This document shows, one piece after another, positions 1 through 64,000 of a stretch of DNA of 64,000 nucleotides. The stretch is from contig CABIZF010000002.1 in the NCBI GenBank assembly GCA_902363135.1, positions 124,001-188,000 on the forward strand, read 5' to 3'. Position 1 is the stretch's first letter. Each line of letters begins with the position of its first letter. The notes below the pieces were generated by a model. It saw nothing but the letters and a program-made list of their open reading frames with translations. It was not told the DNA's origin and did no database searches. Origin of the DNA: Lachnospiraceae bacterium. Its GTDB lineage: Bacteria > Bacillota > Clostridia > Lachnospirales > Lachnospiraceae. The position numbers and the translations under genes are program-made.

Positions 1-755
1 TGGACTCCAACCGGATCATCAATAACAACAAGCGCTATTACTGTGCATCTAAATATGAGATCGAGAATCTGTCAAAACCGGCCTACGATTACGCACCGGA
101 GGTGCTGCGGCTGACCGGACTGGCGCGCTATGACGGGCTGGTAAACCGTGATCAGAAGCAGATCCTGATCGCGCCGACGTGGAGGGCGTACATTGCGATG
201 CCGCCGGTCATGGGAAGCACGAGGCCGTACAATCCGGAATTTAAACAGACGGATTATTTTAAAATTTTTCAGTCCCTGCTGGAAAATGAGCGGCTTCAAA
301 AAGCGGCCGAAGAGGCAGGTTACCGGATTTTGTTTTTACTGCATCCGGTCATCAGTGCGCAGAAGGATGATTTTCAGGTGCATGGAAATGTGGAGCTTCT
401 CTCTGCGGCAGAGAGCAATTACGAGAAGCTGCTGACGGAGGCAAGCCTGATGGTGACAGATTATTCCGGGATCCAGTTTGACTTTGCGTATATGCGAAAG
501 CCGGTCGTCTATTTCCATCCGCCGAAGCTTCCTCCGCATTACGTGGAGGGCGGTTTCTTCTATGATACGATGGGATTCGGAGAGATCTGCACAGAGACGG
601 AACAGCTCGTCGATACGCTGATAGATTATTTGCAGCGCTCCTGTGCGCTGAAGGAATTTTACCGCGCGCGGCAGGATGCATTTTTTGCGTTTGACGATCA
701 TGAGAACTGCCGGCGGATCTTTGAGGATGCGTTGGAGTACCAGAGGAAGCGGTAG
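1..755 (+). CDS. CDP-glycerol glycerophosphotransferase family protein (3' part)
   Basis: The reading frame is open from the left edge (first whole codon at 3) to a TAG at 753-755, so about 250 C-terminal residues are visible and the start lies outside the window. The visible part has the marks of the TagF/TarB/TarF family: an ILIAPTWR strand, then LLHP, then the nucleotide-binding segment MVTDYSGIQFDFAYMRKPVV near the C-terminus. Family members transfer glycerol-phosphate or ribitol-phosphate from a CDP donor to a growing teichoic acid or related polymer at the inner face of the membrane. The next gene is a paralogue, and a cytidylyltransferase follows, which supports a role in a phospho-polyol wall polymer. 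Which polyol is transferred cannot be told from sequence. Confidence 0.85.
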   Translation, partial: DSNRIINNNKRYYCASKYEIENLSKPAYDYAPEVLRLTGLARYDGLVNRDQKQILIAPTWRAYIAMPPVMGSTRPYNPEFKQTDYFKIFQSLLENERLQKAAEEAGYRILFLLHPVISAQKDDFQVHGNVELLSAAESNYEKLLTEASLMVTDYSGIQFDFAYMRKPVVYFHPPKLPPHYVEGGFFYDTMGFGEICTETEQLVDTLIDYLQRSCALKEFYRARQDAFFAFDDHENCRRIFEDALEYQRKR

Positions 756-772
756 CACCGGTGGAAAACCGA

Positions 773-863
773 TAGTACATCATACTGCAAATAACTGCAC
801 CACATAACTTGCCTGAATTTCCATTCTGCGTTATTAGTCCAGTTATTTTTGTATGCTGTACTA
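773..863. repeat. Palindromic element A, short copy (A1)
   Basis: The 91 bp element begins TAGTACATCATACTGC and ends GTATGCTGTACTA. The end arms are imperfect inverted repeats of about 23 bp (774-797 against 840-862). Two longer copies lie at 9050-9212 and 29851-30012. This copy lacks their central palindrome of about 70 bp, and the loss lies between CAT-containing sequences. It sits between two co-directional CDP-glycerol transferase genes. It looks like a non-autonomous MITE/REP-like element; no transposase is present. Confidence 0.8.
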
Positions 864-884
864 GTAAGAAAGGCAGGGATACCT

Positions 885-2000
885 ATGTTCCGAATCAGAC
901 AATATATCAAAATGCTTCTGCAGAACGTGTGTCTGCCGATGCTCTATCGCTTCTGGGCGCGGCGCCCGGTGCAGAAGGGTAAAATACTGATGGCAGATGC
1001 GCATCACACAATGATGCCGTTTTCTATGCGGCGGATGTATGAAACACTAAAGGAAGAGGGAAAGGAACCAGAGCTGTTTGTGGCGGATTTCGGGACACTT
1101 GGATTTGGTGCTATGCTGCGCTTCCTTGTGCGTTTTATGCGGGCATATGCGACTGCGGAGTATGTGTTTATCTGTGACTACTTTCTCCCGGCGGCGTCCT
1201 GTAAAAAGCGTCCGGAGACGACGCTGGTACAGCTCTGGCATTCCTGTGGCCTGATGAAGAAGATCGCCTTTGATACCGGGGAGGACATTCCGAAAAATTA
1301 TCGGGGAAATATGTTTGGAAATTATTCGTATCTGACGATGAGTGCGCAGGTCTGTGTCCCGGTACATGCGCATGCTCTGCGTATTCCGCAGGAGCGGATC
1401 GTGGCGACGGGCATCAGCCGGACGGATTATTACTTTGATCCGAAATGGAATGCGCGCTGCCAAGAACAGTTTTATGCGCAGCATCCGGAGGCGGCAGGAA
1501 AAAAGATTGTTGTATGGGCGCCGACCTTTCGTGGGAATGCGGCACAGCCGTATCTTATCGGGCTTTCGGACATTCAAAGGGCGGCGGCTGCACTCGGAGA
1601 TGACTGGCAGCTGCTCATCAAGGCACATCCGCACATCGATGCACACGGCCGGGTATCCAATTGTACGATTCCGACGGAGGAGCTGTTTGCGGTGGCAGAT
1701 GTGCTGATTACCGATTATTCTTCAGTGATGTTTGATTATCTTCTTTACAAAAAGCCGCTTGTGTTGTTTTCTCCGGATCTTGCGGAGTATGAGGCAAAGC
1801 GGGGCTTTTATCTGGATTACCGGGGCATGCCGTTTCCGGTTGTGGAGGATGGCGGGGCGCTTGCCGGAGCGATTGAGGGAAGCGCGGCATACGCCGAAGC
1901 GCACCGGGCAGAGCAGGAGGCCTTTTGTCAAACCTATACCGGAGCGTGCGACGGGAAGGCGACAGAGCGGATTTTGAAGCTGATCGGATTGACATGCTGA
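885..2000 (+). CDS. CDP-glycerol glycerophosphotransferase family protein
   Basis: This 371-residue protein is a second TagF/TarF-type polyol-phosphate transferase. Family marks are the VQLWHSCGLMKKIAFDT segment (TagF-like WHG/WHS motif near residue 110), VVWAPTFRG, LIKAHPH and LITDYSSVMFDYLLYKKPLV. I chose the ATG at 885, which follows a purine-rich AAGAAAGGCAGGGA. The longer frame from a TTG at 849 begins inside repeat element A1 and is rejected. Its neighbour upstream is a paralogue and downstream is the IspD/TarI-like cytidylyltransferase, so the three probably act on one polymer: activation of the polyol phosphate followed by transfer. Acceptor and polyol are not determinable here. Confidence 0.85.
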   Translation: MFRIRQYIKMLLQNVCLPMLYRFWARRPVQKGKILMADAHHTMMPFSMRRMYETLKEEGKEPELFVADFGTLGFGAMLRFLVRFMRAYATAEYVFICDYFLPAASCKKRPETTLVQLWHSCGLMKKIAFDTGEDIPKNYRGNMFGNYSYLTMSAQVCVPVHAHALRIPQERIVATGISRTDYYFDPKWNARCQEQFYAQHPEAAGKKIVVWAPTFRGNAAQPYLIGLSDIQRAAAALGDDWQLLIKAHPHIDAHGRVSNCTIPTEELFAVADVLITDYSSVMFDYLLYKKPLVLFSPDLAEYEAKRGFYLDYRGMPFPVVEDGGALAGAIEGSAAYAEAHRAEQEAFCQTYTGACDGKATERILKLIGLTC

Positions 2001-2057
2001 GAAATCTTCAGTAATGATAAAGGGAAATGTGATAAATCAAAAGGAGGACAGGCGCAC

Positions 2058-2855
2058 ATGAATATTGCAATTATATTTGCAGGCGGAAGCGGAGTGCGGA
2101 TGGGAGCGGGTGTTCCGAAGCAGTTTCTTGAGATTAACGGGAAGCCGATTCTGATCCATACTCTGCAGCTGTTTGAGGAGCATGAGGAGATCGACCGGAT
2201 TTATCTGGCTATGAATGAGGATTATATCCGGTATGCGCAGCAGCTGGTGCTGGATTACCGGATTACGAAGATGGCGGCGATCGTGCCGGGAGGGGCGACT
2301 GCGCAGGATTCCATCTATCATGCGCTTCAGAGGGCAGCAAAAGAGAATCCGATGGATTCGATCGTCCTGATTCATGACGGTGTCCGCCCGGTCGTCGAAT
2401 ATGAAGTCATCAGTGAAAACATTGCATCGGTAAAGCGGTACGGAAGCGCGATTACATCGACGCAGTGCTATGAGACGATTTTGGTCAGTCACGATGGCTG
2501 CAGTGTGGATGATCTGCCATTGCGCAAGGAGAGCTACTCCGCACAGGCGCCGCAGAGCTTTTATCTGAAGGACATTATGGAGGCACATGAGGCGATCCGT
2601 AGGACGAACCCGGGCTATGAAAATATGGTCGATGCCTGCACGATTTACAATGCACTTGGCAAAAAGCCGCATATGGTTATGGGCAACCGTGGAAACATTA
2701 AGGTGACGACGCCGGAGGATGTGTATATGTTCCGTGCACTTTTGCAGTATAAGGAAAATGAGCAGGCATTTGGCTTCGGGCTGACAAACCGGCTGGCGGC
2801 GAAAATGAACCGATATAAGAAGAAGGATACGGATAGTACAGAGGATTGTAATTAA
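2058..2855 (+). CDS. IspD/TarI family cytidylyltransferase
   Basis: The 265-residue protein opens with IIFAGGSGVRMGAGVPKQF, the nucleotide-binding loop of IspD/TarI enzymes, and has HDGVRP (residues about 111-116) and IKVTTPEDVYMF. These enzymes couple CTP to methylerythritol phosphate (IspD) or ribitol-5-phosphate (TarI). The location directly after two CDP-polyol transferases, and the C-terminal extension after the TPED motif, favour a TarI-like role in supplying CDP-ribitol or a similar donor; this is inference. An AAAGGAGG ribosome-binding site lies 11 bases upstream of the ATG. No TarJ-type reductase is adjacent; the SDR protein downstream might fill that place, as a C-terminal SDR domain does in Haemophilus Bcs1-type enzymes. 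Confidence 0.8.
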   Translation: MNIAIIFAGGSGVRMGAGVPKQFLEINGKPILIHTLQLFEEHEEIDRIYLAMNEDYIRYAQQLVLDYRITKMAAIVPGGATAQDSIYHALQRAAKENPMDSIVLIHDGVRPVVEYEVISENIASVKRYGSAITSTQCYETILVSHDGCSVDDLPLRKESYSAQAPQSFYLKDIMEAHEAIRRTNPGYENMVDACTIYNALGKKPHMVMGNRGNIKVTTPEDVYMFRALLQYKENEQAFGFGLTNRLAAKMNRYKKKDTDSTEDCN

Positions 2856-2888
2856 CCATTTGTGGCATCGCGTGAATTTAACTGAATC

Positions 2889-3033
2889 AAGCAAGTCCCC
2901 TGCTTCAATTGCGCAAAGCAATAAGCAGTGGGTTGGGACTTGCTTGTATCAGGAGTGGTACAAGCCACTCCTGATAAGCTGCGAAGCAGCTATTCGGTTA
3001 TGAGCAAGTAGCGAAGCGGATTGCGAATATCCG
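2889..3033. repeat. Cluster of four hairpins in intergenic region
   Basis: Between the cytidylyltransferase and SDR genes four consecutive hairpins are visible: an 11 bp perfect stem AAGCAAGTCCC/GGGACTTGCTT (2889-2899 with 2935-2945) holding an inner CTGCTT/AAGCAG stem, a 12 bp perfect stem TATCAGGAGTGG (2947-2976), AGCTGC-gaa-GCAGCT (2977-2991) and CGGAT/ATCCG (3017-3033). No U-tract follows, so simple termination is unlikely. The core CAATTGCGCAAAGCAATAAG recurs near 13190 (CAATTGTGCAAAGCAGTAAG), which points to a dispersed repeat. Confidence 0.65.
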
Positions 3034-3127
3034 GTTGACCGTAAGAGGTGTACCAGATGGACAAAAAGCCAGAACAGGAAATGTGCAGGAATCAGAAACG
3101 AATTGTGGATAAGAAGGAGAAATTGGC

Positions 3128-4201
3128 ATGAGACAGTGGACAGAGGATGAAATACTGCAGCAGGATCTGGAACGGATCGCCGCAGATGACAGCATCGACT
3201 GGGAAAAGCTGCGAGGGGCACGGATTCTCGTGACCGGTGCGACCGGACTGATCGGCGGACTCGTGGCAAAAGCACTGATTGCGGCCGGAGAGGCGCGGGA
3301 TCTGAAGCTTCATGTGCTGGCAGTTGTGCGCAGTAAGGAGAAGGCAAAGCAGCAGCTGAGTGCATTTCTGGAATATGGACTGGAGCTGATCGTCGGGGAT
3401 GTCCTCTCGTCGCTTCCGGTGGAAGAGCCGGTCGATTATATCTTCCACGGAGCGAGTGTGACAGCTTCGAAGGATTTCGTGGAGCATCCGGTGGAGACAA
3501 TTCTGACGACATTAAAAGGGACAGAGCATCTGCTGGAGCTGGCGCGCGAAAAGCAGGTAAAAGGAATGGTCTACCTTTCGTCTATGGAAGCCTATGGCGT
3601 GGTCGATCCGGAACATTATAATGTAAAAGAGACGGACTATGGCTATATTGATCCGCTGCAGGTGCGAAGCAGCTATTCGGAAGGAAAACGGATGGCGGAG
3701 GGACTCTGCGGAGCTTACGCGCATGAGTATCACGTACCGGTGAAGACAGCCCGGCTGGCACAGACCTTTGGTGCCGGCATTTCAAGGCAGGAGAACCGTG
3801 TCTTTGCGCAGATGGCGCGCAGTATTCTGAAGGGTGAGGATATTGTGCTGCACACAGACGGAAGCAAAGCTCATTGTTACTGCTATACCTCTGATGCCGT
3901 ACGCGGTTTGCTGACGATCCTGCTTGAAGGAAAGGCGGGAGAGGCTTATAATGTTTCAAATGAGGCGACCTTCGGAACGATCCGGGAGATGGCGGAAATG
4001 CTCGTCCGCAATTATCCAAAGAGCGGGTCAGAGCTTATATTTGATATTCCGGAGGATGTCGCGAAGCTGGGCTATGCGCCGACCTCGCGGATGCTGATCA
4101 ATGCCGGAAAGCTGCACAGTCTCGGCTGGGTGCCGGAATATGACCTGCCACAGATGTTTGAGCGGCTGCTTGCAAGCATGCGCGCGTGGGAAAAGGAATA
4201 A
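3128..4201 (+). CDS. NAD(P)-dependent epimerase/dehydratase (extended SDR)
   Basis: The 357-residue protein is an extended short-chain dehydrogenase. It has the Rossmann motif VTGATGLIGG (residues about 35-44), FHGASVTAS, the catalytic Ser region YLSSMEAYG, and the YxxxK pair in SSYSEGKRMAE. The remainder fits NDP-sugar epimerase/dehydratase folds, for example RVFAQMARSILKGEDIVLHTDGSKAHCYCYTSD cut into its usual blocks. An AAGGAG site precedes the ATG. The gene follows the cytidylyltransferase and precedes two further SDR-like genes, so it probably makes or reduces a sugar or polyol nucleotide for the polymer. The substrate is unknown; a ribulose-phosphate reductase-like role is one possibility. 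Confidence 0.8.
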   Translation: MRQWTEDEILQQDLERIAADDSIDWEKLRGARILVTGATGLIGGLVAKALIAAGEARDLKLHVLAVVRSKEKAKQQLSAFLEYGLELIVGDVLSSLPVEEPVDYIFHGASVTASKDFVEHPVETILTTLKGTEHLLELAREKQVKGMVYLSSMEAYGVVDPEHYNVKETDYGYIDPLQVRSSYSEGKRMAEGLCGAYAHEYHVPVKTARLAQTFGAGISRQENRVFAQMARSILKGEDIVLHTDGSKAHCYCYTSDAVRGLLTILLEGKAGEAYNVSNEATFGTIREMAEMLVRNYPKSGSELIFDIPEDVAKLGYAPTSRMLINAGKLHSLGWVPEYDLPQMFERLLASMRAWEKE

Positions 4202-4228
4202 GGAACAACAGGGAATCGAGGAGTATAG

Positions 4229-5290
4229 ATGGAGAACACAGGTGAAGCGATCTGGAAATCCTTTTCAGAGAAGGGGATTGTGCTGGCCGGAATTGACGGG
4301 CCGGAATATCAGGCTTTTTTTCAGAGTCTGGTGCGCGTCAGTCAGACGAGCAGGGCAGGCTTTCGCGTGCTGGATGGCGTGGAGAATGTGCAGGATGGGG
4401 ACTATGTGCTTTTGTTTGCACGTCCGACGATAGCGGAACATCTGCCGTCTGCACAGAAGAAACGGAGCGGGGCCGCGGCCAGGAGACGGCGGGAGGCCGG
4501 GAAAAAAGAAAACAAAGACTGGAGCACGCCGTTTGAAGAGGCGGAGCATCCTGCCGGATGGGAAAAACCATCAGGACTCTGGAAGCAGGCGGGCGAGGAC
4601 TGGGAGGAGACACTGCAGCTTCTTTCTCAGCTGCAGAGCCTTGCAAAGACAAGACCGGCCGCGGTGCTTTTAATTTCCGGAAATGAGGTTTACGGCAAAT
4701 GCTTTGGGACGCCGCACGCGCTCCGGGAGGAGGAGCTGGGCTATATATCCCATACTGCGGGAAGCGATATCCGGGCACAGTGCATGCGGACGGCGGAGCA
4801 TTTCGCCTGTGCACTGGCGCAAGATGGGCTGCCGGTTCGAATCGGGAGAATGGGACAGCTTTCGGAGGAATTGCCGCAGGGACTTCTGGAAACCTGTGCG
4901 AAGATTCTTTTATATGGTGCAGATGCGGAAATTTATAACCTGCCGTGTGAACAACCGGATCTGTCTGAGGAAACTGTTTCGCAGCTATTTGATCAGGCAG
5001 ATGAGTCGGGAGAGATCACGGTGCCTGTGTCTGAACAGCCGGGTACAACGAAAGCTTCAGAGACCCCGGTACGTCCGGCAGCAGACCGGAAGATTGTCTC
5101 TTTCCAGAAAAAGGCAGAGGCGATGCATCGACTCACCCTGCAGCCTGCAGAGGTGAAGAAATCCGGTGTGCAGGTGAAGACCTATACAGAGCCGGGCACG
5201 GCGGCTGCGGGGGATCGATCCGTTCTTGCCCCGATGCCGATTGTGACAGATACCGGGAAAGCACTCTTTAAATGTGATCTGGAAAAGTAA
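4229..5290 (+). CDS. Degenerate SDR-like protein, catalytic residues lost
   Basis: The 353-residue protein aligns by eye with the SDR upstream but has lost its working parts. The N-terminal Rossmann glycines are replaced (GIVLAGIDGPEYQ), and a low-complexity basic stretch (about residues 75-100) follows. The Ser/Tyr segment survives as LLISGNEVYGK, while the YxxxK position reads IRAQCMRTAEHFAC without a lysine. The C-terminus (about 270-353) is a long tail without a recognised domain. The frame is open with a GAGGAG site and sits between two related genes with short gaps (27 and 8 bases), so it is probably expressed. A non-catalytic partner of the neighbouring SDR or SDR-LicD protein is a reasonable inference; no function is established. 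Confidence 0.6.
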   Translation: MENTGEAIWKSFSEKGIVLAGIDGPEYQAFFQSLVRVSQTSRAGFRVLDGVENVQDGDYVLLFARPTIAEHLPSAQKKRSGAAARRRREAGKKENKDWSTPFEEAEHPAGWEKPSGLWKQAGEDWEETLQLLSQLQSLAKTRPAAVLLISGNEVYGKCFGTPHALREEELGYISHTAGSDIRAQCMRTAEHFACALAQDGLPVRIGRMGQLSEELPQGLLETCAKILLYGADAEIYNLPCEQPDLSEETVSQLFDQADESGEITVPVSEQPGTTKASETPVRPAADRKIVSFQKKAEAMHRLTLQPAEVKKSGVQVKTYTEPGTAAAGDRSVLAPMPIVTDTGKALFKCDLEK

Positions 5291-5298
5291 GGAGAATT

Positions 5299-7197
5299 AT
5301 GTTACTTCGGGATTTTTTAAATGAATTTGAACTGGACTGGGCGCAGGCGGCGGTGCGTTCCGGGCAGATTCCGCAGCGCTCCTTAAAGGGGGCAAGGATC
5401 TTGCTTGCAGGAGACCAGATGGAACTGCAGGAGGCAATTGCCTGGTCTTTTATGGCCTGGAATGATGAGAAGCACAGTGACGTAAAGGTCGCAGAGGCAG
5501 CGATACAGGCAGATGGCACACTTACGGTGACGCATTCGTTTACTACAGAGCCGATTACAGGCGTGACGGCGGATTATGTGATCCTGACCGGCCTTTGCTG
5601 TGCGCAGGTGCCGCAGACACCGCCGGAGCAGCTGGAATATCTGCAGACGTTCGGTGCGTTGGCTGATGGTGTTTGCCGCCTGAACTGTAAGCGCATTTTA
5701 CTTTTGTCAGATGGCCGGGTATATGGGGCGCTTCCGCCGGAGTTTGCCGCGTCAGAATACGAAGCCGGGAAGACAGATGTCGCAGCAGAACCATTTTCAG
5801 AGCAGTATCTGCTGCAGGCGATGGAGAGTCTGCTTATATCAAAGGCGAGAGCGGCGGGGAAGAGCTGCAGTATTTTGCGTACCGGACGAATGTATGGCGC
5901 ATGCCTTCCGCTCAAAGAACACACGGCGTTTACGATGGCAAAATATACGGCAATGGAAATGGAGCAGCCACTGATGCTCTCAGCAGTCCGTTCCTCCTAT
6001 GTGAGCATCCATGATGTGCTCACGGCGATCCAGTTTGTGCTCACGGTGTGTCCGGAAAATAAAATTTTCAACGTAAAAGGAAAGGATTCGGATCAGTCTC
6101 CGGCTCAGCTGGCGATTCTCCTCTATCAGAACTTCCCAAAGCAGTGTCGGATCAATCAGATTGAGCACGGAGCAGAGTCGGAAAATGGTGCCAGACCCGG
6201 AGAAATGAGACCGGTAGAAGAACCACAGGAGAGTGGGAGCATGCTCAATACGCAATTGATTGAGCATTACGGTTATGAGCCACAGATTTCCGTGGAGGAT
6301 GGGCTGATCATCCTGGTAAAGTATCTGCAGCATACAGATGAGGTGTTTATTTTTGACAATACCTATCTGGGTAAGCTGAAGAAGGTACAGGAAATATTGC
6401 TCGGCTACCTGCTGGAAATCGACCGGATCTGCCGGAAGTATGACATCCGGTATTTTCTTGCCGGAGGTACCCTGCTTGGAGCAATCCGCCATCACGGGTT
6501 TATTCCGTGGGACGACGATGCGGACGTCATGATGCTCCGGGAGGACTATGATCGCTTTATGCAGGTCGTACAGAAGGAGCTTCCGGAAAATATTTTTGTA
6601 CAGGTTCCGGAGACGGAGAAGGGCAATCACAATCCGTTCACGAAGCTTCGGATTAACGATACGATGTTTGCCACGGAATTTACCGGGCATTTCATGGATA
6701 TGCACAACGGCATTTTCTTTGATGTGCTCGCACATGACCAGACCGGCAATCACCGGTGGTCACAGAAGCTGCACCTCATGCTTACAATGCTCAGCCGTTC
6801 TATTGTGTTCAATAAATGGGGGAATACCGATATCAAGAGCGGCGGCAATCATCCGGTGATCTGCAGGATCGTCGACCATGTGAAGTATCTTATTCCGATG
6901 CCGTTTGCCGAGTGGGCACAGAAGAAGGCACTGACCTTTTTCCAAAATCGCAATACGGACTATCTGTACGACGGCATGGGCCGAAATCTGAAACGCGGCG
7001 CATTTCCGAAGAGCTGGCTGATGGAGACCGTATATGTGGATTTTGAGGGGTACAAATTCCCGGTTCCGAAGGAGTATGATCAGTATCTGACCTGGCTGTA
7101 CGGCGATTATATGCAGATGATACCGGTCAGTGCAAGAAGAACGAGTCACAGTATCGTGCTCACGGATCTGGGAGCATATGGGGATTTTAAAATCTGA
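5299..7197 (+). CDS. SDR-like / LicD phosphotransferase fusion protein
   Basis: The 632-residue protein has two parts. Residues 1 to about 345 resemble an SDR epimerase with weak active-site conservation (LLLSDGRVYGALPPEF where SSxxVYG is usual). Residues about 355-632 form a LicD domain, shown by YDIRYFLAGGTLLGAIRHHG, IPWDDDADVMMLREDYD and DVLAHDQT. LicD proteins transfer phosphorylcholine or other phospho-substituents onto teichoic acids and glycans. The AAGGAG site is 8 bases after the previous stop, and a strong terminator follows at 7204, so this is the last gene of the polymer operon. The fusion links a probable nucleotide-sugar or scaffold domain to a transferase; the group transferred is not known. 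Confidence 0.8.
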   Translation: MLLRDFLNEFELDWAQAAVRSGQIPQRSLKGARILLAGDQMELQEAIAWSFMAWNDEKHSDVKVAEAAIQADGTLTVTHSFTTEPITGVTADYVILTGLCCAQVPQTPPEQLEYLQTFGALADGVCRLNCKRILLLSDGRVYGALPPEFAASEYEAGKTDVAAEPFSEQYLLQAMESLLISKARAAGKSCSILRTGRMYGACLPLKEHTAFTMAKYTAMEMEQPLMLSAVRSSYVSIHDVLTAIQFVLTVCPENKIFNVKGKDSDQSPAQLAILLYQNFPKQCRINQIEHGAESENGARPGEMRPVEEPQESGSMLNTQLIEHYGYEPQISVEDGLIILVKYLQHTDEVFIFDNTYLGKLKKVQEILLGYLLEIDRICRKYDIRYFLAGGTLLGAIRHHGFIPWDDDADVMMLREDYDRFMQVVQKELPENIFVQVPETEKGNHNPFTKLRINDTMFATEFTGHFMDMHNGIFFDVLAHDQTGNHRWSQKLHLMLTMLSRSIVFNKWGNTDIKSGGNHPVICRIVDHVKYLIPMPFAEWAQKKALTFFQNRNTDYLYDGMGRNLKRGAFPKSWLMETVYVDFEGYKFPVPKEYDQYLTWLYGDYMQMIPVSARRTSHSIVLTDLGAYGDFKI

Positions 7198-7203
7198 TTT
7201 ATG

Positions 7204-7249
7204 GCTGCTGTTTCATTCCGGAAATAGATGGAAGAAACGGCAGCTTTTT
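7204..7249 (+). terminator. Rho-independent terminator after the SDR-LicD gene
   Basis: Stem arms are GCTGCTGTTTC (7204-7214) and GAAACGGCAGC (7234-7244), followed by five T. A TATAAT box lies directly after it at 7252-7257, without a good -35, and may serve the dehydratase gene. Confidence 0.8.
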
Positions 7250-7296
7250 GCTATAATAAAGGTATCAGGAAACAAAACAGATTGGGAGGGGTTTAT

Positions 7297-9009
7297 ATGA
7301 TACGTAGCAGTAAGGAGCGCCTTTTGTGGGCGCAGTTTGATGCCCTGCAGCTGGGGAGCGGATGGGATGAGGAGGACATCGAAAAGCCGCAGATATTGGT
7401 TGAGGATGTGTTTGGGGACAGCCATCCGGGCAGTGTCCATCTGAACCAGGTCAGTGAGCAGGTGGCATACGGAATTTATGAAAAGGGAGGAAAGCCGGGA
7501 CATTTTCACGTGACGGATATTTGCGACGGCTGCGCACAGGGACATGACGGAATGAACCTGATTCTGGCATCGAGAGAAGTGATCTGCGATATGGTCGAGA
7601 TGCATGCGGGATATGTTCCGTGGGATGGCATGGTGCTTTCTTCTTCGTGTGACAAATCCATACCGGCGCATTTAAAAGCAATGGCGCGGGTCAATATTCC
7701 GGCTGTTTTTGTGCCGGGAGGAAGCATGCGTCCGGGACCGAATCAGACGACCTCTCTTGTCGCCGGGGATATTTCTCTGCGCCAGAAGCGTAAGGACGCG
7801 ATCACACCGGCAGAGATCCGGAATTATAAGCGGACCGGCTGCCCGTCTGTGGGTGCCTGCACCTTTATGGGTACGGCAAGCACGATGCAGTGTATGGCGG
7901 AGGCACTGGGGCTTGCGCTTCCGGGCAGTGCACTTGTACCGGCAACGATGAGTGAGCTGCAGTTTTTTGCAAGAAGAGCCGGGCGCACGATTATGGAGCT
8001 CGTCAGACGAAATATCCGTCCAATCGACATTCTGACGCCGCAGGCTTTTCGCAATGCAATTATCGTACACAGCGCGATCGGCGGTTCGACCAACGGCCTG
8101 ATCCATCTGCCGGCAATCGCGAAAGAGCTGGGCATGGAGCTGGATCCGGAGCTGTTTAATGAGATCAATCCAAAGATTCCGCATATCGGAAATATCAATC
8201 CGAGCGGGAAGCACCTGACGGAATCCTTCTGGTTTGCAGGCGGCATTCCGCGCGTGCAGCGGATGCTGGCAGATTATCTGGATCTGGATGTGATGACGGT
8301 GACCGGAAAGACGCTTGGTGAAAATTTGGAGGAGCTGGAGAAAAATTCATTCTTTGAGACCGGGGAGGGTTATCTGCACAACTATGGTCTGCAGGTGGAG
8401 GATGTCATCACTCCTTTGGAGACGACGGAAGAAATGGGAAGTATCGCGGTGCTGAAGGGCAATCTGGCTCCGGAAGGAGCCGTTGTCAAATATTCTGCCT
8501 GTGAAAAGAGTATGCGGTCTCACAAAGGTCGTGCGGTCGTGTTTGACTGTGAGGAGGACGCACATGCGGCGGTTGTGAACAATGAGATCAATCCGGGTGA
8601 AATCCTTGTGATTCGGTATGAGGGTCCGCGCGGCAGCGGCATGCCGGAGATGCTGATGACGACAGAGGCAATCGTCTGCGACCATCGTCTGAATGGACAT
8701 GTTTCGCTGATCACAGACGGGCGGTTTTCCGGTGCCACAAGAGGTGCCGCAATCGGCCACGTCTCTCCGGAGGCCGCGGTCGGAGGCCCGATTGCCTATG
8801 TAAAGACCGGGGATATTCTGGCGTATGACGTGGAAAAGCGGACGATCAATATCGTAGGAATTGCCGGAGAGGAATGCACGGCTGAGGCAGTGGAGACTGT
8901 CATGGCGCAGCGAAGAAATGAAATGGTTCTGAAAAAGAGAGCCTATAAAGGTGTTTTGAAGCGGTACACCGAAATGGCAGATTCGGCAATGAAGGGCGCA
9001 GGCTACTGA
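7297..9009 (+). CDS. IlvD/Edd family sugar-acid dehydratase
   Basis: The 570-residue protein is an Fe-S dependent dehydratase of the dihydroxyacid/phosphogluconate dehydratase family. Cluster and metal motifs are [25 protein letters not shown] and [19 protein letters not shown]. The C-terminal half has [13 protein letters not shown] and [13 protein letters not shown]. The partner gene downstream is a YagE/YjhH-like aldolase rather than any branched-chain amino acid gene, so a pentonate or other sugar-acid dehydratase (YagF/YjhG-like) is more likely than IlvD proper; that is inference from context. I chose the ATG at 7297 after GGGAGGGG; an in-frame ATG at 7228 lies inside the preceding terminator. 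Confidence 0.8.
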
Positions 9010-9049
9010 TCGTTGTGCAGCGACTGTGTTCATGAGCAAGTAGCGAAGC

Positions 9050-9212
9050 TAGTACATCATACTGCAAATAACTGTACTATATAACTTGCCTGAATTTCCA
9101 TCTGCGGCATCAGAAAAACTTGACGTAGCCCGCTACGCCTGCGTTTTTCTTCTTTGCAGAATGAAAATTCATTCTGCGTTATTAGTCCGGTTAATTTTTG
9201 TATGCTGTACTA
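9050..9212. repeat. Palindromic element A, full copy (A2)
   Basis: This 163 bp copy begins TAGTACATCATACTGC and ends TATGCTGTACTA. Inside it, TGAATTTCCATCTGC pairs with the GCAGAATGAAAATTCA region and AGAAAAACTTGACGTAGC pairs with GCTACGCCTGCGTTTTTCT, so nearly the whole element is one nested palindrome. It separates the dehydratase from the aldolase gene. The rest of the 314-base gap (9010-9323) holds no clear gene; the GTAGCGAAGC core just left of the element also occurs near 3008. Confidence 0.85.
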
Positions 9213-9323
9213 GGCCCTGTCAGCAGAGCTGCAGGGATGGATTGTGAATGTCCGCTTTACCCGGCAGATTTACGGGCGAAGATCGATAGCACGCGTTTGT
9301 TTTATAAAGGAAGAGAGGTATTT

Positions 9324-10226
9324 ATGAAGGCAAATTATATTACACCGGCAGTTACGGTGTTTTCGGAAGATGGAAGTATTCATTTTGAGGAACAGGGAAA
9401 GGTCTATGAGCATCTGATCGCAGGCGGTGTGGACGGCATTCTGATCCTTGGCAGTATCGGAGAGTTTTTTGCGCTGTCCATGGAGCAGAAGAAGGAGCTG
9501 ATCCGTTTTGCGGTAAAGACAATTGATCACAGAGTCCGTCTGATTGCAGGGACGACCAGTATGATTTTTGATGAGATCCTGGAACTCTCCGAGTATGCGG
9601 ATCAGGAAGGCGTGGACGGTGTAATGGTATTGCCGCCATACTATTTTCCGATCAGCGAAGCCGGGATGGTGACATATTTTGGAAAAATTGCAGAGGCACT
9701 GCCGCAGACAAATCTGTATCTGTACAACTTTCCGGATCGTACCGGATGCGATATCACACCGGATGTGACCGTGGAACTGGTGAAGAAGTATGAAAATATA
9801 AAGGGCTACAAAGATACGCAGGCAGGAATGGATCACACCCGTGAGCTGATCCGTAGGGTAAAAGCTATACGGCCGGATTTTGAAATTTATTCGGGTTTTG
9901 ATGACAACTTTGCACACAACATTCTTGCGGGCGGAGACGGATGCATCGCAGGTCTTTCCAACGTATTTCCACGTCTGACGAGCGACTGGGCAGAGGCATT
10001 CCGTAAGGAGGATCTGAAACGGGTGCAGGAAATTCAGGAAAGAATCGATGCACTGATGCAGATTTATCAGGTTGGAAAGCCGTTTGTTCCATATATTAAG
10101 GCTGCGATGCAGGAGGAAGGGATTCTTACGACACCAAAGGCATCATTCCCGTTCCCGGAGGTGACAGAGGAGGATCGTGTACGGATCCGGAGCATTTTAC
10201 CGGAAGGGAATCTGGACGCAGAATAA
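9324..10226 (+). CDS. Dihydrodipicolinate synthase-family 2-keto-3-deoxy acid aldolase
   Basis: The 300-residue TIM-barrel protein belongs to the class I DapA/NanA/KDG aldolase family. It shows GSIGEFFALSMEQKKEL (equivalent of the GTTGE motif), the tyrosine segment YLYNFPDRTG, and the Schiff-base lysine in IKGYKDTQAG. Family members cleave 2-keto-3-deoxy sugar acids to pyruvate and an aldehyde. With the dehydratase upstream it forms a plausible non-phosphorylative sugar-acid route resembling YagF-YagE or YjhG-YjhH. I start at ATG 9324 after AGAGAGG; the longer frame from TTG 9198 starts inside repeat A2 and is rejected. Confidence 0.82.
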   Translation: MKANYITPAVTVFSEDGSIHFEEQGKVYEHLIAGGVDGILILGSIGEFFALSMEQKKELIRFAVKTIDHRVRLIAGTTSMIFDEILELSEYADQEGVDGVMVLPPYYFPISEAGMVTYFGKIAEALPQTNLYLYNFPDRTGCDITPDVTVELVKKYENIKGYKDTQAGMDHTRELIRRVKAIRPDFEIYSGFDDNFAHNILAGGDGCIAGLSNVFPRLTSDWAEAFRKEDLKRVQEIQERIDALMQIYQVGKPFVPYIKAAMQEEGILTTPKASFPFPEVTEEDRVRIRSILPEGNLDAE

Positions 10227-10258
10227 GCATTTTTCCGTTTCGAATGCACAACAGACAG

Positions 10259-10287
10259 TTGCAATCTGCAAAAAATAGAAGTAATAT
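10259..10287 (+). promoter_or_regulatory. Predicted sigma-A promoter for the GT2 gene
   Basis: TTGCAA (10259-10264) and TAATAT (10282-10287) are separated by 17 bases, upstream of the GT2 start. Confidence 0.45.
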
Positions 10288-10353
10288 CATGAAGTGACAC
10301 AAATGCGGTTTGCAGAAACAAAAATAGAGAAAGAAATAGAAAGAAGGAACGCT

Positions 10354-11283
10354 ATGCTCTCTGTCGTATTACCGGCATACAATGAGGAAAAAATGATACA
10401 GAAGGCAGCCGACACTTTAGATCGGATTCTGGGAGATGCAGAGATTCCATATGAGCTTGTATTTGTAAATGATGGTTCAAAGGATGGTACCTGGGCGGCG
10501 ATCGAGGCAGCAGCAAAGAAGAATCCGCATGTGACCGGCGTCTGCTTTTCACGGAATTTCGGAAAAGAATCGGCAATGTTTGCCGGTCTTGCAAGTGCAT
10601 CCGGAGAGTGCTGTGCCGTAATGGACTGCGATCTGCAGCATCCGCCGGAAACCTTGATCGAGATGTATCATCTGTGGGAGGAAGGCTACGAGGTAATCGA
10701 GGGAGTCAAGCATTCCCGCGGAAAGGAGAGTGCGCTGCACCGTGCTTCCGCCGGGCTTTTTTATAAGATTATTTCCCGTGCGGTCAAAATTGACATGACA
10801 CGTGCCTCTGATTTTAAGCTGCTCGACCGGAAGGCGGTCGATGCGCTGCTTGCAATGCCGGAGCGGAACCTGTTCTTTCGGGCACTGTCCTCGTGGATTG
10901 GCTATCGCACCACACAGGTGGAATTTGATGTGCGGGAGCGCACGGAGGGGGAGTCAAAGTGGTCGACAATGTCGCTGATCAAATACGCGGTGAAGAATAT
11001 TGTATCGTTCTCGACGGTCCCTATGCAGTGCGTGACGGTAGCGGGTGTCTTCGTATTTTTGCTGGCGGTAATCCTTGGGATTGAATCGCTCGTGCGTTAT
11101 TTTACCGGACGTGCGGTAGAAGGATTTACGACGGTCATTTTGCTGATTCTGATCATCGGGAGTATCATTATGATCAGTTTGGGTATCATCGGATACTATA
11201 TTGCAAAAATCTATGAGGAAGTCAAGGGGCGCCCGAGGTACCTGATTTCGAAGAAGATCGGCGGGACACATCAGGAAAAATAA
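10354..11283 (+). CDS. Membrane GT2 glycosyltransferase, GtrB/CsbB-like
   Basis: The 309-residue protein has a GT-A fold catalytic part: SVVLPAYNEEKMI at the start, FVNDGSKDGT, SRNFGKESAMFAGL and AVMDCDLQHPPE (the metal-binding DxD region). Two C-terminal membrane segments follow (about 225-250 and 262-288). This is the layout of undecaprenyl-phosphate glucosyl or aminosugar transferases (GtrB, CsbB, YkoT). Such enzymes load a sugar onto the lipid carrier for later transfer to wall polymers outside the cell. No flippase or GT-C partner is adjacent, so the acceptor is unknown. I used the ATG at 10354 after AGAAGGA rather than the GTG at 10294. Confidence 0.82.
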   Translation: MLSVVLPAYNEEKMIQKAADTLDRILGDAEIPYELVFVNDGSKDGTWAAIEAAAKKNPHVTGVCFSRNFGKESAMFAGLASASGECCAVMDCDLQHPPETLIEMYHLWEEGYEVIEGVKHSRGKESALHRASAGLFYKIISRAVKIDMTRASDFKLLDRKAVDALLAMPERNLFFRALSSWIGYRTTQVEFDVRERTEGESKWSTMSLIKYAVKNIVSFSTVPMQCVTVAGVFVFLLAVILGIESLVRYFTGRAVEGFTTVILLILIIGSIIMISLGIIGYYIAKIYEEVKGRPRYLISKKIGGTHQEK

Positions 11284-11315
11284 GTGCTGAAAAAGTGCAC
11301 AAAGCGTGTTATATT

Positions 11316-11527
11316 ATGATACAAGGGGCAAAAGGTCAAAAAGCCGTTCATGCTTGCGTGATAAGGCTTTTGAACTTGGAACCCGCCAAACATGAGAAAG
11401 TAGCGATTTGCGTAGTAAATCAGCGGATTTCGAATGTTTGCAGAATTGTGGGAGCTGCTTCGCAGCGGAGCAATCCGTAGGCATCAGGATCGCGAAAACA
11501 TGAAATGCGAAGCAATCTGTGTATCAT
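11316..11527. repeat. Palindromic element B, copy B1
   Basis: The ends ATGATACA (11316) and TGTATCAT (11520-11527) are exact inverted repeats. The interior from GGGGCAAAAGGTC through AAATGCGAAGCAATC is closely matched in order by the copy at 32131-32336, with an extra segment of about 40 bases near 11456-11500. Internal palindromes include GCCGTTCATGCTTGC and GCTGCTTCGCAGC. It fills most of the 333-base gap upstream of the glycyl-radical enzyme gene. Confidence 0.75.
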
Positions 11528-11529
11528 TA

Positions 11530-11553
11530 GTGATTAAAATATTTTTTGATCAC
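11530..11553. promoter_or_regulatory. 24 bp imperfect palindrome upstream of yjjI-like gene
   Basis: The site starts GTGATTAAAAT and ends TTTTTGATCAC, with 20 of 24 positions symmetric. It lies 63 bases before the yjjI-like start, so a repressor or redox-regulator operator is plausible, but no known consensus is matched exactly. Confidence 0.35.
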
Positions 11554-11616
11554 AACATTCTTGAAATAGAAGGCAGACAGCAGTTATCTGTCTGGTTTTT
11601 CAGAGGAGGAAATGAA

Positions 11617-13161
11617 ATGCGAGATATCAGTATGGAGCGCGTGAATGCGACGCGCAAGGAAATGCTTAATACTGTAAAGAGCCCGACGCTCACGCATGAG
11701 CAGAAGGTAGCTACGATGGCAAATCTGGCTGATTCCATGTTGGAGGTACTTGATCTCCCGGAGGGGCTGGATGAGCTGTTGAATCAGCCGATTGATAAGC
11801 AGTGTATCTGTGACCTTTCCGAGGGACATGCACCGCTGCGTCCGCGCTATATCGTGCCGGATTATGCCAAATTTATGAGAGAGGGAAGCAGGTTTCTGCA
11901 GCTGGATGCACCAAAGGACATTTACGAGGCGATCAATTCCCTGCTTATTTTCTATAAGCATGTGCCGAGTGTGACGAATTTCCCGGTCTACGTTGGTGCA
12001 TTAGATGAGCTGCTCGAGCCGTTTATGGACGATGTCGATGAGGTACAGGCAAAAAAGCTGATTAAGCTGTTCCTGACACATATGGACCGCACGATCCTGG
12101 ATTCTTTTTCTCATGCCAATATCGGTCCGAAGGCAACGAGAGCGGGTCGTTTGATTCTGGAAGCAGAAAAGGAGCTGCAGCAGGCAGTTCCGAATGTGAC
12201 GATGAAGTACGATGAGGATATCACGCCGGATGATTTTGCGCTTCTGGCAGTCGATACGGCCCTACACTGTGCAAAGCCAAGCTTTGCAAACCACAAGATG
12301 TTTAAAAGTGAACTGAACGAGGACTACGTCATCGCCAGCTGCTATAATGGACTGAAGTACGGCGGCGGTTCTTACACCTTATGCCGTCTGATTCTCGGCA
12401 ATATCGCGAAGCGAGCGAAGAATGTAGAGGATTTCAAGAAGAATCATCTTCCGTATGTATGCCAGGTAATGGCAGACTACATGGATGCGCGCATTCGTTT
12501 TATCGTGGAGGAGAGCGGATTTTTCGAAAACAATTTCCTCGCAAAGGAAGGCTTCATCCACAGAGACCGTTTCACCGCAATGTTCGGTATGGTCGGCATG
12601 GCAGAGTGCGTCAATGATCTGATGAAAAAGGAAGGCAAGACCGGAAGATACGGCCATGACGAAGAGGCGGATGCACTCGGCGTAGAGATCATGGAGCAGA
12701 TCAATGCGTTTAATCAGGCACATGTCAATCCGTACTGTGAGGCAACAGGCGGACATTTCCTGCTGCACGCACAGGTCGGCATTGCGAGCGACCTTGGCAT
12801 TTCACCGGGAACGAGAATTCCGATCGGTGAGGAACCGGAGGAGCTGATCGATCATCTGAAGCATTGCGAGAAGTTCCACAAATATTTCCCGTCAGGTACC
12901 GGTGATATTTTCCCGATCGATACGACGGTACATAAGAACAACGAGTTCCTGCTCGATATCATCAAGGGTTCCTTCCGTGAAGGCATCCGTTATCTGTCCT
13001 TCTATGCGACCGACAGCGATGTCATCCGCATTACCGGCTATCTGGTAAAGCGTTCGGAGATCGAAAAGCTCGAGAAGGGTGAGAATGTCCTGCAGGATAC
13101 AACCGCACTTGGTATGGGAGCGAAGCACAATGGACACATCCTGGAGCGGAAGGTACGGTAA
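11617..13161 (+). CDS. yjjI: YjjI-family glycyl-radical enzyme
   Basis: The 514-residue protein matches the YjjI family of glycine radical enzymes. The C-terminal segment SDVIRITGYLVKR (about residues 468-480) resembles the glycyl-radical loop RxxGY; the glycine there would carry the radical. A SYTLCRLILGN segment and an NPYCEATGGHFLLHAQ segment lie in the barrel. The next gene encodes the matching activase, giving the yjjI-yjjW pair known from E. coli; no substrate for this family is established that I can cite. I start at ATG 11617 after GAGGAGG; the longer frame (from 11434) runs through repeat B1. The gap to the activase gene is 163 bases and includes an inverted repeat, CAGATAAGC/GCTTGTCTG. 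Confidence 0.85.
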   Translation: MRDISMERVNATRKEMLNTVKSPTLTHEQKVATMANLADSMLEVLDLPEGLDELLNQPIDKQCICDLSEGHAPLRPRYIVPDYAKFMREGSRFLQLDAPKDIYEAINSLLIFYKHVPSVTNFPVYVGALDELLEPFMDDVDEVQAKKLIKLFLTHMDRTILDSFSHANIGPKATRAGRLILEAEKELQQAVPNVTMKYDEDITPDDFALLAVDTALHCAKPSFANHKMFKSELNEDYVIASCYNGLKYGGGSYTLCRLILGNIAKRAKNVEDFKKNHLPYVCQVMADYMDARIRFIVEESGFFENNFLAKEGFIHRDRFTAMFGMVGMAECVNDLMKKEGKTGRYGHDEEADALGVEIMEQINAFNQAHVNPYCEATGGHFLLHAQVGIASDLGISPGTRIPIGEEPEELIDHLKHCEKFHKYFPSGTGDIFPIDTTVHKNNEFLLDIIKGSFREGIRYLSFYATDSDVIRITGYLVKRSEIEKLEKGENVLQDTTALGMGAKHNGHILERKVR

Positions 13162-13324
13162 GTAAAACAAAATCAGATAAGCCTGTTATGCCAATTGTGC
13201 AAAGCAGTAAGCTTGTCTGGATCAGAAAAGGGAAGTCCTCTGTCAGGCTATAAATACCGGATTCTGTGCGTACAGAAATGAGAGTCGGGCGGGGGATGGA
13301 TATTCACAGAATAAGGAGACGAAC

Positions 13325-14182
13325 ATGGGAGATCAGTTTCAGGGAAGAGTCCCTGTGAATAAGATCATTCCGTTCAGCGCAGTCGACGGTCCGGGTAACC
13401 GGACCGCCGTCTTTGTACAGGGCTGTAATTTTAACTGCCGGTATTGTCACAATCCGGAGACGCGTTCCCTGTGCAGAAGCTGTGGGGAATGTGTGGAGAA
13501 ATGCCCGAAGCAGGCGTTGTATATCGAAAACGGAAAGGTATTGTTTCACCCGGAGCTGTGCTGCGGCTGTGATACGTGCATTAAGACCTGCCGGTTTGAT
13601 GCAAGTCCGCGTATCCGGTACATGAATGCGCAGGAGGTTTATCAGGAAATTTGCAGGCAGGTACCGTTCATCCGCGGTATCACCGTTTCCGGCGGCGAGT
13701 GTACGCTCTACCCGGAATTTTTACAGGAGCTGTTTACCCTGTGCAAAAGGGATGGTCTCGGAACCCTCGCAGACAGCAACGGGACGCTGGACTTTTCCAA
13801 ATATCCAAAGCTGCTCGCGCAGATGGATGGTGTCATGCTCGATATCAAAGCATGGAGTGAAAAAGATCATCTTGCCGTGACGGATCAGCCAAATGATCTG
13901 GTCATCCGGAATATGAAATATCTGGCAGAACAGGGAAAGCTGTATGAGGTGCGGACCGTCGTCGTGCCGGGGCTCTTTGACTGTGAAGAGACGGTCTGTC
14001 AGGTAGCTGCGCTGGCAGCCCGTTATCTTGAAAAAGGCGATATTCGTTATAAGATCATCAAATACCGCCCAATGGGTGTCCGCAGCGAATATGCGCACTA
14101 TCAGGTGCCGGATCGGGAGCTGATGGAGCATTTGGCAAAGCGTGCACGGGAGTGCGGGATGAAGACGGTGCTGGTGGTATAA
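13325..14182 (+). CDS. yjjW: YjjW-family glycyl-radical enzyme activase (radical SAM)
   Basis: The 285-residue protein is a radical SAM activase. The SAM cluster motif is CNFNCRYC (CxxxCxxC). It is followed by two ferredoxin-like cysteine sets, CRSCGECVEKCP and CCGCDTCIKTC, which mark the glycyl-radical-activase subgroup with extra 4Fe-4S clusters. It would abstract hydrogen from the glycine of the YjjI-like partner encoded upstream, under anaerobic conditions. The start ATG follows AAGGAGACGAAC. Its stop lies only two bases from the end of the convergent LacI-ribokinase gene, with no visible terminator between them. Confidence 0.87.
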   Translation: MGDQFQGRVPVNKIIPFSAVDGPGNRTAVFVQGCNFNCRYCHNPETRSLCRSCGECVEKCPKQALYIENGKVLFHPELCCGCDTCIKTCRFDASPRIRYMNAQEVYQEICRQVPFIRGITVSGGECTLYPEFLQELFTLCKRDGLGTLADSNGTLDFSKYPKLLAQMDGVMLDIKAWSEKDHLAVTDQPNDLVIRNMKYLAEQGKLYEVRTVVVPGLFDCEETVCQVAALAARYLEKGDIRYKIIKYRPMGVRSEYAHYQVPDRELMEHLAKRARECGMKTVLVV

Positions 14183-14184
14183 TA

Positions 14185-16089
14185 TCAGCGTTCCAGCAGT
14201 CCCGGATGTACCCGGCTCACATAAGCCTCGAGTGTTGTCTTGTCAACGAGTGCAGGGACGACGCCGAGCCGTGCGACACAAAAGGAGGCCGCGCAGGTGG
14301 CGATTTCGATTGCCTTTTCAAGAGGAAGCCCTTCTGTCAGATAAACGGCGAGTGCGGAGATAAAAGCGTCCGCGCCGCCGGTTGTGTCGATGGCAGTGAC
14401 ATCGGCCGCCGGGAAAAATCGGGAAACATCTTTTGTGCGCAGATAACAGCCCTCATGACCGAGTGTGATGATCGTGACCGGAATGCCAAGCTCGAAGAAA
14501 TAGTCCGCCTGATCCTCGATGTAGTGATGCTCCGGGCAGAGAGCAGCTGCAGCCTTGCGGTTCGGAATGAAAATATCGGTATAAGGGATGAGCTCCTTCG
14601 GCATAAGCTTCAGTGCTGCCGGGTTCACGATATTTTTGGCACCGCAGCTGTGACTGATGCGGGCTGCTTCAATTGCTGCCTCCAGAGGGATCTCGGTAGA
14701 GAGCAGACAATAGCCTGCGTTTTGGAATAAATGTCGGCGGTGACGAATACGTTCACTGGATAAATGGGCATTGGCGCCCGGTAAAATAGTGATGGTACTT
14801 TCACCGTCGCCCTGGATATAAATGTAGGCCTTACCGGTCTGCATCCCCATGTCGCGGAATACACCCTGTGTGGAAAGCTGCTCACTCGTCAGCGCATGAA
14901 TGGCAAAGTTGGAGTCGAGATCACTTCCGATGCTTGTGATCAGAGAAACCTCACTGCCAAGCCGGGCGGCACCGATCGCCTGATTGGCTCCTTTTCCGCC
15001 GAGGGAAACGGTAGAATCAAGGATGCGGGTCGTTTCACCTGCCTGCGGAACACCGTCGACACTGAAGGTGTTGTCGATATTGATACTTCCGACAACGACG
15101 ATTTTTCTGGAACGGAGCGTCGGAGGAAGATCAATGCTGTCCTCCTGTGAGAACGCACAGGAAGGAGTAAATAAAAGGGATGCGGAAGCGTCTTCTTTTT
15201 TTTCGCATTTTTGGATCAGGGCCTCACAGATATAGCATCCGAATTTTCCGTAAGGAATTTCCAGCCCTGAAATATGTGGAAATGCCCCGGCATCACTGAT
15301 GTCGTTTTTCAGGCTGACAAGAGAAAAATCAGACGGGACGTTGTAATGCAGCTGGTCAAGCTGCTCGTAAAGTGTCAGTGCAGCGGCATAATGTGAGCTT
15401 ACGATACCTGTGACATGGTAGGTCATCATTTTGGAACAACAATCTTCATCTGTGACATAAAGCTCCAGCTGATGATCATAAGGGATCTGATTGTCGTAGA
15501 GACACTTGCGGTAGCCTTCGCGGACAAGCTCAGAACGGGGATTGTTTTCTTTCATCAGACAGGCAATGCGGCTGTGCCGAAAATCAATGAGCTTTTGCGT
15601 AAGTGTATAGCCCATATGCATGAAGTCAATCTGATAGGAAGGAAAGAGCGGTGCACGGTTCAGATAACAGATCTGAATGCCACGCTCCTCAAAGTAGTGT
15701 GCATGCTTGGCGCTGTCGGCATTGACCGGATCCCAGAGGACCCCATCTGCATTTTTCTGACAGATGGCAGTGATGTGCTTCAGCTCTTCTGCCGGATCAT
15801 TCTGGCTGTCGAAAATGAGTACGCTGTAGCCGTGCTTCTGAGCAGTGTGAACGACCGCACTGGCAAGCTGATTTGCCTTTCCGGTATAACGGAACAGCAC
15901 GGCGAGCAGAAAGGTCTTCGCCTGCGACGTGCTCTTGATCATACCATAAGGCGTATAGTTATATTCCTTTACAATCCGGAGCACACGTTCCCTTGTTTCG
16001 GGATTGATGCTTTGATCTTTATTGTTAATAATCTTGGATACCGTAGAAGCCGACACACCGGCCAGCTTTGCAATTTCATTAATTGTCAT
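14185..16089 (-). CDS. LacI-family regulator fused to a PfkB/ribokinase domain
   Basis: The 634-residue protein is a three-part fusion. Residues 1-50 are a LacI helix-turn-helix (TINEIAKLAGVSASTVSKII). Residues about 58-322 form a periplasmic-binding-like sensor. Residues 328-634 form a PfkB kinase with the sugar motif SLGGKGANQA (about 362-371) and the catalytic loop DTTGGADAF, catalytic Asp near 574. Ribokinases usually read GAGD or AAGD at that loop; here it is GGAD, so activity is uncertain. It is encoded upstream of, and divergent from, a nucleoside hydrolase-ABC-ribokinase gene set, which it probably controls in response to a ribosyl metabolite (inference). A good promoter lies upstream on the minus strand. 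No frameshift or stop separates the domains, so the fusion is real in this sequence. Confidence 0.88.
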   Translation of the reverse strand: MTINEIAKLAGVSASTVSKIINNKDQSINPETRERVLRIVKEYNYTPYGMIKSTSQAKTFLLAVLFRYTGKANQLASAVVHTAQKHGYSVLIFDSQNDPAEELKHITAICQKNADGVLWDPVNADSAKHAHYFEERGIQICYLNRAPLFPSYQIDFMHMGYTLTQKLIDFRHSRIACLMKENNPRSELVREGYRKCLYDNQIPYDHQLELYVTDEDCCSKMMTYHVTGIVSSHYAAALTLYEQLDQLHYNVPSDFSLVSLKNDISDAGAFPHISGLEIPYGKFGCYICEALIQKCEKKEDASASLLFTPSCAFSQEDSIDLPPTLRSRKIVVVGSINIDNTFSVDGVPQAGETTRILDSTVSLGGKGANQAIGAARLGSEVSLITSIGSDLDSNFAIHALTSEQLSTQGVFRDMGMQTGKAYIYIQGDGESTITILPGANAHLSSERIRHRRHLFQNAGYCLLSTEIPLEAAIEAARISHSCGAKNIVNPAALKLMPKELIPYTDIFIPNRKAAAALCPEHHYIEDQADYFFELGIPVTIITLGHEGCYLRTKDVSRFFPAADVTAIDTTGGADAFISALAVYLTEGLPLEKAIEIATCAASFCVARLGVVPALVDKTTLEAYVSRVHPGLLER

Positions 16090-16142
16090 AGAAGTCTCCT
16101 TTGCAAAATGGCGTGCTATTGTAAGAGAAGCACGTCAGAAAT

Positions 16143-16171
16143 AGAATAGCATGGATTTTTGTTGTGGGCAA
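16143..16171 (-). promoter_or_regulatory. Predicted promoter of the LacI-ribokinase gene
   Basis: Read on the minus strand, TTGCCC (16171-16166) and TGC-TATTCT (TATTCT at 16148-16143) are 17 bases apart, with an extended -10. Between it and the start codon lies an inverted CGTGCT/AGCACG pair (about 16112-16134), a possible operator. Confidence 0.5.
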
Positions 16172-16355
16172 TGATTTCTGTTGCGGATTGCGGATGTCCG
16201 CTTTACGTAGGGAATGCTTATCTGAGTTTAAAAAGATATAAAAACAAAAAGATACTTGAATAAAAAAGATATATTATAATTTATAAATAATATAGTGCAA
16301 AAAACAACAAAAAGAAAAATAAAATGAAAAATAAAATGAAAAAGGAGAAGATGAG

Positions 16356-16806
16356 TTGCAGAAAAAGCACAAAGTTGATAGAATAAAGAAAACAGCAGGC
16401 GAATCTGAACTGGATGTCCGCCTGAAGGAATTCTGGAGGCAGAACGATCATTTTTCGGATCTCATCAATGCGGTGGTATTTCATGGAAGGCAGCGGATTA
16501 CACCAGAGATGCTCGTTGAGCAGGATACAGATATTTCCGGAGTTGTATTGTTTCCAGAATATGAGGAGACGCTGAGCATTACAGCTTTCACAACGAAGCG
16601 GTGCGGACTGTGTTCGAAGGGACAGGGGCGTTACTGCGAGGGGATCTGGATTTCATTTCAAAAAGTATAACAAACCAATTCCGGCAGAGGAGGCAATCCT
16701 GATCGCGTTGATTTCTGGATCGGATGTGTTACAGGCAGAAGCGGTAAATATTTCGATGGAACAGCTTCAGGAGATTAAGGAGAAAATGATAGGGGGAAAG
16801 GTGTAG
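16356..16806 (+). pseudogene. Decayed copy of Rpn-family nuclease gene
   Basis: This is a shortened copy of the gene at 17322. The first 220 bases match it closely, and the sequence then jumps at CTGAGCATTA to a point about 390 bases further along in the intact gene. A second jump at CAGAAGCGGTAAATAT removes most of the region before the last helix. Both junctions fall on short matches present on each side in the intact gene (TGAG and CAGAAGC). The frame is broken after the first jump. Its promoter is also damaged: TTGAAT (16256) and TATAAT (16275) are only 13 bases apart, against 17 in the intact copy. Confidence 0.85.
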
Positions 16807-16937
16807 AAATTCCATCAAAACTATTGCTGAACTGGTAGAAGTTTCAAGTTCCGCAGATTAAAGGATGGCTGAAAGAGGAATTGAGATGTTGCCGTTTTCC
16901 GGTGAGCCGGAAGCGAGAATGTAAGATTGAGTAGAGG

Positions 16938-17109
16938 AGTTGCATGGCTACTGGATGGTGATTTTGAAGAAGATTGTCTGATTCACAGCCCGATTTCGGA
17001 GTACGACAATCGGTATGCATTTGATAACAACCGCCATTTTATAAAGTATGTATATCATATTAAACGGGATAAGCTGTTTGCAGATTTATTTGCAAAATTG
17101 AGCAGATAA
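16938..17109 (+). pseudogene. 3' fragment of a nucleoside hydrolase gene
   Basis: About 55 codons encode WLLDGDFEEDCLIHSP and the rest of a C-terminus nearly identical to that of the full nucleoside hydrolase at 18726-19703. The N-terminal 270 or so codons, including the catalytic Asp cluster, are absent. Together with the decayed rpn copy just upstream it shows that an rpn-nucleoside hydrolase pair was once duplicated in tandem. Confidence 0.85.
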
Positions 17110-17138
17110 GAATATGAATAAAATGTAAAACAATAGTG

Positions 17139-17181
17139 CTGCTGTTCTATAGGTGAATCATCTATGGAACGGCAGTTTTTT
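17139..17181 (+). terminator. Rho-independent terminator after the gene fragment
   Basis: CTGCTGTTCTATAG (17139-17152) pairs with CTATGGAACGGCAG (17162-17175), followed by six T. Confidence 0.75.
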
Positions 17182-17233
17182 GTTGAGGCAAAAAGATTCG
17201 ACACTACTTGGGATACCATAAATAAAAAGATGC

Positions 17234-17262
17234 TTGAATTAACAAAAAGAATGCATTATAAT
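17234..17262 (+). promoter_or_regulatory. Predicted promoter of the intact rpn-like gene
   Basis: TTGAAT (17234-17239) and TATAAT (17257-17262) have a 17-base spacer. The same boxes in the decayed upstream copy have lost four spacer bases. Confidence 0.6.
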
Positions 17263-17321
17263 TCATACATAGTATGCTACTAAAAATAGCAAAAAGAAAA
17301 TAATAAAAAGGAGAAGATGAG

Positions 17322-18335
17322 TTGCAGAAAAGGAACAAAGTTGATAAAATAAAGAAAACAGCAGGCGAAGCTGAACTGGATGTCCGTCTGAAGGAATTCT
17401 GGAGGCAAAATGATCATTTTGCAGATCTCATCAATGCGGTGGTATTTCATGGAAGACAGCGGATTACCCCGGATATGCTCATTGAGCAGGATACGGATAT
17501 TTCCGGAGTTGTGTCATTTCCGGAATATGAGGAGACGCTGAGAAGAAACCATGATGTGGTGAAGAAGCTGGCGCTTGACACAGAATTTCAGGTCTGGTCG
17601 GTGGAAAATCAGAAAAAGGCGCATTTTGCGATGCCGCTGCGGACGATGATTTACGATGCGATGGGTTATCTGAAGGAGTATAAAGAGCTGGCGAAGAAGC
17701 GAAATCAGGATCGGGCGGCAGGCAGATTACGGGGGGAGACTTCAGAAGAGTTCCTGTCCGGGATCGGCAAAGGAGACAGGCTGCATCCGCAGCTGTCGAT
17801 AGTGCTGTATTATGGTGAAGGACGCTGGGATGGCCCACTTCGCCTGAAGGATATGATGCCACCATTTCCTTGTGGGACGGAGGCACTGTTTTTTGATTAC
17901 GGGATTAATCTGGTGCAGATTATTGACAGTGAGCATTATATCTTTCACAACGAAGCAGTGCGAACCGTGTTCGAAGGGGCAGGGGCGTTACTGCGAGGGG
18001 ATCTGGATTTCATTTCAAAAAAGTATAACAAACCAATTCCGGCAGAGGAGGCGACCCTGATCGCGTTGATTTCGGGATCGGATGTGTTACAGGCAGAAGC
18101 GGAGAGAGAGGAGAGCGTGAATATGTGTACGGCGTTGGAACGGCTGGCGGAGGAGAACAGACAACGAGGGATTGAGCAAGGAATTGCGCAGGGAAGATGC
18201 GAAGAAAGAGATGCGACAGTTAAGGCACTTCTGCTGCAGGGCTTACTGCCGGAACAGAAAATTGCAGAAGCAGTAAATATTTCGATGGAACAGCTTCAGG
18301 AGATCAGAGAGAGAATGACAAGGAAAAAGGCGTAG
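17322..18335 (+). CDS. Rpn-family recombination-promoting nuclease / putative transposase-like protein
   Basis: The 337-residue protein belongs to the Rpn/YhgA-like PD-(D/E)XK family. The nuclease core is in the first half: DISGVVSFPEYEE, then FQVWSVENQKKAHFAMPLR with the E-N-Q set, then IVLYYGEGRWDGP. The C-terminal third is helical with the repeating RGIEQGIAQGRCEE pattern usual in this family. Known members cut DNA and promote RecA-independent recombination in E. coli. The start is TTG at 17322, eight bases after AAGGAG; the nearby ATG at 17317 is out of frame. It lies inside the nucleoside hydrolase region but is probably a selfish or house-cleaning element rather than a pathway gene. Confidence 0.75.
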   Translation: MQKRNKVDKIKKTAGEAELDVRLKEFWRQNDHFADLINAVVFHGRQRITPDMLIEQDTDISGVVSFPEYEETLRRNHDVVKKLALDTEFQVWSVENQKKAHFAMPLRTMIYDAMGYLKEYKELAKKRNQDRAAGRLRGETSEEFLSGIGKGDRLHPQLSIVLYYGEGRWDGPLRLKDMMPPFPCGTEALFFDYGINLVQIIDSEHYIFHNEAVRTVFEGAGALLRGDLDFISKKYNKPIPAEEATLIALISGSDVLQAEAEREESVNMCTALERLAEENRQRGIEQGIAQGRCEERDATVKALLLQGLLPEQKIAEAVNISMEQLQEIRERMTRKKA

Positions 18336-18459
18336 ACACTCTATTGAAGCGATTGCTGAGTTCGAATGTGCGTGTACTGCGGATAAAGGCTGTGGAAAAT
18401 CTGCTGGAAAGACTCGGAGATAAAATATGAAGAATAATGAAACAGATAAAGAATGGAAA

Positions 18460-18493
18460 AAGGCTAAAAATCGAAGCTTCGGTTTTTAGCCTT
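18460..18493. terminator. Hairpin after the rpn-like gene
   Basis: Arms AAGGCTAAAAATCGAAG and CTTCGGTTTTTAGCCTT are directly joined. The 390-base gap 18336-18725 otherwise holds a promoter and a palindrome listed below, and no further gene is visible. Confidence 0.65.
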
Positions 18494-18626
18494 AAATTAT
18501 CTCCGGATTTTTGCTAAAAGTACTTATAAAAGAATATGCTTTTTTAAAACATGCATCCGAAATCGTTAATATTAATAGGAAAAAGAAAAGAAAAAAGCGT
18601 TTCCTATACAAAATTTTAAAAACGTA

Positions 18627-18655
18627 TTGACAAAAAGACAATTCGGATGTAGTAT
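18627..18655 (+). promoter_or_regulatory. Predicted promoter of the nucleoside hydrolase operon
   Basis: TTGACA (18627-18632) is a consensus -35; TAGTAT (18650-18655) follows after 17 bases. Confidence 0.6.
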
Positions 18656-18676
18656 AAACACATGAAAAAGAAGTTT

Positions 18677-18692
18677 AGGAAAATATTTTCCT
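18677..18692. promoter_or_regulatory. 16 bp perfect palindrome, candidate operator
   Basis: AGGAAAATATTTTCCT lies just downstream of the predicted promoter, where a bound repressor would block transcription. It lacks the central CG usual for LacI-family operators, so assignment to the LacI-ribokinase protein is tentative. Confidence 0.4.
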
Positions 18693-18725
18693 TACAAAAT
18701 GTATGGGAGGGCAAAAGAAAGGACA

Positions 18726-19703
18726 ATGGATAACGAGAAGAAAAAACAGGAGTGGCAGGAGTTTGCAGGCGTTGCCGGGACAAAATCAGTCATTGATAAT
18801 GCAAAGCTGATTCAGAGACTGGAAAAGCCGAAGGGAAGAGTAGATGTTGTCATCGATACCGATACGTACAATGAGATTGATGACCAGTTTGCACTTTCAT
18901 ATCTGATCAAGTCTGATGAGAAGCTGAATCTGAAAGCAATTTATGCAGCGCCGTTTTTTAATGAGAAGTCAACAGGTCCGGCAGATGGCATGGAGAAGAG
19001 CTATCAGGAGATCATGAATGTTCTTACCCTGCTGGAACGTGAGGATCTGAAGCAGGTCGTTTATCGCGGATCGACGGAATATATGCCGTCTGAGACAGAG
19101 CCGGTGATTTCAGATGCGGCAAAGGATCTGGCAGAAAGAGCTATGAATTATACGGAGGAGCATCCACTGTATGTCATTGCGATCGGTGCCATTACGAATG
19201 TATCCTCTGCGCTGATAATGAATCCGGCGATCAGAGATCGTATTGTACTGATCTGGCTGGGCGGACATGCACTGAATTGGCCGAACAACAAGGAGTTTAA
19301 CCTGTATCAGGATGTGGCAGGTGCAAGAATTGTATTTGGATGCGGCGTGCCGCTTGTACAGCTTCCGTGTATGGGTGTCGTATCTGCATTTACGACAAGC
19401 GGACCGGAGCTGGAGTATCACTTGAGAGGGAAGAACAAGCTTTGTGATTACCTGATTGATGTGACGACCGAGGAGGCACGTGCCTGCTATGGTGGTTCTA
19501 CCTGGACAAGACCGATCTGGGATGTGACAGCGGTGGCATGGCTGCTGGACGGTGACTTTGAAGAGGATTGTCTGATTCATAGTCCGATTCCGGAGTATGA
19601 TGACAGGTATGCCTTTGATAACAATCGTCATTTTATCAAATATGTATACCACATCAAGCGTGACAATCTGTTCGCAGACTTATTTGAGAAACTGAAAAAG
19701 TAA
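18726..19703 (+). CDS. Inosine-uridine-preferring nucleoside hydrolase family protein
   Basis: The 325-residue protein carries the calcium-binding Asp cluster VVIDTDTYNEIDDQFAL near the N-terminus (DTDxxxxxDD), the family hallmark, and AIGAITNVSSALIMNP in the middle. Nucleoside hydrolases split N-glycosidic bonds of ribonucleosides to base and ribose. Next to an ABC importer and ribokinase this gives a simple route: import of a ribosylated compound, cleavage, and phosphorylation of the ribose. I chose ATG 18726; an in-frame ATG at 18699 has no ribosome-binding site. The C-terminal 55 residues are duplicated as a fragment at 16938-17109. Confidence 0.85.
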   Translation: MDNEKKKQEWQEFAGVAGTKSVIDNAKLIQRLEKPKGRVDVVIDTDTYNEIDDQFALSYLIKSDEKLNLKAIYAAPFFNEKSTGPADGMEKSYQEIMNVLTLLEREDLKQVVYRGSTEYMPSETEPVISDAAKDLAERAMNYTEEHPLYVIAIGAITNVSSALIMNPAIRDRIVLIWLGGHALNWPNNKEFNLYQDVAGARIVFGCGVPLVQLPCMGVVSAFTTSGPELEYHLRGKNKLCDYLIDVTTEEARACYGGSTWTRPIWDVTAVAWLLDGDFEEDCLIHSPIPEYDDRYAFDNNRHFIKYVYHIKRDNLFADLFEKLKK

Positions 19704-19739
19704 ATGATATAAATATAAAAAAGAAAAGGAGAACATAGT

Positions 19740-21041
19740 ATGAAGTACAGAAAAATGGTAGCATTTGGGCTGACGGCGGCGATGGCAGCCGGCATGACAT
19801 CAGGCATGACAATGACAGGCTTTGCAGAAGAGGATAAGCCGACAATCCGTTGGGTATCACAGGGTGCTGGAGAGACGGGGTGGGAAGGACTTACCGTCCC
19901 GATTCTGGAGAAGTTTGAGGAAGAGACAGGAATTCATGTGGAAGCAGAGTTCTATTCTTTCAACGATCTGTTTGAGGTTATCGAGACAAAGAGCGCATCG
20001 GGAAATGCAGACTTTGATGTTATGAGTGTTGACGTGACTTATGTATCAAAGTATGGCTCCAGCGGATATCTTGAGCCGCTCGATCCGTATTTCACCGATG
20101 AAGACAAGGCAAAATGGGATGAGGCATCCTATACAGCAGGTGTATGGGAAGATACCATGTATGCAGCACCGGAGAATACATCCTGTCAGGAGCTGTACTA
20201 CAATAAGACCTTACTGGAGGAGGCTGGAATTGAGCTTCCGGAAAATGATGCAGAGCATCGCCTGACCTACGAGCAGGTGGCAGATATGGCAAAACAGGCT
20301 CAGGAAGCACTGGATCCGGATGGAAGCAAAGGGATTATCGGACTGGATTTCCAGCAGGTAAGCCGTATTTACCAGATGAACATGCTTCCGAACTCCATGG
20401 GCGGAGCCAACATCAGCGAAGATGGATATTCTCTTGACGGCGTTGTAAATACAGAGCCGTGGATCAAGGCAATGACCTGGTATCAGGGTCTTGTAAATGA
20501 TGGTATCGCATCCAGAGGATATGACGCAGATCAGCTTCCAGATATGTTCTATTCCGGAAAGATGGTATTCATGATTGGCGGAACTTGGACAAGAACGGGT
20601 ATGACCTGTGATGATGAGATTGACTGCACCTACGCTCCGTGCTTCGAGGGCTATGAGGATAAGGTGGCAACCTCTACCGGTAGCTGGTACTTTGGTATCA
20701 ATTCCCAGTCTGAAAACAAGGATGCAGCAGCTGAGTTTATCAAGTACTTCACACTTGGTGAGGGAAGTGATATGTGGCTGAGCATCAATGGCGATGTTCC
20801 GAGCCGTCTTGACAAGCAGGAAGAGATTACAAACGATGAAAATGCAACTAAGGACATGAAGATCGCAGCATACGAGGCAGCAAACACTGCATATCCGCGT
20901 GCCGTTACGCCGGTATTCGGAGAGTATTCCACAATTCTGGATCAGGCATGGGAAGATGTCAGAAATGGTGCAGATGTAGAGGATACCTTAAACTACGCCG
21001 TAGAGCAGTTTGATTCTGCAGTGGCATCTTATAAGCAGTAA
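19740..21041 (+). CDS. ABC transporter extracellular solute-binding protein, family 1
   Basis: The 433-residue protein begins with a signal peptide (basic MKYRK, hydrophobic stretch to TGFAEE) and continues as a family 1 sugar-binding protein: IRWVSQGAGETGWEGL, ILEKFEEETGI, and SGKMVFMIGGTWTRTGM. There is no lipobox cysteine at the cleavage region, which is unusual for a Gram-positive binding protein; a signal peptidase I site after GFA seems to be used. AAAGGAGA precedes the ATG. The two permease genes follow after a hairpin at 21060. By context the ligand is a nucleoside or ribosyl sugar; this is inference. Confidence 0.85.
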   Translation: MKYRKMVAFGLTAAMAAGMTSGMTMTGFAEEDKPTIRWVSQGAGETGWEGLTVPILEKFEEETGIHVEAEFYSFNDLFEVIETKSASGNADFDVMSVDVTYVSKYGSSGYLEPLDPYFTDEDKAKWDEASYTAGVWEDTMYAAPENTSCQELYYNKTLLEEAGIELPENDAEHRLTYEQVADMAKQAQEALDPDGSKGIIGLDFQQVSRIYQMNMLPNSMGGANISEDGYSLDGVVNTEPWIKAMTWYQGLVNDGIASRGYDADQLPDMFYSGKMVFMIGGTWTRTGMTCDDEIDCTYAPCFEGYEDKVATSTGSWYFGINSQSENKDAAAEFIKYFTLGEGSDMWLSINGDVPSRLDKQEEITNDENATKDMKIAAYEAANTAYPRAVTPVFGEYSTILDQAWEDVRNGADVEDTLNYAVEQFDSAVASYKQ

Positions 21042-21059
21042 AACGCAGAAACTGAACAG

Positions 21060-21091
21060 AAGGCGGCGCCCGAGCGGCTGCCGCCTTTTCT
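21060..21091 (+). terminator. Hairpin between binding-protein and permease genes
   Basis: AAGGCGGC (21060-21067) pairs exactly with GCCGCCTT (21080-21087), followed by TTC. It probably acts as a partial terminator or mRNA stabiliser that keeps the binding protein in excess over the permeases. Confidence 0.6.
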
Positions 21092-21165
21092 AAAGGGTAA
21101 AAGAGGAGTAATGAGAAAAAGAAGCGCTCAGAAATGGGCAGAGTAAGGAAAGGAGACATCATTAC

Positions 21166-22023
21166 ATGGGCGGAATACATATTAAAAATAAGTGGCTCCC
21201 ATATGTTCTGGTAGCGCCGACGGTAATTTTGATTTGTGTTTTTAAGATATATCCGATTATTATCAGTGTCGTTCAGGCATTTCTGTCCAAGGATGGAGCA
21301 GTGACACTTGACAATTACAAATTTTTGTTTGCAGATAAAACCTTTTGGAGTTCTTTAAAAGTAACATTAAAGTTTAACATAATTATCATTCCGGTACAGA
21401 TTATCGTTTCCTTTATTATGGCAATGCTGGTGAATGCACATATCAAAGGAATTGAAGGTATTCGTACCATGCTGTATCTTCCATTTTGTGTATCTTTGAG
21501 CGTATCTACCGTTATCTGGCAGATGCTGCTGAATGTAAATAATGGTGTTGTAAACAGTATCCTTGGCATTTTTGGAGTAAAGCCAATCGGATTTTTAATT
21601 GATAAAAACTGGGCATTGCTGTCCATTATCCTGATTTCATCCTGGCGCGGATGCGCTTACTGGATGATGTTCTTCCTCGCTGGCTTAAAGGGTATTGATC
21701 TTTCGGTTTATGAATCCGCGAAGATGGATGGTTCTGGATTTTTCAGTACGCTGTTCCGTATTACAATCCCGCTTCTGAAAAACACCTCACTGTTTGTGTT
21801 GGTAGCCAACACGACGGCAAACTTCCTGCTGTTTGCGCCGGTACAGATTGCGACAGAGGGTGGCCCGCAGGGTAGCACCAATCTGCTTATGTATGAGGCG
21901 TACAAATCGGCGTTTGTATATTCTAATCGTCAGCGACAGGCTTGCATTGTAACGATTTTACTTGTGATCGTTGTAGGTGTCTGTGTGATTCAGAATAAAT
22001 TTATGACAGAGAAGGAGGCATAA
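21166..22023 (+). CDS. ABC transporter permease, MalF/UgpA-like
   Basis: The 285-residue protein has about six membrane segments, the first at WLPYVLVAPTVILICVFKIY. Its cytoplasmic ATPase-coupling loop reads YESAKMDGSGFFSTLFRITIP, the EAA motif with its conserved glycine. It is the first of a permease pair and ends two bases before the next gene. No ATPase gene is present in the window for this system, so it probably uses a shared MsmK-type ATPase encoded elsewhere. Confidence 0.88.
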   Translation: MGGIHIKNKWLPYVLVAPTVILICVFKIYPIIISVVQAFLSKDGAVTLDNYKFLFADKTFWSSLKVTLKFNIIIIPVQIIVSFIMAMLVNAHIKGIEGIRTMLYLPFCVSLSVSTVIWQMLLNVNNGVVNSILGIFGVKPIGFLIDKNWALLSIILISSWRGCAYWMMFFLAGLKGIDLSVYESAKMDGSGFFSTLFRITIPLLKNTSLFVLVANTTANFLLFAPVQIATEGGPQGSTNLLMYEAYKSAFVYSNRQRQACIVTILLVIVVGVCVIQNKFMTEKEA

Positions 22024-22025
22024 AA

Positions 22026-22874
22026 ATGACAATAAGACAAAAGGGTATTGTTTCAAAAATTCTGATTTATATTGTGCTGATTGTCATGGTAATTGTGTCG
22101 CTGTTTCCGATCATTTTCTGCCTGTCAGCATCTTTAAGAACGCAGGAAGATCTTTTTCAGAGTATGTTTCCATTCTCATTTAAAGCGTTGATTCCGACGA
22201 AAGTAACATTTGAAAATTATGTCATTATTTTTACAAAATATGAGTTCTGGCGTCCGATCTTAAATACGGTAATTGTTACTGCATGTACGATTTTCTTTGG
22301 GTGTCTGGTGAATTCCATTGCGGGTTTTGCATTCACTTGCTTTGAGTTTAAAGGAAAAAAGATTCTGTATGGATTGGTTTTGATTTCTTTTATGGTTCCG
22401 TTTGAATCAATTGCAATTCCGCTTTATGATGTTGCGAATAAAATGAAGATGGTAGATACTTACGCAGGAATGATTGTTCCGGCAATTGCGGATGGACTGG
22501 TTGCATTTTTGTTCATTCAGTTCTTTAAGGACATTCCGGTAGCCCTGATTGAAGCAGCCCGTGTAGACGGCGCTTCTTGGCCAAGGATTTTCTTCCGGAT
22601 TATTATGCCGATTTCTGTTCCGATTTTTATTACAGCAGGCCTTATGATATTCATGAATCAGTGGAACTCCTATATGTGGCCGTTGCTCGTAGCGAGATCA
22701 AAGGAGATCCGCACGATCCAGATCGCAATCAGTGCTTTCAGCGGAGAACGGGCGATTCAGTGGACGTATATTTTTGCAGCCTCGCTTGTATCGGCAGGAA
22801 TTCCGATCTGTCTGTTCCTCCCGTTCCAGAAATATTTTGTTGAGGGTATTACTGCAGGAAGTGTGAAAGGATGA
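22026..22874 (+). CDS. ABC transporter permease, MalG/UgpE-like
   Basis: The 282-residue protein is the second permease of the importer. Six membrane segments are predictable, and the coupling loop IEAARVDGASWPRIFFRIIMP fits the EAA motif. The C-terminus LPFQKYFVEGITAGSVKG is typical of MalG-type permeases. It overlaps neither neighbour but is two bases from the first permease and seven bases from the ribokinase, so all are probably one transcript. Confidence 0.88.
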   Translation: MTIRQKGIVSKILIYIVLIVMVIVSLFPIIFCLSASLRTQEDLFQSMFPFSFKALIPTKVTFENYVIIFTKYEFWRPILNTVIVTACTIFFGCLVNSIAGFAFTCFEFKGKKILYGLVLISFMVPFESIAIPLYDVANKMKMVDTYAGMIVPAIADGLVAFLFIQFFKDIPVALIEAARVDGASWPRIFFRIIMPISVPIFITAGLMIFMNQWNSYMWPLLVARSKEIRTIQIAISAFSGERAIQWTYIFAASLVSAGIPICLFLPFQKYFVEGITAGSVKG

Positions 22875-22881
22875 TACAAAT

Positions 22882-23814
22882 ATGGGAAAGATTTTGGTGG
22901 TAGGCAGCCTGAATGTGGATATGGTTATGAATGTGGATCATATGCCGGCTGAAGGAGAAACGATTTTATGTGATGGCATGACACTTGTACCGGGCGGAAA
23001 GGGTGCAAATCAGGCGTGTGCAGCGGGAAGACTTGGTACAGATGTTGCAATGCTTGGCGCAATTGGTGACGATGATTATGGAGCGCTTCAGCTGAAAAGC
23101 CTTTCCGAAGCGGGCGTTGAGGTAGGTGGACTTTTAAAGAAAGAAGGGCAGAATACAGGCACTGCGTTTATTACGGTGAACAAAAGTGGTAATAACAGCA
23201 TCGTAGTCGTGCCAGGAGCAAATTCTGCTTTTCGACCGGAGGATATTGAAGCAAACCGGGAACTGATCGAGCAGTGCGAGATTATGATTTTACAGCTGGA
23301 GATTCCGCTTGATACGGTATGCTATGCGGCGAAGCTTGCAAAATCGCTTGGCAAGACAGTGATTCTGGATCCGGCACCGGTGCCGGAGCATTTTCCGGAA
23401 GAGCTGTATGAATATGTAGATATTGTAAAACCAAATGAGACAGAGCTTGGTATGCTGACCGGAATTGCGGAAGCACAAAAGCATCTGACCGAAGCAGCAC
23501 AGGTGTTAAAGGCACGCGGTGTGAAAAATGTGCTTGTGACGCTTGGTGGTGATGGAGTATACATCAATCCAGAGTCAGGAGAAGAAATTCGGATTCCTGC
23601 ATGCAAAGTAAAGGCGGTTGATACGACGGCAGCAGGAGATTCCTTTACAGCAGCGTTGGCTGCAATGCTTCTGAATGGGGAATCACTCGAAGCAGCAGCA
23701 GAATTTGCAAACCGTGTATCTGCGATTGTAGTGACAAGAAAAGGTGCACAGTCTTCGATTCCGACAATAGATGAAGTCGTGAATTACAGCAAAGAACTGG
23801 AAAGGGTTGGATAA
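22882..23814 (+). CDS. rbsK: Ribokinase (PfkB family)
   Basis: The 310-residue protein has the ribokinase N-terminus VVGSLNVDMVMNVDHMPAEG, the sugar-site signature VPGGKGANQACAAGRLG, and the catalytic loop AVDTTAAGDSFTAAL with its Asp base. It would phosphorylate D-ribose released by the nucleoside hydrolase to ribose-5-phosphate. A second PfkB domain occurs as the C-terminal part of the LacI fusion at 14185, with a variant loop. Length and motifs are complete, so this copy is the likely working ribokinase. Confidence 0.88.
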   Translation: MGKILVVGSLNVDMVMNVDHMPAEGETILCDGMTLVPGGKGANQACAAGRLGTDVAMLGAIGDDDYGALQLKSLSEAGVEVGGLLKKEGQNTGTAFITVNKSGNNSIVVVPGANSAFRPEDIEANRELIEQCEIMILQLEIPLDTVCYAAKLAKSLGKTVILDPAPVPEHFPEELYEYVDIVKPNETELGMLTGIAEAQKHLTEAAQVLKARGVKNVLVTLGGDGVYINPESGEEIRIPACKVKAVDTTAAGDSFTAALAAMLLNGESLEAAAEFANRVSAIVVTRKGAQSSIPTIDEVVNYSKELERVG

Positions 23815-23819
23815 TACAT

Positions 23820-24707
23820 ATGAAAATTGGATTTATCGGTCTTGGCATTATGGGTCGTCCTATGGTAAAGAATCTGTTACAGGCAGGCGCAGAGGTTATT
23901 GTTTCTGATCTGAATCAGGAAGCGGTAAAGGATGTAGTAGCTGCAGGCGGAAAAGAAGGCAGCTATGCAGAGATTGGCACACAATGTGATAAGATTATTA
24001 TCATGGTACCAAATGGAGCAATCACAAAAGCGATTTTGTTCGGAGAAAACGGTGTTGCATCAACAATTCAGCCGGGAAGCATCGTGTGTGATATGAGTTC
24101 TGTAACGCCGGTAGAATCCAGAGAGTGTTATACAAAGCTGAAGGAGATAGGGGTTGGATTCCTTGATGCACCTGTATCTGGTGGAGAGCCGGGTGCGGTA
24201 GCGGGGACACTGGCTATTATGGTGGGAGGCGAGCAGGCACATTTTGACGCAATGAAGGAGTGTTTTGACATTCTTGGATCTTCAGCGCTTTTAATCGGGG
24301 ATTCCGGAAGCGGCAGTGTGGCGAAGCTGGTAAATCAGATTATTGTAAACAATACAATCGCAGTCGTATCTGAGGCATTTGTTTTTGCTGCGAAAGCAGG
24401 GGTCGACTGTGAGAAGGTATATGGTGCGATTCGGGGCGGGCTTGCCGGAAGTGCAGTTCTGGATGCGAAGATTCCGATGATTCTGGAGCGAAATTTCAAG
24501 CCGGGCGGACCGATTCGGATCAATCACAAGGATATCAAAAATGTAGTAGAGACTGCGCATGCGATGGATGTTCCGATTCCATATACTGCACAGCTGTATG
24601 AGATTTTACAGACCTTAAAGCTTCATGGACATATGGGCGATGATCATGGCGGAATCGTGCAGTATTTTGAAGCGCTGGCGGATGTAAAGGTAGAAAAGAA
24701 GAACTGA
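23820..24707 (+). CDS. Beta-hydroxyacid dehydrogenase (GarR/GlxR/LtnD-like)
   Basis: The 295-residue protein belongs to the 3-hydroxyisobutyrate dehydrogenase/tartronate semialdehyde reductase family: cofactor motif FIGLGIMGRPMVKNLL at the N-terminus, substrate loop LDAPVSGGEPGAVAGTLAIM, and the catalytic lysine in SGSVAKLVNQII. The paired gene downstream is a DUF1537 kinase, and this pairing is known from four-carbon sugar-acid pathways (LtnD/DenD with OtnK/DenK). The two may therefore oxidise and phosphorylate a tetronate or related acid. How that joins the ribosyl genes upstream is not clear from sequence. Confidence 0.83.
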   Translation: MKIGFIGLGIMGRPMVKNLLQAGAEVIVSDLNQEAVKDVVAAGGKEGSYAEIGTQCDKIIIMVPNGAITKAILFGENGVASTIQPGSIVCDMSSVTPVESRECYTKLKEIGVGFLDAPVSGGEPGAVAGTLAIMVGGEQAHFDAMKECFDILGSSALLIGDSGSGSVAKLVNQIIVNNTIAVVSEAFVFAAKAGVDCEKVYGAIRGGLAGSAVLDAKIPMILERNFKPGGPIRINHKDIKNVVETAHAMDVPIPYTAQLYEILQTLKLHGHMGDDHGGIVQYFEALADVKVEKKN

Positions 24708-24721
24708 CGGGGGTGCGGAAA

Positions 24722-26140
24722 ATGGCATTGAGCACAGATGTTTTGACCACCTATGCAAAAATTGATGAGACGAAAACAGATCAGCTTCTTCTAAAGGAGA
24801 TATCTGCAAACCAGAAAAAGATCGTCGTGTTAGATGATGATCCAACCGGTGTGCAGACGGTTCATGATATTTCAGTCTACACAGATTGGACGAAGGACAG
24901 TATCCGTCAGGGCTTTCAGGAGAAAAACAATTTATTTTATATACTGACCAATTCCAGAGGCTTTACACAGGATGAGACAACGCTGACACATAATGAGATT
25001 GCAGCAAATGTGGACGCGGTGGCGAAGGAGCTTGGAAAAGAATATATTTTCATCAGCAGAAGCGACAGCACCTTGCGCGGACATTACCCGTTAGAGACCG
25101 AGATCCTCAGGACAAATTATGAGAAAAATACCGGTTGTATTATTGACGGAGAAATCCTGTGTCCGTTTTTTAAAGAGGGTGGAAGATTTACCATTGACGA
25201 TGTCCATTATGTGCGTTATGGAAATGAGCTGATTCCGGCAAATGAGACAGAGTTCGCGAAAGATAAGACGTTTGGTTATCGGGCGGCGACTATGCCGGAG
25301 TATGTGGAAGAAAAGACGAAGGGTGCATATCCGGCCGGAAATGTCGTTTGTATTCCTTTGGATGAAATTCATCGGATGGCAATTGATGAGATCGAGCAGA
25401 AGCTTCTGCATGTGCAGGGATTTAATAAAATCATTGTGAATGCAGTAGATTATGCAGATTTGAAGGTATTTTGCGTTGCCTTGTATCGGGCAATGGCAAA
25501 GGGAAAGGTATTTATGTTCCGAACTGCTGCCGCGATTGTAAAGGTGATGGGTGGCGTTTCAGATCAGCCTCTGCTTGAAAGAGAGCAGATGGTTCGTACA
25601 AATGAGTTGCATGGCGGAATTATTGTAGTCGGCTCTCATACGGAAAAGACGACCAGACAGCTGGAGGCGCTGAAACAGCTTTCGGATATCAGGTTTGTAG
25701 AGCTGGATGCAACAAAAGTGACAGTGGCAGGCGGGCTGGAAAAAGAGGTGGAGCGGTGTCTTGCGCTTGAGGAAGCATGGATTCGCGATGGGAAAACCGT
25801 TTGCTGCTATACGAGTAGAGCGCTGGTCACGGCAGATACCGGCAATAAAGAGGATGAGCTTCGACTTTCCGTCCGTATTTCTGATGCAGTACAGTCACTG
25901 GTCGGAGGGCTGTCAGTCATCCCCAAATTTGTTATCGCAAAGGGAGGAATCACTTCGAGTGATGTTGGGACGAAGGCGCTTGGCGTAAAGCGGGCAAATG
26001 TGCTGGGACAGATTGAGCCGGGTATTCCGGTCTGGCAGACAGGCGCGGAGAGTAAGTTCCCGGGTATCCCGTATGTGATCTTTCCTGGTAATGTCGGAGA
26101 GGATACGACGCTGCGGTATGCCGTAGAAAAGCTGATATAA
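24722..26140 (+). CDS. DUF1537 four-carbon acid sugar kinase, OtnK-like
   Basis: The 472-residue protein matches the DUF1537 kinase family: KIVVLDDDPTGVQTVHD near the N-terminus, FISRSDSTLRGHYPLE about residue 100, and the C-terminal nucleotide-binding half with FVIAKGGITSSDVGTKAL and VIFPGNVGEDTTLRYAV. Characterised relatives phosphorylate 3-oxo-tetronate or D-erythronate. I placed the start at ATG 24722, eight bases after a GGGGG run; an in-frame GTG at 24713 is possible. It closes the gene run begun by the nucleoside hydrolase and is followed by a terminator. Confidence 0.8.
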   Translation: MALSTDVLTTYAKIDETKTDQLLLKEISANQKKIVVLDDDPTGVQTVHDISVYTDWTKDSIRQGFQEKNNLFYILTNSRGFTQDETTLTHNEIAANVDAVAKELGKEYIFISRSDSTLRGHYPLETEILRTNYEKNTGCIIDGEILCPFFKEGGRFTIDDVHYVRYGNELIPANETEFAKDKTFGYRAATMPEYVEEKTKGAYPAGNVVCIPLDEIHRMAIDEIEQKLLHVQGFNKIIVNAVDYADLKVFCVALYRAMAKGKVFMFRTAAAIVKVMGGVSDQPLLEREQMVRTNELHGGIIVVGSHTEKTTRQLEALKQLSDIRFVELDATKVTVAGGLEKEVERCLALEEAWIRDGKTVCCYTSRALVTADTGNKEDELRLSVRISDAVQSLVGGLSVIPKFVIAKGGITSSDVGTKALGVKRANVLGQIEPGIPVWQTGAESKFPGIPYVIFPGNVGEDTTLRYAVEKLI

Positions 26141-26150
26141 AAATGATGGG

Positions 26151-26185
26151 ACTGTCCCGGAGGTTTTACTTTCGGGCAGTTTTTC
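26151..26185 (+). terminator. Rho-independent terminator after the DUF1537 kinase
   Basis: ACTGTCCCG pairs with CGGGCAGT across a one-base bulge, followed by TTTTT. Confidence 0.65.
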
Positions 26186-26268
26186 AGTTTTGAACGCAGA
26201 ATAAGCATTTCTCTGCTTCAGGTGCGCGGAGTACTAAATGAATATCTATTTATATTGGAAGAAGCCTA

Positions 26269-26297
26269 TATACAAGCAAATAGGGATTGATTATAAT
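26269..26297 (+). promoter_or_regulatory. Predicted promoter of the ADP-ribosylglycohydrolase gene
   Basis: TATACA (26269-26274) and TATAAT (26292-26297), spacer 17. Transcription from here would start downstream of the ATG at 26299, which supports the start at 26350. Confidence 0.5.
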
Positions 26298-26349
26298 AAT
26301 GGTATATTTGAAGAAAGGACAAACAGATTTTCTGGTGGGTGAAAAAGGA

Positions 26350-28491
26350 ATGAGAGCAGAATTTATCGAAAAAATTTATGCGGGCTGGCTGGCGAAGATC
26401 ATCGGTATTCGCTATGGAGCACCGATCGAGGGCTGGACGTACGAGCAAATTAGAAATATTTACGGAGAGCTGGATCATTATCCGGTAGATTATCATGAGT
26501 TTGCAGCAGATGATGACAGCAACGGCCCACTGTTTTTCTTAAAGGCACTGGAAGATGGAAGACATGGCTATGATGTGAAGGCACAGGATGTGGCTGAGGC
26601 ACTTCTGAATTATGCTCCGTTTGAGCACGGCTTTTTCTGGTGGGGCGGATATGGAATTTCGACCGAGCACACGGCATATCTGAACCTACGAAACGGAATT
26701 CCGGCACCGATGAGCGGAAGCATTGAACAGAATGGACATACGACGGCAGAGCAGATCGGTGGACAGATATTTATCGATACGTGGGGACTTGTAAGTCCTG
26801 GCAATCCGGATCAGGCTGCCCGTTTTGCAAAAGAAGCGGCGAGTGTGACGCATGGAGGAAACGGAATTTACGGTGGGATTTTCGTGGCAGTTTGCATCAG
26901 TTACGCGTTTATCGAAAAAGATATCCGGAAAATCATCGAAAAAGGACTTTCCTATATTCCGGCAGACTGTGAGTATACGAGAGTTGTGCGTAAGGTTATG
27001 GAATTTTATGATGCGCACCCGGAAAACTGGCATGACTGCTTCCGGTACATTTTTGAGAACTTTGGATATGACAAGTATCCGGGAATCTGTCACATCATTC
27101 CGAATATTGCAGTGATGATTCTTTCTTTGCTTTACGGAGAAGGGGATTTTTCCAGAACGTTGAGTATTTGCAACATGTGTGGCTGGGATACCGATTGCAA
27201 CGTCGGAAATGTGGCGACAATCATGGGCGTTCGCAATGGACTGGAAGGTATCGAATATGAAAAATGGAGAAAGCCGATCAATGATTTTCTCGCATGCTCA
27301 AGTGTCATTGGTTCCTTAAATCTGATGGATATTCCATTTGGCGCAGTCTATATCGCAAAACTGGCCTATGCGGTAGCCGGTGAGAAAATGCCGGAGCCGT
27401 GGGGCGAGATTGCAGAAAAGCGGATTGACAGCTGCCACTTTGAATTCCCGGGATCTACGCATGCAATTCATGTTCGCGTCGACAGCCTAGATGATGGTGG
27501 ACGAAAAAAATACGAAACCTCTATCACCAATACTGATGAGACAGCGGCAACGGGAAGTCGTTCGCTGAAGTTTGTGGCAAAACCGGTAAAGCCGGGTGAA
27601 AATATTTATATATATAAGAGAACCTACTATCAGCCAAAGGATTTTAGTGACAGCCGATATGATCCGAGTTTTTCTCCGCTGGTCTATCCGGGACAGGTGC
27701 TTCATGCGAGTGCTTATATTCCAGTGTATGGGGATGAGGCGCAGGTAAGTCTGTATGTAAAAGAACTCCGCAGTGGAATGATTTATGAGAGTAAAAAGCA
27801 GGAATTGAAAAAAGGTGAGTGGAAGACATTGGAATATCAGATTCCTGCATTAGAGGGCGGACTTTTAGAAGAAGTCGGCATTTGTTTCCATGTGGATGGT
27901 GCGCATATGGGAGAAATAGACTTTGTCGGTATGATTGATGATCTGTATGCGGAGGGCGCGCCGGACTATTCTGTTGAATTTGCCAGGGAGCAGGAGGAAG
28001 TATGGACCGGGCTGCATCGGGAGATCAGCCAGTTTACAAAGCTGAAGGGGCTGATGTATCTTGAGGATGGCGAACTGCATCTGTCGTGCGCGGATTTTGC
28101 AGAGGCGTATACTGGACGTCATGACTGGGAGGATTACAGTGCGGAATTTACCTTTACTCCGCTGACCGGTGCAAATCATATGGTAAATGTACGTGTACAG
28201 GGTGCGATCCGTTCCTACGCTGCCGGGCTGCTGCCGGATGGAAAGATTGCGATTCTGAAAAATGATAATGGTTATCGCGTGCTTGCGGAAGCTCCATATG
28301 CATGGGAAAACGGAACGGAATATACGATTACCGTAAAAGCGGTCGAAAATACGATTTCTGTGATTATGGATGATAAGGAAATTTTGAAGGTGACAGATGA
28401 AGAACGCCCGTATCTGTGCGGTTCAGTAGGCGTTTCTATGCAGAACGGAAGCCATGACAAATATCGCAGAATTGTAGTAAAAGGAGTTTAA
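26350..28491 (+). CDS. ADP-ribosylglycohydrolase-fold protein with C-terminal beta-sandwich domains
   Basis: The 713-residue protein starts with an ADP-ribosylglycohydrolase (ARH/DraG) domain, about residues 1-355. Visible metal-site motifs are FAADDDSNGPLFFL near residue 50 and MCGWDTDCNVGNVATIMGVRNG near 280. ARH proteins hydrolyse ADP-ribose or similar ribosyl linkages using two metal ions. Residues about 360-713 look all-beta, with two likely jelly-roll or concanavalin-like modules (for example DYSAEFTFTPLTGANHMVNV), as seen in carbohydrate-binding proteins. No signal peptide is visible, so it acts in the cytoplasm. Next to nucleoside hydrolase and ribokinase it may release ribosyl units from an imported glycoside; this is inference. 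A GGTGGGTG site supports ATG 26350. Confidence 0.75.
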   Translation: MRAEFIEKIYAGWLAKIIGIRYGAPIEGWTYEQIRNIYGELDHYPVDYHEFAADDDSNGPLFFLKALEDGRHGYDVKAQDVAEALLNYAPFEHGFFWWGGYGISTEHTAYLNLRNGIPAPMSGSIEQNGHTTAEQIGGQIFIDTWGLVSPGNPDQAARFAKEAASVTHGGNGIYGGIFVAVCISYAFIEKDIRKIIEKGLSYIPADCEYTRVVRKVMEFYDAHPENWHDCFRYIFENFGYDKYPGICHIIPNIAVMILSLLYGEGDFSRTLSICNMCGWDTDCNVGNVATIMGVRNGLEGIEYEKWRKPINDFLACSSVIGSLNLMDIPFGAVYIAKLAYAVAGEKMPEPWGEIAEKRIDSCHFEFPGSTHAIHVRVDSLDDGGRKKYETSITNTDETAATGSRSLKFVAKPVKPGENIYIYKRTYYQPKDFSDSRYDPSFSPLVYPGQVLHASAYIPVYGDEAQVSLYVKELRSGMIYESKKQELKKGEWKTLEYQIPALEGGLLEEVGICFHVDGAHMGEIDFVGMIDDLYAEGAPDYSVEFAREQEEVWTGLHREISQFTKLKGLMYLEDGELHLSCADFAEAYTGRHDWEDYSAEFTFTPLTGANHMVNVRVQGAIRSYAAGLLPDGKIAILKNDNGYRVLAEAPYAWENGTEYTITVKAVENTISVIMDDKEILKVTDEERPYLCGSVGVSMQNGSHDKYRRIVVKGV

Positions 28492-28563
28492 GTGAGTCAC
28501 TCAGTTATTGTGAGAGACATTAAGGCTTTGTGCTAAAGAAAATTGTTTATAGTCTATATAAGA

Positions 28564-28601
28564 AGAGGGATACCGTCACATTTCATTGTCGGTATCCCTC
28601 T
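28564..28601. terminator. Bidirectional terminator hairpin
   Basis: AGAGGGATACCG pairs with CGGTATCCCTCT. The T-rich tract is better on the minus strand (TTCTTATAT), where it would end the 24-residue small gene. Confidence 0.65.
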
Positions 28602-28654
28602 CACTGTTCTGCATCAATTGTACTCATTTCTTACCTCATATTCTCCGCGGCTGA

Positions 28655-28729
28655 TTATCCACGGTAGGAAGCGGAAAAGCTCTTATAATACTCCTCAATA
28701 AATTCTCTGATCATTGCAAGCTTCTTCAT
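28655..28729 (-). CDS. Small protein of 24 residues
   Basis: On the minus strand a consensus AAAGGAGGT sits 7 bases before an ATG that opens MKKLAMIREFIEEYYKSFSA plus SYRG and then TAA. A promoter with TTCACA and TATCAT (17-base spacer) lies 87 bases upstream of the start, and a hairpin lies 54 bases after the stop. The peptide is probably a single amphipathic helix with a basic N-terminus; no family is recognised. It is divergent from the LysR gene and their promoters interleave, so joint regulation is likely. Too short for usual annotation, but promoter, ribosome-binding site and terminator together support expression. Confidence 0.6.
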   Translation of the reverse strand: MKKLAMIREFIEEYYKSFSASYRG

Positions 28730-28815
28730 AACGATACCTCCTTTGAGCGTCTGTGTGTGATGTGTTAGCAGCAGATCCGGTGCTTTTTTTGAATCTGTAT
28801 TTCTTTGATAACTGT

Positions 28816-28844
28816 ATGATAGCAGATTGACGGGAAAATGTGAA
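28816..28844 (-). promoter_or_regulatory. Predicted promoter of the 24-residue gene
   Basis: Read on the minus strand: TTCACA (28844-28839), 17 bases, TATCAT (28821-28816). It overlaps the LysR promoter on the other strand. Confidence 0.55.
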
Positions 28845-28855
28845 ATATATATAAT
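28827..28855 (+). promoter_or_regulatory. Predicted promoter of the LysR gene
   Basis: TTGACG (28827-28832), 17 bases, TATAAT (28850-28855). Confidence 0.65.
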
Positions 28856-28867
28856 AAAGGTATTGCG

Positions 28868-28882
28868 ATACCTGTCAGGTAT
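28868..28882. promoter_or_regulatory. Candidate LysR operator
   Basis: ATACCTG-T-CAGGTAT is a perfect 15 bp palindrome of the LysR type (T-N11-A), just downstream of the LysR -10 box; autoregulation is plausible. Confidence 0.5.
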
Positions 28883-28988
28883 GGTACTGCGCGTATAAGA
28901 AATACGGACAGGAATTCGCATAGTCATGTAGTGTTGAGGATAACGGTACGACAGACATTCCTGAATAACTGGGAGGAGAGAGATTATC

Positions 28989-29885
28989 ATGGAGCTTCGA
29001 CATATTCGCTATTTTCTTGCAGTCGCGGAGGAAATGAATTTTACAAGGGCGGCGGAACGGCTGCATATCGCACAGCCGCCACTTAGCAGGCAGATCCAGG
29101 AGCTGGAGACGGAGCTGGACGCGAAGCTTTTTATCCGGAAGCCGCATGCCCTGCAGCTGACGGAGGAAGGAGTGCTTTTCCGGCAGTATGCGCAGCAGAT
29201 TTTAGAGCTGGTGAAAAAATCGTCGGAGGATATCCGGGAGATGGAGCACGGGCTGCAGGGAACGCTCTATCTGGCGTCAGTGGAAGGATATGCGCCGCGG
29301 CTGTTTTCTGAGTGGATTGCAGAGTTTCACCGGGTTTATCCGCACGTTACCTACAACATGTGGAATGGAAATTCAGATGATGTCGTGAATCGTGTGATGA
29401 AAGGATTATGTGACCTCGCGATTATTGCAGAGCCGCACAATGCAGAGGGCGTGGAATCCATTTCCGTCTATCAGGAACCGTGGGTAGCGATGATCCCGGC
29501 ACATCATCCGCTGGCCTGTGCAGACGGTGCGCCGGTGCGGCTGGAGGAGCTGCTGCCCTATGAGCTGATCATTCCGTCACGGGAATCCCGTCTGGAGGAG
29601 ATCAACAGCTGGTTTCGGGATACCGGGAAAAAGCCGATCGTGCGCTGTCGGATCGCCCATATGCTGAATGCCTATGAGCTGACCCGACAGGGAGTCGGAA
29701 TTACAATTTTTCCGGCAGCGGCAGGAGAACTCGATACCGCAGGGGAGATCTGTATCCGGAAGCTGACAGAGCCGTCTGTGACGGCAACCTATGTGCTGGT
29801 GTGGAACAAGGCACGGCCGCTTTCCCGTGTGGCAGAAGAATTTGTGCAGCTGGTACATCATACTGCAAATAACTGTACCACATAA
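28989..29885 (+). CDS. LysR family transcriptional regulator
   Basis: The 298-residue protein has the LysR helix-turn-helix at the N-terminus (RHIRYFLAVAEEMNFTRAAE, then LHIAQPPLSRQIQELE) and a two-lobed effector domain of usual length. The last 11 codons and the stop are contributed by repeat element A3, which begins at 29851; the C-terminus reads LVHHTANNCTT and is therefore not ancestral. Its natural targets may be the D-hydroxyacid dehydrogenase and the racemase nearby, but those have their own divergent promoter region at 31060-31205. The effector is unknown. Confidence 0.88.
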   Translation: MELRHIRYFLAVAEEMNFTRAAERLHIAQPPLSRQIQELETELDAKLFIRKPHALQLTEEGVLFRQYAQQILELVKKSSEDIREMEHGLQGTLYLASVEGYAPRLFSEWIAEFHRVYPHVTYNMWNGNSDDVVNRVMKGLCDLAIIAEPHNAEGVESISVYQEPWVAMIPAHHPLACADGAPVRLEELLPYELIIPSRESRLEEINSWFRDTGKKPIVRCRIAHMLNAYELTRQGVGITIFPAAAGELDTAGEICIRKLTEPSVTATYVLVWNKARPLSRVAEEFVQLVHHTANNCTT

Positions 29886-30012
29886 CTTGCCTGAATTTTC
29901 ATCTGCGACATCAGAAAAACTTGACGTAGCCCGCTACGCCTGCGTTTTTCTTCTTTGCAGAATGAAAATTCATTCTGCGTTATTAGTCCAGTTAATTTTT
30001 GTATGCTGTACT
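29851..30012. repeat. Palindromic element A, full copy (A3)
   Basis: This 162 bp copy matches A2 closely, with TGGTACATCATACTGC at the left and GTATGCTGTACTG at the right. The interior palindrome CTTGACGTAGCCCGCTACG is the same. It lies between convergent genes and overlaps the 3' end of the LysR coding region. Confidence 0.85.
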
Positions 30013-30033
30013 GGTGAGGAGCCGGACAGAGCA

Positions 30034-31059
30034 TTATCCCCGCTGAAATTCATAACGATAGCAGTTCATGATTGCCTGAATATGTTTATTTTCCTCAAAA
30101 GAGTTGTGCAGCTGATTGACCGGGTAGGAGATGGGACGTCCCTCAAGCATCTCGACAATACCGAGTGCGGCCTGATAGGACATGCGCTCCAGTGCCTCTG
30201 TTGTAAAGGCTGCCGTATGCGGGGTGACGATGACATTGTCCATGGAAAGCAGTGGATTGGCTTTGGAGGGCAGATTTCCTTCAAAGACATCTAGTGCAGC
30301 TCCGCAGATCCGGCCGTTCTTCAGGCAGTCGATCAGAGCTGTTTCGTCGACGACTTCGCCGCGGCCGGTATTGATCAGATAGGCGGTAGGCTTCATATAC
30401 GAAAGCTCCTTTGCACCGATGAAATGGCGGGTTGCATTGCCGCCCGGCAGATGCAGGGAGAGAAAATCGGCCAAGGAGATGACCTCCTGCAGATTTCCGG
30501 AGAGCGTACCGTATTCGGTCTGGCAGGTGCCGGTGATGTGGCGGTTGTAGCCGATGACATTCATGTGCAGACCAAAGGCGGCCATTTTAGCTACCTGGCT
30601 TCCGATATTTCCCATACCGATAATTCCGAGCGTTTTGCCCTGGACATCCATCCCGTACATGGTCCGGACCTGACTGGTTTCCCCGTCCTTCATGCCATTG
30701 TTGTACCGGATGGATTTTTTTGCGAGCATTAAAATGAGTCCGATTGTATATTCTGCCACAGAGCTCTGGTTGGATTCTGCGGCGTTGGTAATCTGGATTT
30801 TCAGATCAGTGGCAGCGTCAACATCGATACAGTCGACTCCCACGCCGTGCATGGAGACGACCTTCAGCTTCGGACAGTGCTCAAATACGCGACGGGTGAA
30901 CTGACCATTTCGGGTGAGCGCGCCGTCACAGTCGCAGCACTCTGAGATGAGGGTATCTTCCTGCGGGCCACTGCCCATGCGCACGTCATAGCCCTGCTCT
31001 TTTAAGAGATCAATGCCCTTCTGGTTGACGGGTTCGGTGATTAAGATCGTTCGTTTCAT
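30034..31059 (-). CDS. D-isomer specific 2-hydroxyacid dehydrogenase (SerA-like)
   Basis: The 341-residue protein has the family layout: an N-terminal substrate domain, the NAD-binding motif TLGIIGMGNIGSQVA (about residues 144-158), the catalytic arginine in LINTGRGEVVDE, and the catalytic histidine in VIVTPHTAAFTTEA. It lacks the ACT domain of full SerA enzymes. It could reduce a 2-keto acid or oxidise a D-hydroxyacid; substrate is not readable. A minus-strand AAGGAGG supports the ATG at 31059. It is divergent from the racemase gene, with 146 bases between, suggesting shared control and a joint role in a small-acid pathway. Confidence 0.85.
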   Translation of the reverse strand: MKRTILITEPVNQKGIDLLKEQGYDVRMGSGPQEDTLISECCDCDGALTRNGQFTRRVFEHCPKLKVVSMHGVGVDCIDVDAATDLKIQITNAAESNQSSVAEYTIGLILMLAKKSIRYNNGMKDGETSQVRTMYGMDVQGKTLGIIGMGNIGSQVAKMAAFGLHMNVIGYNRHITGTCQTEYGTLSGNLQEVISLADFLSLHLPGGNATRHFIGAKELSYMKPTAYLINTGRGEVVDETALIDCLKNGRICGAALDVFEGNLPSKANPLLSMDNVIVTPHTAAFTTEALERMSYQAALGIVEMLEGRPISYPVNQLHNSFEENKHIQAIMNCYRYEFQRG

Positions 31060-31112
31060 ACGGATACCTCCTTTGGATCCTGCCTTCTGCCCTGCAAATT
31101 TTTGTTTTGTGA

Positions 31113-31141
31113 TTGACATTTGAAAATCAACGTGCTAATCT
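31113..31141 (+). promoter_or_regulatory. Predicted promoter of the racemase gene
   Basis: TTGACA (31113-31118), 17 bases, extended TGC-TAATCT (31136-31141). A TTGA/TCAA inverted repeat (31113-31130) overlaps the -35 and could bind a regulator. Confidence 0.5.
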
Positions 31142-31205
31142 ATCACAAAATAATGAAGATGCACCACATACCATTTATGGAAAACGCGGGCGGACAGGAG
31201 GAAAA

Positions 31206-31931
31206 ATGAAAATCATCGGTGGTTATACAAACTATGGACAGGACATCGGTATTTTAATGCTGGATACGCGGTTCCCGCGGATCATCGGGGATATCGGAAA
31301 CGCGAATACATTTCACACCCATGTCCGTTACCGCACGGTCCGGAATATTACCAAAGGTCCCATCACGGAGAAAAATATTGAAAAAGAGCTGCTGTTTCCG
31401 TTTCTGGAAGCGGCCAAAAGTCTGGAGGCCGAGGGCTGCAAGGCCATCACCACGAGCTGCAGCTTTCTGGCGGGCTATCAGCAGCGGCTGGCAGATGCTG
31501 TCCATATTCCGGTATTTACCTCTACGCTTCTGCTTGTTCCGATGCTGCGCGCCATGCTGAACCGTCATTCCACCATCGGGATCTTTACAGAGAATCCACA
31601 GGTACTGAATGAGGAATATTTTCTTCAGGCCGGGTGGTCTTCGAAGGATATTCCGGTAGCTGTGACCGGTATGCAGGCAGATTCACCGTTTAGCAACCTG
31701 TTTATTGGAGATCATGTGGAGGAGGATCTCGGCACATTAAAGGAATGTGTAGAAGAACTGACTCTGCGCCACATGCGGGAGCATCCGGATACCGGAGCGA
31801 TTGTGCTGGAGTGCACGAATCTGGCGCCGTTTACCGGGCTGATCCAGAAGCTTGCAGGAGTTCCGGTCTTCGGGCTGAACCAGCTGCTGGAGTACATTGA
31901 GAGCTGTATCAATCCTCCGGAATATTGCTGA
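31206..31931 (+). CDS. Aspartate/glutamate racemase family protein
   Basis: The 241-residue protein belongs to the cofactor-independent Asp/Glu/hydantoin racemase group. The two catalytic cysteines lie in AITTSCSFLAGYQ (about residue 82) and VLECTNLAP (about residue 203). IGIFTENPQVLNEEYF and VPVFGLNQLLEYI fit the two-domain fold. AGGAGGAAAA precedes ATG 31206. The divergent hydroxyacid dehydrogenase suggests a role in metabolism of a chiral acid; maleate isomerase-like activity is an alternative. A strong terminator follows. Confidence 0.8.
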   Translation: MKIIGGYTNYGQDIGILMLDTRFPRIIGDIGNANTFHTHVRYRTVRNITKGPITEKNIEKELLFPFLEAAKSLEAEGCKAITTSCSFLAGYQQRLADAVHIPVFTSTLLLVPMLRAMLNRHSTIGIFTENPQVLNEEYFLQAGWSSKDIPVAVTGMQADSPFSNLFIGDHVEEDLGTLKECVEELTLRHMREHPDTGAIVLECTNLAPFTGLIQKLAGVPVFGLNQLLEYIESCINPPEYC

Positions 31932-31951
31932 AGGCAGAGAATGCGAAAAAG

Positions 31952-31998
31952 AAAAACAGGGCAGGGAAGCATGATTCAGTGCCTCCTTGCCCTGTTTT
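31952..31998. terminator. Terminator after the racemase gene
   Basis: AAAACAGGGCAGGG pairs with CCTTGCCCTGTTTT, flanked by A-rich and T-rich tracts, so it could work in both directions. Confidence 0.75.
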
Positions 31999-32130
31999 GT
32001 TCGGTATGGACATTCTGTCGCTATTCAACTGCCCCCTATTATAGGACGTACGTCTGTGGCTGTCAACAGGGAAGAAAAATTGACAGACAGAAGACATGGA
32101 GGTTAGAAATTGACATCTGTGGTATAATAA

Positions 32131-32336
32131 GATGATATTGCTAGGGTCAAAAGGTCAAAAAGCCGTTCATGCTTGCATGATAAGGCTTTTGAACTTGGGA
32201 CCCGCCAAACATGAGAAAGTAGCGATTTACGTAGTAAATCAGCGGATTTCGAATGTTTGCGGAATTGCGGGAGCATGAAATGCGAAGCAATCCGTGTATC
32301 ATAGGGGGCAAAATACCTTTTGCTCCTGGCATCATC
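32131..32336. repeat. Palindromic element B, copy B2
   Basis: The left end GATGATATTGCTAGGGTC and the right end CTCCTGGCATCATC are imperfect inverted repeats, each next to an AAAAGGT/ACCTTTT arm. The interior matches B1 at 11316 closely. It occupies half of the 429-base gap 31932-32360; the remainder holds the terminator above and no gene. Confidence 0.75.
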
Positions 32337-32360
32337 ATGACTGATAAGGAGTAATTAACG

Positions 32361-33179
32361 ATGAAACATAAATGGAGATTCGGGGTGCTCGGCGCAGCGG
32401 TGGCATATCTGTTTGCGATCCGGCCGGAAAAGAGACATACGGCGAATGCGATGAAAGGCATTTACTATGCGCATCGGGGGCTGCACAGCAGGGAGGCGCA
32501 GGCACCGGAAAATTCACTTGCAGCATTTCGGCGGGCAGTTCATGCAGGCTATGGGATTGAACTGGATGTGCAGCTGACAAAAGATGATGTGCCGGTGGTT
32601 TTTCATGATTTTACATTGCAGCGGGTATGCGCAGCAGCCGGGAAGATCCGTGATTTTACTTTAGAGGAGCTGAAGCAGTTTCGTCTGGACGGTACAAAAG
32701 AGGCCATTCCGACCCTGGCGGAGGTGCTGCAGCTGGTGGACGGGCAGGTGCCACTGCTCGTGGAAATGAAATGTGAGGATCTCGGCGTACATGTTTGCGA
32801 GAAAGCAGACGGGATTCTGAAAAATTACAGGGGAAACTATGTGATGGAGTCGTTTAATCCGTTCGCGCTTCTGTGGTATCGCAGACACCGTCCGGAGATT
32901 TGCCGTGGACAGCTCTCGATGAATTTCCAGCGGCAGGAGGGGACCTATGATCCACAGCAGCTTATCGCGCGTCATCTGCTGACGAACTTTCTCGCGAAGC
33001 CGGATTTTATCGCGTATGACATCCGGGATAAAGAGGCGCTGTCCAAAAATATCTGCCGAAAATGGTTTCACTGTCCGTCAGTGGCGTGGACGGTCCGATC
33101 GGCGGATGAGCTGCGTAAAATAAAGCCTTACTACGATGCGTTTATTTTTGAAGGCTTCCGGCCGCAGGTGAGAAAATGA
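32361..33179 (+). CDS. Glycerophosphodiester phosphodiesterase
   Basis: The 272-residue protein has the GDPD catalytic signature: YYAHRGLHSREAQAPENS, then YGIELDVQLTKDDVPVVFHD, which supply the His-Arg pair and the metal-binding Glu-Asp, and PLLVEMKCE later. It hydrolyses glycerophosphodiesters to glycerol-3-phosphate and an alcohol. A short hydrophobic stretch at residues 7-19 may anchor it in the membrane facing the cytoplasm. It may recycle deacylated lipid or teichoic acid fragments. It follows element B2. The 242 bases after it (33180-33421) contain no convincing gene. Confidence 0.85.
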   Translation: MKHKWRFGVLGAAVAYLFAIRPEKRHTANAMKGIYYAHRGLHSREAQAPENSLAAFRRAVHAGYGIELDVQLTKDDVPVVFHDFTLQRVCAAAGKIRDFTLEELKQFRLDGTKEAIPTLAEVLQLVDGQVPLLVEMKCEDLGVHVCEKADGILKNYRGNYVMESFNPFALLWYRRHRPEICRGQLSMNFQRQEGTYDPQQLIARHLLTNFLAKPDFIAYDIRDKEALSKNICRKWFHCPSVAWTVRSADELRKIKPYYDAFIFEGFRPQVRK

Positions 33180-33421
33180 GGTTTGCGAATCCGCAGGCGT
33201 TCGTAAAAACAGGTTGTAGCAGAGAAAAAAATAGGATATACTGTTTTTATCGAATGTTTCGTATGACATCTGTGGAAGATATTTTTCAAACATGCACCGG
33301 TCATGTGAAATGGGTTGTACCCCGTTGTGGGACCGTCAGCAGAACTGCAGAGGGTGTGACAGATATGGCTGAGGATTTTACTGCAGGGGAAAATAAAAAA
33401 TGAGAAAAGGACGTGGCGGAT

Positions 33422-34495
33422 ATGAAGAGAATAGGACTTTTGACGAGCGGCGGCGACTGTCAGGCGCTGAATGCAACCATGCGAGGTGTGGTAAAGGGGC
33501 TTTCTGCAAATCTGGATGAGCTGGAAGTATACGGATTTATGAACGGCTACAAGGGACTCATCTATGGAGATTACCGGCTGCTCACCTCCCGCGATTTTTC
33601 AGGTATTCTCACAAAGGGTGGTACAATTCTCGGTTCCTCCAGACAGCCGTTCAAGCTCATGCGTGAGCCGGATGAGCGGGGGCTGGATAAGGTCGAGGCG
33701 ATGAAGCAGAACTATTACAAGCTTCGACTGGACTGTCTTGTCATTCTTGGCGGAAACGGTACGCAGAAGACGGCCAATCTGCTGCGTGAGGAAGGGCTGA
33801 ATATCATCCACCTGCCGAAGACGATCGACAATGATATTTACGGAACTGACATGACATTTGGATTTTACAGTGCTGTGAATATTGCGACCGATGCGATCGA
33901 CTGTATCCATACGACGGCTGCTTCTCACAACCGCGTCTTTATCGTAGAGGTCATGGGACATAAGGTTGGCTGGCTGACCTTGTATTCAGGAATCGCAGGC
34001 GGCGCGGATATCATTCTGATCCCGGAGATACCGTATGACATTAAAAAGGTTATCGAAGCGATCGACCGTCGGACGAAGGCCGGAAAGGGCTTTACAGTTA
34101 TTGCAGTCGCGGAGGGTGCGATTTCCAAGGCAGACGCAAAGCTGAGCAAGAAGGATTATAAAAAGAAGCTCGAAGCAAAGAAATATCCGTCGGTAGCCTA
34201 CGAGATCGCGGAAGAGATTCAGGCAGCAAACGGGCCGGAGGTGCGGATCACCGTACCGGGCCATACACAGCGCGGCGGCAGCCCGTGTCCGTATGACCGT
34301 GTACTTTCTACCCGGATCGGTGTGACCGCAGCGAAGATGATCCTCGACGAGGAGTATGGCTATATGGTCGGTATCGTGAATGGCAAGATGAAGAAGGTGC
34401 CGCTCGCAGAGGTGGCCGGAAAGCTGAAGACGGTATCGCCAAAGGACCAGATCATTGAAGAGGCTAAGCTGATGGGCATCAGCTTTGGAGACTGA
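33422..34495 (+). CDS. pfkA: 6-phosphofructokinase
   Basis: The 357-residue protein has the PfkA fold with GLLTSGGDCQALNATMRG at the N-terminus, the loop LGGNGTQKTANLL, the catalytic PKTIDNDIYGTD, and VEVMGHKVGW. The glycine after N in GGNGT corresponds to Gly104 of E. coli PfkA and points to ATP use, while the lysine in PKTIDND corresponds to position 124 and is shared with PPi-type and actinobacterial ATP enzymes. Asp103 of E. coli is Asn here. Phosphate donor is thus probably ATP but unproven. AAAAGGA supports ATG 33422 rather than GTG 33413. Confidence 0.87.
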   Translation: MKRIGLLTSGGDCQALNATMRGVVKGLSANLDELEVYGFMNGYKGLIYGDYRLLTSRDFSGILTKGGTILGSSRQPFKLMREPDERGLDKVEAMKQNYYKLRLDCLVILGGNGTQKTANLLREEGLNIIHLPKTIDNDIYGTDMTFGFYSAVNIATDAIDCIHTTAASHNRVFIVEVMGHKVGWLTLYSGIAGGADIILIPEIPYDIKKVIEAIDRRTKAGKGFTVIAVAEGAISKADAKLSKKDYKKKLEAKKYPSVAYEIAEEIQAANGPEVRITVPGHTQRGGSPCPYDRVLSTRIGVTAAKMILDEEYGYMVGIVNGKMKKVPLAEVAGKLKTVSPKDQIIEEAKLMGISFGD

Positions 34496-34520
34496 TTTCG
34501 TATTGATACAAAGCAGAAGG

Positions 34521-34557
34521 GCTGCCTTACAGAGGAGAGATAAGGCAGCTCCTTTTA
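34521..34557 (+). terminator. Terminator after pfkA
   Basis: GCTGCCTTA (34521-34529) pairs exactly with TAAGGCAGC (34541-34549), followed by TCCTTTT. Confidence 0.7.
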
Positions 34558-34563
34558 TGATTT

Positions 34564-34654
34564 GATGATACTAGGGTCAAAAGGTCATGCGTTTCATGCT
34601 TGCATGAAAAAGCATGACTTATTGACCCGCAAAACACCTTTTGACCCTAACATC
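34564..34654. repeat. Palindromic element B, short copy (B3)
   Basis: The ends CTAGGGTCAAAAGGT and ACCTTTTGACCCTAACATC are near-perfect inverted repeats of about 19 bp. The centre carries CATGCGTTTCATGCTTGCATG palindromic sequence. It keeps both ends of the family but little of the B1/B2 interior. Confidence 0.75.
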
Positions 34655-34658
34655 GTGA

Positions 34659-34728
34659 TTTACAGGAAATTGCATCCTGTAAAGCAGAAACGCTCCGCGA
34701 GGACGCAGTAGGTCATGCATTGCATGAC
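34659..34728. repeat. Two palindromes upstream of dnaX
   Basis: TTTACAGGA/TCCTGTAAA (34659-34683) and GTCATGCA-T-TGCATGAC (34712-34728) are both perfect. They lie in the leader of dnaX; function unknown. Confidence 0.5.
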
Positions 34729-34786
34729 GCGCATCTCGCAGCAAGAATGCCGAGGTATTCTTGAACAGGAAGAGACAGGAGAGAAC

Positions 34787-36496
34787 ATGAGTTATACAGC
34801 ATTATACAGAAAATTTCGCCCGGATACATTTGAAGATGTAAAAGGACAGGATCATATCGTAAAGACACTGCGCAACCAGATCAAGGCGGATCGGATCGGC
34901 CATGCATATCTGTTCTGTGGCACGCGGGGTACCGGTAAGACAACCGTGGCCAAGATCCTTGCGCGGGCAGTAAACTGCGAGCATCCGGTAGATGGCAATC
35001 CGTGTAATGAATGCGCATCCTGTCGGGCGATCGCATCCGGCGCATCGATGAATGTGATCGAAATTGATGCCGCATCGAACAACGGTGTCGATAATATCCG
35101 GGAGATCCGCGAGGAGGTGGCTTATCCGCCGACCGAAGGACGGTATAAGGTCTACATCATTGATGAGGTGCATATGCTTTCTATCGGAGCATTTAATGCA
35201 CTGCTCAAGACACTGGAAGAGCCGCCGTCTTATGTCATTTTCATTCTGGCGACGACGGAGGCGCACAAGATCCCGGTGACGATTCTATCGCGCTGCCAGC
35301 GTTATGATTTTCGCCGGATCAGTCAGGAGACGATTCTGAAGCGGCTGGAAGATCTGATGGAAAAAGAGCAGGTCGACGCGGAAGAAAAGGCGCTGCGCTA
35401 CGTGGCAAAAAAGGGCGACGGTTCGATGCGTGATTCCTTAAGTCTGCTGGATCAGTGTATTGCATTTTATCTCGGAGAAAAGCTGACGTATGATCGGGTG
35501 CTGGAGGTACTCGGCGCAGTCGACACGGATGTGTTCAGTGAGCTTTTGCGTCTGGTTCTGGCAGAACAGATCACAGATGCGATCGCGCTGCTCGACCGTC
35601 TGATCCTTGACGGACGGGATCTGACGCAGTTTGTCAATGATTTTACGTGGTACCTGCGCAATCTGATGCTTTTAAAGGCATCTGACGATATGGAGGATAT
35701 TCTGGATATTTCCACAGAGAATCTTGCACAGCTGCGCGAGGAAGCAGCGATGATCCGGAACGATACGCTTATGCGCTTTATCAGGATTTTTTCCGAGCTG
35801 GCCAATTCGATCCGGTATTCGGTCAACAAGCGGGTTATGCTCGAGATGGCGCTGATCAAGCTGTGCAAGCCGGAGGCGGAGAAGGATGAGCTGTCACTGA
35901 TTGAGCGGATCCGGAAGCTGGAGCGGATGATAGAGCAGGGCATTGCTGTGCCGGGCAGAATGCAGGCACCGTCAGGTGCTTCGGCATCATCAGCGGATGA
36001 CGGAAGATGGGACCCGGCGATGTATGGAGCAAACGGGGATTCGAGGTATGCAGCCTCCGGTGTCGGCGTACCGGCCGGAGGCGCGGGCTATAATAGTACC
36101 GCAGGCAATCCGGAGCCGTTGCTGCCGACCGCAAAGGCCGCGCCGGAGGATCTGAAGAAGGTCAAGGCAATGTGGAAAAACATCATTGTGGAGACCTCTG
36201 CCCCGTTCCGTCTGGCACTTGCCTCAGCGGAAGTGAAATACAATGCGCAGGAAGAAAATGACAACCGTCTGTTCGTCGTGTTTGCGGATTTCCTCGCCGA
36301 GCGCTACATCAACAATGCGGACCGCAAGCGCGAGCTCGAGAGCATTATCGCGGACAAGACCGGCAAGCAGGTAGAGGTGCGTTTTATGCTTGCTGCTGAC
36401 GAGGGCGCCCATCGGGGCAAGCTTGCATCCATTGATATAGACGAAAGAATTCGAGAATTTATTCACGCAGATATAGAAATCGAAGACGAAAACTGA
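34787..36496 (+). CDS. dnaX: DNA polymerase III subunits gamma and tau
   Basis: The 569-residue clamp-loader ATPase has Walker A GTRGTGKT (45-52), the zinc cysteines C64, C73, C76 and C79, Walker B VYIIDEVHM (about 122-130), sensor ATTEAHKIP and the arginine-finger SRCQRYDF. Domain III and a tau-like C-terminal part follow after a variable linker (about 395-470). It loads the sliding clamp during replication. The ATG at 34787 follows GACAGGAGAG; a longer frame to 34715 lacks this. The dnaX-ybaB-recR order is conserved in Firmicutes. I saw no internal A-run frameshift signal for gamma. Confidence 0.95.
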   Translation: MSYTALYRKFRPDTFEDVKGQDHIVKTLRNQIKADRIGHAYLFCGTRGTGKTTVAKILARAVNCEHPVDGNPCNECASCRAIASGASMNVIEIDAASNNGVDNIREIREEVAYPPTEGRYKVYIIDEVHMLSIGAFNALLKTLEEPPSYVIFILATTEAHKIPVTILSRCQRYDFRRISQETILKRLEDLMEKEQVDAEEKALRYVAKKGDGSMRDSLSLLDQCIAFYLGEKLTYDRVLEVLGAVDTDVFSELLRLVLAEQITDAIALLDRLILDGRDLTQFVNDFTWYLRNLMLLKASDDMEDILDISTENLAQLREEAAMIRNDTLMRFIRIFSELANSIRYSVNKRVMLEMALIKLCKPEAEKDELSLIERIRKLERMIEQGIAVPGRMQAPSGASASSADDGRWDPAMYGANGDSRYAASGVGVPAGGAGYNSTAGNPEPLLPTAKAAPEDLKKVKAMWKNIIVETSAPFRLALASAEVKYNAQEENDNRLFVVFADFLAERYINNADRKRELESIIADKTGKQVEVRFMLAADEGAHRGKLASIDIDERIREFIHADIEIEDEN

Positions 36497-36509
36497 TATG
36501 ATAACAACA

Positions 36510-36673
36510 GTTCAGAATAGCAGCAAAATGTAAGGACAGATCATAGCAAATTTATTTGCTGTGAGCTGTAATTACATTTTGGGATAGGCGGGACGCCTAT
36601 CAATCGCAGACAGGAGCTGCTTTAGCAGCGGATAGCCTGCGTAGCAGGCGGGTCTGCGATCTGCATTCTGAAC
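36510..36673. repeat. Multi-branched palindromic element between dnaX and ybaB
   Basis: An outer stem GTTCAGAAT (36510-36518) with ATTCTGAAC (36665-36673) encloses three branches. Branch 1 is AAAATGTAA/TTACATTTT (36525-36580) with an inner AGCAAAT/ATTTGCT stem. Branch 2 is GATAGGCG-gga-CGCCTATC (36583-36601). Branch 3 is ATCGCAGAC/GTCTGCGAT (36603-36660) holding GCTGC/GCAGC and GCCTGC/GCAGGC hairpins. Almost every base is in a stem. It may be a dispersed REP-like element or a structured RNA in the dnaX-ybaB transcript. Confidence 0.7.
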
Positions 36674-36712
36674 GTCTGCATTAGAAAACATAAAAACAGG
36701 AGGATCTAATCC

Positions 36713-37063
36713 ATGGCAAAAAGAGGTGGATTCCCGGGCGGTATGCCGGGAAATATGAATAATCTGATGAAGCAGGCACAGAAAATGCAGAAGCAGATGG
36801 AAGAAAATCAGAAAGCACTGGAAGAAAAAGAATTTACCGCAACGGCAGGCGGCGGCGCAGTAGAGGTGACCGTTTCCGGAAAGCGTGAGATCGTAAAGGT
36901 AAAGCTGTCTGAGGAGGCAGTGGATCCGGACGACGTAGAGATGCTTGAGGACCTGATCGTGGCGGCGACCAATGAGGCACTGCGTCAGGCAGAGGAAGCT
37001 GCCGCTTCCGCGATGTCCGCACTGACTGGCGGCCTTGGCGGACTCGGAGGCTTTGGATTCTGA
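36713..37063 (+). CDS. ybaB: YbaB/EbfC family nucleoid-associated protein
   Basis: The 116-residue protein has the family core: a Gly/Met-rich start ([20 protein letters not shown]), a helix, the strand [20 protein letters not shown], and a glycine-rich end [11 protein letters not shown]. YbaB proteins bind DNA as tweezer-like dimers. AGGAGG precedes the ATG, and its stop overlaps the recR start by one base, so the two are translationally coupled. Confidence 0.92.
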
Positions 37064-37659
37064 TGGATTATTACGGAAAGAAGATGTCCAGACTGATCGA
37101 GCAGCTCTCTGCGCTGCCCGGCATCGGCGGCAAGTCTGCCCAGCGTCTGGCATTCCATATCATTCATATGCCAAAGGAGCAGGTGGAACAGCTCACCGAT
37201 GCAATCAAAGATGCCCGTGAGAACATCTGCTACTGCAAAGAGTGCTACACACTGACCGATCAGGAGCTCTGTCCGATCTGCGCGAATCCGCAGAGGGATC
37301 ACCGTACGATCATGGTAGTCGAGAGCACCCGCGACCTTGCGGCTTATGAGAAGACCGGAAAGTATGACGGTGTTTATCACGTCCTGCACGGGGCGATCTC
37401 TCCGATGCTCGGTATCGGTCCTGCCGATATCCGCTTAAAGGAGCTCATGCAACGCCTGCAGGGAGATGTGAATGAAGTCATCATTGCGACCAACTCCAGC
37501 CTGGAAGGCGAGACGACGGCCATGTACATCAGCAAGCTGATCAAGCCTACCGGCATCAAAGTCAGCCGCATTGCAAGTGGCGTCCCGGTCGGAGGAGATC
37601 TGGAGTACATCGACGAGATGACACTGCTGCGTGCACTGGAAGGGCGTGTGGAGCTGTAA
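37063..37659 (+). CDS. recR: Recombination protein RecR
   Basis: The 198-residue protein has the helix-hairpin-helix LSALPGIGGKSAQRLAFHI, the zinc finger CYCKECYTLTDQELCPIC, and the Toprim domain IMVVESTRDLAAYEKTG with YHVLHGAISPMLGIGP. RecR acts with RecF and RecO to load RecA at single-strand gaps. Length is normal for the family. A terminator follows. Confidence 0.96.
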   Translation: MDYYGKKMSRLIEQLSALPGIGGKSAQRLAFHIIHMPKEQVEQLTDAIKDARENICYCKECYTLTDQELCPICANPQRDHRTIMVVESTRDLAAYEKTGKYDGVYHVLHGAISPMLGIGPADIRLKELMQRLQGDVNEVIIATNSSLEGETTAMYISKLIKPTGIKVSRIASGVPVGGDLEYIDEMTLLRALEGRVEL

Positions 37660-37693
37660 TAGTAAGGATATACGGATATACAAAGGCAAGATG

Positions 37694-37739
37694 GCAGCCG
37701 ATACGGAGCAGGAGAAACTGTTCTGTGTCGGCTGCTTTT
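37694..37739 (+). terminator. Terminator after recR
   Basis: GCAGCCGATAC (37694-37704) pairs with GTGTCGGCTGC (37725-37735) with one G-U pair, followed by TTTT. Confidence 0.75.
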
Positions 37740-37809
37740 GTCTTGTTATTTGCTGATGAATCACCTATAATAAAAATAATAGACAAATAAGTAGTAGGGA
37801 GGTGCGGGC

Positions 37810-39402
37810 ATGGGGAGCTATTTAAATCCGGGGAATAAAGGATTTCGGGAAAGTCTGAATTCACAGATTTATGTGGATAAAAGCGGACTGATCGAGCAGA
37901 CGAACGCGGTGTTGGATACAAGAGAAAAATATATGTGCGTGAGCAGGCCAAGGCGGTTTGGAAAATCGATGGCAGCAGATATGTTGACGGCATATTATGA
38001 GCAAAATCAGGACTCTGAAAAGCTGTTTAAAAATCTATATATCGAAAAGAGTCCTTCTTTTCTTACGCATTTAAACAAATACAATGTGCTGAAAATAAAC
38101 GTGCAGGATTTTTTGAGTTCATCGAGTAATGTGGATGAGATGCTGAGTAAGTTTCAAAAATATATTATTTTTGATTTGCTAGATGAATTTACAACGATCC
38201 GCTATCGGGATGAAACAGATATTGTTCAGGTTATGAAAGACGTTTATGCCGGTACACATTATCCGTTTGTAATCCTCATCGATGAATGGGATTGTCTTTT
38301 CCGGGAATACCGGCAGGATCAGGAGGCACAGAGAAAGTATCTGGATTTCCTGCGCATGTGGCTGAAGGATAAGGAATATGTTGCACTTGCTTACATGACC
38401 GGAATTTTACCGATCAAAAAATACGGGACGCATTCTGCACTGAATATGTTTACAGAGTACTCAATGATCAATCCGCGCGGTATGGCAGAGTATTTTGGCT
38501 TTACAGAGTCTGAGGTAAAGGCACTGTGTGATCAATATGGGATGAGCTTTGAAGAGACCAGAGCGTGGTATGATGGCTATGAAATGCTGGTAGTCGAGAA
38601 CGGCGAGCAGAAAATCCGGGAGCTGTACAGCCCAAAATCGGTGGTAGAAGCGATGCGGAGCGGTATTTTTGATAATTACTGGAATCAGACCGAGACCTAT
38701 GAAGCATTGAAGATGTATATCCAGATGAATTTTGATGGATTAAAGGATGCGGTTATTCGGATGCTGGCGGGGGAACGGGTGCCGATTAATACCGGAACAT
38801 TTTCAAATGACATGACGACCTTCGAAAGCAAGGATGATGTTCTGACTCTGCTGGTGCATCTCGGCTATTTGAGCTATCACTGGCCGGATAAGGCTGTGTT
38901 TATTCCAAACAAAGAGATTGCACAGGAGTATATCAATGCAATTAGTACGATGGACTGGAATGAAGTCATGGATTCCATCAGGGCATCGAAAAAACTGCTG
39001 GAAGCCCTGTGGGACGGAGATGAAACTGCGGTGGCAGACGGGATTGCATGTGCGCATGAAGAGGTTTCGATTTTGCAATACAATGATGAAAACTCCCTGA
39101 GCTGCACGATTCACCTTGCGTTCTATTTTGCACGGGAATATTATACGATTATTCGGGAACTTCCGGCAGGGAAGGGATTTGCAGATATCTGTTTTCTTCC
39201 AAGAAAGCTGTATGCAGACAAGCCTGCGTTGCTGATTGAACTCAAGTGGAATCAGGATGTCCACGGGGCAATCGCCCAGATCAAAGAGCGAAACTATACG
39301 GATGCGTTAAAAGACTACAGTGGTAATTTGTTGCTTGTCGGGATTAACTACGACAAAAAGACAAAGACACACAGCTGTAAGATTGAGCGGATGGAAAAAT
39401 AA
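37810..39402 (+). CDS. AAA-ATPase-like protein with C-terminal PD-(D/E)XK nuclease domain
   Basis: The 530-residue protein belongs to the common family that joins an AAA-ATPase-like domain (Pfam AAA-ATPase_like) to a PD-(D/E)XK nuclease. Near the start are FRESLNSQIYVDKSGLI and the P-loop VSRPRRFGKSMAADML (about 44-59), then VILIDEWDCLFRE as Walker B. The C-terminus has GKGFADICFLP with Asp459 and LLIELKW with Glu477 and Lys479. Functions of this large gut-bacterial family are not established; mobility or defence roles have been suggested by inference only. GGGAGGTG precedes the ATG. Confidence 0.8.
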   Translation: MGSYLNPGNKGFRESLNSQIYVDKSGLIEQTNAVLDTREKYMCVSRPRRFGKSMAADMLTAYYEQNQDSEKLFKNLYIEKSPSFLTHLNKYNVLKINVQDFLSSSSNVDEMLSKFQKYIIFDLLDEFTTIRYRDETDIVQVMKDVYAGTHYPFVILIDEWDCLFREYRQDQEAQRKYLDFLRMWLKDKEYVALAYMTGILPIKKYGTHSALNMFTEYSMINPRGMAEYFGFTESEVKALCDQYGMSFEETRAWYDGYEMLVVENGEQKIRELYSPKSVVEAMRSGIFDNYWNQTETYEALKMYIQMNFDGLKDAVIRMLAGERVPINTGTFSNDMTTFESKDDVLTLLVHLGYLSYHWPDKAVFIPNKEIAQEYINAISTMDWNEVMDSIRASKKLLEALWDGDETAVADGIACAHEEVSILQYNDENSLSCTIHLAFYFAREYYTIIRELPAGKGFADICFLPRKLYADKPALLIELKWNQDVHGAIAQIKERNYTDALKDYSGNLLLVGINYDKKTKTHSCKIERMEK

Positions 39403-39449
39403 CGAATCGTACATTCGCAAATCTGGATAAGAAGAAGTCAGAAAGAACT

Positions 39450-39612
39450 GTTATGATAAGAGCAGTGGAAAATAGAATAAGAAAAACGGGGAACCCGGTG
39501 GGAATCCGGGACAGTCACCTCTACTGTAACGCGGACGAAAAAGCTGATCCATTGGCGGTATGCCGAGAAGGGGCTTTGGAGGAGGATGCGAAGTCAGGAT
39601 ATCCGTTGAGAT
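39450..39612 (+). promoter_or_regulatory. Cobalamin riboswitch upstream of the chelatase-ECF operon
   Basis: The conserved core is visible in order: ACGGGGAACCCGGTGGGAAT, CCGGGACAGTCACC, CTACTGTAACGCGGACG, and further on GAAGTCAGGATATCC. These fit the AdoCbl riboswitch consensus (GGTG-AATC, ACTGTAA, GCCAGGA-like boxes). It lies directly before the first chelatase gene, so the operon is probably lowered when cobalamin is sufficient. Confidence 0.85.
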
Positions 39613-39643
39613 CTATTTTTGGGATGAAGAAATAGGCTTTTTT
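39613..39643 (+). terminator. Candidate attenuator after the first riboswitch
   Basis: CTATTT (39613-39618) pairs with AAATAG (39630-39635), followed by GC and six T. This would give transcriptional control by the riboswitch. The stem is short, so confidence is modest. Confidence 0.5.
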
Positions 39644-39707
39644 AAGAGTCTTTTTGTATTCACAGAAAGGCTTTTTTATATTTGGAAAAAGTCAGAAGGG
39701 AGAGACT

Positions 39708-41549
39708 ATGGGGTATCCAATGTCGGCGATTGTCGGACAGGAAGAGGCCAGGCTGGCGCTGTGCCTGCTGGCGGTAAATCCGGCGGTTGGAGGCGTCCTG
39801 TTGATCGGGGGCAGAGGTGTCGGTAAATCAGTGCTGGCAAGAGGGCTGAAGCGTTTTTGCATAGAGCCGTGGATGCAGGCCGGATGGACAGAGGTGCCGG
39901 TCTACATCAATCAGGAGCAGCTGGCCGGGAAGAATGGAATCCTGGAGCGTGCAAAGTCCAGCTGGCTGTATATGGATGAGATTAACCTTCTGGCAGATCA
40001 GGCAGGAAGAACGTTGGCGGTCGAGGCAGACTGCCGGGGTATGATTGGCACGATGGATCCGGAGGAGGGAAGTCTGCCAGAATATTTAAAGGAGCGCTTT
40101 GGACTCACGGTTTTTCTTGAAGGGGAAAAGGAGCCGGAAAAGCGGATGGAAATCATCCGGAGGAATCTGGAATATGAAGCAACCCCGGAACGGTTTCAAA
40201 GCAGCTGGAAAATGCGGGAGCAAAAGCTCGCAGCTCAGATCCAGGCAGCACAGAAACGGATGCGGCAGGTGCGGGTGACAGAGTCCGCCCGTGCGGCAGC
40301 AGCGGAAATGACAGAAGAAGCAGGATGTGCAGGAAACCGTGCGGAACTGTATCTGATTGAGACAGCCCGTGCGCTGGCGGCCTGGGAGAACGCGACGGTG
40401 ATCTGTGCGTCGCATCTGGCACACGCGGCGTATTTTGTGCTTCCGGGAAGAGGGAAGCTGCGTCTGAGCGGACAGTGGAGGAATGCATTTTCGAAGGGGA
40501 CGCAGGAGGAGCCAGGAGCGCGTGTATCACCGCCAGAACCTTCCCGGCAGGAAAGCGGGGAAGGCTCCGTGACGGCGGCAGGCGGCCAGGCAGCATCACC
40601 GTCTGGCGAACCGGCAGCATCACCGGCAGGCAGACCGGCTTCCACGTCTGCATCCCCATCGGACGGGGAAATAACAGCAGAGAGTGGAAAATCGACCAGT
40701 CAGGATTCAGATGAAAATCAGGAATGGCCCCAAATGGAGCAGCCCCCGGATGAGAATGCATGGCTTTTGCAGGAAGAACGGCAGAAACGTCATGCGCCGG
40801 GGAAAAATGGCCGACGCAGGGAACTGCAGATTTCTTCGGATACCGGTCACTGTATCCGGGCAGTGCCGGGGAGCTGCAGGGAATTTTCAGAGATCGCGTT
40901 GAGTGCGACCTTGCTTCATGCAGCGGCACACAGCGGTGGAAAGCTGCCGCTTCAGATCCGGGAGACGGACATCCGGAAAAAGGTTCGGGAGGGCAGAGGC
41001 GGATATTATATTCTGTTCGCCGTCGATGCAAGCGCATCGATGGGCGGGGCAAAGCGTCTGGAGCTAACCGGGCGGACGATCGTATCGATGCTGCGCGAGT
41101 CCTACGAGAAGCGGGACAAAGTAGCGATGGCGGTCTTTCAGGGACAGAGCGCTTCGCTGTTGCTGGAATTTACGAACAGTCCGGAGCTGGCGCAGAAACG
41201 GCTGCAGGCATTTCCGGTAAAAGGCAGGACGCCGCTGGCAGAAGGGCTCCGGCTTTCCCACCGGATCCTGCTTGGCGCGATGCAGAAAGAGCGTGGCGCA
41301 TTTCCGGTGCTGGTCCTGATCACCGATGGCCGGGCGACGGCCGGGGGCGAAGATCCGGTGCAGGAGGCGCTTTTGGAGGCGCGGCAGTTTGCGCAGGCGC
41401 AGATTCCCTGTATTGTGATCGATACGGAACAGGGCCGTGTGCGGCTTGGAATCGCTGGGAAGCTGGCAAAGGAAATGAACGGAAAGCTGTACCGGCTTCA
41501 GGGAGATGAGACGGAGCTGGGCGGTCTGATTCAAAGGGTATTGTTATGA
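39708..41549 (+). CDS. AAA + VWA chelatase subunit (ChlD/BchD/CobT-like)
   Basis: The 613-residue protein has an N-terminal AAA domain with an intact P-loop GGRGVGKS (34-41) and Walker B SSWLYMDEINLL (about 85-95). A Pro/Ser-rich acidic linker follows (about 270-385). The C-terminal VWA domain has a complete MIDAS site: DASAS at 440-444, T508 in GRTPLAEG and D540 in LITDGRA. In magnesium and cobalt chelatases this subunit pairs with the ChlI ring and the large subunit ChlH/CobN to drive ATP-dependent metal insertion into a tetrapyrrole. The gene follows the riboswitch and is the first of eight tightly packed genes. AGAAGGGAGAG supports ATG 39708. Confidence 0.85.
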   Translation: MGYPMSAIVGQEEARLALCLLAVNPAVGGVLLIGGRGVGKSVLARGLKRFCIEPWMQAGWTEVPVYINQEQLAGKNGILERAKSSWLYMDEINLLADQAGRTLAVEADCRGMIGTMDPEEGSLPEYLKERFGLTVFLEGEKEPEKRMEIIRRNLEYEATPERFQSSWKMREQKLAAQIQAAQKRMRQVRVTESARAAAAEMTEEAGCAGNRAELYLIETARALAAWENATVICASHLAHAAYFVLPGRGKLRLSGQWRNAFSKGTQEEPGARVSPPEPSRQESGEGSVTAAGGQAASPSGEPAASPAGRPASTSASPSDGEITAESGKSTSQDSDENQEWPQMEQPPDENAWLLQEERQKRHAPGKNGRRRELQISSDTGHCIRAVPGSCREFSEIALSATLLHAAAHSGGKLPLQIRETDIRKKVREGRGGYYILFAVDASASMGGAKRLELTGRTIVSMLRESYEKRDKVAMAVFQGQSASLLLEFTNSPELAQKRLQAFPVKGRTPLAEGLRLSHRILLGAMQKERGAFPVLVLITDGRATAGGEDPVQEALLEARQFAQAQIPCIVIDTEQGRVRLGIAGKLAKEMNGKLYRLQGDETELGGLIQRVLL

Positions 41550-41589
41550 ATTTATCCGAGATTGATGGCGGAAAAGAGAGGAGACAGAG

Positions 41590-42501
41590 GTGGAAAAAAA
41601 CTACGGATATCCGTTTTCGGCGATTGTAGGACAGGAGGAAATGAAGCTGGCGCTGTTGTTGAATGTGGTGAATCCCAGACTTGGCGGTGTACTGATACAG
41701 GGAGAAAAGGGGACGGCAAAGTCGACAGCAGTGCGTGGTCTGGCTGCGCTGATCCCGCAGATGAAGGTGGTAGAGCTGCCAGTGAGCGCGACGGAGGACC
41801 GGGTCGTCGGGACTTTGAATCTGGAAAAGGCACTACAGGAAGGGGAAAAGCGTTTTTCTCCGGGCCTGCTTGCAGAGGCGGACGGAAATATCCTCTATGT
41901 AGATGAGATTAATCTTCTGGAAGATCACATCGTAGACCTTTTGCTGGATGCAGCCGCGATGGGCGTCAATCATGTAGAGCGTGAGGGCATTTCCTGCGAG
42001 CATCCGGCCCGTTTTATTCTGGTCGGGACGATGAATCCGGAGGAGGGACAGCTGCGCCCGCAGCTTCTGGACCGGTTCGGCCTGATGGCACAGGTAAAAG
42101 GAGAGCGGGAGACGAAGGAGCGCATGGAGGTCATCGCAAGAAGACTGGCCTACGAGGAAGATCCCGGCGCATTTGCGGCGCAGTGGGAGGAGCAGGAGCA
42201 TGCGCTCACCGAACGGATTTTGCAGGCACGTAAACGGCTGCCGCAGGTAGGGTATCCGAAGGAAATTCTGGAAAAGGCTGCCCAGATCGGGATCGAGCTT
42301 GAGATCGATGGGCACCGGGCGGACATCTGTATGGCGAATGCGGCACGCACGATCTGTGCATGGGAGGGACGGACCGAGGTTCAGCTCGCAGATCTGGAGC
42401 GCGGAGCGATGTTTGCGCTTCCGCACCGGATGCGCAGAAGGCCGTTTGAGGAGGCTGATTTCCAGCCGGAGCAGATCCGAAGGATTTTATATGGAGCGTA
42501 G
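41590..42501 (+). CDS. AAA chelatase subunit (ChlI/BchI/CobS-like)
   Basis: The 303-residue protein is a ChlI-type AAA ATPase: [19 protein letters not shown] at the start, P-loop GEKGTAKS (38-45), the ChlI signature [19 protein letters not shown], and Walker [12 protein letters not shown] (100-110). It would form the hexameric motor working with the VWA subunit. The start is a GTG at 41590 after AGAGGAGACAGAG. Its last 11 bases overlap the radical SAM gene, indicating translational coupling. ChlI normally serves chlorophyll synthesis, but no chlorophyll gene is near; the CobN gene and the B12 riboswitch argue for cobalt. Confidence 0.88.
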
Positions 42502-43498
42502 ACGCAGGCTGATCGTGCTCTGGGTGACGGGGACGTGTCAGCTGTCCTGTAAATATTGCTACGCGACACACCGGTCTTCTGAGAAGATGGAGGAGTCCGT
42601 GGCATTTGCCGCCCTGCAGCTTTTTGAAAAGGAGCCGCTGACGGTTCAGTTTGCAGGCGGGGAGCCGCTTCTGAACTGGGAGCTGATCGAGGCGGTAACG
42701 GAGTATGTGGAAAAGCAAAGGCCGGGGACCAGGCTTCAGCTGCAGACGAACGGGATCAGCATGGACAGGCAGAAGGCGGATTACATCAGGGAGCATAAAA
42801 TTGCGACCGGAGTCAGCCTGGATGGGATTCCGGAGGTCAACGAACGGCTGCGCGGCCGGACGGCAGAGGCGGTGGCGGGGATCCGGACGTTGGGCGAAGC
42901 AGGTGTTTATGTGAACCTGAATGCCGTCGTCACGTCTGTGAACGTACAAAAGCTGCCGCAGCTGGTAGATTTTGCGTGGTATCTGGAGTCTGTGGCGGGG
43001 ATCGGACTGGATCTTCTGCGTGCAGCCGGGCGTGGAGAAGAGGCATTTGCGCAGCTGCGGGCGGATGAGGCAGAGCTTGTGCAGGCACTTTGGAAAATGG
43101 AGGAGCGCAGCCGCATGCTGGAACGGCTTTCCGGGAGGAAAATCGTATTGCGGGAGATTGACGAGGCAGCACGCAGGAAAAGAGTGGGAAAGCGGTTGCC
43201 GTACTGCTTTGCTTCCTGCGGAAACGCGGTGGCGGTGTTGCCAAATGGAGACTGTTATCCATGTGGATCCTTAGCGGGCAGGCCGGAGTACTATATGGGA
43301 AATGTCATGGATCAGGTGCGCTTCCTTCGATTAGAACCGGATGGGGCATTTGCAGATCCGGAGAAGTGTGCCACGTGTCCGGGGCGGCTGGTATGTCCGG
43401 GTGCCTGCCCGTCGAGAAGGATTTTAAACGGAGAAACCGAAGAGGACTGTGCGATGCGACGCACGGCGTTTCAGATTGTGGAGCAGAACGATGTTTGA
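42491..43498 (+). CDS. Radical SAM/SPASM-type protein in the chelatase operon
   Basis: The 335-residue protein has the radical SAM cluster motif [15 protein letters not shown] (C16, C20, C23), [12 protein letters not shown], and LQTNGISM. The C-terminal part is cysteine-rich ([21 protein letters not shown], then [18 protein letters not shown]), like SPASM domains that bind extra 4Fe-4S clusters. SPASM enzymes often modify peptides or act as maturases. The gene overlaps ChlI by 11 bases and CobN by 8, so it is an integral part of the chelatase unit. Its substrate is unknown; modification of a tetrapyrrole or of a chelatase or transport protein are both possible. Confidence 0.82.
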
Positions 43499-46400
43499 AC
43501 TGGTACTGATACATCAAAGCGAAGAAAAAGCGGGTGATATGCAGCAGGCATGGGAGCAGCCGGGCGTAAGGCTGCGCGCCTATGACGCATGGGCTATGGA
43601 TCCGGAGGCGCTGGATGACTGCAGGCAGGCGCTTTTACAGTGTGACTTTGCGGTGATCCTTCTTCATGGGGGCCTGTCGTGGTTCCCGGATTTTCAGAAG
43701 CTTTCTACAGCGCTTTCTGAGAGCCGCCGGTTTTTTTTCCATTCGGAGATCGAAGAAGAGAATCAGCTGATTCTGAAAAAGAGCAGCCTGCTGCAGGAGG
43801 AACAGGATTTTCTGCGCTCCTGCTTTGAGATGGGCGGTGTGGAGAATTTTAAAAAGATGCTTGTCTTTTTCCAGACTGGAGAGCGGAAAGAGCCGCAGCC
43901 GGTGATCCGGGAAGGGATTTTTGGATGCCGTCCGGATCAGGAGGCGGAAGTACTGGCACAGGCTGAAAACTGCAAAAAGCCGGTCGTCGGGGTACTGGTT
44001 CATTACAGCAATTGTCTGAGCGGCAATACCGGTCATATCGAGGCGCTGGTGGATGCGATCCGGCGAAAAGGAGGCTTCCCGTTGCCGATAGTTTCTACGA
44101 TGCAGCCGACGACATGGTCTGATGGACTGCTGGGAGTGATCGAGCGCTATTTTCAGATGAATGGTCGGCCACGGATTCAGGCACTGATCGCGACGAGCGG
44201 ATTTTCCATGACGCTGCTCGCGTCGCCGGGGATGGGAAGACACGGGGAGACCGGGAGTGTATTTGCACGGCTCGGGGTTCCGGTATTGCAGGCGATGGTC
44301 ACGTATCTTAGTCAGGAAAAGTGGGAGCAGTCGTTTGAGGGGATGGATTCCATGTCTGTTGGTTCCAGTGTATTTGAGCCGGAGCTGGACGGACAGATCA
44401 TTACGACGGTCATCGGCTGCACGGAAAAGCAGCAGGGGGAACATGGCTCGGTGAGCCGGACGGTGCCGCTTCCGGCCCAGATCGATCTGGTGGCGGGGCT
44501 GGCAGTAAGCTGGGGCAGGCTTCAGGTAAAGTCGGCATCAGAAAAAAAGGTTGCGATTTTACTGCACAATATGCCGCCGCGCAGAGACATGCTCGGGTGT
44601 GCGTATGGGCTGGATGCGCCGGAGAGTGCCTGTCGCATGATCCGTTCCCTGCAGGAAAAAGGACTGTTTCTGCAGCGGAGCTGGGAAAACGGGGCGGAAT
44701 TGCTGCGGGAGCTGCTAAATGGGCTTACAAATGAAAACGATACGCTTTCGTATACGCTGATGCGAGAAAAAAGTGCGGGCGTTCTGGCTGGCAGGGACTA
44801 TGAGCAGTGGTTTACGGGCTTTCCGGAGCACACAAGAAAAGAGATGGAAGAACGCTGGGGACAGGCGCCGGGAGAATGGCTGGTTCTGGATCAGCAGATC
44901 CTGATACCGGGCATCCAGAATGGCAACCTGTTCGTAGGGATCCAGCCGGCCAGAGAGACGGAGCAGGAGGCGGAGGCGGCCTGCCATTCCTTAAAGCGCC
45001 CCTGCCCGCATCAGTATCTTGGATATTACAAGTGGATCCGGGATGTATTTCACGCAGATATTATTTATCACGTGGGTGCACATGGAACCGTAGAATGGCT
45101 GCCGGGAAAAGCGCTCGGGCTCTCTGCGGACTGTTATCCGGAGCTCTGCTTACGGGAGCTGCCGAATGTCTATCCCTATATCGTAAATCTTCCGGGCGAA
45201 GGGACGCAGGCCAAGCGGCGCGCAGCGGCAGTCCTGATCGGCCATATGCCGCCGCCGATGAAACAGGCAGGGCTGTATGGTGCGCTGGAGGAGCTGTCGG
45301 TACTGCTGGAACAGTACCGCAACGCAGAGAAATATGATAAAAAGCAGCTGGCCATACTGGAAGAAGAGCTGCGGAAAAAGGCAGAGGCACTGGAAATCCC
45401 CAAAGAAACCCGCGTAAGCCTTGACGGTCTGGAGGGCTGGCTGGAAGAGATCCGGCATTCACAGATTCGGGATGGGTTACATATTCTCGGGAAGATTCCG
45501 GTTGGGACGCGCATGGAGCACATACTGGAGTTTTTGAGCACGGGAGGCGAGACGCGGGAGGTCTTAAAAGAACGGCTGCAGGAGATACCGAAGGAACTGG
45601 ATGCAGTCTGCGCGACGTTTGAAGGCAGGTTCGTTCCACCCGGAGGCTCGGGCTGTCCGAGCCGGGACAGCAGGGAGGTACTGCCGACCGGAAGGAATTT
45701 TTACGGACTTCATCCGGGACAGATTCCGGGGCGTGCCGCGTGGGAGACCGGGAAAAAGATGGCGGAGGAACTGCTCGATCGAATGCGCAAAGGCTCCGGA
45801 AAATGGCCGGAGAGCGTGACAATGGTCGTGTATTCCGGTGAGACGATGAAAACGCAGGGCGATACGGTAGCGGAAATCCTTTTCTTGCTCGGCGTGCGTC
45901 CGACGTGGATTGCGGGGACGCAGAGCGTTTCCGGGCTGGAGTTGATTTCACCGGGGGAGCTGCAGCGCCCGCGCGTGGATGTGACCCTGCGTGTCAGCGG
46001 ACTGTTTCGCGATAACTTCCCCAACCTGATCGAGCTTTTGGATGACGCGGTCAATCTGGTGATCGCACAGGAGGAGCCGATAGGGAGCAATTATGTGCGG
46101 GAGCATGTGATGCGGGACATCCGGACGCTGGTGGCATCCGGGATGGAAAAGGAGAAGGCGGTGCGTGTATCTTCGGCGCGGATTTTCGGCTGTCCGCCTG
46201 GACAGTATGGCGCGGGGGTAGCGCCGCTGATCGAGAGCGGAGCCTGGAAGGACCGGGGAGAGCTCGGAGAGAGTTACATCAAATGGGGTGGATTTTCCTA
46301 CGGGCGGAACCGGTCAGGGGAAGCGATGGAAGAAGCGTTCCGTGACCGGCTGAAAGCCGGAGAAGCGGTGGTAAAAAATATGTCCTCGTCCGAAGAAGAT

Positions 46401-46898
46401 CTGATGGAAAGCGATGATTTTTACAACTATTTCGGCGGAGCGGTGGCTGCGGCAGAACAGGCAAAAGGAGAAAAGACCGAGGCCTATGTATTCTCAGACA
46501 GCGACGGGACGGGCAGAAAGCTGCGCACGTTAAAGGAAGAAACGGAACGGCTGTTTCGGGCGAAACTTCTGAATCCTGCGTTTGCGGAGGGAATGATGCC
46601 GCACGGGTACCGTGGAGCACAGGAGATTTCTATGATGTTTGATACGGTATTTGGCTGGAGTGCAGCAGCGGACAACATTACCGCTGCGGATTTCCGGGGG
46701 CTTGAGCAGCTGTATCTGCAGACTCCGCGGATGAAGGAATTTCTTGGAAAAGAAAATCCGTGGGCGCTGCACCATATCTGCGAACGGCTGCTGGAGGTTG
46801 CTGACCGTGGCATGTGGGAGGCAGAAGCGCAGGATTTGGACGAGATCCGACGGGTCTACCTGGAGATGGAAGGCGGACTGGAGGATATGGAGTCATAG
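43491..46898 (+). CDS. cobN: CobN/ChlH-like large chelatase subunit
   Basis: The 1135-residue protein belongs to the CobN/magnesium chelatase H family. Key stretches are GVLVHYSNCLSGNTGHIEAL, HVGAHGTVEWLPGKALGLS, and LPNVYPYIVNLPGEGTQAKR followed by IGHMPPPMKQAGLYG. The C-terminal part has VNLVIAQEEPIGSNYV, RIFGCPPGQYGAGVAPLIES and FGGAVAAAEQAKGEK, all typical. The large subunit holds the tetrapyrrole and metal. Aerobic B12 makers use CobN-CobS-CobT to insert cobalt, whereas anaerobes usually use CbiK or CbiX, so a CobN set here is noteworthy. Riboswitch and ECF importer neighbours favour a corrinoid or cobalt function. ATG 43491 overlaps the radical SAM stop. Confidence 0.88.
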   Translation: MFELVLIHQSEEKAGDMQQAWEQPGVRLRAYDAWAMDPEALDDCRQALLQCDFAVILLHGGLSWFPDFQKLSTALSESRRFFFHSEIEEENQLILKKSSLLQEEQDFLRSCFEMGGVENFKKMLVFFQTGERKEPQPVIREGIFGCRPDQEAEVLAQAENCKKPVVGVLVHYSNCLSGNTGHIEALVDAIRRKGGFPLPIVSTMQPTTWSDGLLGVIERYFQMNGRPRIQALIATSGFSMTLLASPGMGRHGETGSVFARLGVPVLQAMVTYLSQEKWEQSFEGMDSMSVGSSVFEPELDGQIITTVIGCTEKQQGEHGSVSRTVPLPAQIDLVAGLAVSWGRLQVKSASEKKVAILLHNMPPRRDMLGCAYGLDAPESACRMIRSLQEKGLFLQRSWENGAELLRELLNGLTNENDTLSYTLMREKSAGVLAGRDYEQWFTGFPEHTRKEMEERWGQAPGEWLVLDQQILIPGIQNGNLFVGIQPARETEQEAEAACHSLKRPCPHQYLGYYKWIRDVFHADIIYHVGAHGTVEWLPGKALGLSADCYPELCLRELPNVYPYIVNLPGEGTQAKRRAAAVLIGHMPPPMKQAGLYGALEELSVLLEQYRNAEKYDKKQLAILEEELRKKAEALEIPKETRVSLDGLEGWLEEIRHSQIRDGLHILGKIPVGTRMEHILEFLSTGGETREVLKERLQEIPKELDAVCATFEGRFVPPGGSGCPSRDSREVLPTGRNFYGLHPGQIPGRAAWETGKKMAEELLDRMRKGSGKWPESVTMVVYSGETMKTQGDTVAEILFLLGVRPTWIAGTQSVSGLELISPGELQRPRVDVTLRVSGLFRDNFPNLIELLDDAVNLVIAQEEPIGSNYVREHVMRDIRTLVASGMEKEKAVRVSSARIFGCPPGQYGAGVAPLIESGAWKDRGELGESYIKWGGFSYGRNRSGEAMEEAFRDRLKAGEAVVKNMSSSEEDLMESDDFYNYFGGAVAAAEQAKGEKTEAYVFSDSDGTGRKLRTLKEETERLFRAKLLNPAFAEGMMPHGYRGAQEISMMFDTVFGWSAAADNITAADFRGLEQLYLQTPRMKEFLGKENPWALHHICERLLEVADRGMWEAEAQDLDEIRRVYLEMEGGLEDMES

Positions 46899-46917
46899 AA
46901 AAGAGGAGGCAGGGCAG

Positions 46918-47802
46918 ATGGGAAGCTTTTCCGGGTATCATCCGGCGGTTATATTTCTGTATTTTGTACTGATACTTGTGTTTACCATGTTTTCCATGCA
47001 TCCATATTTCCTTTGCTGCAGCCTGCTTTGCGGGTTCCTCTGCTCCTTTTTATGGGGGCAGGGAAAAGCGATAAAGCGGAACCTGCGCATGACGGTGCCG
47101 CTGGTGATGCTTGGCATTGTGATCAACCCGCTCTTTACGCAGCGCGGCAGTACGATCCTCTTTTACCTGAATGATGCAGCGGTCACGCTGGAAGCGGTAC
47201 TGTACGGACTGGCAGCGGCGATGCTTTTTTCTTCTGTGCTGGTCTGGATCCAGTGCTGGGGAATGGTCATGGGGATCGACCAGTTTATCTGCCTGTTCGG
47301 GCGGGTACTTCCGGTGCTGGGGCTGTTGTTGTCCATTACCTTTCGGATGTTTCCGCTGCTGCAGCGCAGATTTGATCAGGTGAAGGATGGGCAGCGCTGT
47401 ATGGGAAGGGACGACGGCAGCCGGCACCCGATAAAAAAGCTCCGCATTTTCAGCAAAGAGCTCTCCATTCTGATTGCATGGTCGCTGGAAGCCGGGATCG
47501 AGACGTCGGACTCGATGGAGGCACGGGGCTATGGGCTGAAGGGCCGGAGCAGCTATACCATTTACCGGTTTGACCGGAGAGACCTGTGCGTTTTATTGCT
47601 GATCCTGCTGCTTGGCGGCGTGGTGCTAATCGGCTGTGTGGAAAAAATGAATGGCCTGCTGTTTTATCCGAGAATCGTATTTCGGAAAGCAGGCTGGCTG
47701 AAGATACCGGTATACGGAGCATTTGCAGGACTTTGCCTGCTGCCGGTCGTGATAGAGCTTCTGGGGGAATGGAAATGGAGACGTTTGTATTCGAACATGT
47801 GA
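46918..47802 (+). CDS. ecfT: ECF transporter transmembrane subunit EcfT (CbiQ-like)
   Basis: The 294-residue membrane protein has about five to six hydrophobic segments and two cytoplasmic coupling helices of the A-R-G type, visible as RRFDQVKDGQRCMGR and SMEARGYGLKGRS. EcfT links the S component to the ATPase pair in energy-coupling-factor vitamin importers. It starts 19 bases after cobN, with AAGAGGAGG upstream, and overlaps the ATPase gene by 28 bases. A dedicated module rather than a shared housekeeping ECF is implied. Confidence 0.87.
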   Translation: MGSFSGYHPAVIFLYFVLILVFTMFSMHPYFLCCSLLCGFLCSFLWGQGKAIKRNLRMTVPLVMLGIVINPLFTQRGSTILFYLNDAAVTLEAVLYGLAAAMLFSSVLVWIQCWGMVMGIDQFICLFGRVLPVLGLLLSITFRMFPLLQRRFDQVKDGQRCMGRDDGSRHPIKKLRIFSKELSILIAWSLEAGIETSDSMEARGYGLKGRSSYTIYRFDRRDLCVLLLILLLGGVVLIGCVEKMNGLLFYPRIVFRKAGWLKIPVYGAFAGLCLLPVVIELLGEWKWRRLYSNM

Positions 47803-49463
47803 CTTTTTCTTATCCGGATTGTGAGAAAAGCGCATTAACGGATCTGAGCTTTCAGATCCGGGAATCCGAGTTTGTACTGGTCTGTGGAAAATCCGGGTGT
47901 GGCAAGACGACGCTAATGCGCCATCTGAAAAAAAGTCTGGTGCCGTATGGGATCGGAGACGGGGCGATCTGGTACTACGGCGAAGATCTGATGCTGCTGG
48001 ACAACCGCCGGGACGCTTCCGAGATCGGATACGTCGGGCAGGACCCGGAGAGCCAGATCGTGACGGACAAGGTATGGCATGAGCTGGCCTTTGGTCTGGA
48101 GAACCTCGGATGTTCGGTGGGAGAAATCAATCGCCGGGTTTCCGAGATGGCCAGCTACTTCGGGATTCAGACCTGGTTTCGGAAAGACACCTGTGAGCTT
48201 TCCGGAGGACAGAAGCAGCTTTTGAATCTGGCGGCGGTCATGGCGATGCACCCAAAGGCGATCATTTTAGATGAGCCGACCTCGCAGCTGGATCCGGTGG
48301 CTGCCTCAGAGTTTTTGAACACCCTGCGGAGAATCAATCAGGAGCTCGGGACGACGATTGTGATCACAGAGCACCGCCTTGAGGAAGTATTTCCGATGGC
48401 AGACCAGGTGCTTTTGATGGAGGATGGCCGCCTGCTCTTTCAGGGAACGCCGCAGGAGACGGTCCGGTTTGTCGCGAGAGCACAAAAGGAAGAGCTGCGG
48501 GAACTGCTGCCCGCGTCGGTGCGGATCTGTATGCAGGTACAGCCGGACTGCGCAGCGATCCCGCTGACGGTGCGGGAGGGAAGGCTCTGGCTGACAGAGA
48601 CAGTAAAAGAACCTCAGATCCGGCATCTGGAACGGCCAAAAGCAGAGACACCGGTGCAAGACACCGCGATCTGTATGGAAGAGGTCTGGTTCCGCTATAC
48701 ACGGCAGGGGGAGGACGTCTTAAGAGGATTGACCCTGAATGTAAAAAAAGGCCAGATCTATGCGCTGATGGGCGGAAATGGAGCCGGAAAAAGTACGACG
48801 CTCGGCGTATTGAGCGGAAGATGGAAGCCCTGGAGAGGGAAGCTTGCGATTTTCGGAAAACGGATCGAGAGCTATGGAAAGACCGGCCTTTTTGACCACT
48901 GCCTTGGCGTGCTGCCGCAGAATCCGGCGTCTGTCTTTACGGAAATCACGCTGGAGGAAGAGCTGTATGAGGCGCTTAGCTATGAGCCGGTTTCAAGAGA
49001 AGAGAAGCTGGCTGCGGTGCGCGATATGATCTGGGAAATGCAGCTGGACGGGCTGGAGCGTATGCATCCGTATGACCTGTCCGGCGGTGAGAAGCAGCGG
49101 CTGGCGCTTGGAAAGGTACTGCTTCGAGATCCGAAGCTTCTGCTGCTGGATGAGCCGACCAAGGGGCTTGACCCGCATTTTAAACGAAAACTTGCGCGAA
49201 TTTTGCTGGAGCAGAAGGAACAGGGAAGGACGATCTTTATGATCAGCCATGATATTGAATTTTGCGGGGAATACGCCGACCAGTGTGCCATGCTCTTTGA
49301 CGGGGAGGTGCGGGCGGCGGATACACCGGAGCGTTTCTTTTGTGGCAACAGCTTTTATACGACAGCGGCAAACCGGATGTCCCGTCACCTGTTTGACAAT
49401 GCCGTGACCTGCAAGGATGTGGTGGAGCTATGTGGCAGAAATACAGTGAAAAGATCTATCTGA
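47775..49463 (+). CDS. ecfA: ECF transporter ATPase, two fused nucleotide-binding domains
   Basis: The 562-residue protein contains two ABC ATPase domains. Domain 1 has Walker A GKSGCGKT (about 38-45), signature CELSGGQKQLLNLAAV (about 138-153) and IILDEPTSQLDP. Domain 2 has GGNGAGKST (near 333), DLSGGEKQRLALGK (near 434) and LLLDEPTKGLDP. Most Firmicutes encode EcfA1 and EcfA2 separately; here they are one chain. Start at ATG 47775, six bases after GGGGGA; ATG 47769 is also in frame. The gene overlaps ecfT and the S-component gene by 28 and 34 bases. Confidence 0.88.
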   Translation: METFVFEHVTFSYPDCEKSALTDLSFQIRESEFVLVCGKSGCGKTTLMRHLKKSLVPYGIGDGAIWYYGEDLMLLDNRRDASEIGYVGQDPESQIVTDKVWHELAFGLENLGCSVGEINRRVSEMASYFGIQTWFRKDTCELSGGQKQLLNLAAVMAMHPKAIILDEPTSQLDPVAASEFLNTLRRINQELGTTIVITEHRLEEVFPMADQVLLMEDGRLLFQGTPQETVRFVARAQKEELRELLPASVRICMQVQPDCAAIPLTVREGRLWLTETVKEPQIRHLERPKAETPVQDTAICMEEVWFRYTRQGEDVLRGLTLNVKKGQIYALMGGNGAGKSTTLGVLSGRWKPWRGKLAIFGKRIESYGKTGLFDHCLGVLPQNPASVFTEITLEEELYEALSYEPVSREEKLAAVRDMIWEMQLDGLERMHPYDLSGGEKQRLALGKVLLRDPKLLLLDEPTKGLDPHFKRKLARILLEQKEQGRTIFMISHDIEFCGEYADQCAMLFDGEVRAADTPERFFCGNSFYTTAANRMSRHLFDNAVTCKDVVELCGRNTVKRSI

Positions 49464-50362
49464 AAAAAAGAAAACGGAGAGTTGCGATATCGACGCTGGT
49501 CATTTTTGTGCTGATTCCGCTGACGGTCTATGTGGGGATCCACTACTGGAACGACTATAATTTTATGCTGGTCAGTGTTTTGATCCTGCTCTATGTCATG
49601 GCGCCGTTTTTCATGATGTTTGAGCGGAAGAAACCGCGGGCGCGCGAGCTGGTGCTGGTGGCGGTGATGACGGCACTTACCGCACTTGGGAATATCGTCT
49701 GCTATATCACGATTCCCTTTCAGGCAGGGACGGCGATGGCGATCGTGTCAGGAATTGCACTGGGACCGGAGGCAGGGTTCCTTGTCGGCGCGCTGGCCCG
49801 CTTTCTGTGCAATTTCTTTCTGGGACAGGGGCCCTGGACGCCGTGGCAGATGTTCTGCTGGGGGATTCTTGGATTCTTTGCGGGGCTTGTCTTCAATAAA
49901 AATGATCTGGACCGGAAAAAATCAGACCATTTCCGGGTGATGGCAGGACCGGTCACCGGCGTGCTGCTGGCTGCAGCCGCGGCCTGGATCGATGCCAGGA
50001 TACGTGGCGGCGGGTTCTTTGGCTGGCGGCTGTACCTGTTTGGGGCGGCCGGGATGCTGGGCGGCTTTCTGATCCAGCGAAAGCGGCTTCCGGTGGATGA
50101 TATCACGCTGGCGGTATACGGCTTTCTGACAACCTTTATCATCTACGGAGGGATTATGAACGTCGCAGCGCTGGTGTTTAACAGCTATGTATCCGCGTCC
50201 GGCCTGACGATCAGCTGGGATTCTCTGAAAATTCTGTATATTTCAGGGGTACCGTATGATGCGACACATGCCTGTGGCAGTGCATTTTTCCTGTATGTGT
50301 TTGGAGAAAAAGTGATTCGCAAAGTAGAACGGGTAAAGATCAAGTATGGGATATACCGGTAA
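49430..50362 (+). CDS. ECF transporter substrate-binding S component
   Basis: The 310-residue membrane protein has an additional pair of N-terminal membrane segments, then the S-component core beginning ELVLVAVMTALTALGN, GTAMAIVSGIALGPEAGFLVGALARFLCNFF and later ISGVPYDATHACGSAFFLYVFG. S components bind the vitamin and toppling moves it across the membrane. The location after the riboswitch, cobN and EcfT-EcfA, and before the DUF4430 protein, makes cobalamin, a corrinoid precursor or cobalt the likely ligand; specificity is inferred from context, not from residues. Confidence 0.85.
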   Translation: MWQKYSEKIYLKKRKRRVAISTLVIFVLIPLTVYVGIHYWNDYNFMLVSVLILLYVMAPFFMMFERKKPRARELVLVAVMTALTALGNIVCYITIPFQAGTAMAIVSGIALGPEAGFLVGALARFLCNFFLGQGPWTPWQMFCWGILGFFAGLVFNKNDLDRKKSDHFRVMAGPVTGVLLAAAAAWIDARIRGGGFFGWRLYLFGAAGMLGGFLIQRKRLPVDDITLAVYGFLTTFIIYGGIMNVAALVFNSYVSASGLTISWDSLKILYISGVPYDATHACGSAFFLYVFGEKVIRKVERVKIKYGIYR

Positions 50363-50383
50363 AAGGAGAAAGGATGATGGAGC

Positions 50384-51619
50384 ATGCGGGAAAGAAAAGG
50401 GCGTAAGATCGTTCTGGCGATTTTATTTTTGCTGATTGCAGGCGGTGTGCTGACGCATATACGGATCAGTGGAGTGGATGTAAAGAGCCAACTTGCAAAT
50501 GAGGTGTACAGCGCCAGAGAGCTGATCGCGGAGATTCGCAGTGGCGAGGCAGATGGCAGCTGGTCGGACTCGGCGGTAGAGACGTTTGCGGCGGTGGTAG
50601 AGGCCGCGGCGGAGGTCCAAAGCGACTTGAATGCGACGGACGAACAGGCGGAAGAAGCCCTGCAGGAGCTAAAAGAAGCGCGTAAGGCGCTGAAGGCCGC
50701 GGAGGGGACGACAGAGGCTGTGGTGGAGACAGAGCCGGAGCCGGGATCCGATGGCATGGAAGCGGAAACGGCTGGCGAGACAGCGCTTACTGAGGAAGAG
50801 ACAGAAAAAAAGCAGTCGGAAAAGACGACCGGTAAGGCGCAGAAGAGCACCGGATCGGAAGAAAAGAATACGGTTGCCGGAGGAGTGCAGGCAGATGCCG
50901 GGGCCGGAAAAGCAGAGACACTGGACGATGGGGACAAAGCGACTGTTCCGGATATGTCCACAGATTCCGGAAGTATCAGCGGCGGCGTGTCCTATGGCAC
51001 CGGAGGCGGGACAAAGAAAAGCCAGAAAGAGACGGAAAAGAAAAAGATCAAGGCGGACGGGGAGCTGGATCTGACCGGAAAAGGCAGCGGGACGACCTCC
51101 GAGACCGAAAAAAAACAGGAGACAGAGAAAAAGCAGGAGACCGAGAAGAAGCCGGAGCAGTCAGAGAGCACGCCGGCGACCGAACCGCCGAAAAAAGAGA
51201 CGGAAGCACCGAAAAAGACCTGTACGATTACGATTCGCTGTGAAACAATCCTTCGGAATATGGGGGATCTGAGGGAAGGACTGGCAGGCTACGTGCCGTC
51301 GAATGGAGTGATCCTGAAAAAGACGACGGTAGAGCTCTATGACGGAGAGACCGTATTTGAGGTACTGAAGCGTGTGACCCGTATGGCAGGACTGAAGCTG
51401 GAGTTCCGCAATGACAGCGTGCACGGGGCAGGCTATATCGTGGGCATCAATCATCTGGACGAGTTCGACTGCGGATCCGGGAGTGGCTGGATGTATACGG
51501 TAAATGGCTGGTTCCCGAATTACGGCTGCAGCAAATATGTGCTGCAGGATAAGGATGTGATCCAGTGGATTTACACCTGCGATCTGGGACGGGACATCGG
51601 CGGCAACTTCTGGGAGTGA
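50384..51619 (+). CDS. Membrane-tethered DUF4430 (transcobalamin C-terminal-like) protein
   Basis: The 411-residue protein has an N-terminal membrane anchor (residues about 6-25). A helical part (35-110) and a long Thr/Glu/Lys-rich linker (about 115-290, with TEKKQETEKKQETEKKPEQ) follow. A C-terminal DUF4430 domain closes it: VELYDGETVFEVLKRVTR, GYIVGINHLDEFDCGSGSGW and MYTVNGWFPNYGCSKYVLQD. DUF4430 resembles the C-terminal domain of transcobalamin and intrinsic factor, so a surface corrinoid-binding partner for the ECF importer is likely. The linker would span the cell wall. AGAAAGGATGATGGAGC precedes the start. Confidence 0.85.
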   Translation: MRERKGRKIVLAILFLLIAGGVLTHIRISGVDVKSQLANEVYSARELIAEIRSGEADGSWSDSAVETFAAVVEAAAEVQSDLNATDEQAEEALQELKEARKALKAAEGTTEAVVETEPEPGSDGMEAETAGETALTEEETEKKQSEKTTGKAQKSTGSEEKNTVAGGVQADAGAGKAETLDDGDKATVPDMSTDSGSISGGVSYGTGGGTKKSQKETEKKKIKADGELDLTGKGSGTTSETEKKQETEKKQETEKKPEQSESTPATEPPKKETEAPKKTCTITIRCETILRNMGDLREGLAGYVPSNGVILKKTTVELYDGETVFEVLKRVTRMAGLKLEFRNDSVHGAGYIVGINHLDEFDCGSGSGWMYTVNGWFPNYGCSKYVLQDKDVIQWIYTCDLGRDIGGNFWE

Positions 51620-51686
51620 GCATAAAGAGCTAAACAGGATAAGAAAAAACAGAAGCTGTCATGTATAGTAAAAAGGAGAAGGCGAC

Positions 51687-52562
51687 ATGGGATACGCAGA
51701 GACAATCGCAGAATGCTGTCGGTATATTGACCGGAATTTTCAGAAGGAGCTCTCAGCGATAGAGCTGGCGGAGAAATACCATTATTCCTATTATCATTTC
51801 TGCAGAATTTTTCAGGTGATCAAGGATATTTCTGTGGCGGAGTATATTCGCTGCAGGAGGATGGAAGCGGCGATCGACCGCATCTATGGAGGGGCCGGGA
51901 TGCTGGAGGCTGCTCTGGATGTGGGATTTGAGACACCGGCAGGATTTTCGAAGGCATTTAAAAAGAAATACGGATGTACGCCTACGGAATATTTTCGATC
52001 CTACAAAGACGGGGAGGGCCATTTTATGACAGAACCAAAAATCGTAGAGCTCCAGCCATTTTTTGTACTTGGACATGAGCGGGGCTCCGAGGTGAAAAAG
52101 CAGGGGGAGGATACCGCAGCCTACTGGTATCAGGAAAAGGAGGACCGGGTAGGACATGGACACGGTCACGGGCATGGACATCATCACGGGCATATGCAAA
52201 AGGATGATGTGAAGATCGGACTCTGGCTCAAAGAGACGGATGAAGACGGGAATCTGAAGTATTTCTTTGGAAGTAAGATCGCAGAGAAGCCGGAGCTGGC
52301 AGAAGGAATGCAGGTGGTGGAAATTCCGGCGGGTAAGTATGCTGTATTTACGACAGAACCACTCAATATGACACTCACTTCTCAGCATCAGGCATTTGCA
52401 CTTCGGATCCGTGATACGTGGAAATATATTTACCGAGTCTGGTTTTCCAGAAGCAGATATGTGCCGGATGAGAAAGGATATGACTTTGAGTATTATGATA
52501 TACGATGTACCGATAAAGAGGCCTGCTGCATGGATATTTATATCGCAGTAAAAGAGGCGTAA
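51687..52562 (+). CDS. AraC family regulator with a histidine-rich stretch and GyrI-like domain
   Basis: The 291-residue protein has an N-terminal AraC double helix-turn-helix (about residues 8-106, ending GFSKAFKKKYGCTPTEYFRS) and a C-terminal GyrI-like effector-binding domain (about 115-291). Between strands of the latter lies a histidine run at residues 157-169 with eight His (HGHGHGHGHHHGH), a probable Zn, Ni or Co binding site. AraC-GyrI proteins usually sense small molecules; the His run suggests metal sensing. It follows the DUF4430 gene by 67 bases with its own AAGGAG and precedes the second riboswitch, so cobalt or nickel control of this locus is a reasonable inference. Confidence 0.85.
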   Translation: MGYAETIAECCRYIDRNFQKELSAIELAEKYHYSYYHFCRIFQVIKDISVAEYIRCRRMEAAIDRIYGGAGMLEAALDVGFETPAGFSKAFKKKYGCTPTEYFRSYKDGEGHFMTEPKIVELQPFFVLGHERGSEVKKQGEDTAAYWYQEKEDRVGHGHGHGHGHHHGHMQKDDVKIGLWLKETDEDGNLKYFFGSKIAEKPELAEGMQVVEIPAGKYAVFTTEPLNMTLTSQHQAFALRIRDTWKYIYRVWFSRSRYVPDEKGYDFEYYDIRCTDKEACCMDIYIAVKEA

Positions 52563-52627
52563 GAGTAAAAATGCTTCCAGCACAGGGGATACCTGTGATT
52601 ATATGAATATGATGAAGAACTAGGGAC

Positions 52628-52785
52628 ATATCAGATACGGCTGCACAGGCATTAAAAGGGAATACGGTGAAAATCCGCAGCAGCCCCCGCTACTGTAAAA
52701 GGGACGAACTCCTCATGAACCACTGGGAAACTGGGAAGGATGGGAAAGTAGGAAGAACTCAAGCCAGGAGACCTGCCAAAATCTG
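52628..52785 (+). promoter_or_regulatory. Cobalamin riboswitch upstream of the propeller protein gene
   Basis: The core is near-consensus: AAAAGGGAATACGGTGAAAA, TCCGCAGCAGCCCCCGC, TACTGTAAAAGGGACGA and AAGCCAGGAGACCTGCC. It lies in the 307-base gap between the AraC gene and the large surface protein gene. A CACAGG/CCTGTG hairpin (about 52581-52597) before it may end the upstream transcript. Confidence 0.92.
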
Positions 52786-52805
52786 AATGGATCCGGCTCT
52801 GGAAG

Positions 52806-52850
52806 CTTCAGAGGAAACTCTGAAGGCGGGGCACTCCGTGGGTCTTCAGA
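52806..52850 (+). promoter_or_regulatory. Alternative hairpins between riboswitch and start codon
   Basis: CTTCAGAG (52806-52813) pairs with CTCTGAAG (52818-52825) across a GAAA loop. The same CTCTGAAG can instead pair with CTTCAGA at 52844-52850, which ends just before the AAAAGGAG ribosome-binding site. No U-tract follows either form, so translational control is more likely than termination. Confidence 0.5.
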
Positions 52851-52869
52851 AAGAAAAGGAGAACAGGAT

Positions 52870-55800
52870 ATGAAAAAAAGGATGAAACAGATGCTTTCCG
52901 GATTTCTTGCGCTGACTATGACTGTCGGCGGACTTCCGACCAGCGTGCTGGCAGAGGAGTTGATTCTGGATGAGGGAGAGGAAAGTACAGTTGTCTCCGA
53001 GTCCTTGCTGGCGGGGGTCGGCGAAGATGAGTCGGGAAACGGACTGCAGATTGTCGGCTGCGAGGAGGTAGGACAGAGCGCGGAGACAGAGCTGTGGACA
53101 GAAGTATCCACAGAGATCGAATCGGAGACGGAGTTATGGACAGAAACGTCTACAGAGATCAAAACGGAAACAGAGCTGTATCTGAATGGTACAGAAACGG
53201 AAACAGAGGCCGATTTTGCGGAAACTGAGACGGAACAGGTGGCAGAATATAGTACACTTGCGGCAGTAAAACAGATCGGCTTTCAGGTAACGCCACAGAA
53301 TGCAAAGCTGACTGTACAGGATGCAGAAGGAAATACAGTCAGCCCGGTAGAAGGAAAATATGAACTGACGGAAGGAACGGAATATACCTATACGGCAGAG
53401 GCAGACGGATATATCCGTATATCCGGCAAGGTAGACATGAACGCAGATGGGCCAATTGTACTTAATCTGGAAAAGGCACCATATTTGAAGAACCTGCAGT
53501 TGTACGATGGCAGTGGAAATATGATGACTCTGTCACCTAGGTTTAATAAAAACACAAAGGAATATCAGGCAATCCTGTCATCCAGCGAGGAATCCCTGAA
53601 CATTGTGATGTCTGCGGCTGACCTGGATACAGAGCATCAGCAGATCCGCCTGAAGGTAGTAGATACAAAGACGCAGGCCGTGCTTCAGGAGGAGACGACG
53701 TGCACCGTTGTGGATTCTCTGGCGACGGCAACGGTAGTGATTCCGAAGAAGAGCGATCAGTACGATATCGTTATGACGCTGACGGATGGAACCGAAGAAA
53801 AGAATGCCGCTGCAGTGTATACGGTGCATATGGCAAAGACCTATACCCTGAAATTTGCCCTGACACCGGATTATGCGGCGATCACCGTCACCGATCCGGA
53901 CGGAAAGACCGTGAATCCGCAGAAGGATGGCTCCTATGTCCTGACAGCAGGAATCCGTTATACCTATATCGCAGAGGCATCCGGATACGAGAGTGTGACA
54001 GAGAATATCTCCGTATTTGCAAACCAGCTCTCTGAGATCCCGGTAACGCTTGTGCGGGCTGCCGGCTATACGGATGTCGACAATGTCATCAACCGCATTG
54101 AGAACATCGGTGGTGTCAGTCTGAATGCATCCAACCGGAGCAAAGAAAAGATCGATGCGGCAAGAGCAGCATACAACGAGCTTCCGGAAGAGGACAAGCT
54201 TCTGGTTTACAACTACGATGTGCTAACAGAGGCAGAGCATTATTATAATCAGCTGCTCGAAAAGGCTGGCCTACAGAATACAGACAGTGCATTAAACTGG
54301 AGTCAGTTTCTTGGAAATGAAGAACAGAAGGGCGTGTCCGATTCCAAGACCCCGCAGACCGGCGAGGATCTGGTGGAGAAGTGGAAGCTGAAGGCAGAGA
54401 CTGGTAGTACCATGTTTGCACATGTAAGTGCACCGGCTTATTACAATAAGGCTGTATACGTGACTATGGATGATAAGATATACAAGCTGGATCCGGAGGA
54501 TGGAGAAATCCTTGCACAAAATGAGGCGAGGGGCTGCATGATGCTGCTTCCACAGGTAACCTGCGCAGATGGCAAGGTCTTTGCAATGGCAAAGAATGAC
54601 GACGGTAAGGTAGTCGTTAAGGTATACCGCTCTTCTGACCTGGAATTTCTGTATCAGACAATCGCTTTAAATGCCAATACGCAAATCGAAACACCGATTA
54701 TGTATCATGACGGATATTTCTACTTGGCCTCCTATGGATCCGCAGGTTCCTACTATGCATTTATTGCTACGGATGAGAAGAAGAGCTATGATATCAGTCC
54801 AGAGTGGGATGTGGAGGCGACGAAAGGCTCTCAGCAGGGCTTTCTCTGGGGTGGAGCAGAATTCGTAGGAAATTATGCATACTTTGGAGATACGGCCGGT
54901 ACATTCTTTGCGGTAAACAAGACGACCGGTGAGGTGGTAGACAAGCTTAACTTAACAGATTATCAGGTTCAGTCGACACCGAACTATTACGAAAAGAACC
55001 GTAGACTGTATCTCACGCTTGCATCCGGAAGCGGCAAGGGAGGCGCGATCCTTTCAGTGAAAGTGAACAAGGATGGAACTTTTAATCGCGATTCGATGAA
55101 GTGGTTCAAGTCGGACAAGAATGGCGGTGGCATCAAGTCCAGTCCGGTGATCTACAATGGCAGGATTTATGTGTGCGGTGGTGGCGGACACGGTGGAAGT
55201 AACGAGCCGTTCCGCGTCATTGATGCGAATACGATGACAGAAATTTACCAGATTCCTGATCTGGGCTCTAAAGGAACGCCAGTATTGTCGACCGCATATG
55301 CGACGGCTGAGAACAATTACAAAGTATATCTGTATGTTGTTCCTTATAGACCGGATGGACAATATCCGAATCGTACATCTGCTATGTATATTATTCAGGA
55401 TAGTATCGGACAGACCGAGCCAATTTATGAAAAGGTAGATAATATTGGCGTGGGACAGTTTTGTTCACAGAGCATGACAGTTGGCGATAATGGATTGATT
55501 TATTACTACAATGATTCTAACTATCTCTATGCATATGGTTTGGACGACCTCACAAAGCGTATGATTACAGCGACAGATGTAGAACGTCAGATCCGGAATC
55601 TGCCAGAAGTAAATTCTTACAAATGGTACAATCGTACAGAAGTAAAGCGGATCAAAGCGCGTTATGACAGTCTGAGTGAAGAAGAGCAGGCAAAGGTCAC
55701 AAATATCCAGAAGCTGCTTGATATTTTGGAAGTTTCCAAGCAGGACGAGATCGAGCGGATCAACAGTGGTATCATGGCACTGCCGGCGTTGGATGAGATG

Positions 55801-57354
55801 ACACTGGACTCCCGTGATATGATTGAGAACCTGTACCAGGGCTATCTGGGACTGGATGATGAGAAGAGACTGCTGATCATAAATCCGGAAAAACTGGAGA
55901 TGGCTTATGAAAAGATTGCGGATCTGGAGCAGAAGGTGATTGCAGATGCGATCGTAGCAGACATCAATAAGCTCCCGGAAGAGTCACAGATTACGAGCAG
56001 CTCTCAGGCGCAGATCGACAGTTTGCTCTCAAGAGTGGAGGCACTTGGGGAGGATACCTCAGCGATCACGAACCTTGCAAAGCTCCAGGCAGCGAAGACC
56101 AAAGTGGATGCAGTGATTGCACAGCGCGAAGCACTCAATGACCTGATCAAATCGACATTGGACGGCGTGACGATTACACTGAAAAATAAGAGCCTGATTG
56201 ATGCAGTTGATAAGGCAGCAGAAGGACTTGCAAAGGAAGATGTATTTTCTCTTGAGAGCTATCAGTATTATGTCAGCCCGGCAAAGGCAGAGCTGATCAA
56301 TGCAATCATTCAGAAATATGGACTGAATGCAGGCGTGAATGTAGACGATAGGAATGCAAGCGAGCTGCAGGCAGCTTTGAAGGAGATTCAGGCACTGAAG
56401 GAAGGCGTTACCGAGGAAGATCAGAAATATCTGAAGGATTATGAGCAGGCGTTGAAAGTACAGGAAAAGATCAATGCATACTATGAGAAGGCAAACCATA
56501 AGCATGCTTTCACAGAGTTCCGTGTCGTATCGGAGGCAACCGTATTTGCAGCGGAGGTAAGAGAATATAGTTGTGCATGCGGGGAGAAGGAGCAGAGAAA
56601 CGTTGGAGCAGCACTGACACCGACGATGAAGGTCAATGCGACGAAGCTTCCGATGAAGGTAAAACAGTCTACCTCGAAGCTGAAAGTAACGGATCTTGCC
56701 AAGGGCGATTCGGTAGCATCCTGGAAGTCCAGCAATACGAGCATTGTGAAAGTAAACGCAAACGGAAAGCTGACCGCAGGCAAGAAGGCCGGCAAGGCGA
56801 CCGTGACGATTACACTGAAGAGCGGCCTTCAGAAGAAGGTACAAATTACGGTTCAGAAGAAGAAGGTAACGACTTCCAAGATCAGTGGTCTCACCAAGAC
56901 GATGACGCTCAAGAAGGGACAGAAGACAACGCTGATGCCGAAGCTGACTCCGATTACTTCTCAGGATAAGCTGACCTTCAGTTCCTCCAATAAGAAGGTA
57001 GCGACCGTCACATCGAAGGGTGTCATTACCGCGAAGAAGGCAGGAAAGGCTAAGATCACGGTAAAGGCCGGAAAGAAGAAATACACCGTTACGGTTACCG
57101 TTCCGAAGACGAAGACGACGGCAATCAATGGTGTGAAATCAGAGATTACGCTGAAGAAGGGAAAGACATATACCCTGAAAGCAAAGACTGCTCCGGCTAA
57201 AAGCGATGAAAAGCTTACCTTTAAGTCTTCGAATAAAAAGGTTGCGACTGTGACCACAAAAGGAAAGATCAAAGGGCTTAAGAAGGGAACAGCAGTGATT
57301 ACGATAACTTCTGGCTCTGTTTCTACAAAGTGCACAGTTAAAGTAATCGGATAA
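52870..57354 (+). CDS. Large secreted protein with predicted beta-propeller and Ig-like repeats
   Basis: The 1494-residue protein starts with a signal peptide (MKKRMKQMLSGFLALTMTVG, cut near LAEE). A Glu/Thr-rich stretch (70-127) and two PEGA-like modules flanking a beta-sandwich (135-395) follow. A PQQ-like beta-propeller region lies at about 473-897 (repeats such as AVYVTMDDKIYKLDPEDGEI and RIYVCGGGGHGGSNEPFRVI). A helical region spans 897-1230, and three bacterial Ig-like repeats end it (about 1250-1494, each with SSN.KVATV.. .G-type cores). No LPXTG or C-terminal anchor is visible. Control by a B12 riboswitch suggests a role in corrinoid capture, perhaps like the beta-propeller BtuG of Bacteroidetes; this is inference and no binding residues can be named. 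Confidence 0.82.
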   Translation: MKKRMKQMLSGFLALTMTVGGLPTSVLAEELILDEGEESTVVSESLLAGVGEDESGNGLQIVGCEEVGQSAETELWTEVSTEIESETELWTETSTEIKTETELYLNGTETETEADFAETETEQVAEYSTLAAVKQIGFQVTPQNAKLTVQDAEGNTVSPVEGKYELTEGTEYTYTAEADGYIRISGKVDMNADGPIVLNLEKAPYLKNLQLYDGSGNMMTLSPRFNKNTKEYQAILSSSEESLNIVMSAADLDTEHQQIRLKVVDTKTQAVLQEETTCTVVDSLATATVVIPKKSDQYDIVMTLTDGTEEKNAAAVYTVHMAKTYTLKFALTPDYAAITVTDPDGKTVNPQKDGSYVLTAGIRYTYIAEASGYESVTENISVFANQLSEIPVTLVRAAGYTDVDNVINRIENIGGVSLNASNRSKEKIDAARAAYNELPEEDKLLVYNYDVLTEAEHYYNQLLEKAGLQNTDSALNWSQFLGNEEQKGVSDSKTPQTGEDLVEKWKLKAETGSTMFAHVSAPAYYNKAVYVTMDDKIYKLDPEDGEILAQNEARGCMMLLPQVTCADGKVFAMAKNDDGKVVVKVYRSSDLEFLYQTIALNANTQIETPIMYHDGYFYLASYGSAGSYYAFIATDEKKSYDISPEWDVEATKGSQQGFLWGGAEFVGNYAYFGDTAGTFFAVNKTTGEVVDKLNLTDYQVQSTPNYYEKNRRLYLTLASGSGKGGAILSVKVNKDGTFNRDSMKWFKSDKNGGGIKSSPVIYNGRIYVCGGGGHGGSNEPFRVIDANTMTEIYQIPDLGSKGTPVLSTAYATAENNYKVYLYVVPYRPDGQYPNRTSAMYIIQDSIGQTEPIYEKVDNIGVGQFCSQSMTVGDNGLIYYYNDSNYLYAYGLDDLTKRMITATDVERQIRNLPEVNSYKWYNRTEVKRIKARYDSLSEEEQAKVTNIQKLLDILEVSKQDEIERINSGIMALPALDEMTLDSRDMIENLYQGYLGLDDEKRLLIINPEKLEMAYEKIADLEQKVIADAIVADINKLPEESQITSSSQAQIDSLLSRVEALGEDTSAITNLAKLQAAKTKVDAVIAQREALNDLIKSTLDGVTITLKNKSLIDAVDKAAEGLAKEDVFSLESYQYYVSPAKAELINAIIQKYGLNAGVNVDDRNASELQAALKEIQALKEGVTEEDQKYLKDYEQALKVQEKINAYYEKANHKHAFTEFRVVSEATVFAAEVREYSCACGEKEQRNVGAALTPTMKVNATKLPMKVKQSTSKLKVTDLAKGDSVASWKSSNTSIVKVNANGKLTAGKKAGKATVTITLKSGLQKKVQITVQKKKVTTSKISGLTKTMTLKKGQKTTLMPKLTPITSQDKLTFSSSNKKVATVTSKGVITAKKAGKAKITVKAGKKKYTVTVTVPKTKTTAINGVKSEITLKKGKTYTLKAKTAPAKSDEKLTFKSSNKKVATVTTKGKIKGLKKGTAVITITSGSVSTKCTVKVIG

Positions 57355-57384
57355 AATTATAAAAATAAAGCAGTAGTGACAAAA

Positions 57385-57417
57385 CGGGTCAGGCATATCG
57401 AGTATATGACTGGCCCG
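57385..57417. terminator. Terminator between convergent genes
   Basis: CGGGTCAGGCATAT pairs with ATATGACTGGCCCG with two G-U or mismatched positions. On the minus strand TTTTG follows, so it can serve both the propeller gene and the YyaC gene. Confidence 0.65.
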
Positions 57418-57428
57418 CTTTGCCGTAT

Positions 57429-58040
57429 TTAAGACGTGGTGGTATCTGTTTTCCCCACCTGCAAAATACACGCACAGATTTCCTCTGCCATCTCCATTAC
57501 CGTTGCCAGTCTTGCGGTCTGCAGGGAAAGGTAGGGCTGACGGCTGTTGGGTCCGGTAATGCCGGTGATGGAGATGTCACCGGCGGGGGCAAGGCGTTTA
57601 TGGACACCGGCGCCGGGCTGAAGGCCATGCGGGCGCAGCGTGAGACAGCCGATGCGGCTGTCTGGGCCAAGAGAGGCGTCGATGGCGATGACCGGACTGT
57701 TTGAATGCGTACGACGGATTTCTGCGAGGAAGTCTGCAAGATTCAGAGCGTGAACGGGCTGCGCTAAGGTGCCGTAAACAGGCAGCGGGCAGTGGGCGCG
57801 CTGCAGCAGAGAACCGGTGAGCGGGCCGAGACTGTCGCCGATCAGACGATCCGTGCCGATGCAGAGAATGACCGGCGGAAGTATAGTGGTATCAGACGGC
57901 TCGCCAAATGCGCGGGAGGTCAGCTTACGGAGTATGGAGCCGGAGGATTGGGGGCGGAAGCTGTGAAGCAGCTGGGAGAGACAGGCCTCCTGCAGGGGAA
58001 GAGCAGTGTCAGTGTCCGAAAGATGAAAATGTTGGGGCAT
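57429..58040 (-). CDS. yyaC: Spore protease YyaC family protein
   Basis: The 203-residue protein matches the YyaC family (DUF1256), related in fold to the germination protease. Recognisable parts are PVILCIGTDRLIGDSLGPLTG, VYGTLAQPVHALNL and VIAIDASLGPDSRIG, with GAGVHKRLAPAGDISITGI near the C-terminus. These proteins are limited to endospore formers, which supports sporulation by this organism. GGAGGAACTATT precedes the minus-strand ATG at 58040; the frame continues upstream but lacks a second site. It is a single gene convergent with the propeller gene. Confidence 0.85.
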   Translation of the reverse strand: MPQHFHLSDTDTALPLQEACLSQLLHSFRPQSSGSILRKLTSRAFGEPSDTTILPPVILCIGTDRLIGDSLGPLTGSLLQRAHCPLPVYGTLAQPVHALNLADFLAEIRRTHSNSPVIAIDASLGPDSRIGCLTLRPHGLQPGAGVHKRLAPAGDISITGITGPNSRQPYLSLQTARLATVMEMAEEICACILQVGKTDTTTS

Positions 58041-58260
58041 AATAGTTCCTCCATTGTATAGCTGATATTGCATATAGGAAAACTACGTACACAAAAAGCA
58101 AAGGGTACAAGTCGTGCTGATCTATTCTATCCAGATTTTTTCTCGCCTATGCAGTGGCAGCCTGCAGAAAAATTTTTCTGGATTTTGTCCATGAATTGCT
58201 AAATTCCGCATAGAGTGTATGGTAGAGTATAGGCAAGCCTAAAAAAGGAGTGAGTGGAGT

Positions 58261-59676
58261 ATGGGAAAGGAGAAGGAAACGGCCCTGCCGAAAAACATAC
58301 GTCAGATCGGAGAAATACGGGGAGCGGAAAAAATCTGCATCGAGGATTATGTGATGACCTGCATTCATAAGAAGGAACCGCAGGAAAAGGATGGCTATCT
58401 CGGAATTTTCTATGGAGAACAGCGGAAGGAGGAAGACGGGATATATCTGTTTCTCCGCGGGATTCTGGAAATTCCGGACGGTGAGGAGGAAGCGGTTAAA
58501 AAGGAGCTGGAGGAGCAGAAGGAAAAATATTTTCCGGACTGGGACGTTCAGGGCTGCTGTGTGATCGGCCAGTATCCGACTGAACGCATGAAGCTGGCGG
58601 AGAAGCTGAATCCCATGTCTATGCAGCTGATCTATCATCTGCAGGAACAGGAGGAAAATCTTTACTGGACGGTGGAGGGCTGCTATAAAAAGCTGCGCGG
58701 TTATTTTGTGTTTTATGAGCAGAATCGCAGGATGCAGCAGTATCTGGCAGACGAATTTAAGGAAGACAGGGTTGAAAAAGAGAGCATTCCGGATAAAGCG
58801 ATCAAAAGCTTTCGCGAAAAAGTACGGATCAAAGGGGAGAAAAGAACGGGCAGCATGCTGAAGCTGGCAAGTTCTTTTTTTGTTGTTGCTGCGCTTGTGA
58901 TCGGAGCAATTGCAGTGACACGCATGGATGATATCCGGAAAAATCAGGCTGGCAGTTACCAGATGAACACGGAAGAAAATGAGGCCGACCGGATCTATAC
59001 AAATGCGGACAGCACGGCGGTCGTCCAGGGCGGCAACCGGACCGCATCGGATGGATTTGCGGCGAAGGAGGCAGCTGTTGGAACGGGATCAGAAGATGGA
59101 TCCGCAGTTCCGGAAGCGGCCGGAGGAAGTGCGGCTGTAGATGGAAACGAAGCTGGCACACCGTCTGTGTCAGCCGGGATGGATGAGGGTACAGAAGCCT
59201 CGGCGCAGCCTGTATCAGCCGGGACGGATGAGGGTACAGGAGCCTCGGCGCAGCCTGTATCAGCCGGGACGGATGAGGATACAGAAGCCTCGGCACAGCC
59301 TGCATCGTCCGGGACAGGGAATGCGCAGATAGACGGTGCTGCAGCGGATACAAATTTACTCGCAGGGGCTGCCGTAGCATCTGAGCCAGGTCAGGCCGTC
59401 GCAGACGGAGGCACAGCAAATCCAGCTACAGCTGCTGCTTCAAATACTGGCGCTTCCGACTTGGCCACCACCGGGGAAGATGCCCGGTTAACGATGGCTG
59501 CGTCGGCAGCCGCACAGGGAATCCACGCTTCCTACACAATTCGGATGGGAGATACCCTTGCGGATATCTGTAATCAATATTATGGAAGTCTGGATAAGCT
59601 GGAACTGCTTTGCCAGGTAAATCATATTTCAGACGCAAATCTGATTATGCCGGGTCAGAGAATCGTCCTGCCGTAA
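58261..59676 (+). CDS. Membrane protein with C-terminal LysM domain
   Basis: The 471-residue protein has a cytoplasmic N-terminal domain (1-195) of the kind seen with LysM proteins in Lachnospiraceae (RGAEKICIEDYVMTCIHKKE, LFLRGILEIPDGEEE). One membrane segment follows at about 200-220 (LASSFFVVAALVIGAIAVT). The outer Ala/Ser/Thr/Glu-rich region includes three perfect-length repeats of VSAG(T/M)DEGTEASAQP. The LysM domain ends the chain (YTIRMGDTLADICNQYYGS to IMPGQRIVLP) and would bind peptidoglycan. It probably bridges membrane and wall. The ATG is preceded by AAAAAAGGAGTGAGTGGAGT. Downstream genes are two more envelope proteins. Confidence 0.82.
   Translation: MGKEKETALPKNIRQIGEIRGAEKICIEDYVMTCIHKKEPQEKDGYLGIFYGEQRKEEDGIYLFLRGILEIPDGEEEAVKKELEEQKEKYFPDWDVQGCCVIGQYPTERMKLAEKLNPMSMQLIYHLQEQEENLYWTVEGCYKKLRGYFVFYEQNRRMQQYLADEFKEDRVEKESIPDKAIKSFREKVRIKGEKRTGSMLKLASSFFVVAALVIGAIAVTRMDDIRKNQAGSYQMNTEENEADRIYTNADSTAVVQGGNRTASDGFAAKEAAVGTGSEDGSAVPEAAGGSAAVDGNEAGTPSVSAGMDEGTEASAQPVSAGTDEGTGASAQPVSAGTDEDTEASAQPASSGTGNAQIDGAAADTNLLAGAAVASEPGQAVADGGTANPATAAASNTGASDLATTGEDARLTMAASAAAQGIHASYTIRMGDTLADICNQYYGSLDKLELLCQVNHISDANLIMPGQRIVLP
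59167..59301 (+). repeat. 45 bp tandem repeat in the LysM gene
   Basis: Three in-frame units (59167-59211, 59212-59256, 59257-59301) start GTGTCAGCCGGGATGGATGA or close variants, with few differences. The period is a multiple of three, so copy number can vary without frameshift. A degenerate fourth unit follows (ASSGTGNAQ). Confidence 0.85.
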
Positions 59677-59707
59677 AACGGACGACGATACACAGGCGGA
59701 TTCCCGG

Positions 59708-59743
59708 AGCTCCTCTGTGGCAGGATGCCGCAGGGGAGCTTTT
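59708..59743 (+). terminator. Terminator after the LysM gene
   Basis: AGCTCCTCTGTGGC pairs with GCCGCAGGGGAGCT, followed by TTTT. Confidence 0.7.
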
Positions 59744-59750
59744 GTAGCGG

Positions 59751-59779
59751 TTGCGTTTCCTGCCGGATTCTGCTATAGT
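59751..59779 (+). promoter_or_regulatory. Predicted promoter of the DUF5711 gene
   Basis: TTGCGT (59751-59756), 17 bases, extended TGC-TATAGT (59774-59779). Confidence 0.6.
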
Positions 59780-59825
59780 AATATCCAGTTCCGAAAGGAA
59801 ACCCGAAAGAAAATCGAGGTAGGAC

Positions 59826-61109
59826 ATGAAGAAAAAAAATTGGAAGGATACCCTCGCATGGCTCGGCGAGAAGCTGAGCTTTTTAAAATTAGATGTGGAT
59901 GAGGACGAGGAGGAAGAGCTGGAAATTGAGGAGCGTGCGTTTGCGCCGGGACGGGAGCTGCCGGAAGGTGATCCGAAGCAGCGGCTGGAGCGCAGCCGCC
60001 GTCAGACCAGACACTGGCGTATCTTTTTGGCATCGCTCATTGTGATCATAGCAGGCAGCTTTTTTCTGTACAATCAGCTGCATGTATTCCGGGATTATGT
60101 GATTACAGCTTCGAAGTCTGTTGAGGCAGTCTCCGGAACGAAGTACCTGTCCGTCGGGAAAAAGCTGTATCGCTACAATTCAGACGGAGTTTCCTGTATT
60201 TCCCGTACCGGAGATACGGAGTGGAGTGTGACCTACAGCATGCAGGCGCCGATTGCGGATCTCTGCGACGGTACAATGGTAATCGCGGAGCAGCAGGGGA
60301 CACAGGTCTATATCGTCAACCGGGAGGGGCTGCTCGGTAATTTTGAGACGCAGATTCCGATCCTGAAGGCACGCGTTTCCAGGCAGGGTGTGGTAGCGCT
60401 TGTGCTGCAGGACGATACGGTGACCTGGGTGAATCTGTACCAGGCGGATGGGACGTCTGTGGCGACGGACAAGACGACGGTCGGTGAGAGTGGCTATCCG
60501 CTCGATGTCGCGCTTTCTCCGAACGGGCAAAAGATGGCGGTGTCCTATCTGAAGCTGGCGGAGGGCGTTATGACCGACGAGGTCGTATTTTACCATTTTG
60601 GTGCGGCCGGAAAGGACAAGACGGACAATATCGTCAGTCGCACGGAGTACACCGATGAAGTGATTCCGCAGATTTATTTTACGGATGACGCACATGCGGT
60701 GGCGGTCTCGGACAGCGGATATCATGTGTTTTCCGGGAGCAATGCGCCGGAAGAGAGTACAAGCGTACAGTTTGAAAAAGAGATCATCAGCAGCTTCCAT
60801 GATGCGGAGCGCATCGGATTTTTGTTCTTGAATGACGATGGTGATGAGCAGTACCGGATGGAGCTGTATAATTACAGTGGCCGGAAAAAATCGTCTGCGA
60901 AGATCGATGCGAAGTTTGATGAGATCAAGATCGAGAACGGCCAGATCCTGATGTATAATGACAAGAGCTTTGATGTATTTTCAAAATCCGGGCATCAGCG
61001 TTTTTCATCTGCCTACGAAAAGGAAGTGGAAGGCTTTTTCTACTTTGGAGAATACCGGAAGTATCTGGTTATCTCAAAAGACAGCTTTGATAAGATCCGG
61101 ATCGGGTAA
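59826..61109 (+). CDS. DUF5711 family membrane-anchored protein
   Basis: The 427-residue protein has a charged cytoplasmic N-terminus with an acidic run (about 25-40), one membrane segment (about 76-98, WRIFLASLIVIIAGSFFLYN) and an outer all-beta part with repeats such as YLSVGKKLYRYNSDGVSCIS, consistent with a propeller-like fold. I recognise it as the DUF5711 type common in Lachnospiraceae; no function is known. It precedes the CvpA-like gene by 24 bases and likely shares its transcript, suggesting an envelope role. Confidence 0.75.
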   Translation: MKKKNWKDTLAWLGEKLSFLKLDVDEDEEEELEIEERAFAPGRELPEGDPKQRLERSRRQTRHWRIFLASLIVIIAGSFFLYNQLHVFRDYVITASKSVEAVSGTKYLSVGKKLYRYNSDGVSCISRTGDTEWSVTYSMQAPIADLCDGTMVIAEQQGTQVYIVNREGLLGNFETQIPILKARVSRQGVVALVLQDDTVTWVNLYQADGTSVATDKTTVGESGYPLDVALSPNGQKMAVSYLKLAEGVMTDEVVFYHFGAAGKDKTDNIVSRTEYTDEVIPQIYFTDDAHAVAVSDSGYHVFSGSNAPEESTSVQFEKEIISSFHDAERIGFLFLNDDGDEQYRMELYNYSGRKKSSAKIDAKFDEIKIENGQILMYNDKSFDVFSKSGHQRFSSAYEKEVEGFFYFGEYRKYLVISKDSFDKIRIG

Positions 61110-61133
61110 GCACCGGTCAGAGAGGAGAGGGAC

Positions 61134-62078
61134 ATGATTAATCTGTTAGAGGCCGCGGTGGTGGCAGTGATGGTGCTGTTTGCGATCGCAGGCTTTCGTA
61201 AGGGCTTTGTAAAAAAATTTGCTGCGATGGTATCACTTGCGCTGTCGATCATACTGGTATCCGCGCTGCTTCCGTATATTACACAGTATCTGAAGGAAAA
61301 TACGACGGTCTATACCTTCCTCGTAGAGCAGTGTACCGGAATTATGGAAAAACAGGTGCTGAACAGCCTTACCGGTTCGGGAAGCGGAGCCGGAACGAAT
61401 TCCGGATCTGCCGCAGATGCCTATGCCAATATGGGGCGGGATGAGATCAGAGCGCTTCTGGAGCAGAACGGCTTTGACAGCACGATGCTCGACCAGCTCA
61501 GCGATGAACAGCTGGAAGTCTATAAAAATCAATACATACAGCAGTATTTGAATCAGTACCTGTCCGGATCGTCAGATGGCAGTCAGGACTCACAGGGAGG
61601 TACGAAGAGCCTGACCCGGATCGAGCAGACGGAGATCATCGAGAACCTTCCGCTGCCGGAGCAGCTGAAGGATATCCTGCTGGACTACAATAATGATGAG
61701 GGCTACAAAGGGCTGGGCGTTTCCAGCTTTCCGGATTATCTGATCAACTTTGTGGCGACGAGCATTCTGAATGTCGTGGCTTATCTGGTATCAATTGTCG
61801 TTGTGCAGCTTCTGCTTTGGGGAATTATTACCCTGCTGAATCTCATGGCGCATATTCCGGTGATCCGCGTCATCAACCGTTTTGCCGGGATGCTGCTCGG
61901 ACTTGTGCAGGCCCTGCTGCTTTTGTGGGTATTTTTCCTGATCCTTTCCCTGTGCTCCGCGACCTCAATCGGGACGCAGCTTATCGGACTTGTCGAGCAG
62001 AGCACTTTCTTAAGCTGGATGTACGATTCGAATTTGTTTTTACAGGTGGCGCTGCGTGCGGGCAGCATATTCATGTAG
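61134..62078 (+). CDS. CvpA family membrane protein
   Basis: The 314-residue protein has two N-terminal membrane segments with the CvpA-type turn AIAGFRKGFVKKFAAM, a Ser/Gly-rich loop (about 75-170), and two to three further segments (about 205-285). CvpA proteins are named from colicin V production in E. coli; their direct function is unclear, though links to envelope stability are known. Its position after DUF5711 and LysM genes fits an envelope role. The next region is the T-box leader. Confidence 0.78.
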   Translation: MINLLEAAVVAVMVLFAIAGFRKGFVKKFAAMVSLALSIILVSALLPYITQYLKENTTVYTFLVEQCTGIMEKQVLNSLTGSGSGAGTNSGSAADAYANMGRDEIRALLEQNGFDSTMLDQLSDEQLEVYKNQYIQQYLNQYLSGSSDGSQDSQGGTKSLTRIEQTEIIENLPLPEQLKDILLDYNNDEGYKGLGVSSFPDYLINFVATSILNVVAYLVSIVVVQLLLWGIITLLNLMAHIPVIRVINRFAGMLLGLVQALLLLWVFFLILSLCSATSIGTQLIGLVEQSTFLSWMYDSNLFLQVALRAGSIFM

Positions 62079-62104
62079 TTCGTTTTGCACGGGAAAAATC
62101 CCTC

Positions 62105-62133
62105 TTGACAAATCTCACGCCCGGTGCTACACT
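62105..62133 (+). promoter_or_regulatory. Promoter of the T-box transcript
   Basis: Consensus TTGACA (62105-62110), 17 bases, extended TGC-TACACT (62128-62133). Confidence 0.75.
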
Positions 62134-62149
62134 TTAACACAACAAAGGA

Positions 62150-62423
62150 ACAAACCGATGAGAAAGAGTAGTAAGCATCAGTTGCGAAATCACAGAGAGC
62201 TGCAGGTGGTGGGATTGCAGTATGGAGCAGGTTGCTGAATGGACTTTTGAGGGTGGTCTGAAAGGAGCTTTCCAAAGTAGGATACACCGGGAACCGAACC
62301 CGTTATCAATCAGGAGTGTATGATAGTACATGCGAAAGTGGACGACGAGTCAAGATGAGTGGTACCGCGATAATAAGATTTTATTACCGTCTCAGATAAG
62401 AGATTATCTGTGGCGGTTTTTTT
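62150..62423 (+). promoter_or_regulatory. Tryptophan T-box leader
   Basis: Stem I begins GATGAGAAAGAGTAGTAAGC, with AGAGAGC at about 62194-62200. The specifier loop reads GAATGGAC, giving TGG (Trp) at 62240-62242. The T-box GTGGTACCGCG is at 62359-62369, and the terminator is ACCG...CGGT with an AGATAA/TTATCT core (62386-62417) followed by T7. Uncharged tRNA-Trp would favour antitermination and expression of the transporter. This fills most of the 457-base gap 62079-62535. Confidence 0.88.
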
Positions 62424-62535
62424 ATACTATGAAGCGTGAACATAGTATAGAAGTCCTTTACCGGTGAAGATCCTTTGAAGAACAGATGGAGATCCCAGAA
62501 GGGATCAATCAAGACAGAAAAAGGAGAACAAAACT

Positions 62536-63540
62536 ATGAAAAAGAATGTACTGACAAGCGTAACCGTATCACTGGCAGCAGCAGCAATGATTTCAGGCAC
62601 CGCAATGGCGGCTGAGTACAAGGTAGGTATCATTCAGTTTGTGGATGATGCATCTCTGAATCAGATCGAGCAGAATATCGAAAAGGAGCTGACCGCAAAG
62701 TCTGAGGAAGGTGGAGATACCTATGTATTCGATGGATATGTGTACAATGGACAGGCAGATTCCACGACACTGAACCAGATCACGACACAGCTGCTTGATG
62801 ACGGTGTGGATGTCATCGTTCCGATCGCGACACCGGCGGCGCAGATCGTACAGGCGGCGACGGAGGATAATCAGATTCCGGTTGTATTTTCCGCAGTATC
62901 TGACCCGGTAGGCGCAGGACTTGCAGAATCCATGGATGCGCCGGGGGCAAATATTACCGGTACGAGCGATGCATTAAATACAAATGCGATTCTGGATCTG
63001 ATGTTTGTAGCAAATCCGGATATCAAGAAGGTGGGACTTCTTTACAGTCAGTCTGAGGATTCCTCCAAGAAGCCGATCGAGGATGCAAAGGCGTATCTGG
63101 ATGAGAAGGGTATTGAATATGTAGAAAAGACCGGCACGAATAATACGGAAGTTACACAGGCTGCGGACGCACTGATTGCTGCAGGTGTGGATGCAGTATT
63201 TACACCGACCGACAATACCGTCATGACGGCAGAGCTCGCGATTTATGAGAAATTCATCGACGCAGGCATCCCGCACTACTGTGGCGCGGATTCCTTCGCG
63301 CTGAACGGCGCATTCTGCGGCTACGGTGTAGACTACGCAAAGCTTGGCGTAGAGACAGCGGATATGGTCATCGAAGTACTGCAGGGTGCAGATCCGGCGA
63401 CCACCCCGATCAAGACCTTTGACAATGGAATTGCAACAGTCAACACCGAGACAGCAGAAGCACTTGGCATTGACTACAGCGGATTCGCAGAACTGTGCAC
63501 CGGAGTCGTAGAGACGGTAACGGCCGAAGAATTTAAGTAA
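62536..63540 (+). CDS. trpX: TrpX-type ABC transporter substrate-binding protein
   Basis: The 334-residue protein begins with a signal peptide (MKKNVLTSVTVSLAAAAMIS, cut near AMAAEY) and has the ABC_sub_bind family pattern: VGIIQFVDDASLNQIEQNIE, VDVIVPIATPAAQIVQAAT and PVVFSAVSDPVGAGL. Proteins of this family paired with branched-chain-type permeases and T-boxes form the TrpXYZ tryptophan importers. The upstream leader has a UGG specifier, which supports tryptophan. No lipobox is seen. AAAAAGGAG precedes the ATG. Confidence 0.87.
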   Translation: MKKNVLTSVTVSLAAAAMISGTAMAAEYKVGIIQFVDDASLNQIEQNIEKELTAKSEEGGDTYVFDGYVYNGQADSTTLNQITTQLLDDGVDVIVPIATPAAQIVQAATEDNQIPVVFSAVSDPVGAGLAESMDAPGANITGTSDALNTNAILDLMFVANPDIKKVGLLYSQSEDSSKKPIEDAKAYLDEKGIEYVEKTGTNNTEVTQAADALIAAGVDAVFTPTDNTVMTAELAIYEKFIDAGIPHYCGADSFALNGAFCGYGVDYAKLGVETADMVIEVLQGADPATTPIKTFDNGIATVNTETAEALGIDYSGFAELCTGVVETVTAEEFK

Positions 63541-63570
63541 ACAGTTTCGAGCAGCAGCCGCAAGGGAAAG

Positions 63571-63676
63571 CAGTCTGTAGCAAGCATGCTTGCGGAAGAC
63601 TGGGTTGCCATGCGGGGATGGGCGGAACGCCCATCTTATAAAATTCCAGCCGCAGAAGCGCACTTGCTTCTGCGGC
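63571..63676. repeat. Hairpin cluster between trpX and trpY
   Basis: Stems seen are CAGTCT/AGACTG (63571-63602) around the perfect GCAAGCATGCTTGC, GATGGGCG-gaa-CGCCCATC (63617-63635), and GCCGCAGAAGC/GCTTCTGCGGC (63649-63676). The second is a near copy of the branch in the dnaX-ybaB element. The last could act as a partial terminator before the permease gene. Confidence 0.65.
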
Positions 63677-63703
63677 CCTATCTGTCTTTAAAAGGAGTTT
63701 GCT

Positions 63704-64000
63704 ATGGGTTCATTATTATCGTTTTCTGTCATCGTGAGCGCCCTGGAGCTTGGCTTCATCTATGCGCTGGTGGCACTGGCTCTGTTTTTGAGCTATTCCA
63801 TTTTGAATATTGCCGACCTGTCAACGGACGGCTGCTTTACGTTAGGGTGTGCAGTCGGTGCTCAGGTGGCGATCATGGGACATCCGATCTTGGCGCTGTT
63901 TGCAGCGATGGCAGCAGGCGTGTGCTCTGGTTACATTATGGCGTTTTTACAGACGAAGCTTGGTGTCGAATCAATCCTTGCGGGAATCATTGTTAATACA
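63704..64000 (+). CDS. trpY: TrpY-type ABC transporter permease (5' part)
   Basis: An ATG at 63704, 8 bases after AAAAGGAG, opens a frame that stays open to the window edge (99 codons). It reads MGSLLSFSVIVSALELGFIY and continues with hydrophobic segments including ADLSTDGCFTLGCAVGAQVA and AGVCSGYIMAFLQTKLGV. This matches the branched-chain-type permease family (BPD_transp_2), where the STDGxF-like motif is characteristic, and it follows the TrpX-type binding protein. The remainder and the expected ATPase lie outside the window. Confidence 0.85.
   Translation, partial: MGSLLSFSVIVSALELGFIYALVALALFLSYSILNIADLSTDGCFTLGCAVGAQVAIMGHPILALFAAMAAGVCSGYIMAFLQTKLGVESILAGIIVNT

Follow-up and report, generated by a model that had tools for sequence, protein, structure and literature searches.

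The window (the whole 64,000-nucleotide stretch of DNA analyzed here, from an anaerobe of gut type) contains a riboswitch-led gene cluster which we regard, with moderate confidence, as a cobalamin-repressed corrinoid-acquisition island whose CobN-ChlI-ChlD chelatase most likely inserts cobalt. The island is accessory and G+C-rich, and a genome with 98-99% identical flanks holds other genes next to the right flank.

Structure of the operon

According to the ORF list, Rfam and Pfam/NCBIfam, a cobalamin riboswitch is followed by nine densely packed genes, all in one direction on the plus strand, in the order ChlD, ChlI, radical SAM/SPASM, CobN, EcfT, two-domain EcfA, S component, DUF4430 protein and AraC regulator. 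The original prediction had described a riboswitch and a tight gene cluster here, and both were borne out: RF00174 matched at exactly 39450-39624, and neighboring plus-strand ORFs are separated by gaps of 19-67 bp or overlap by 8-34 bp. Its riboswitch inventory was incomplete, since a second, stronger riboswitch at 52621-52794 had been overlooked. The features are as follows.

39450..39624, plus strand: cobalamin riboswitch aptamer 1 (RF00174, 61.9 bits, gathering threshold 31.5)
39644..39675, plus strand: terminator-like hairpin of 14 pairs with a T-rich tail, between aptamer 1 and the first gene
39708..41549, plus strand: ChlD/CobT-type subunit, AAA-like region and VWA domain with MIDAS (TIGR02442, PF13519, PF17863)
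41590..42501, plus strand: ChlI/CobS-type AAA+ ATPase (TIGR02030, PF01078)
42491..43498, plus strand: radical SAM/SPASM protein of the CobN-linked family (PF04055; model pLDDT 93.6)
43491..46898, plus strand: CobN class I chelatase large subunit, 1135 aa (TIGR02257, 832.1 bits, over the cut-off of 822.05)
46918..47802, plus strand: EcfT-type transmembrane protein (homologues beside ecfA and S in relatives; ARG motif)
47769..49463, plus strand: EcfA, two fused ABC ATPase domains (TIGR04520, 326 bits, over 315)
49430..50362, plus strand: ECF S component (PF07155, 57.6 bits; PF12822, 36.1 bits; both over cut-off)
50384..51619, plus strand: DUF4430 protein (PF14478, 66 bits; N-terminal hydrophobic segment)
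51687..52562, plus strand: AraC-type regulator with a GyrI/Cass2-like effector domain (PF12833, PF14526, PF06445)
52621..52794, plus strand: cobalamin riboswitch aptamer 2 (RF00174, 101.6 bits, gathering threshold 31.5)
52870..57354, plus strand: 1494-aa secreted protein with Big_2 repeats (PF02368, 88.6 bits) and a possible PQQ/BamB-like propeller region

The hairpin at 39644..39675 is a possible expression platform; it is weak evidence alone, as 39300-53000 contains 17 such terminator-like sites and shuffled sequence gives 10.9 on average. A B12-box pattern allowing up to 4 mismatches found no match in riboswitch 1, whose box is therefore degenerate. The first ORF as listed begins at TTG 39654; judged from the sequence, ATG 39708, which comes after GGGAGAG, is the likelier start of chlD. 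Whether the AraC regulator belongs to the system of the operon is uncertain, and no relative of it was found at E 1e-4 in 80 loci related through the radical SAM protein.

Chelatase subunits and the radical SAM partner

The class I chelatase set is complete in the operon, with CobN and its AAA+ and AAA+-VWA partners, and the motifs are intact: Walker A in ChlI and ChlD, the MIDAS DxSxS in ChlD and HxGxHG in CobN. ChlD and ChlI scored below their NCBIfam cut-offs (422 bits vs 779 for TIGR02442 and 386 vs 467 for TIGR02030, respectively). Only one CobN is encoded, and no hydrophobic anchor was found in it, no 19-residue segment having a mean Kyte-Doolittle value of 1.6 or more. Of 130 positions with at least 95% invariance across 68 related CobN sequences, it deviates at 11, including H648; it retains H359, H499, H527, H531, H664 and H1038. 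Its branch in the CobN tree is long (1.22), so that its exact position is unsure. The HmuS structure 9d26 was matched at E 6e-89, indicating a shared superfamily, and the window CobN is nearer to CobN structures than to HmuS.

The SPASM domain is defined by seven Cys. The window radical SAM protein has these seven together with an intact CX3CX2C motif, and ten Cys are invariant in 30 aligned sequences (C16, C20, C23; C239, C258, C293, C296, C302, C306, C320). Its modelled fold is closest to protein/peptide maturases (anaerobic sulfatase or SCIFF maturases), and no tetrapyrrole-acting radical SAM enzyme was among the fold matches listed. Equivalog scores were below cut-off both for maturases (TIGR03942, 90.9 vs 349.45; TIGR03974, 95.1 vs 425) and for tetrapyrrole enzymes (NirJ, 67.5 vs 515.45; AhbC, 67.3 vs 650; AhbD, 54.3 vs 500). 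We considered a RiPP maturase and rejected it for the window: the nearest folds are peptide maturases, but the first strand of the model starts at residue 6, which would leave no room for an N-terminal recognition domain, and the chlI-radical SAM-cobN junctions leave no gap for a precursor gene. A RiPP role is conceivable in other loci.

ECF importer and DUF4430 protein

All parts of an ECF importer, EcfT, EcfA and S component, are encoded in the operon, in support of the importer of the original prediction. EcfA has two Walker A and two LSGG motifs, with Walker A in both domains. EcfT has no match in Pfam or NCBIfam; it is 30-38% identical to proteins adjoining ecfA and S in ten S-component loci of relatives (in one of which, L124, EcfA is only 37 residues at a contig edge), and its sequence contains the ARG motif, which we take to be a mark of EcfT. 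The EcfT call is made on homology and motif only. The S component family is large (4034 hits) and a cobalamin riboswitch was present at 1 of the 10 S-component loci fetched from relatives; therefore, the family does not fix its substrate.

The DUF4430 protein is probably membrane-anchored through its N-terminal hydrophobic segment. Its C-terminal domain is predicted by modelling to fold like the beta domain of intrinsic factor/transcobalamin, which binds cobalamin in intrinsic factor, and a previous study placed DUF4430 at the TCN C-terminus (PMC4350170). A six-sequence DUF4430 profile searched against PDB sequences retrieved neither transcobalamin nor intrinsic factor. An alpha-toroid domain had no Pfam match in the window operon; the toroid protein is a separate gene in two relatives (L118 and L123), and its profile gave 17 PDB hits at E <=1, nearly all squalene and other cyclases, with no cobalamin binder, transcobalamin or intrinsic factor. 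Judging from context and fold, the operon likely imports corrinoids.

Related loci and genome context

The pairing of the radical SAM protein with CobN goes far beyond chance, CobN being present in 74 of 80 radical SAM-related loci. Among the six loci without it (L016, L030, L042, L062, L064, L069), L016 and L030 consist of contigs 3.9 and 5.0 kb long, a short ORF resembling CobN lies at a contig edge in L042, and ChlI/D are still present in L016, L030, L042 and L062. The 80 loci also contain BtuF/BtuC-type transporter genes (56), a CbiZ or CbiR-type TIM barrel (37), an ABC-2 permease (36), and NifH with two PF00148 reductases (4). Rfam detected cobalamin riboswitches in 20 of the 45 loci that were scanned; the B12-box pattern was found in 25 of all 80 (32 hits vs 5 in mononucleotide-shuffled sequence), and Rfam is preferred because the pattern misses degenerate boxes such as that of the window. 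The cobalamin link of the original prediction is thus upheld by two riboswitches here and by riboswitches, CbiZ, CbiR-type and Btu-type genes in relatives. At least two CobN ORFs, fragments included, occur in 29 of 80 loci. One CobN clade of 14 sequences always has a second CobN ORF in the same locus (14/14; four partners are fragments of 356-540 aa) and often lacks H531, E968, D976 and H1038, which are invariant in other CobN.

The window EcfT, S component and DUF4430 protein had no match at E 1e-4 in any of the 80 loci. Hence the conserved co-occurrence of the eight genes, proposed as a check of the original prediction, was not found, the full set being together in 0/80 loci. Of the loci examined, the window alone has the ECF/DUF4430 part, apart from one second genome which probably carries both the chelatase and ECF modules. 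This genome is deduced from hits P0005 and P0123, for both of which the longest contig is listed at 527,810. No CbiZ, CbiR-type or CobW-like gene was found by Pfam in the window operon. The figure of 59/60 genomes refers to radical SAM relatives of any kind at E 0.001. A radical SAM orthologue in the genus was counted for one genome alone (G008, E 1e-131; the next best about 1e-25), and the further genome tally scored the five best candidates per genome at a threshold of E 1e-60.

CbiD and CbiK were both present in 5/5 carrier genomes tested, and in G001 (89% complete), which has no CobN match. CobF (TIGR02434) was over cut-off in 0/6 of these genomes, with weaker matches in all six, in a search where none of 14 control genomes exceeded the cut-off and which thus had no positive control over it. 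With CbiD and CbiK present and no CobF above cut-off, CobN is probably not the de novo chelatase of the carriers. This agrees with the earlier proposal of a role apart from de novo synthesis; an aerobic cob pathway, which would be at odds with it, was not seen in the five carriers by this same CobF search.

Discussion

We propose that when cobalamin is scarce the riboswitch would permit expression of the operon, the DUF4430 protein would help present corrinoids to the EcfT-EcfA-S importer, and the chelatase, CobN plus the ATPase subunits ChlI and ChlD, would act on the imported corrin's central metal. The most likely step would be ATP-driven insertion of cobalt into a metal-free or mis-metalated corrinoid, making it usable, while the radical SAM/SPASM protein, a near-constant neighbor of CobN, may prepare the corrinoid or activate CobN. 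The island would supplement de novo synthesis and not replace it. Insertion is favored because ATPase partners are encoded and because the aptamer belongs to a class that represses when cobalamin is plentiful. No chelatase would be needed for loci with CbiZ/CbiR to recover cobalt corrinoids, so the explanation requires metal-free corrinoid to be an important nutrient. The nitrogenase-like genes (4 loci) and the ABC-2 permease (36/80) are unexplained by, and argue against, simple insertion. Other points against this explanation are the radical SAM fold near peptide maturases, the 11/130 departures of CobN, the degenerate B12 box of riboswitch 1, the absence of CbiZ, CbiR-type and CobW-like genes from the operon, the riboswitch at only 1/10 S loci, and profiles that retrieved no transcobalamin. 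We found no biochemistry in the literature for any member of the module.

The metal may instead be taken out. One such account, to which we give a minor share of our belief, is corrinoid metal exchange or dechelation, with the chelatase stripping the metal (to recover cobalt or to begin an exchange) and either the radical SAM protein or other low-potential partners helping to labilise it. The CobN relative HmuS can dechelate (PMC12583661), the frequent second CobN ORF (29/80) and the paired 14-sequence clade with missing invariant residues look as if two half-reactions or a regulator were needed, and four loci add NifH and two PF00148 reductases. However, with an aptamer of a class that shuts genes off at high cobalamin, cobalt would be stripped from corrinoid just when cobalamin is short, which would deepen the starvation; HmuS is ATP-independent with helix anchors predicted at both ends (PMC12583661), whereas the window CobN shows no such segment and is encoded with ATPases; and the operon has a single CobN with the six histidines listed above kept. 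Similarly unlikely, in our estimate, is an anaerobic pathway dedicated to remodelling the metal center of intact corrinoids, in which CobN-ChlI-ChlD and the radical SAM protein would remove or replace the metal of scavenged corrinoids, joined in some genomes by a nitrogenase-like reductase or by another, degenerate CobN; if true, it would be the ring-center counterpart of the action of CbiZ/CbiR on the lower ligand.

Fortuitous clustering, in which horizontal transfer joined an ordinary ECF vitamin importer to an unrelated chelatase module, is improbable. The accessory, G+C-rich island, the 0/80 loci matching the window EcfT, S and DUF4430 proteins and the lack of a cobalamin riboswitch at 9/10 S-component loci of relatives fit it, but the genes overlap or almost touch under a single riboswitch, each module is independently linked to cobalamin, and both are probably in a second genome. 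That the set serves as another cobalt chelatase in de novo corrin synthesis is quite improbable, and unlikely for the tested carriers in particular: ChlID-CobN serve as late-insertion pathway markers in gut genomes (PMC6593275), yet CbiD and CbiK are present in all five carriers tested, G001 has both without CobN, and CobF gave only sub-threshold matches in all six genomes, with no control genome above cut-off. Salvage of heme or another porphyrin in the manner of HmuS, with a co-opted cobalamin riboswitch, is very improbable. CobN and HmuS share a superfamily, and for one binding protein in the related loci the sole NCBIfam hit is to IsdE, which binds heme, with a score far short of the cut-off (24.9 vs 298.65); the best match of one relative's permease is BtuC, also below cut-off (211 vs 334), relatives carry CbiZ, CbiR-type genes and cobalamin riboswitches, the DUF4430 protein has the modelled fold of cobalamin binders, and CobN is closer to CobN structures. 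A heme dechelatase was set low on account of the ATPase partners, the cobalamin context and the membrane anchor not found.

A related operon is already known. Corrinoid operon-2 of Dehalobacter restrictus and its syntenic counterpart in Acetobacterium woodii likewise combine a cobalamin riboswitch, transporters, CobN and magnesium-chelatase subunits (PMC4285132); corrinoid starvation induces operon-2, which is absent from the sister genomes compared. It differs in having two CbiZ and Fep/Btu-type ABC transporters, no ECF corrinoid importer is described in the parts of that paper cited here, and the words "radical SAM" are absent from its main text. The HmuS/BtuS proteins of Bacteroidota (PMC12583661, PMC6460266) share the superfamily, an anaerobic host and an adjoining importer. 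HmuS sits in the membrane and requires NADH, but no ATP, for dechelation (PMC12583661), whereas the window CobN has no anchor found, lacking the N- and C-terminal membrane helices that mark an HmuS heme dechelatase in that study, and is encoded with ChlI and ChlD. Therefore, the premise of the original prediction that CobN belongs to aerobic B12 or chlorophyll synthesis only is outdated by operon-2 and HmuS/BtuS. With the class I chelatases CobNST/ChlHID the window set shares the large CobN subunit, the AAA+ and AAA+-VWA partners and intact motifs; unlike them, as far as the tests go it belongs to neither an aerobic cob nor a chlorophyll pathway, and its links are with salvage genes and a radical SAM partner. 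The DUF4430 protein differs from intrinsic factor, transcobalamin and haptocorrin in being bacterial, beside an ECF importer and without a toroid gene in its operon. The CbrT importers (PMC6593275) are likewise of ECF type and proposed for cobamides; by description, the window S component is set apart by its generic PF07155/PF12822 matches, own EcfT, fused EcfA and DUF4430 partner. We found no paper naming a radical SAM partner of CobN or an intrinsic-factor-like ECF importer.

These observations raise the question of why anaerobes that already use CbiK for early cobalt insertion maintain another chelatase, one that costs ATP, in their corrinoid-salvage operons. Many anaerobes have the CobN-radical SAM pair, and this conserved partner of CobN offers a concrete handle on the role of the chelatase. 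Further, the DUF4430-ECF module, one part of which is intrinsic-factor-like, is a candidate corrinoid importer of Gram-positive bacteria, which is relevant to the missing B12 transporters of gut genomes, a stated open problem (PMC6593275). Downstream of riboswitch 2, the 1494-aa secreted protein (22.6 bits against PF13360 in Pfam, below the cut-off of 27.6) is a candidate surface capture protein.

The operon and its riboswitches

A scan of the whole window with Rfam matched two cobalamin riboswitches:

39450-39624, + strand, cobalamin riboswitch 1 (RF00174, 61.9 bits)
52621-52794, + strand, cobalamin riboswitch 2 (101.6 bits, the stronger of the two)

Downstream of riboswitch 1 we found nine + strand genes, overlapping or at most 67 bp apart, in the order ChlD-like, ChlI, radical SAM/SPASM, CobN, EcfT, two-domain EcfA, S component, DUF4430 and AraC, which confirmed the original observation of a riboswitch-led chelatase, radical SAM and ECF operon. 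The examined motifs of the operon proteins were all intact. CobN scored above its NCBIfam cut-off (832.1 vs 822.05) and ChlI and ChlD matched their families below the NCBIfam cut-offs, while the protein called EcfT, which had no Pfam or NCBIfam match, was assigned by homology and gene position. A terminator-like hairpin between the riboswitch 1 aptamer and the first gene is weak evidence by itself. Riboswitch 2 is followed, within 52621-57354, by the gene of a secreted protein of 1494 aa that has Big_2 repeats and a PQQ/BamB-like match under its cut-off, a candidate surface corrinoid-capture protein. Two Clostridiales-1 RNAs and one T-box leader were also located at 11317-11486, 32133-32301 and 62149-62397.

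The importer and chelatase are the ordinary side of this operon; the conserved radical SAM partner and the way all these parts are joined are the unusual side. The nearest operons described in the sources consulted are Dehalobacter operon-2, which is controlled by a cobalamin riboswitch and turned on by corrinoid starvation, and its Acetobacterium woodii counterpart (PMC4285132), and a Chlorobium report describes CobN with Bch subunits, plus CbiZ (PMC8620254). In the literature searched, which took in few subscription papers and not the comparative-genomics study of B12 from 2003 that PMC6460266 cites, no paper was found to name the radical SAM-CobN link or an intrinsic-factor-like ECF importer.

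The radical SAM family and its neighbourhood

The radical SAM protein belongs to a family of CobN partners. In an alignment of 30 members, three radical-SAM Cys and seven SPASM-type Cys were invariant. A single search across GTDB genome contigs found 181 relatives, the best 80 of which were taken as loci, from Bacillota, methanogenic archaea, Chlorobi, Thermodesulfobacteriota, Chloroflexota, Spirochaetes and others; neighbours were counted on both strands, with family identity checked by Pfam on representatives only. Among these best 80 of 181, whose counts are not independent events because the loci have common ancestry and a few share a genome or contig, CobN was present in 74/80 and ChlI/ChlD in 62/80, and CobN or ChlI/D lay within 400 bp on the same strand in 60/80. 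FecCD permease (43/80) or PF01497 binding protein (47/80) occurred in 56/80, and CbiZ (33/80) or a PF01261 TIM barrel (18/80) in 37/80; the latter is labelled CbiR-type since CbiR, a cobamide-remodelling protein, belongs to the same superfamily (PMC7733943). The co-occurrence of the operon genes held for CobN with the radical SAM gene and failed for EcfT, S component, DUF4430 and AraC, which had no match at E 1e-4 in any of the best 80 of 181 loci. In two other loci (L118, L123) a toroid, squalene-cyclase-like protein adjoins DUF4430 and ECF genes, and the toroid and DUF4430 genes may possibly form a split bacterial intrinsic factor. An ABC-2 permease at locus L005:15113-16689 comes with an ABC ATPase.

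Rfam was run on 738 kb of sequence from 45 of these 80 loci, and RF00174 was present in 20/45 with 23 matches, where about 1.9 would be expected from the whole-genome density of 2.55 per Mb (six genomes: five carriers and G001, the genome with near-identical window flanks). By our reading of positions, RF00174 was upstream on the module strand in 14/45 and beyond the module or on the opposite strand in 6/45.

Direction of the chelatase

Gene content, linkage, riboswitches and intact motifs were observed directly; the direction of the reaction, metal insertion or removal, is inferred. Insertion is favoured because the ATPase partners are those of CobNST, which uses ATP and is cobalt-specific (PMC7689651), whereas heme dechelation by membrane-bound HmuS is reported to require NADH and not ATP (PMC12583661), and because metal-free hydrogenobalamin was obtained from a Chromatium strain and converted to B12 by cobalt insertion (PMC7693184). 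The window CobN retains six near-invariant His (H359, H499, H527, H531, H664, H1038) and differs at 11/130 near-invariant positions, including H648.

Several features argue against simple insertion. Among the best 80 of 181 loci, 29/80 had at least two CobN ORFs (fragments counted) and 36/80 had an ABC-2 permease near CobN and the radical SAM gene. A divergent CobN clade (14 loci, e.g. L015, L022, L050, L003) often lacks H531, H1038 and other conserved residues, with a second CobN ORF in the same locus in 14/14. NifH and two nitrogenase-like PF00148 genes occur in CobN-radical SAM loci L032, L040, L061 and L072 (hosts: Negativicutes and one Clostridia MAG), with further matches in L055 and L080; the L061 NifH is above the nitrogenase iron protein cut-off, and in L040 a cobalamin riboswitch (119-335) lies directly upstream of NifH. 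The radical SAM fold also resembles sulfatase and SCIFF-type maturases.

Corrin synthesis in carriers

At E 1e-60 or better, a radical SAM orthologue was found in 4/391 genomes of the class, and CbiD in 4/4 of these carriers vs 108/391 genomes overall (Fisher P 0.006, kinship ignored and two carriers congeneric). Within the window genus, 1/36 genomes (G008) had the orthologue and 35/36 had CbiD. CbiK was above its cut-off in 5/5 carriers and G001; CobF was above its cut-off in 0/6 genomes (weaker matches in 6/6), a negative without positive control, since no control genome passed that cut-off. All CobN copies detected in G008, G149, G221 and G242 lay less than 7 kb from the radical SAM gene, and in the fragmented bin G421 one CobN adjoins it, with more CobN pieces on other short contigs. 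G001 (89% complete) had no CobN match. Judged from gene content, carriers are predicted to make corrin anaerobically, and given CbiD and CbiK, CobF under cut-off and CobN beside the radical SAM gene, CobN is probably additional to de novo synthesis. The earlier claim of a role outside de novo synthesis is supported on the CbiK side (5/5) and left less firm by the uncontrolled CobF result.

The accessory island

The operon lies in an accessory island. Kilobase alignments with G001, made outside 19901-36599, gave 97-99% identity, with matching stretches as follows:

most of 1-6119 and 16735-19900
36600-39389
57451-64000

Only short matches were found in 6120-16734. In G001 the right flank (57451 onward, 98%) lies on contig C116, where it adjoins 8.7 kb of non-operon genes, read by us from translations as AraC, sugar-transporter-like and oxidoreductase-like. 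On the left side the AAA-ATPase gene, which has other partial copies, is represented on that contig by no more than 158 bp (91%), and the left junction is located with less certainty than the right. G+C was 53-58% over 40-52 kb vs 42-55% in other 2-kb windows. G001 contig C118 (locus L131) carries a second copy of 54484-64000 at 84-87% identity, beginning inside the large secreted protein, either a paralogous region or a contaminant of the bin. At the left edge of the island, parts of the AAA-ATPase/PD-(D/E)XK gene (37810-39402) were matched several times in G001 and in sister genomes. Elsewhere in the window, a repeat of about 160 bp (2877-3040) had more than 20 matches in G001.
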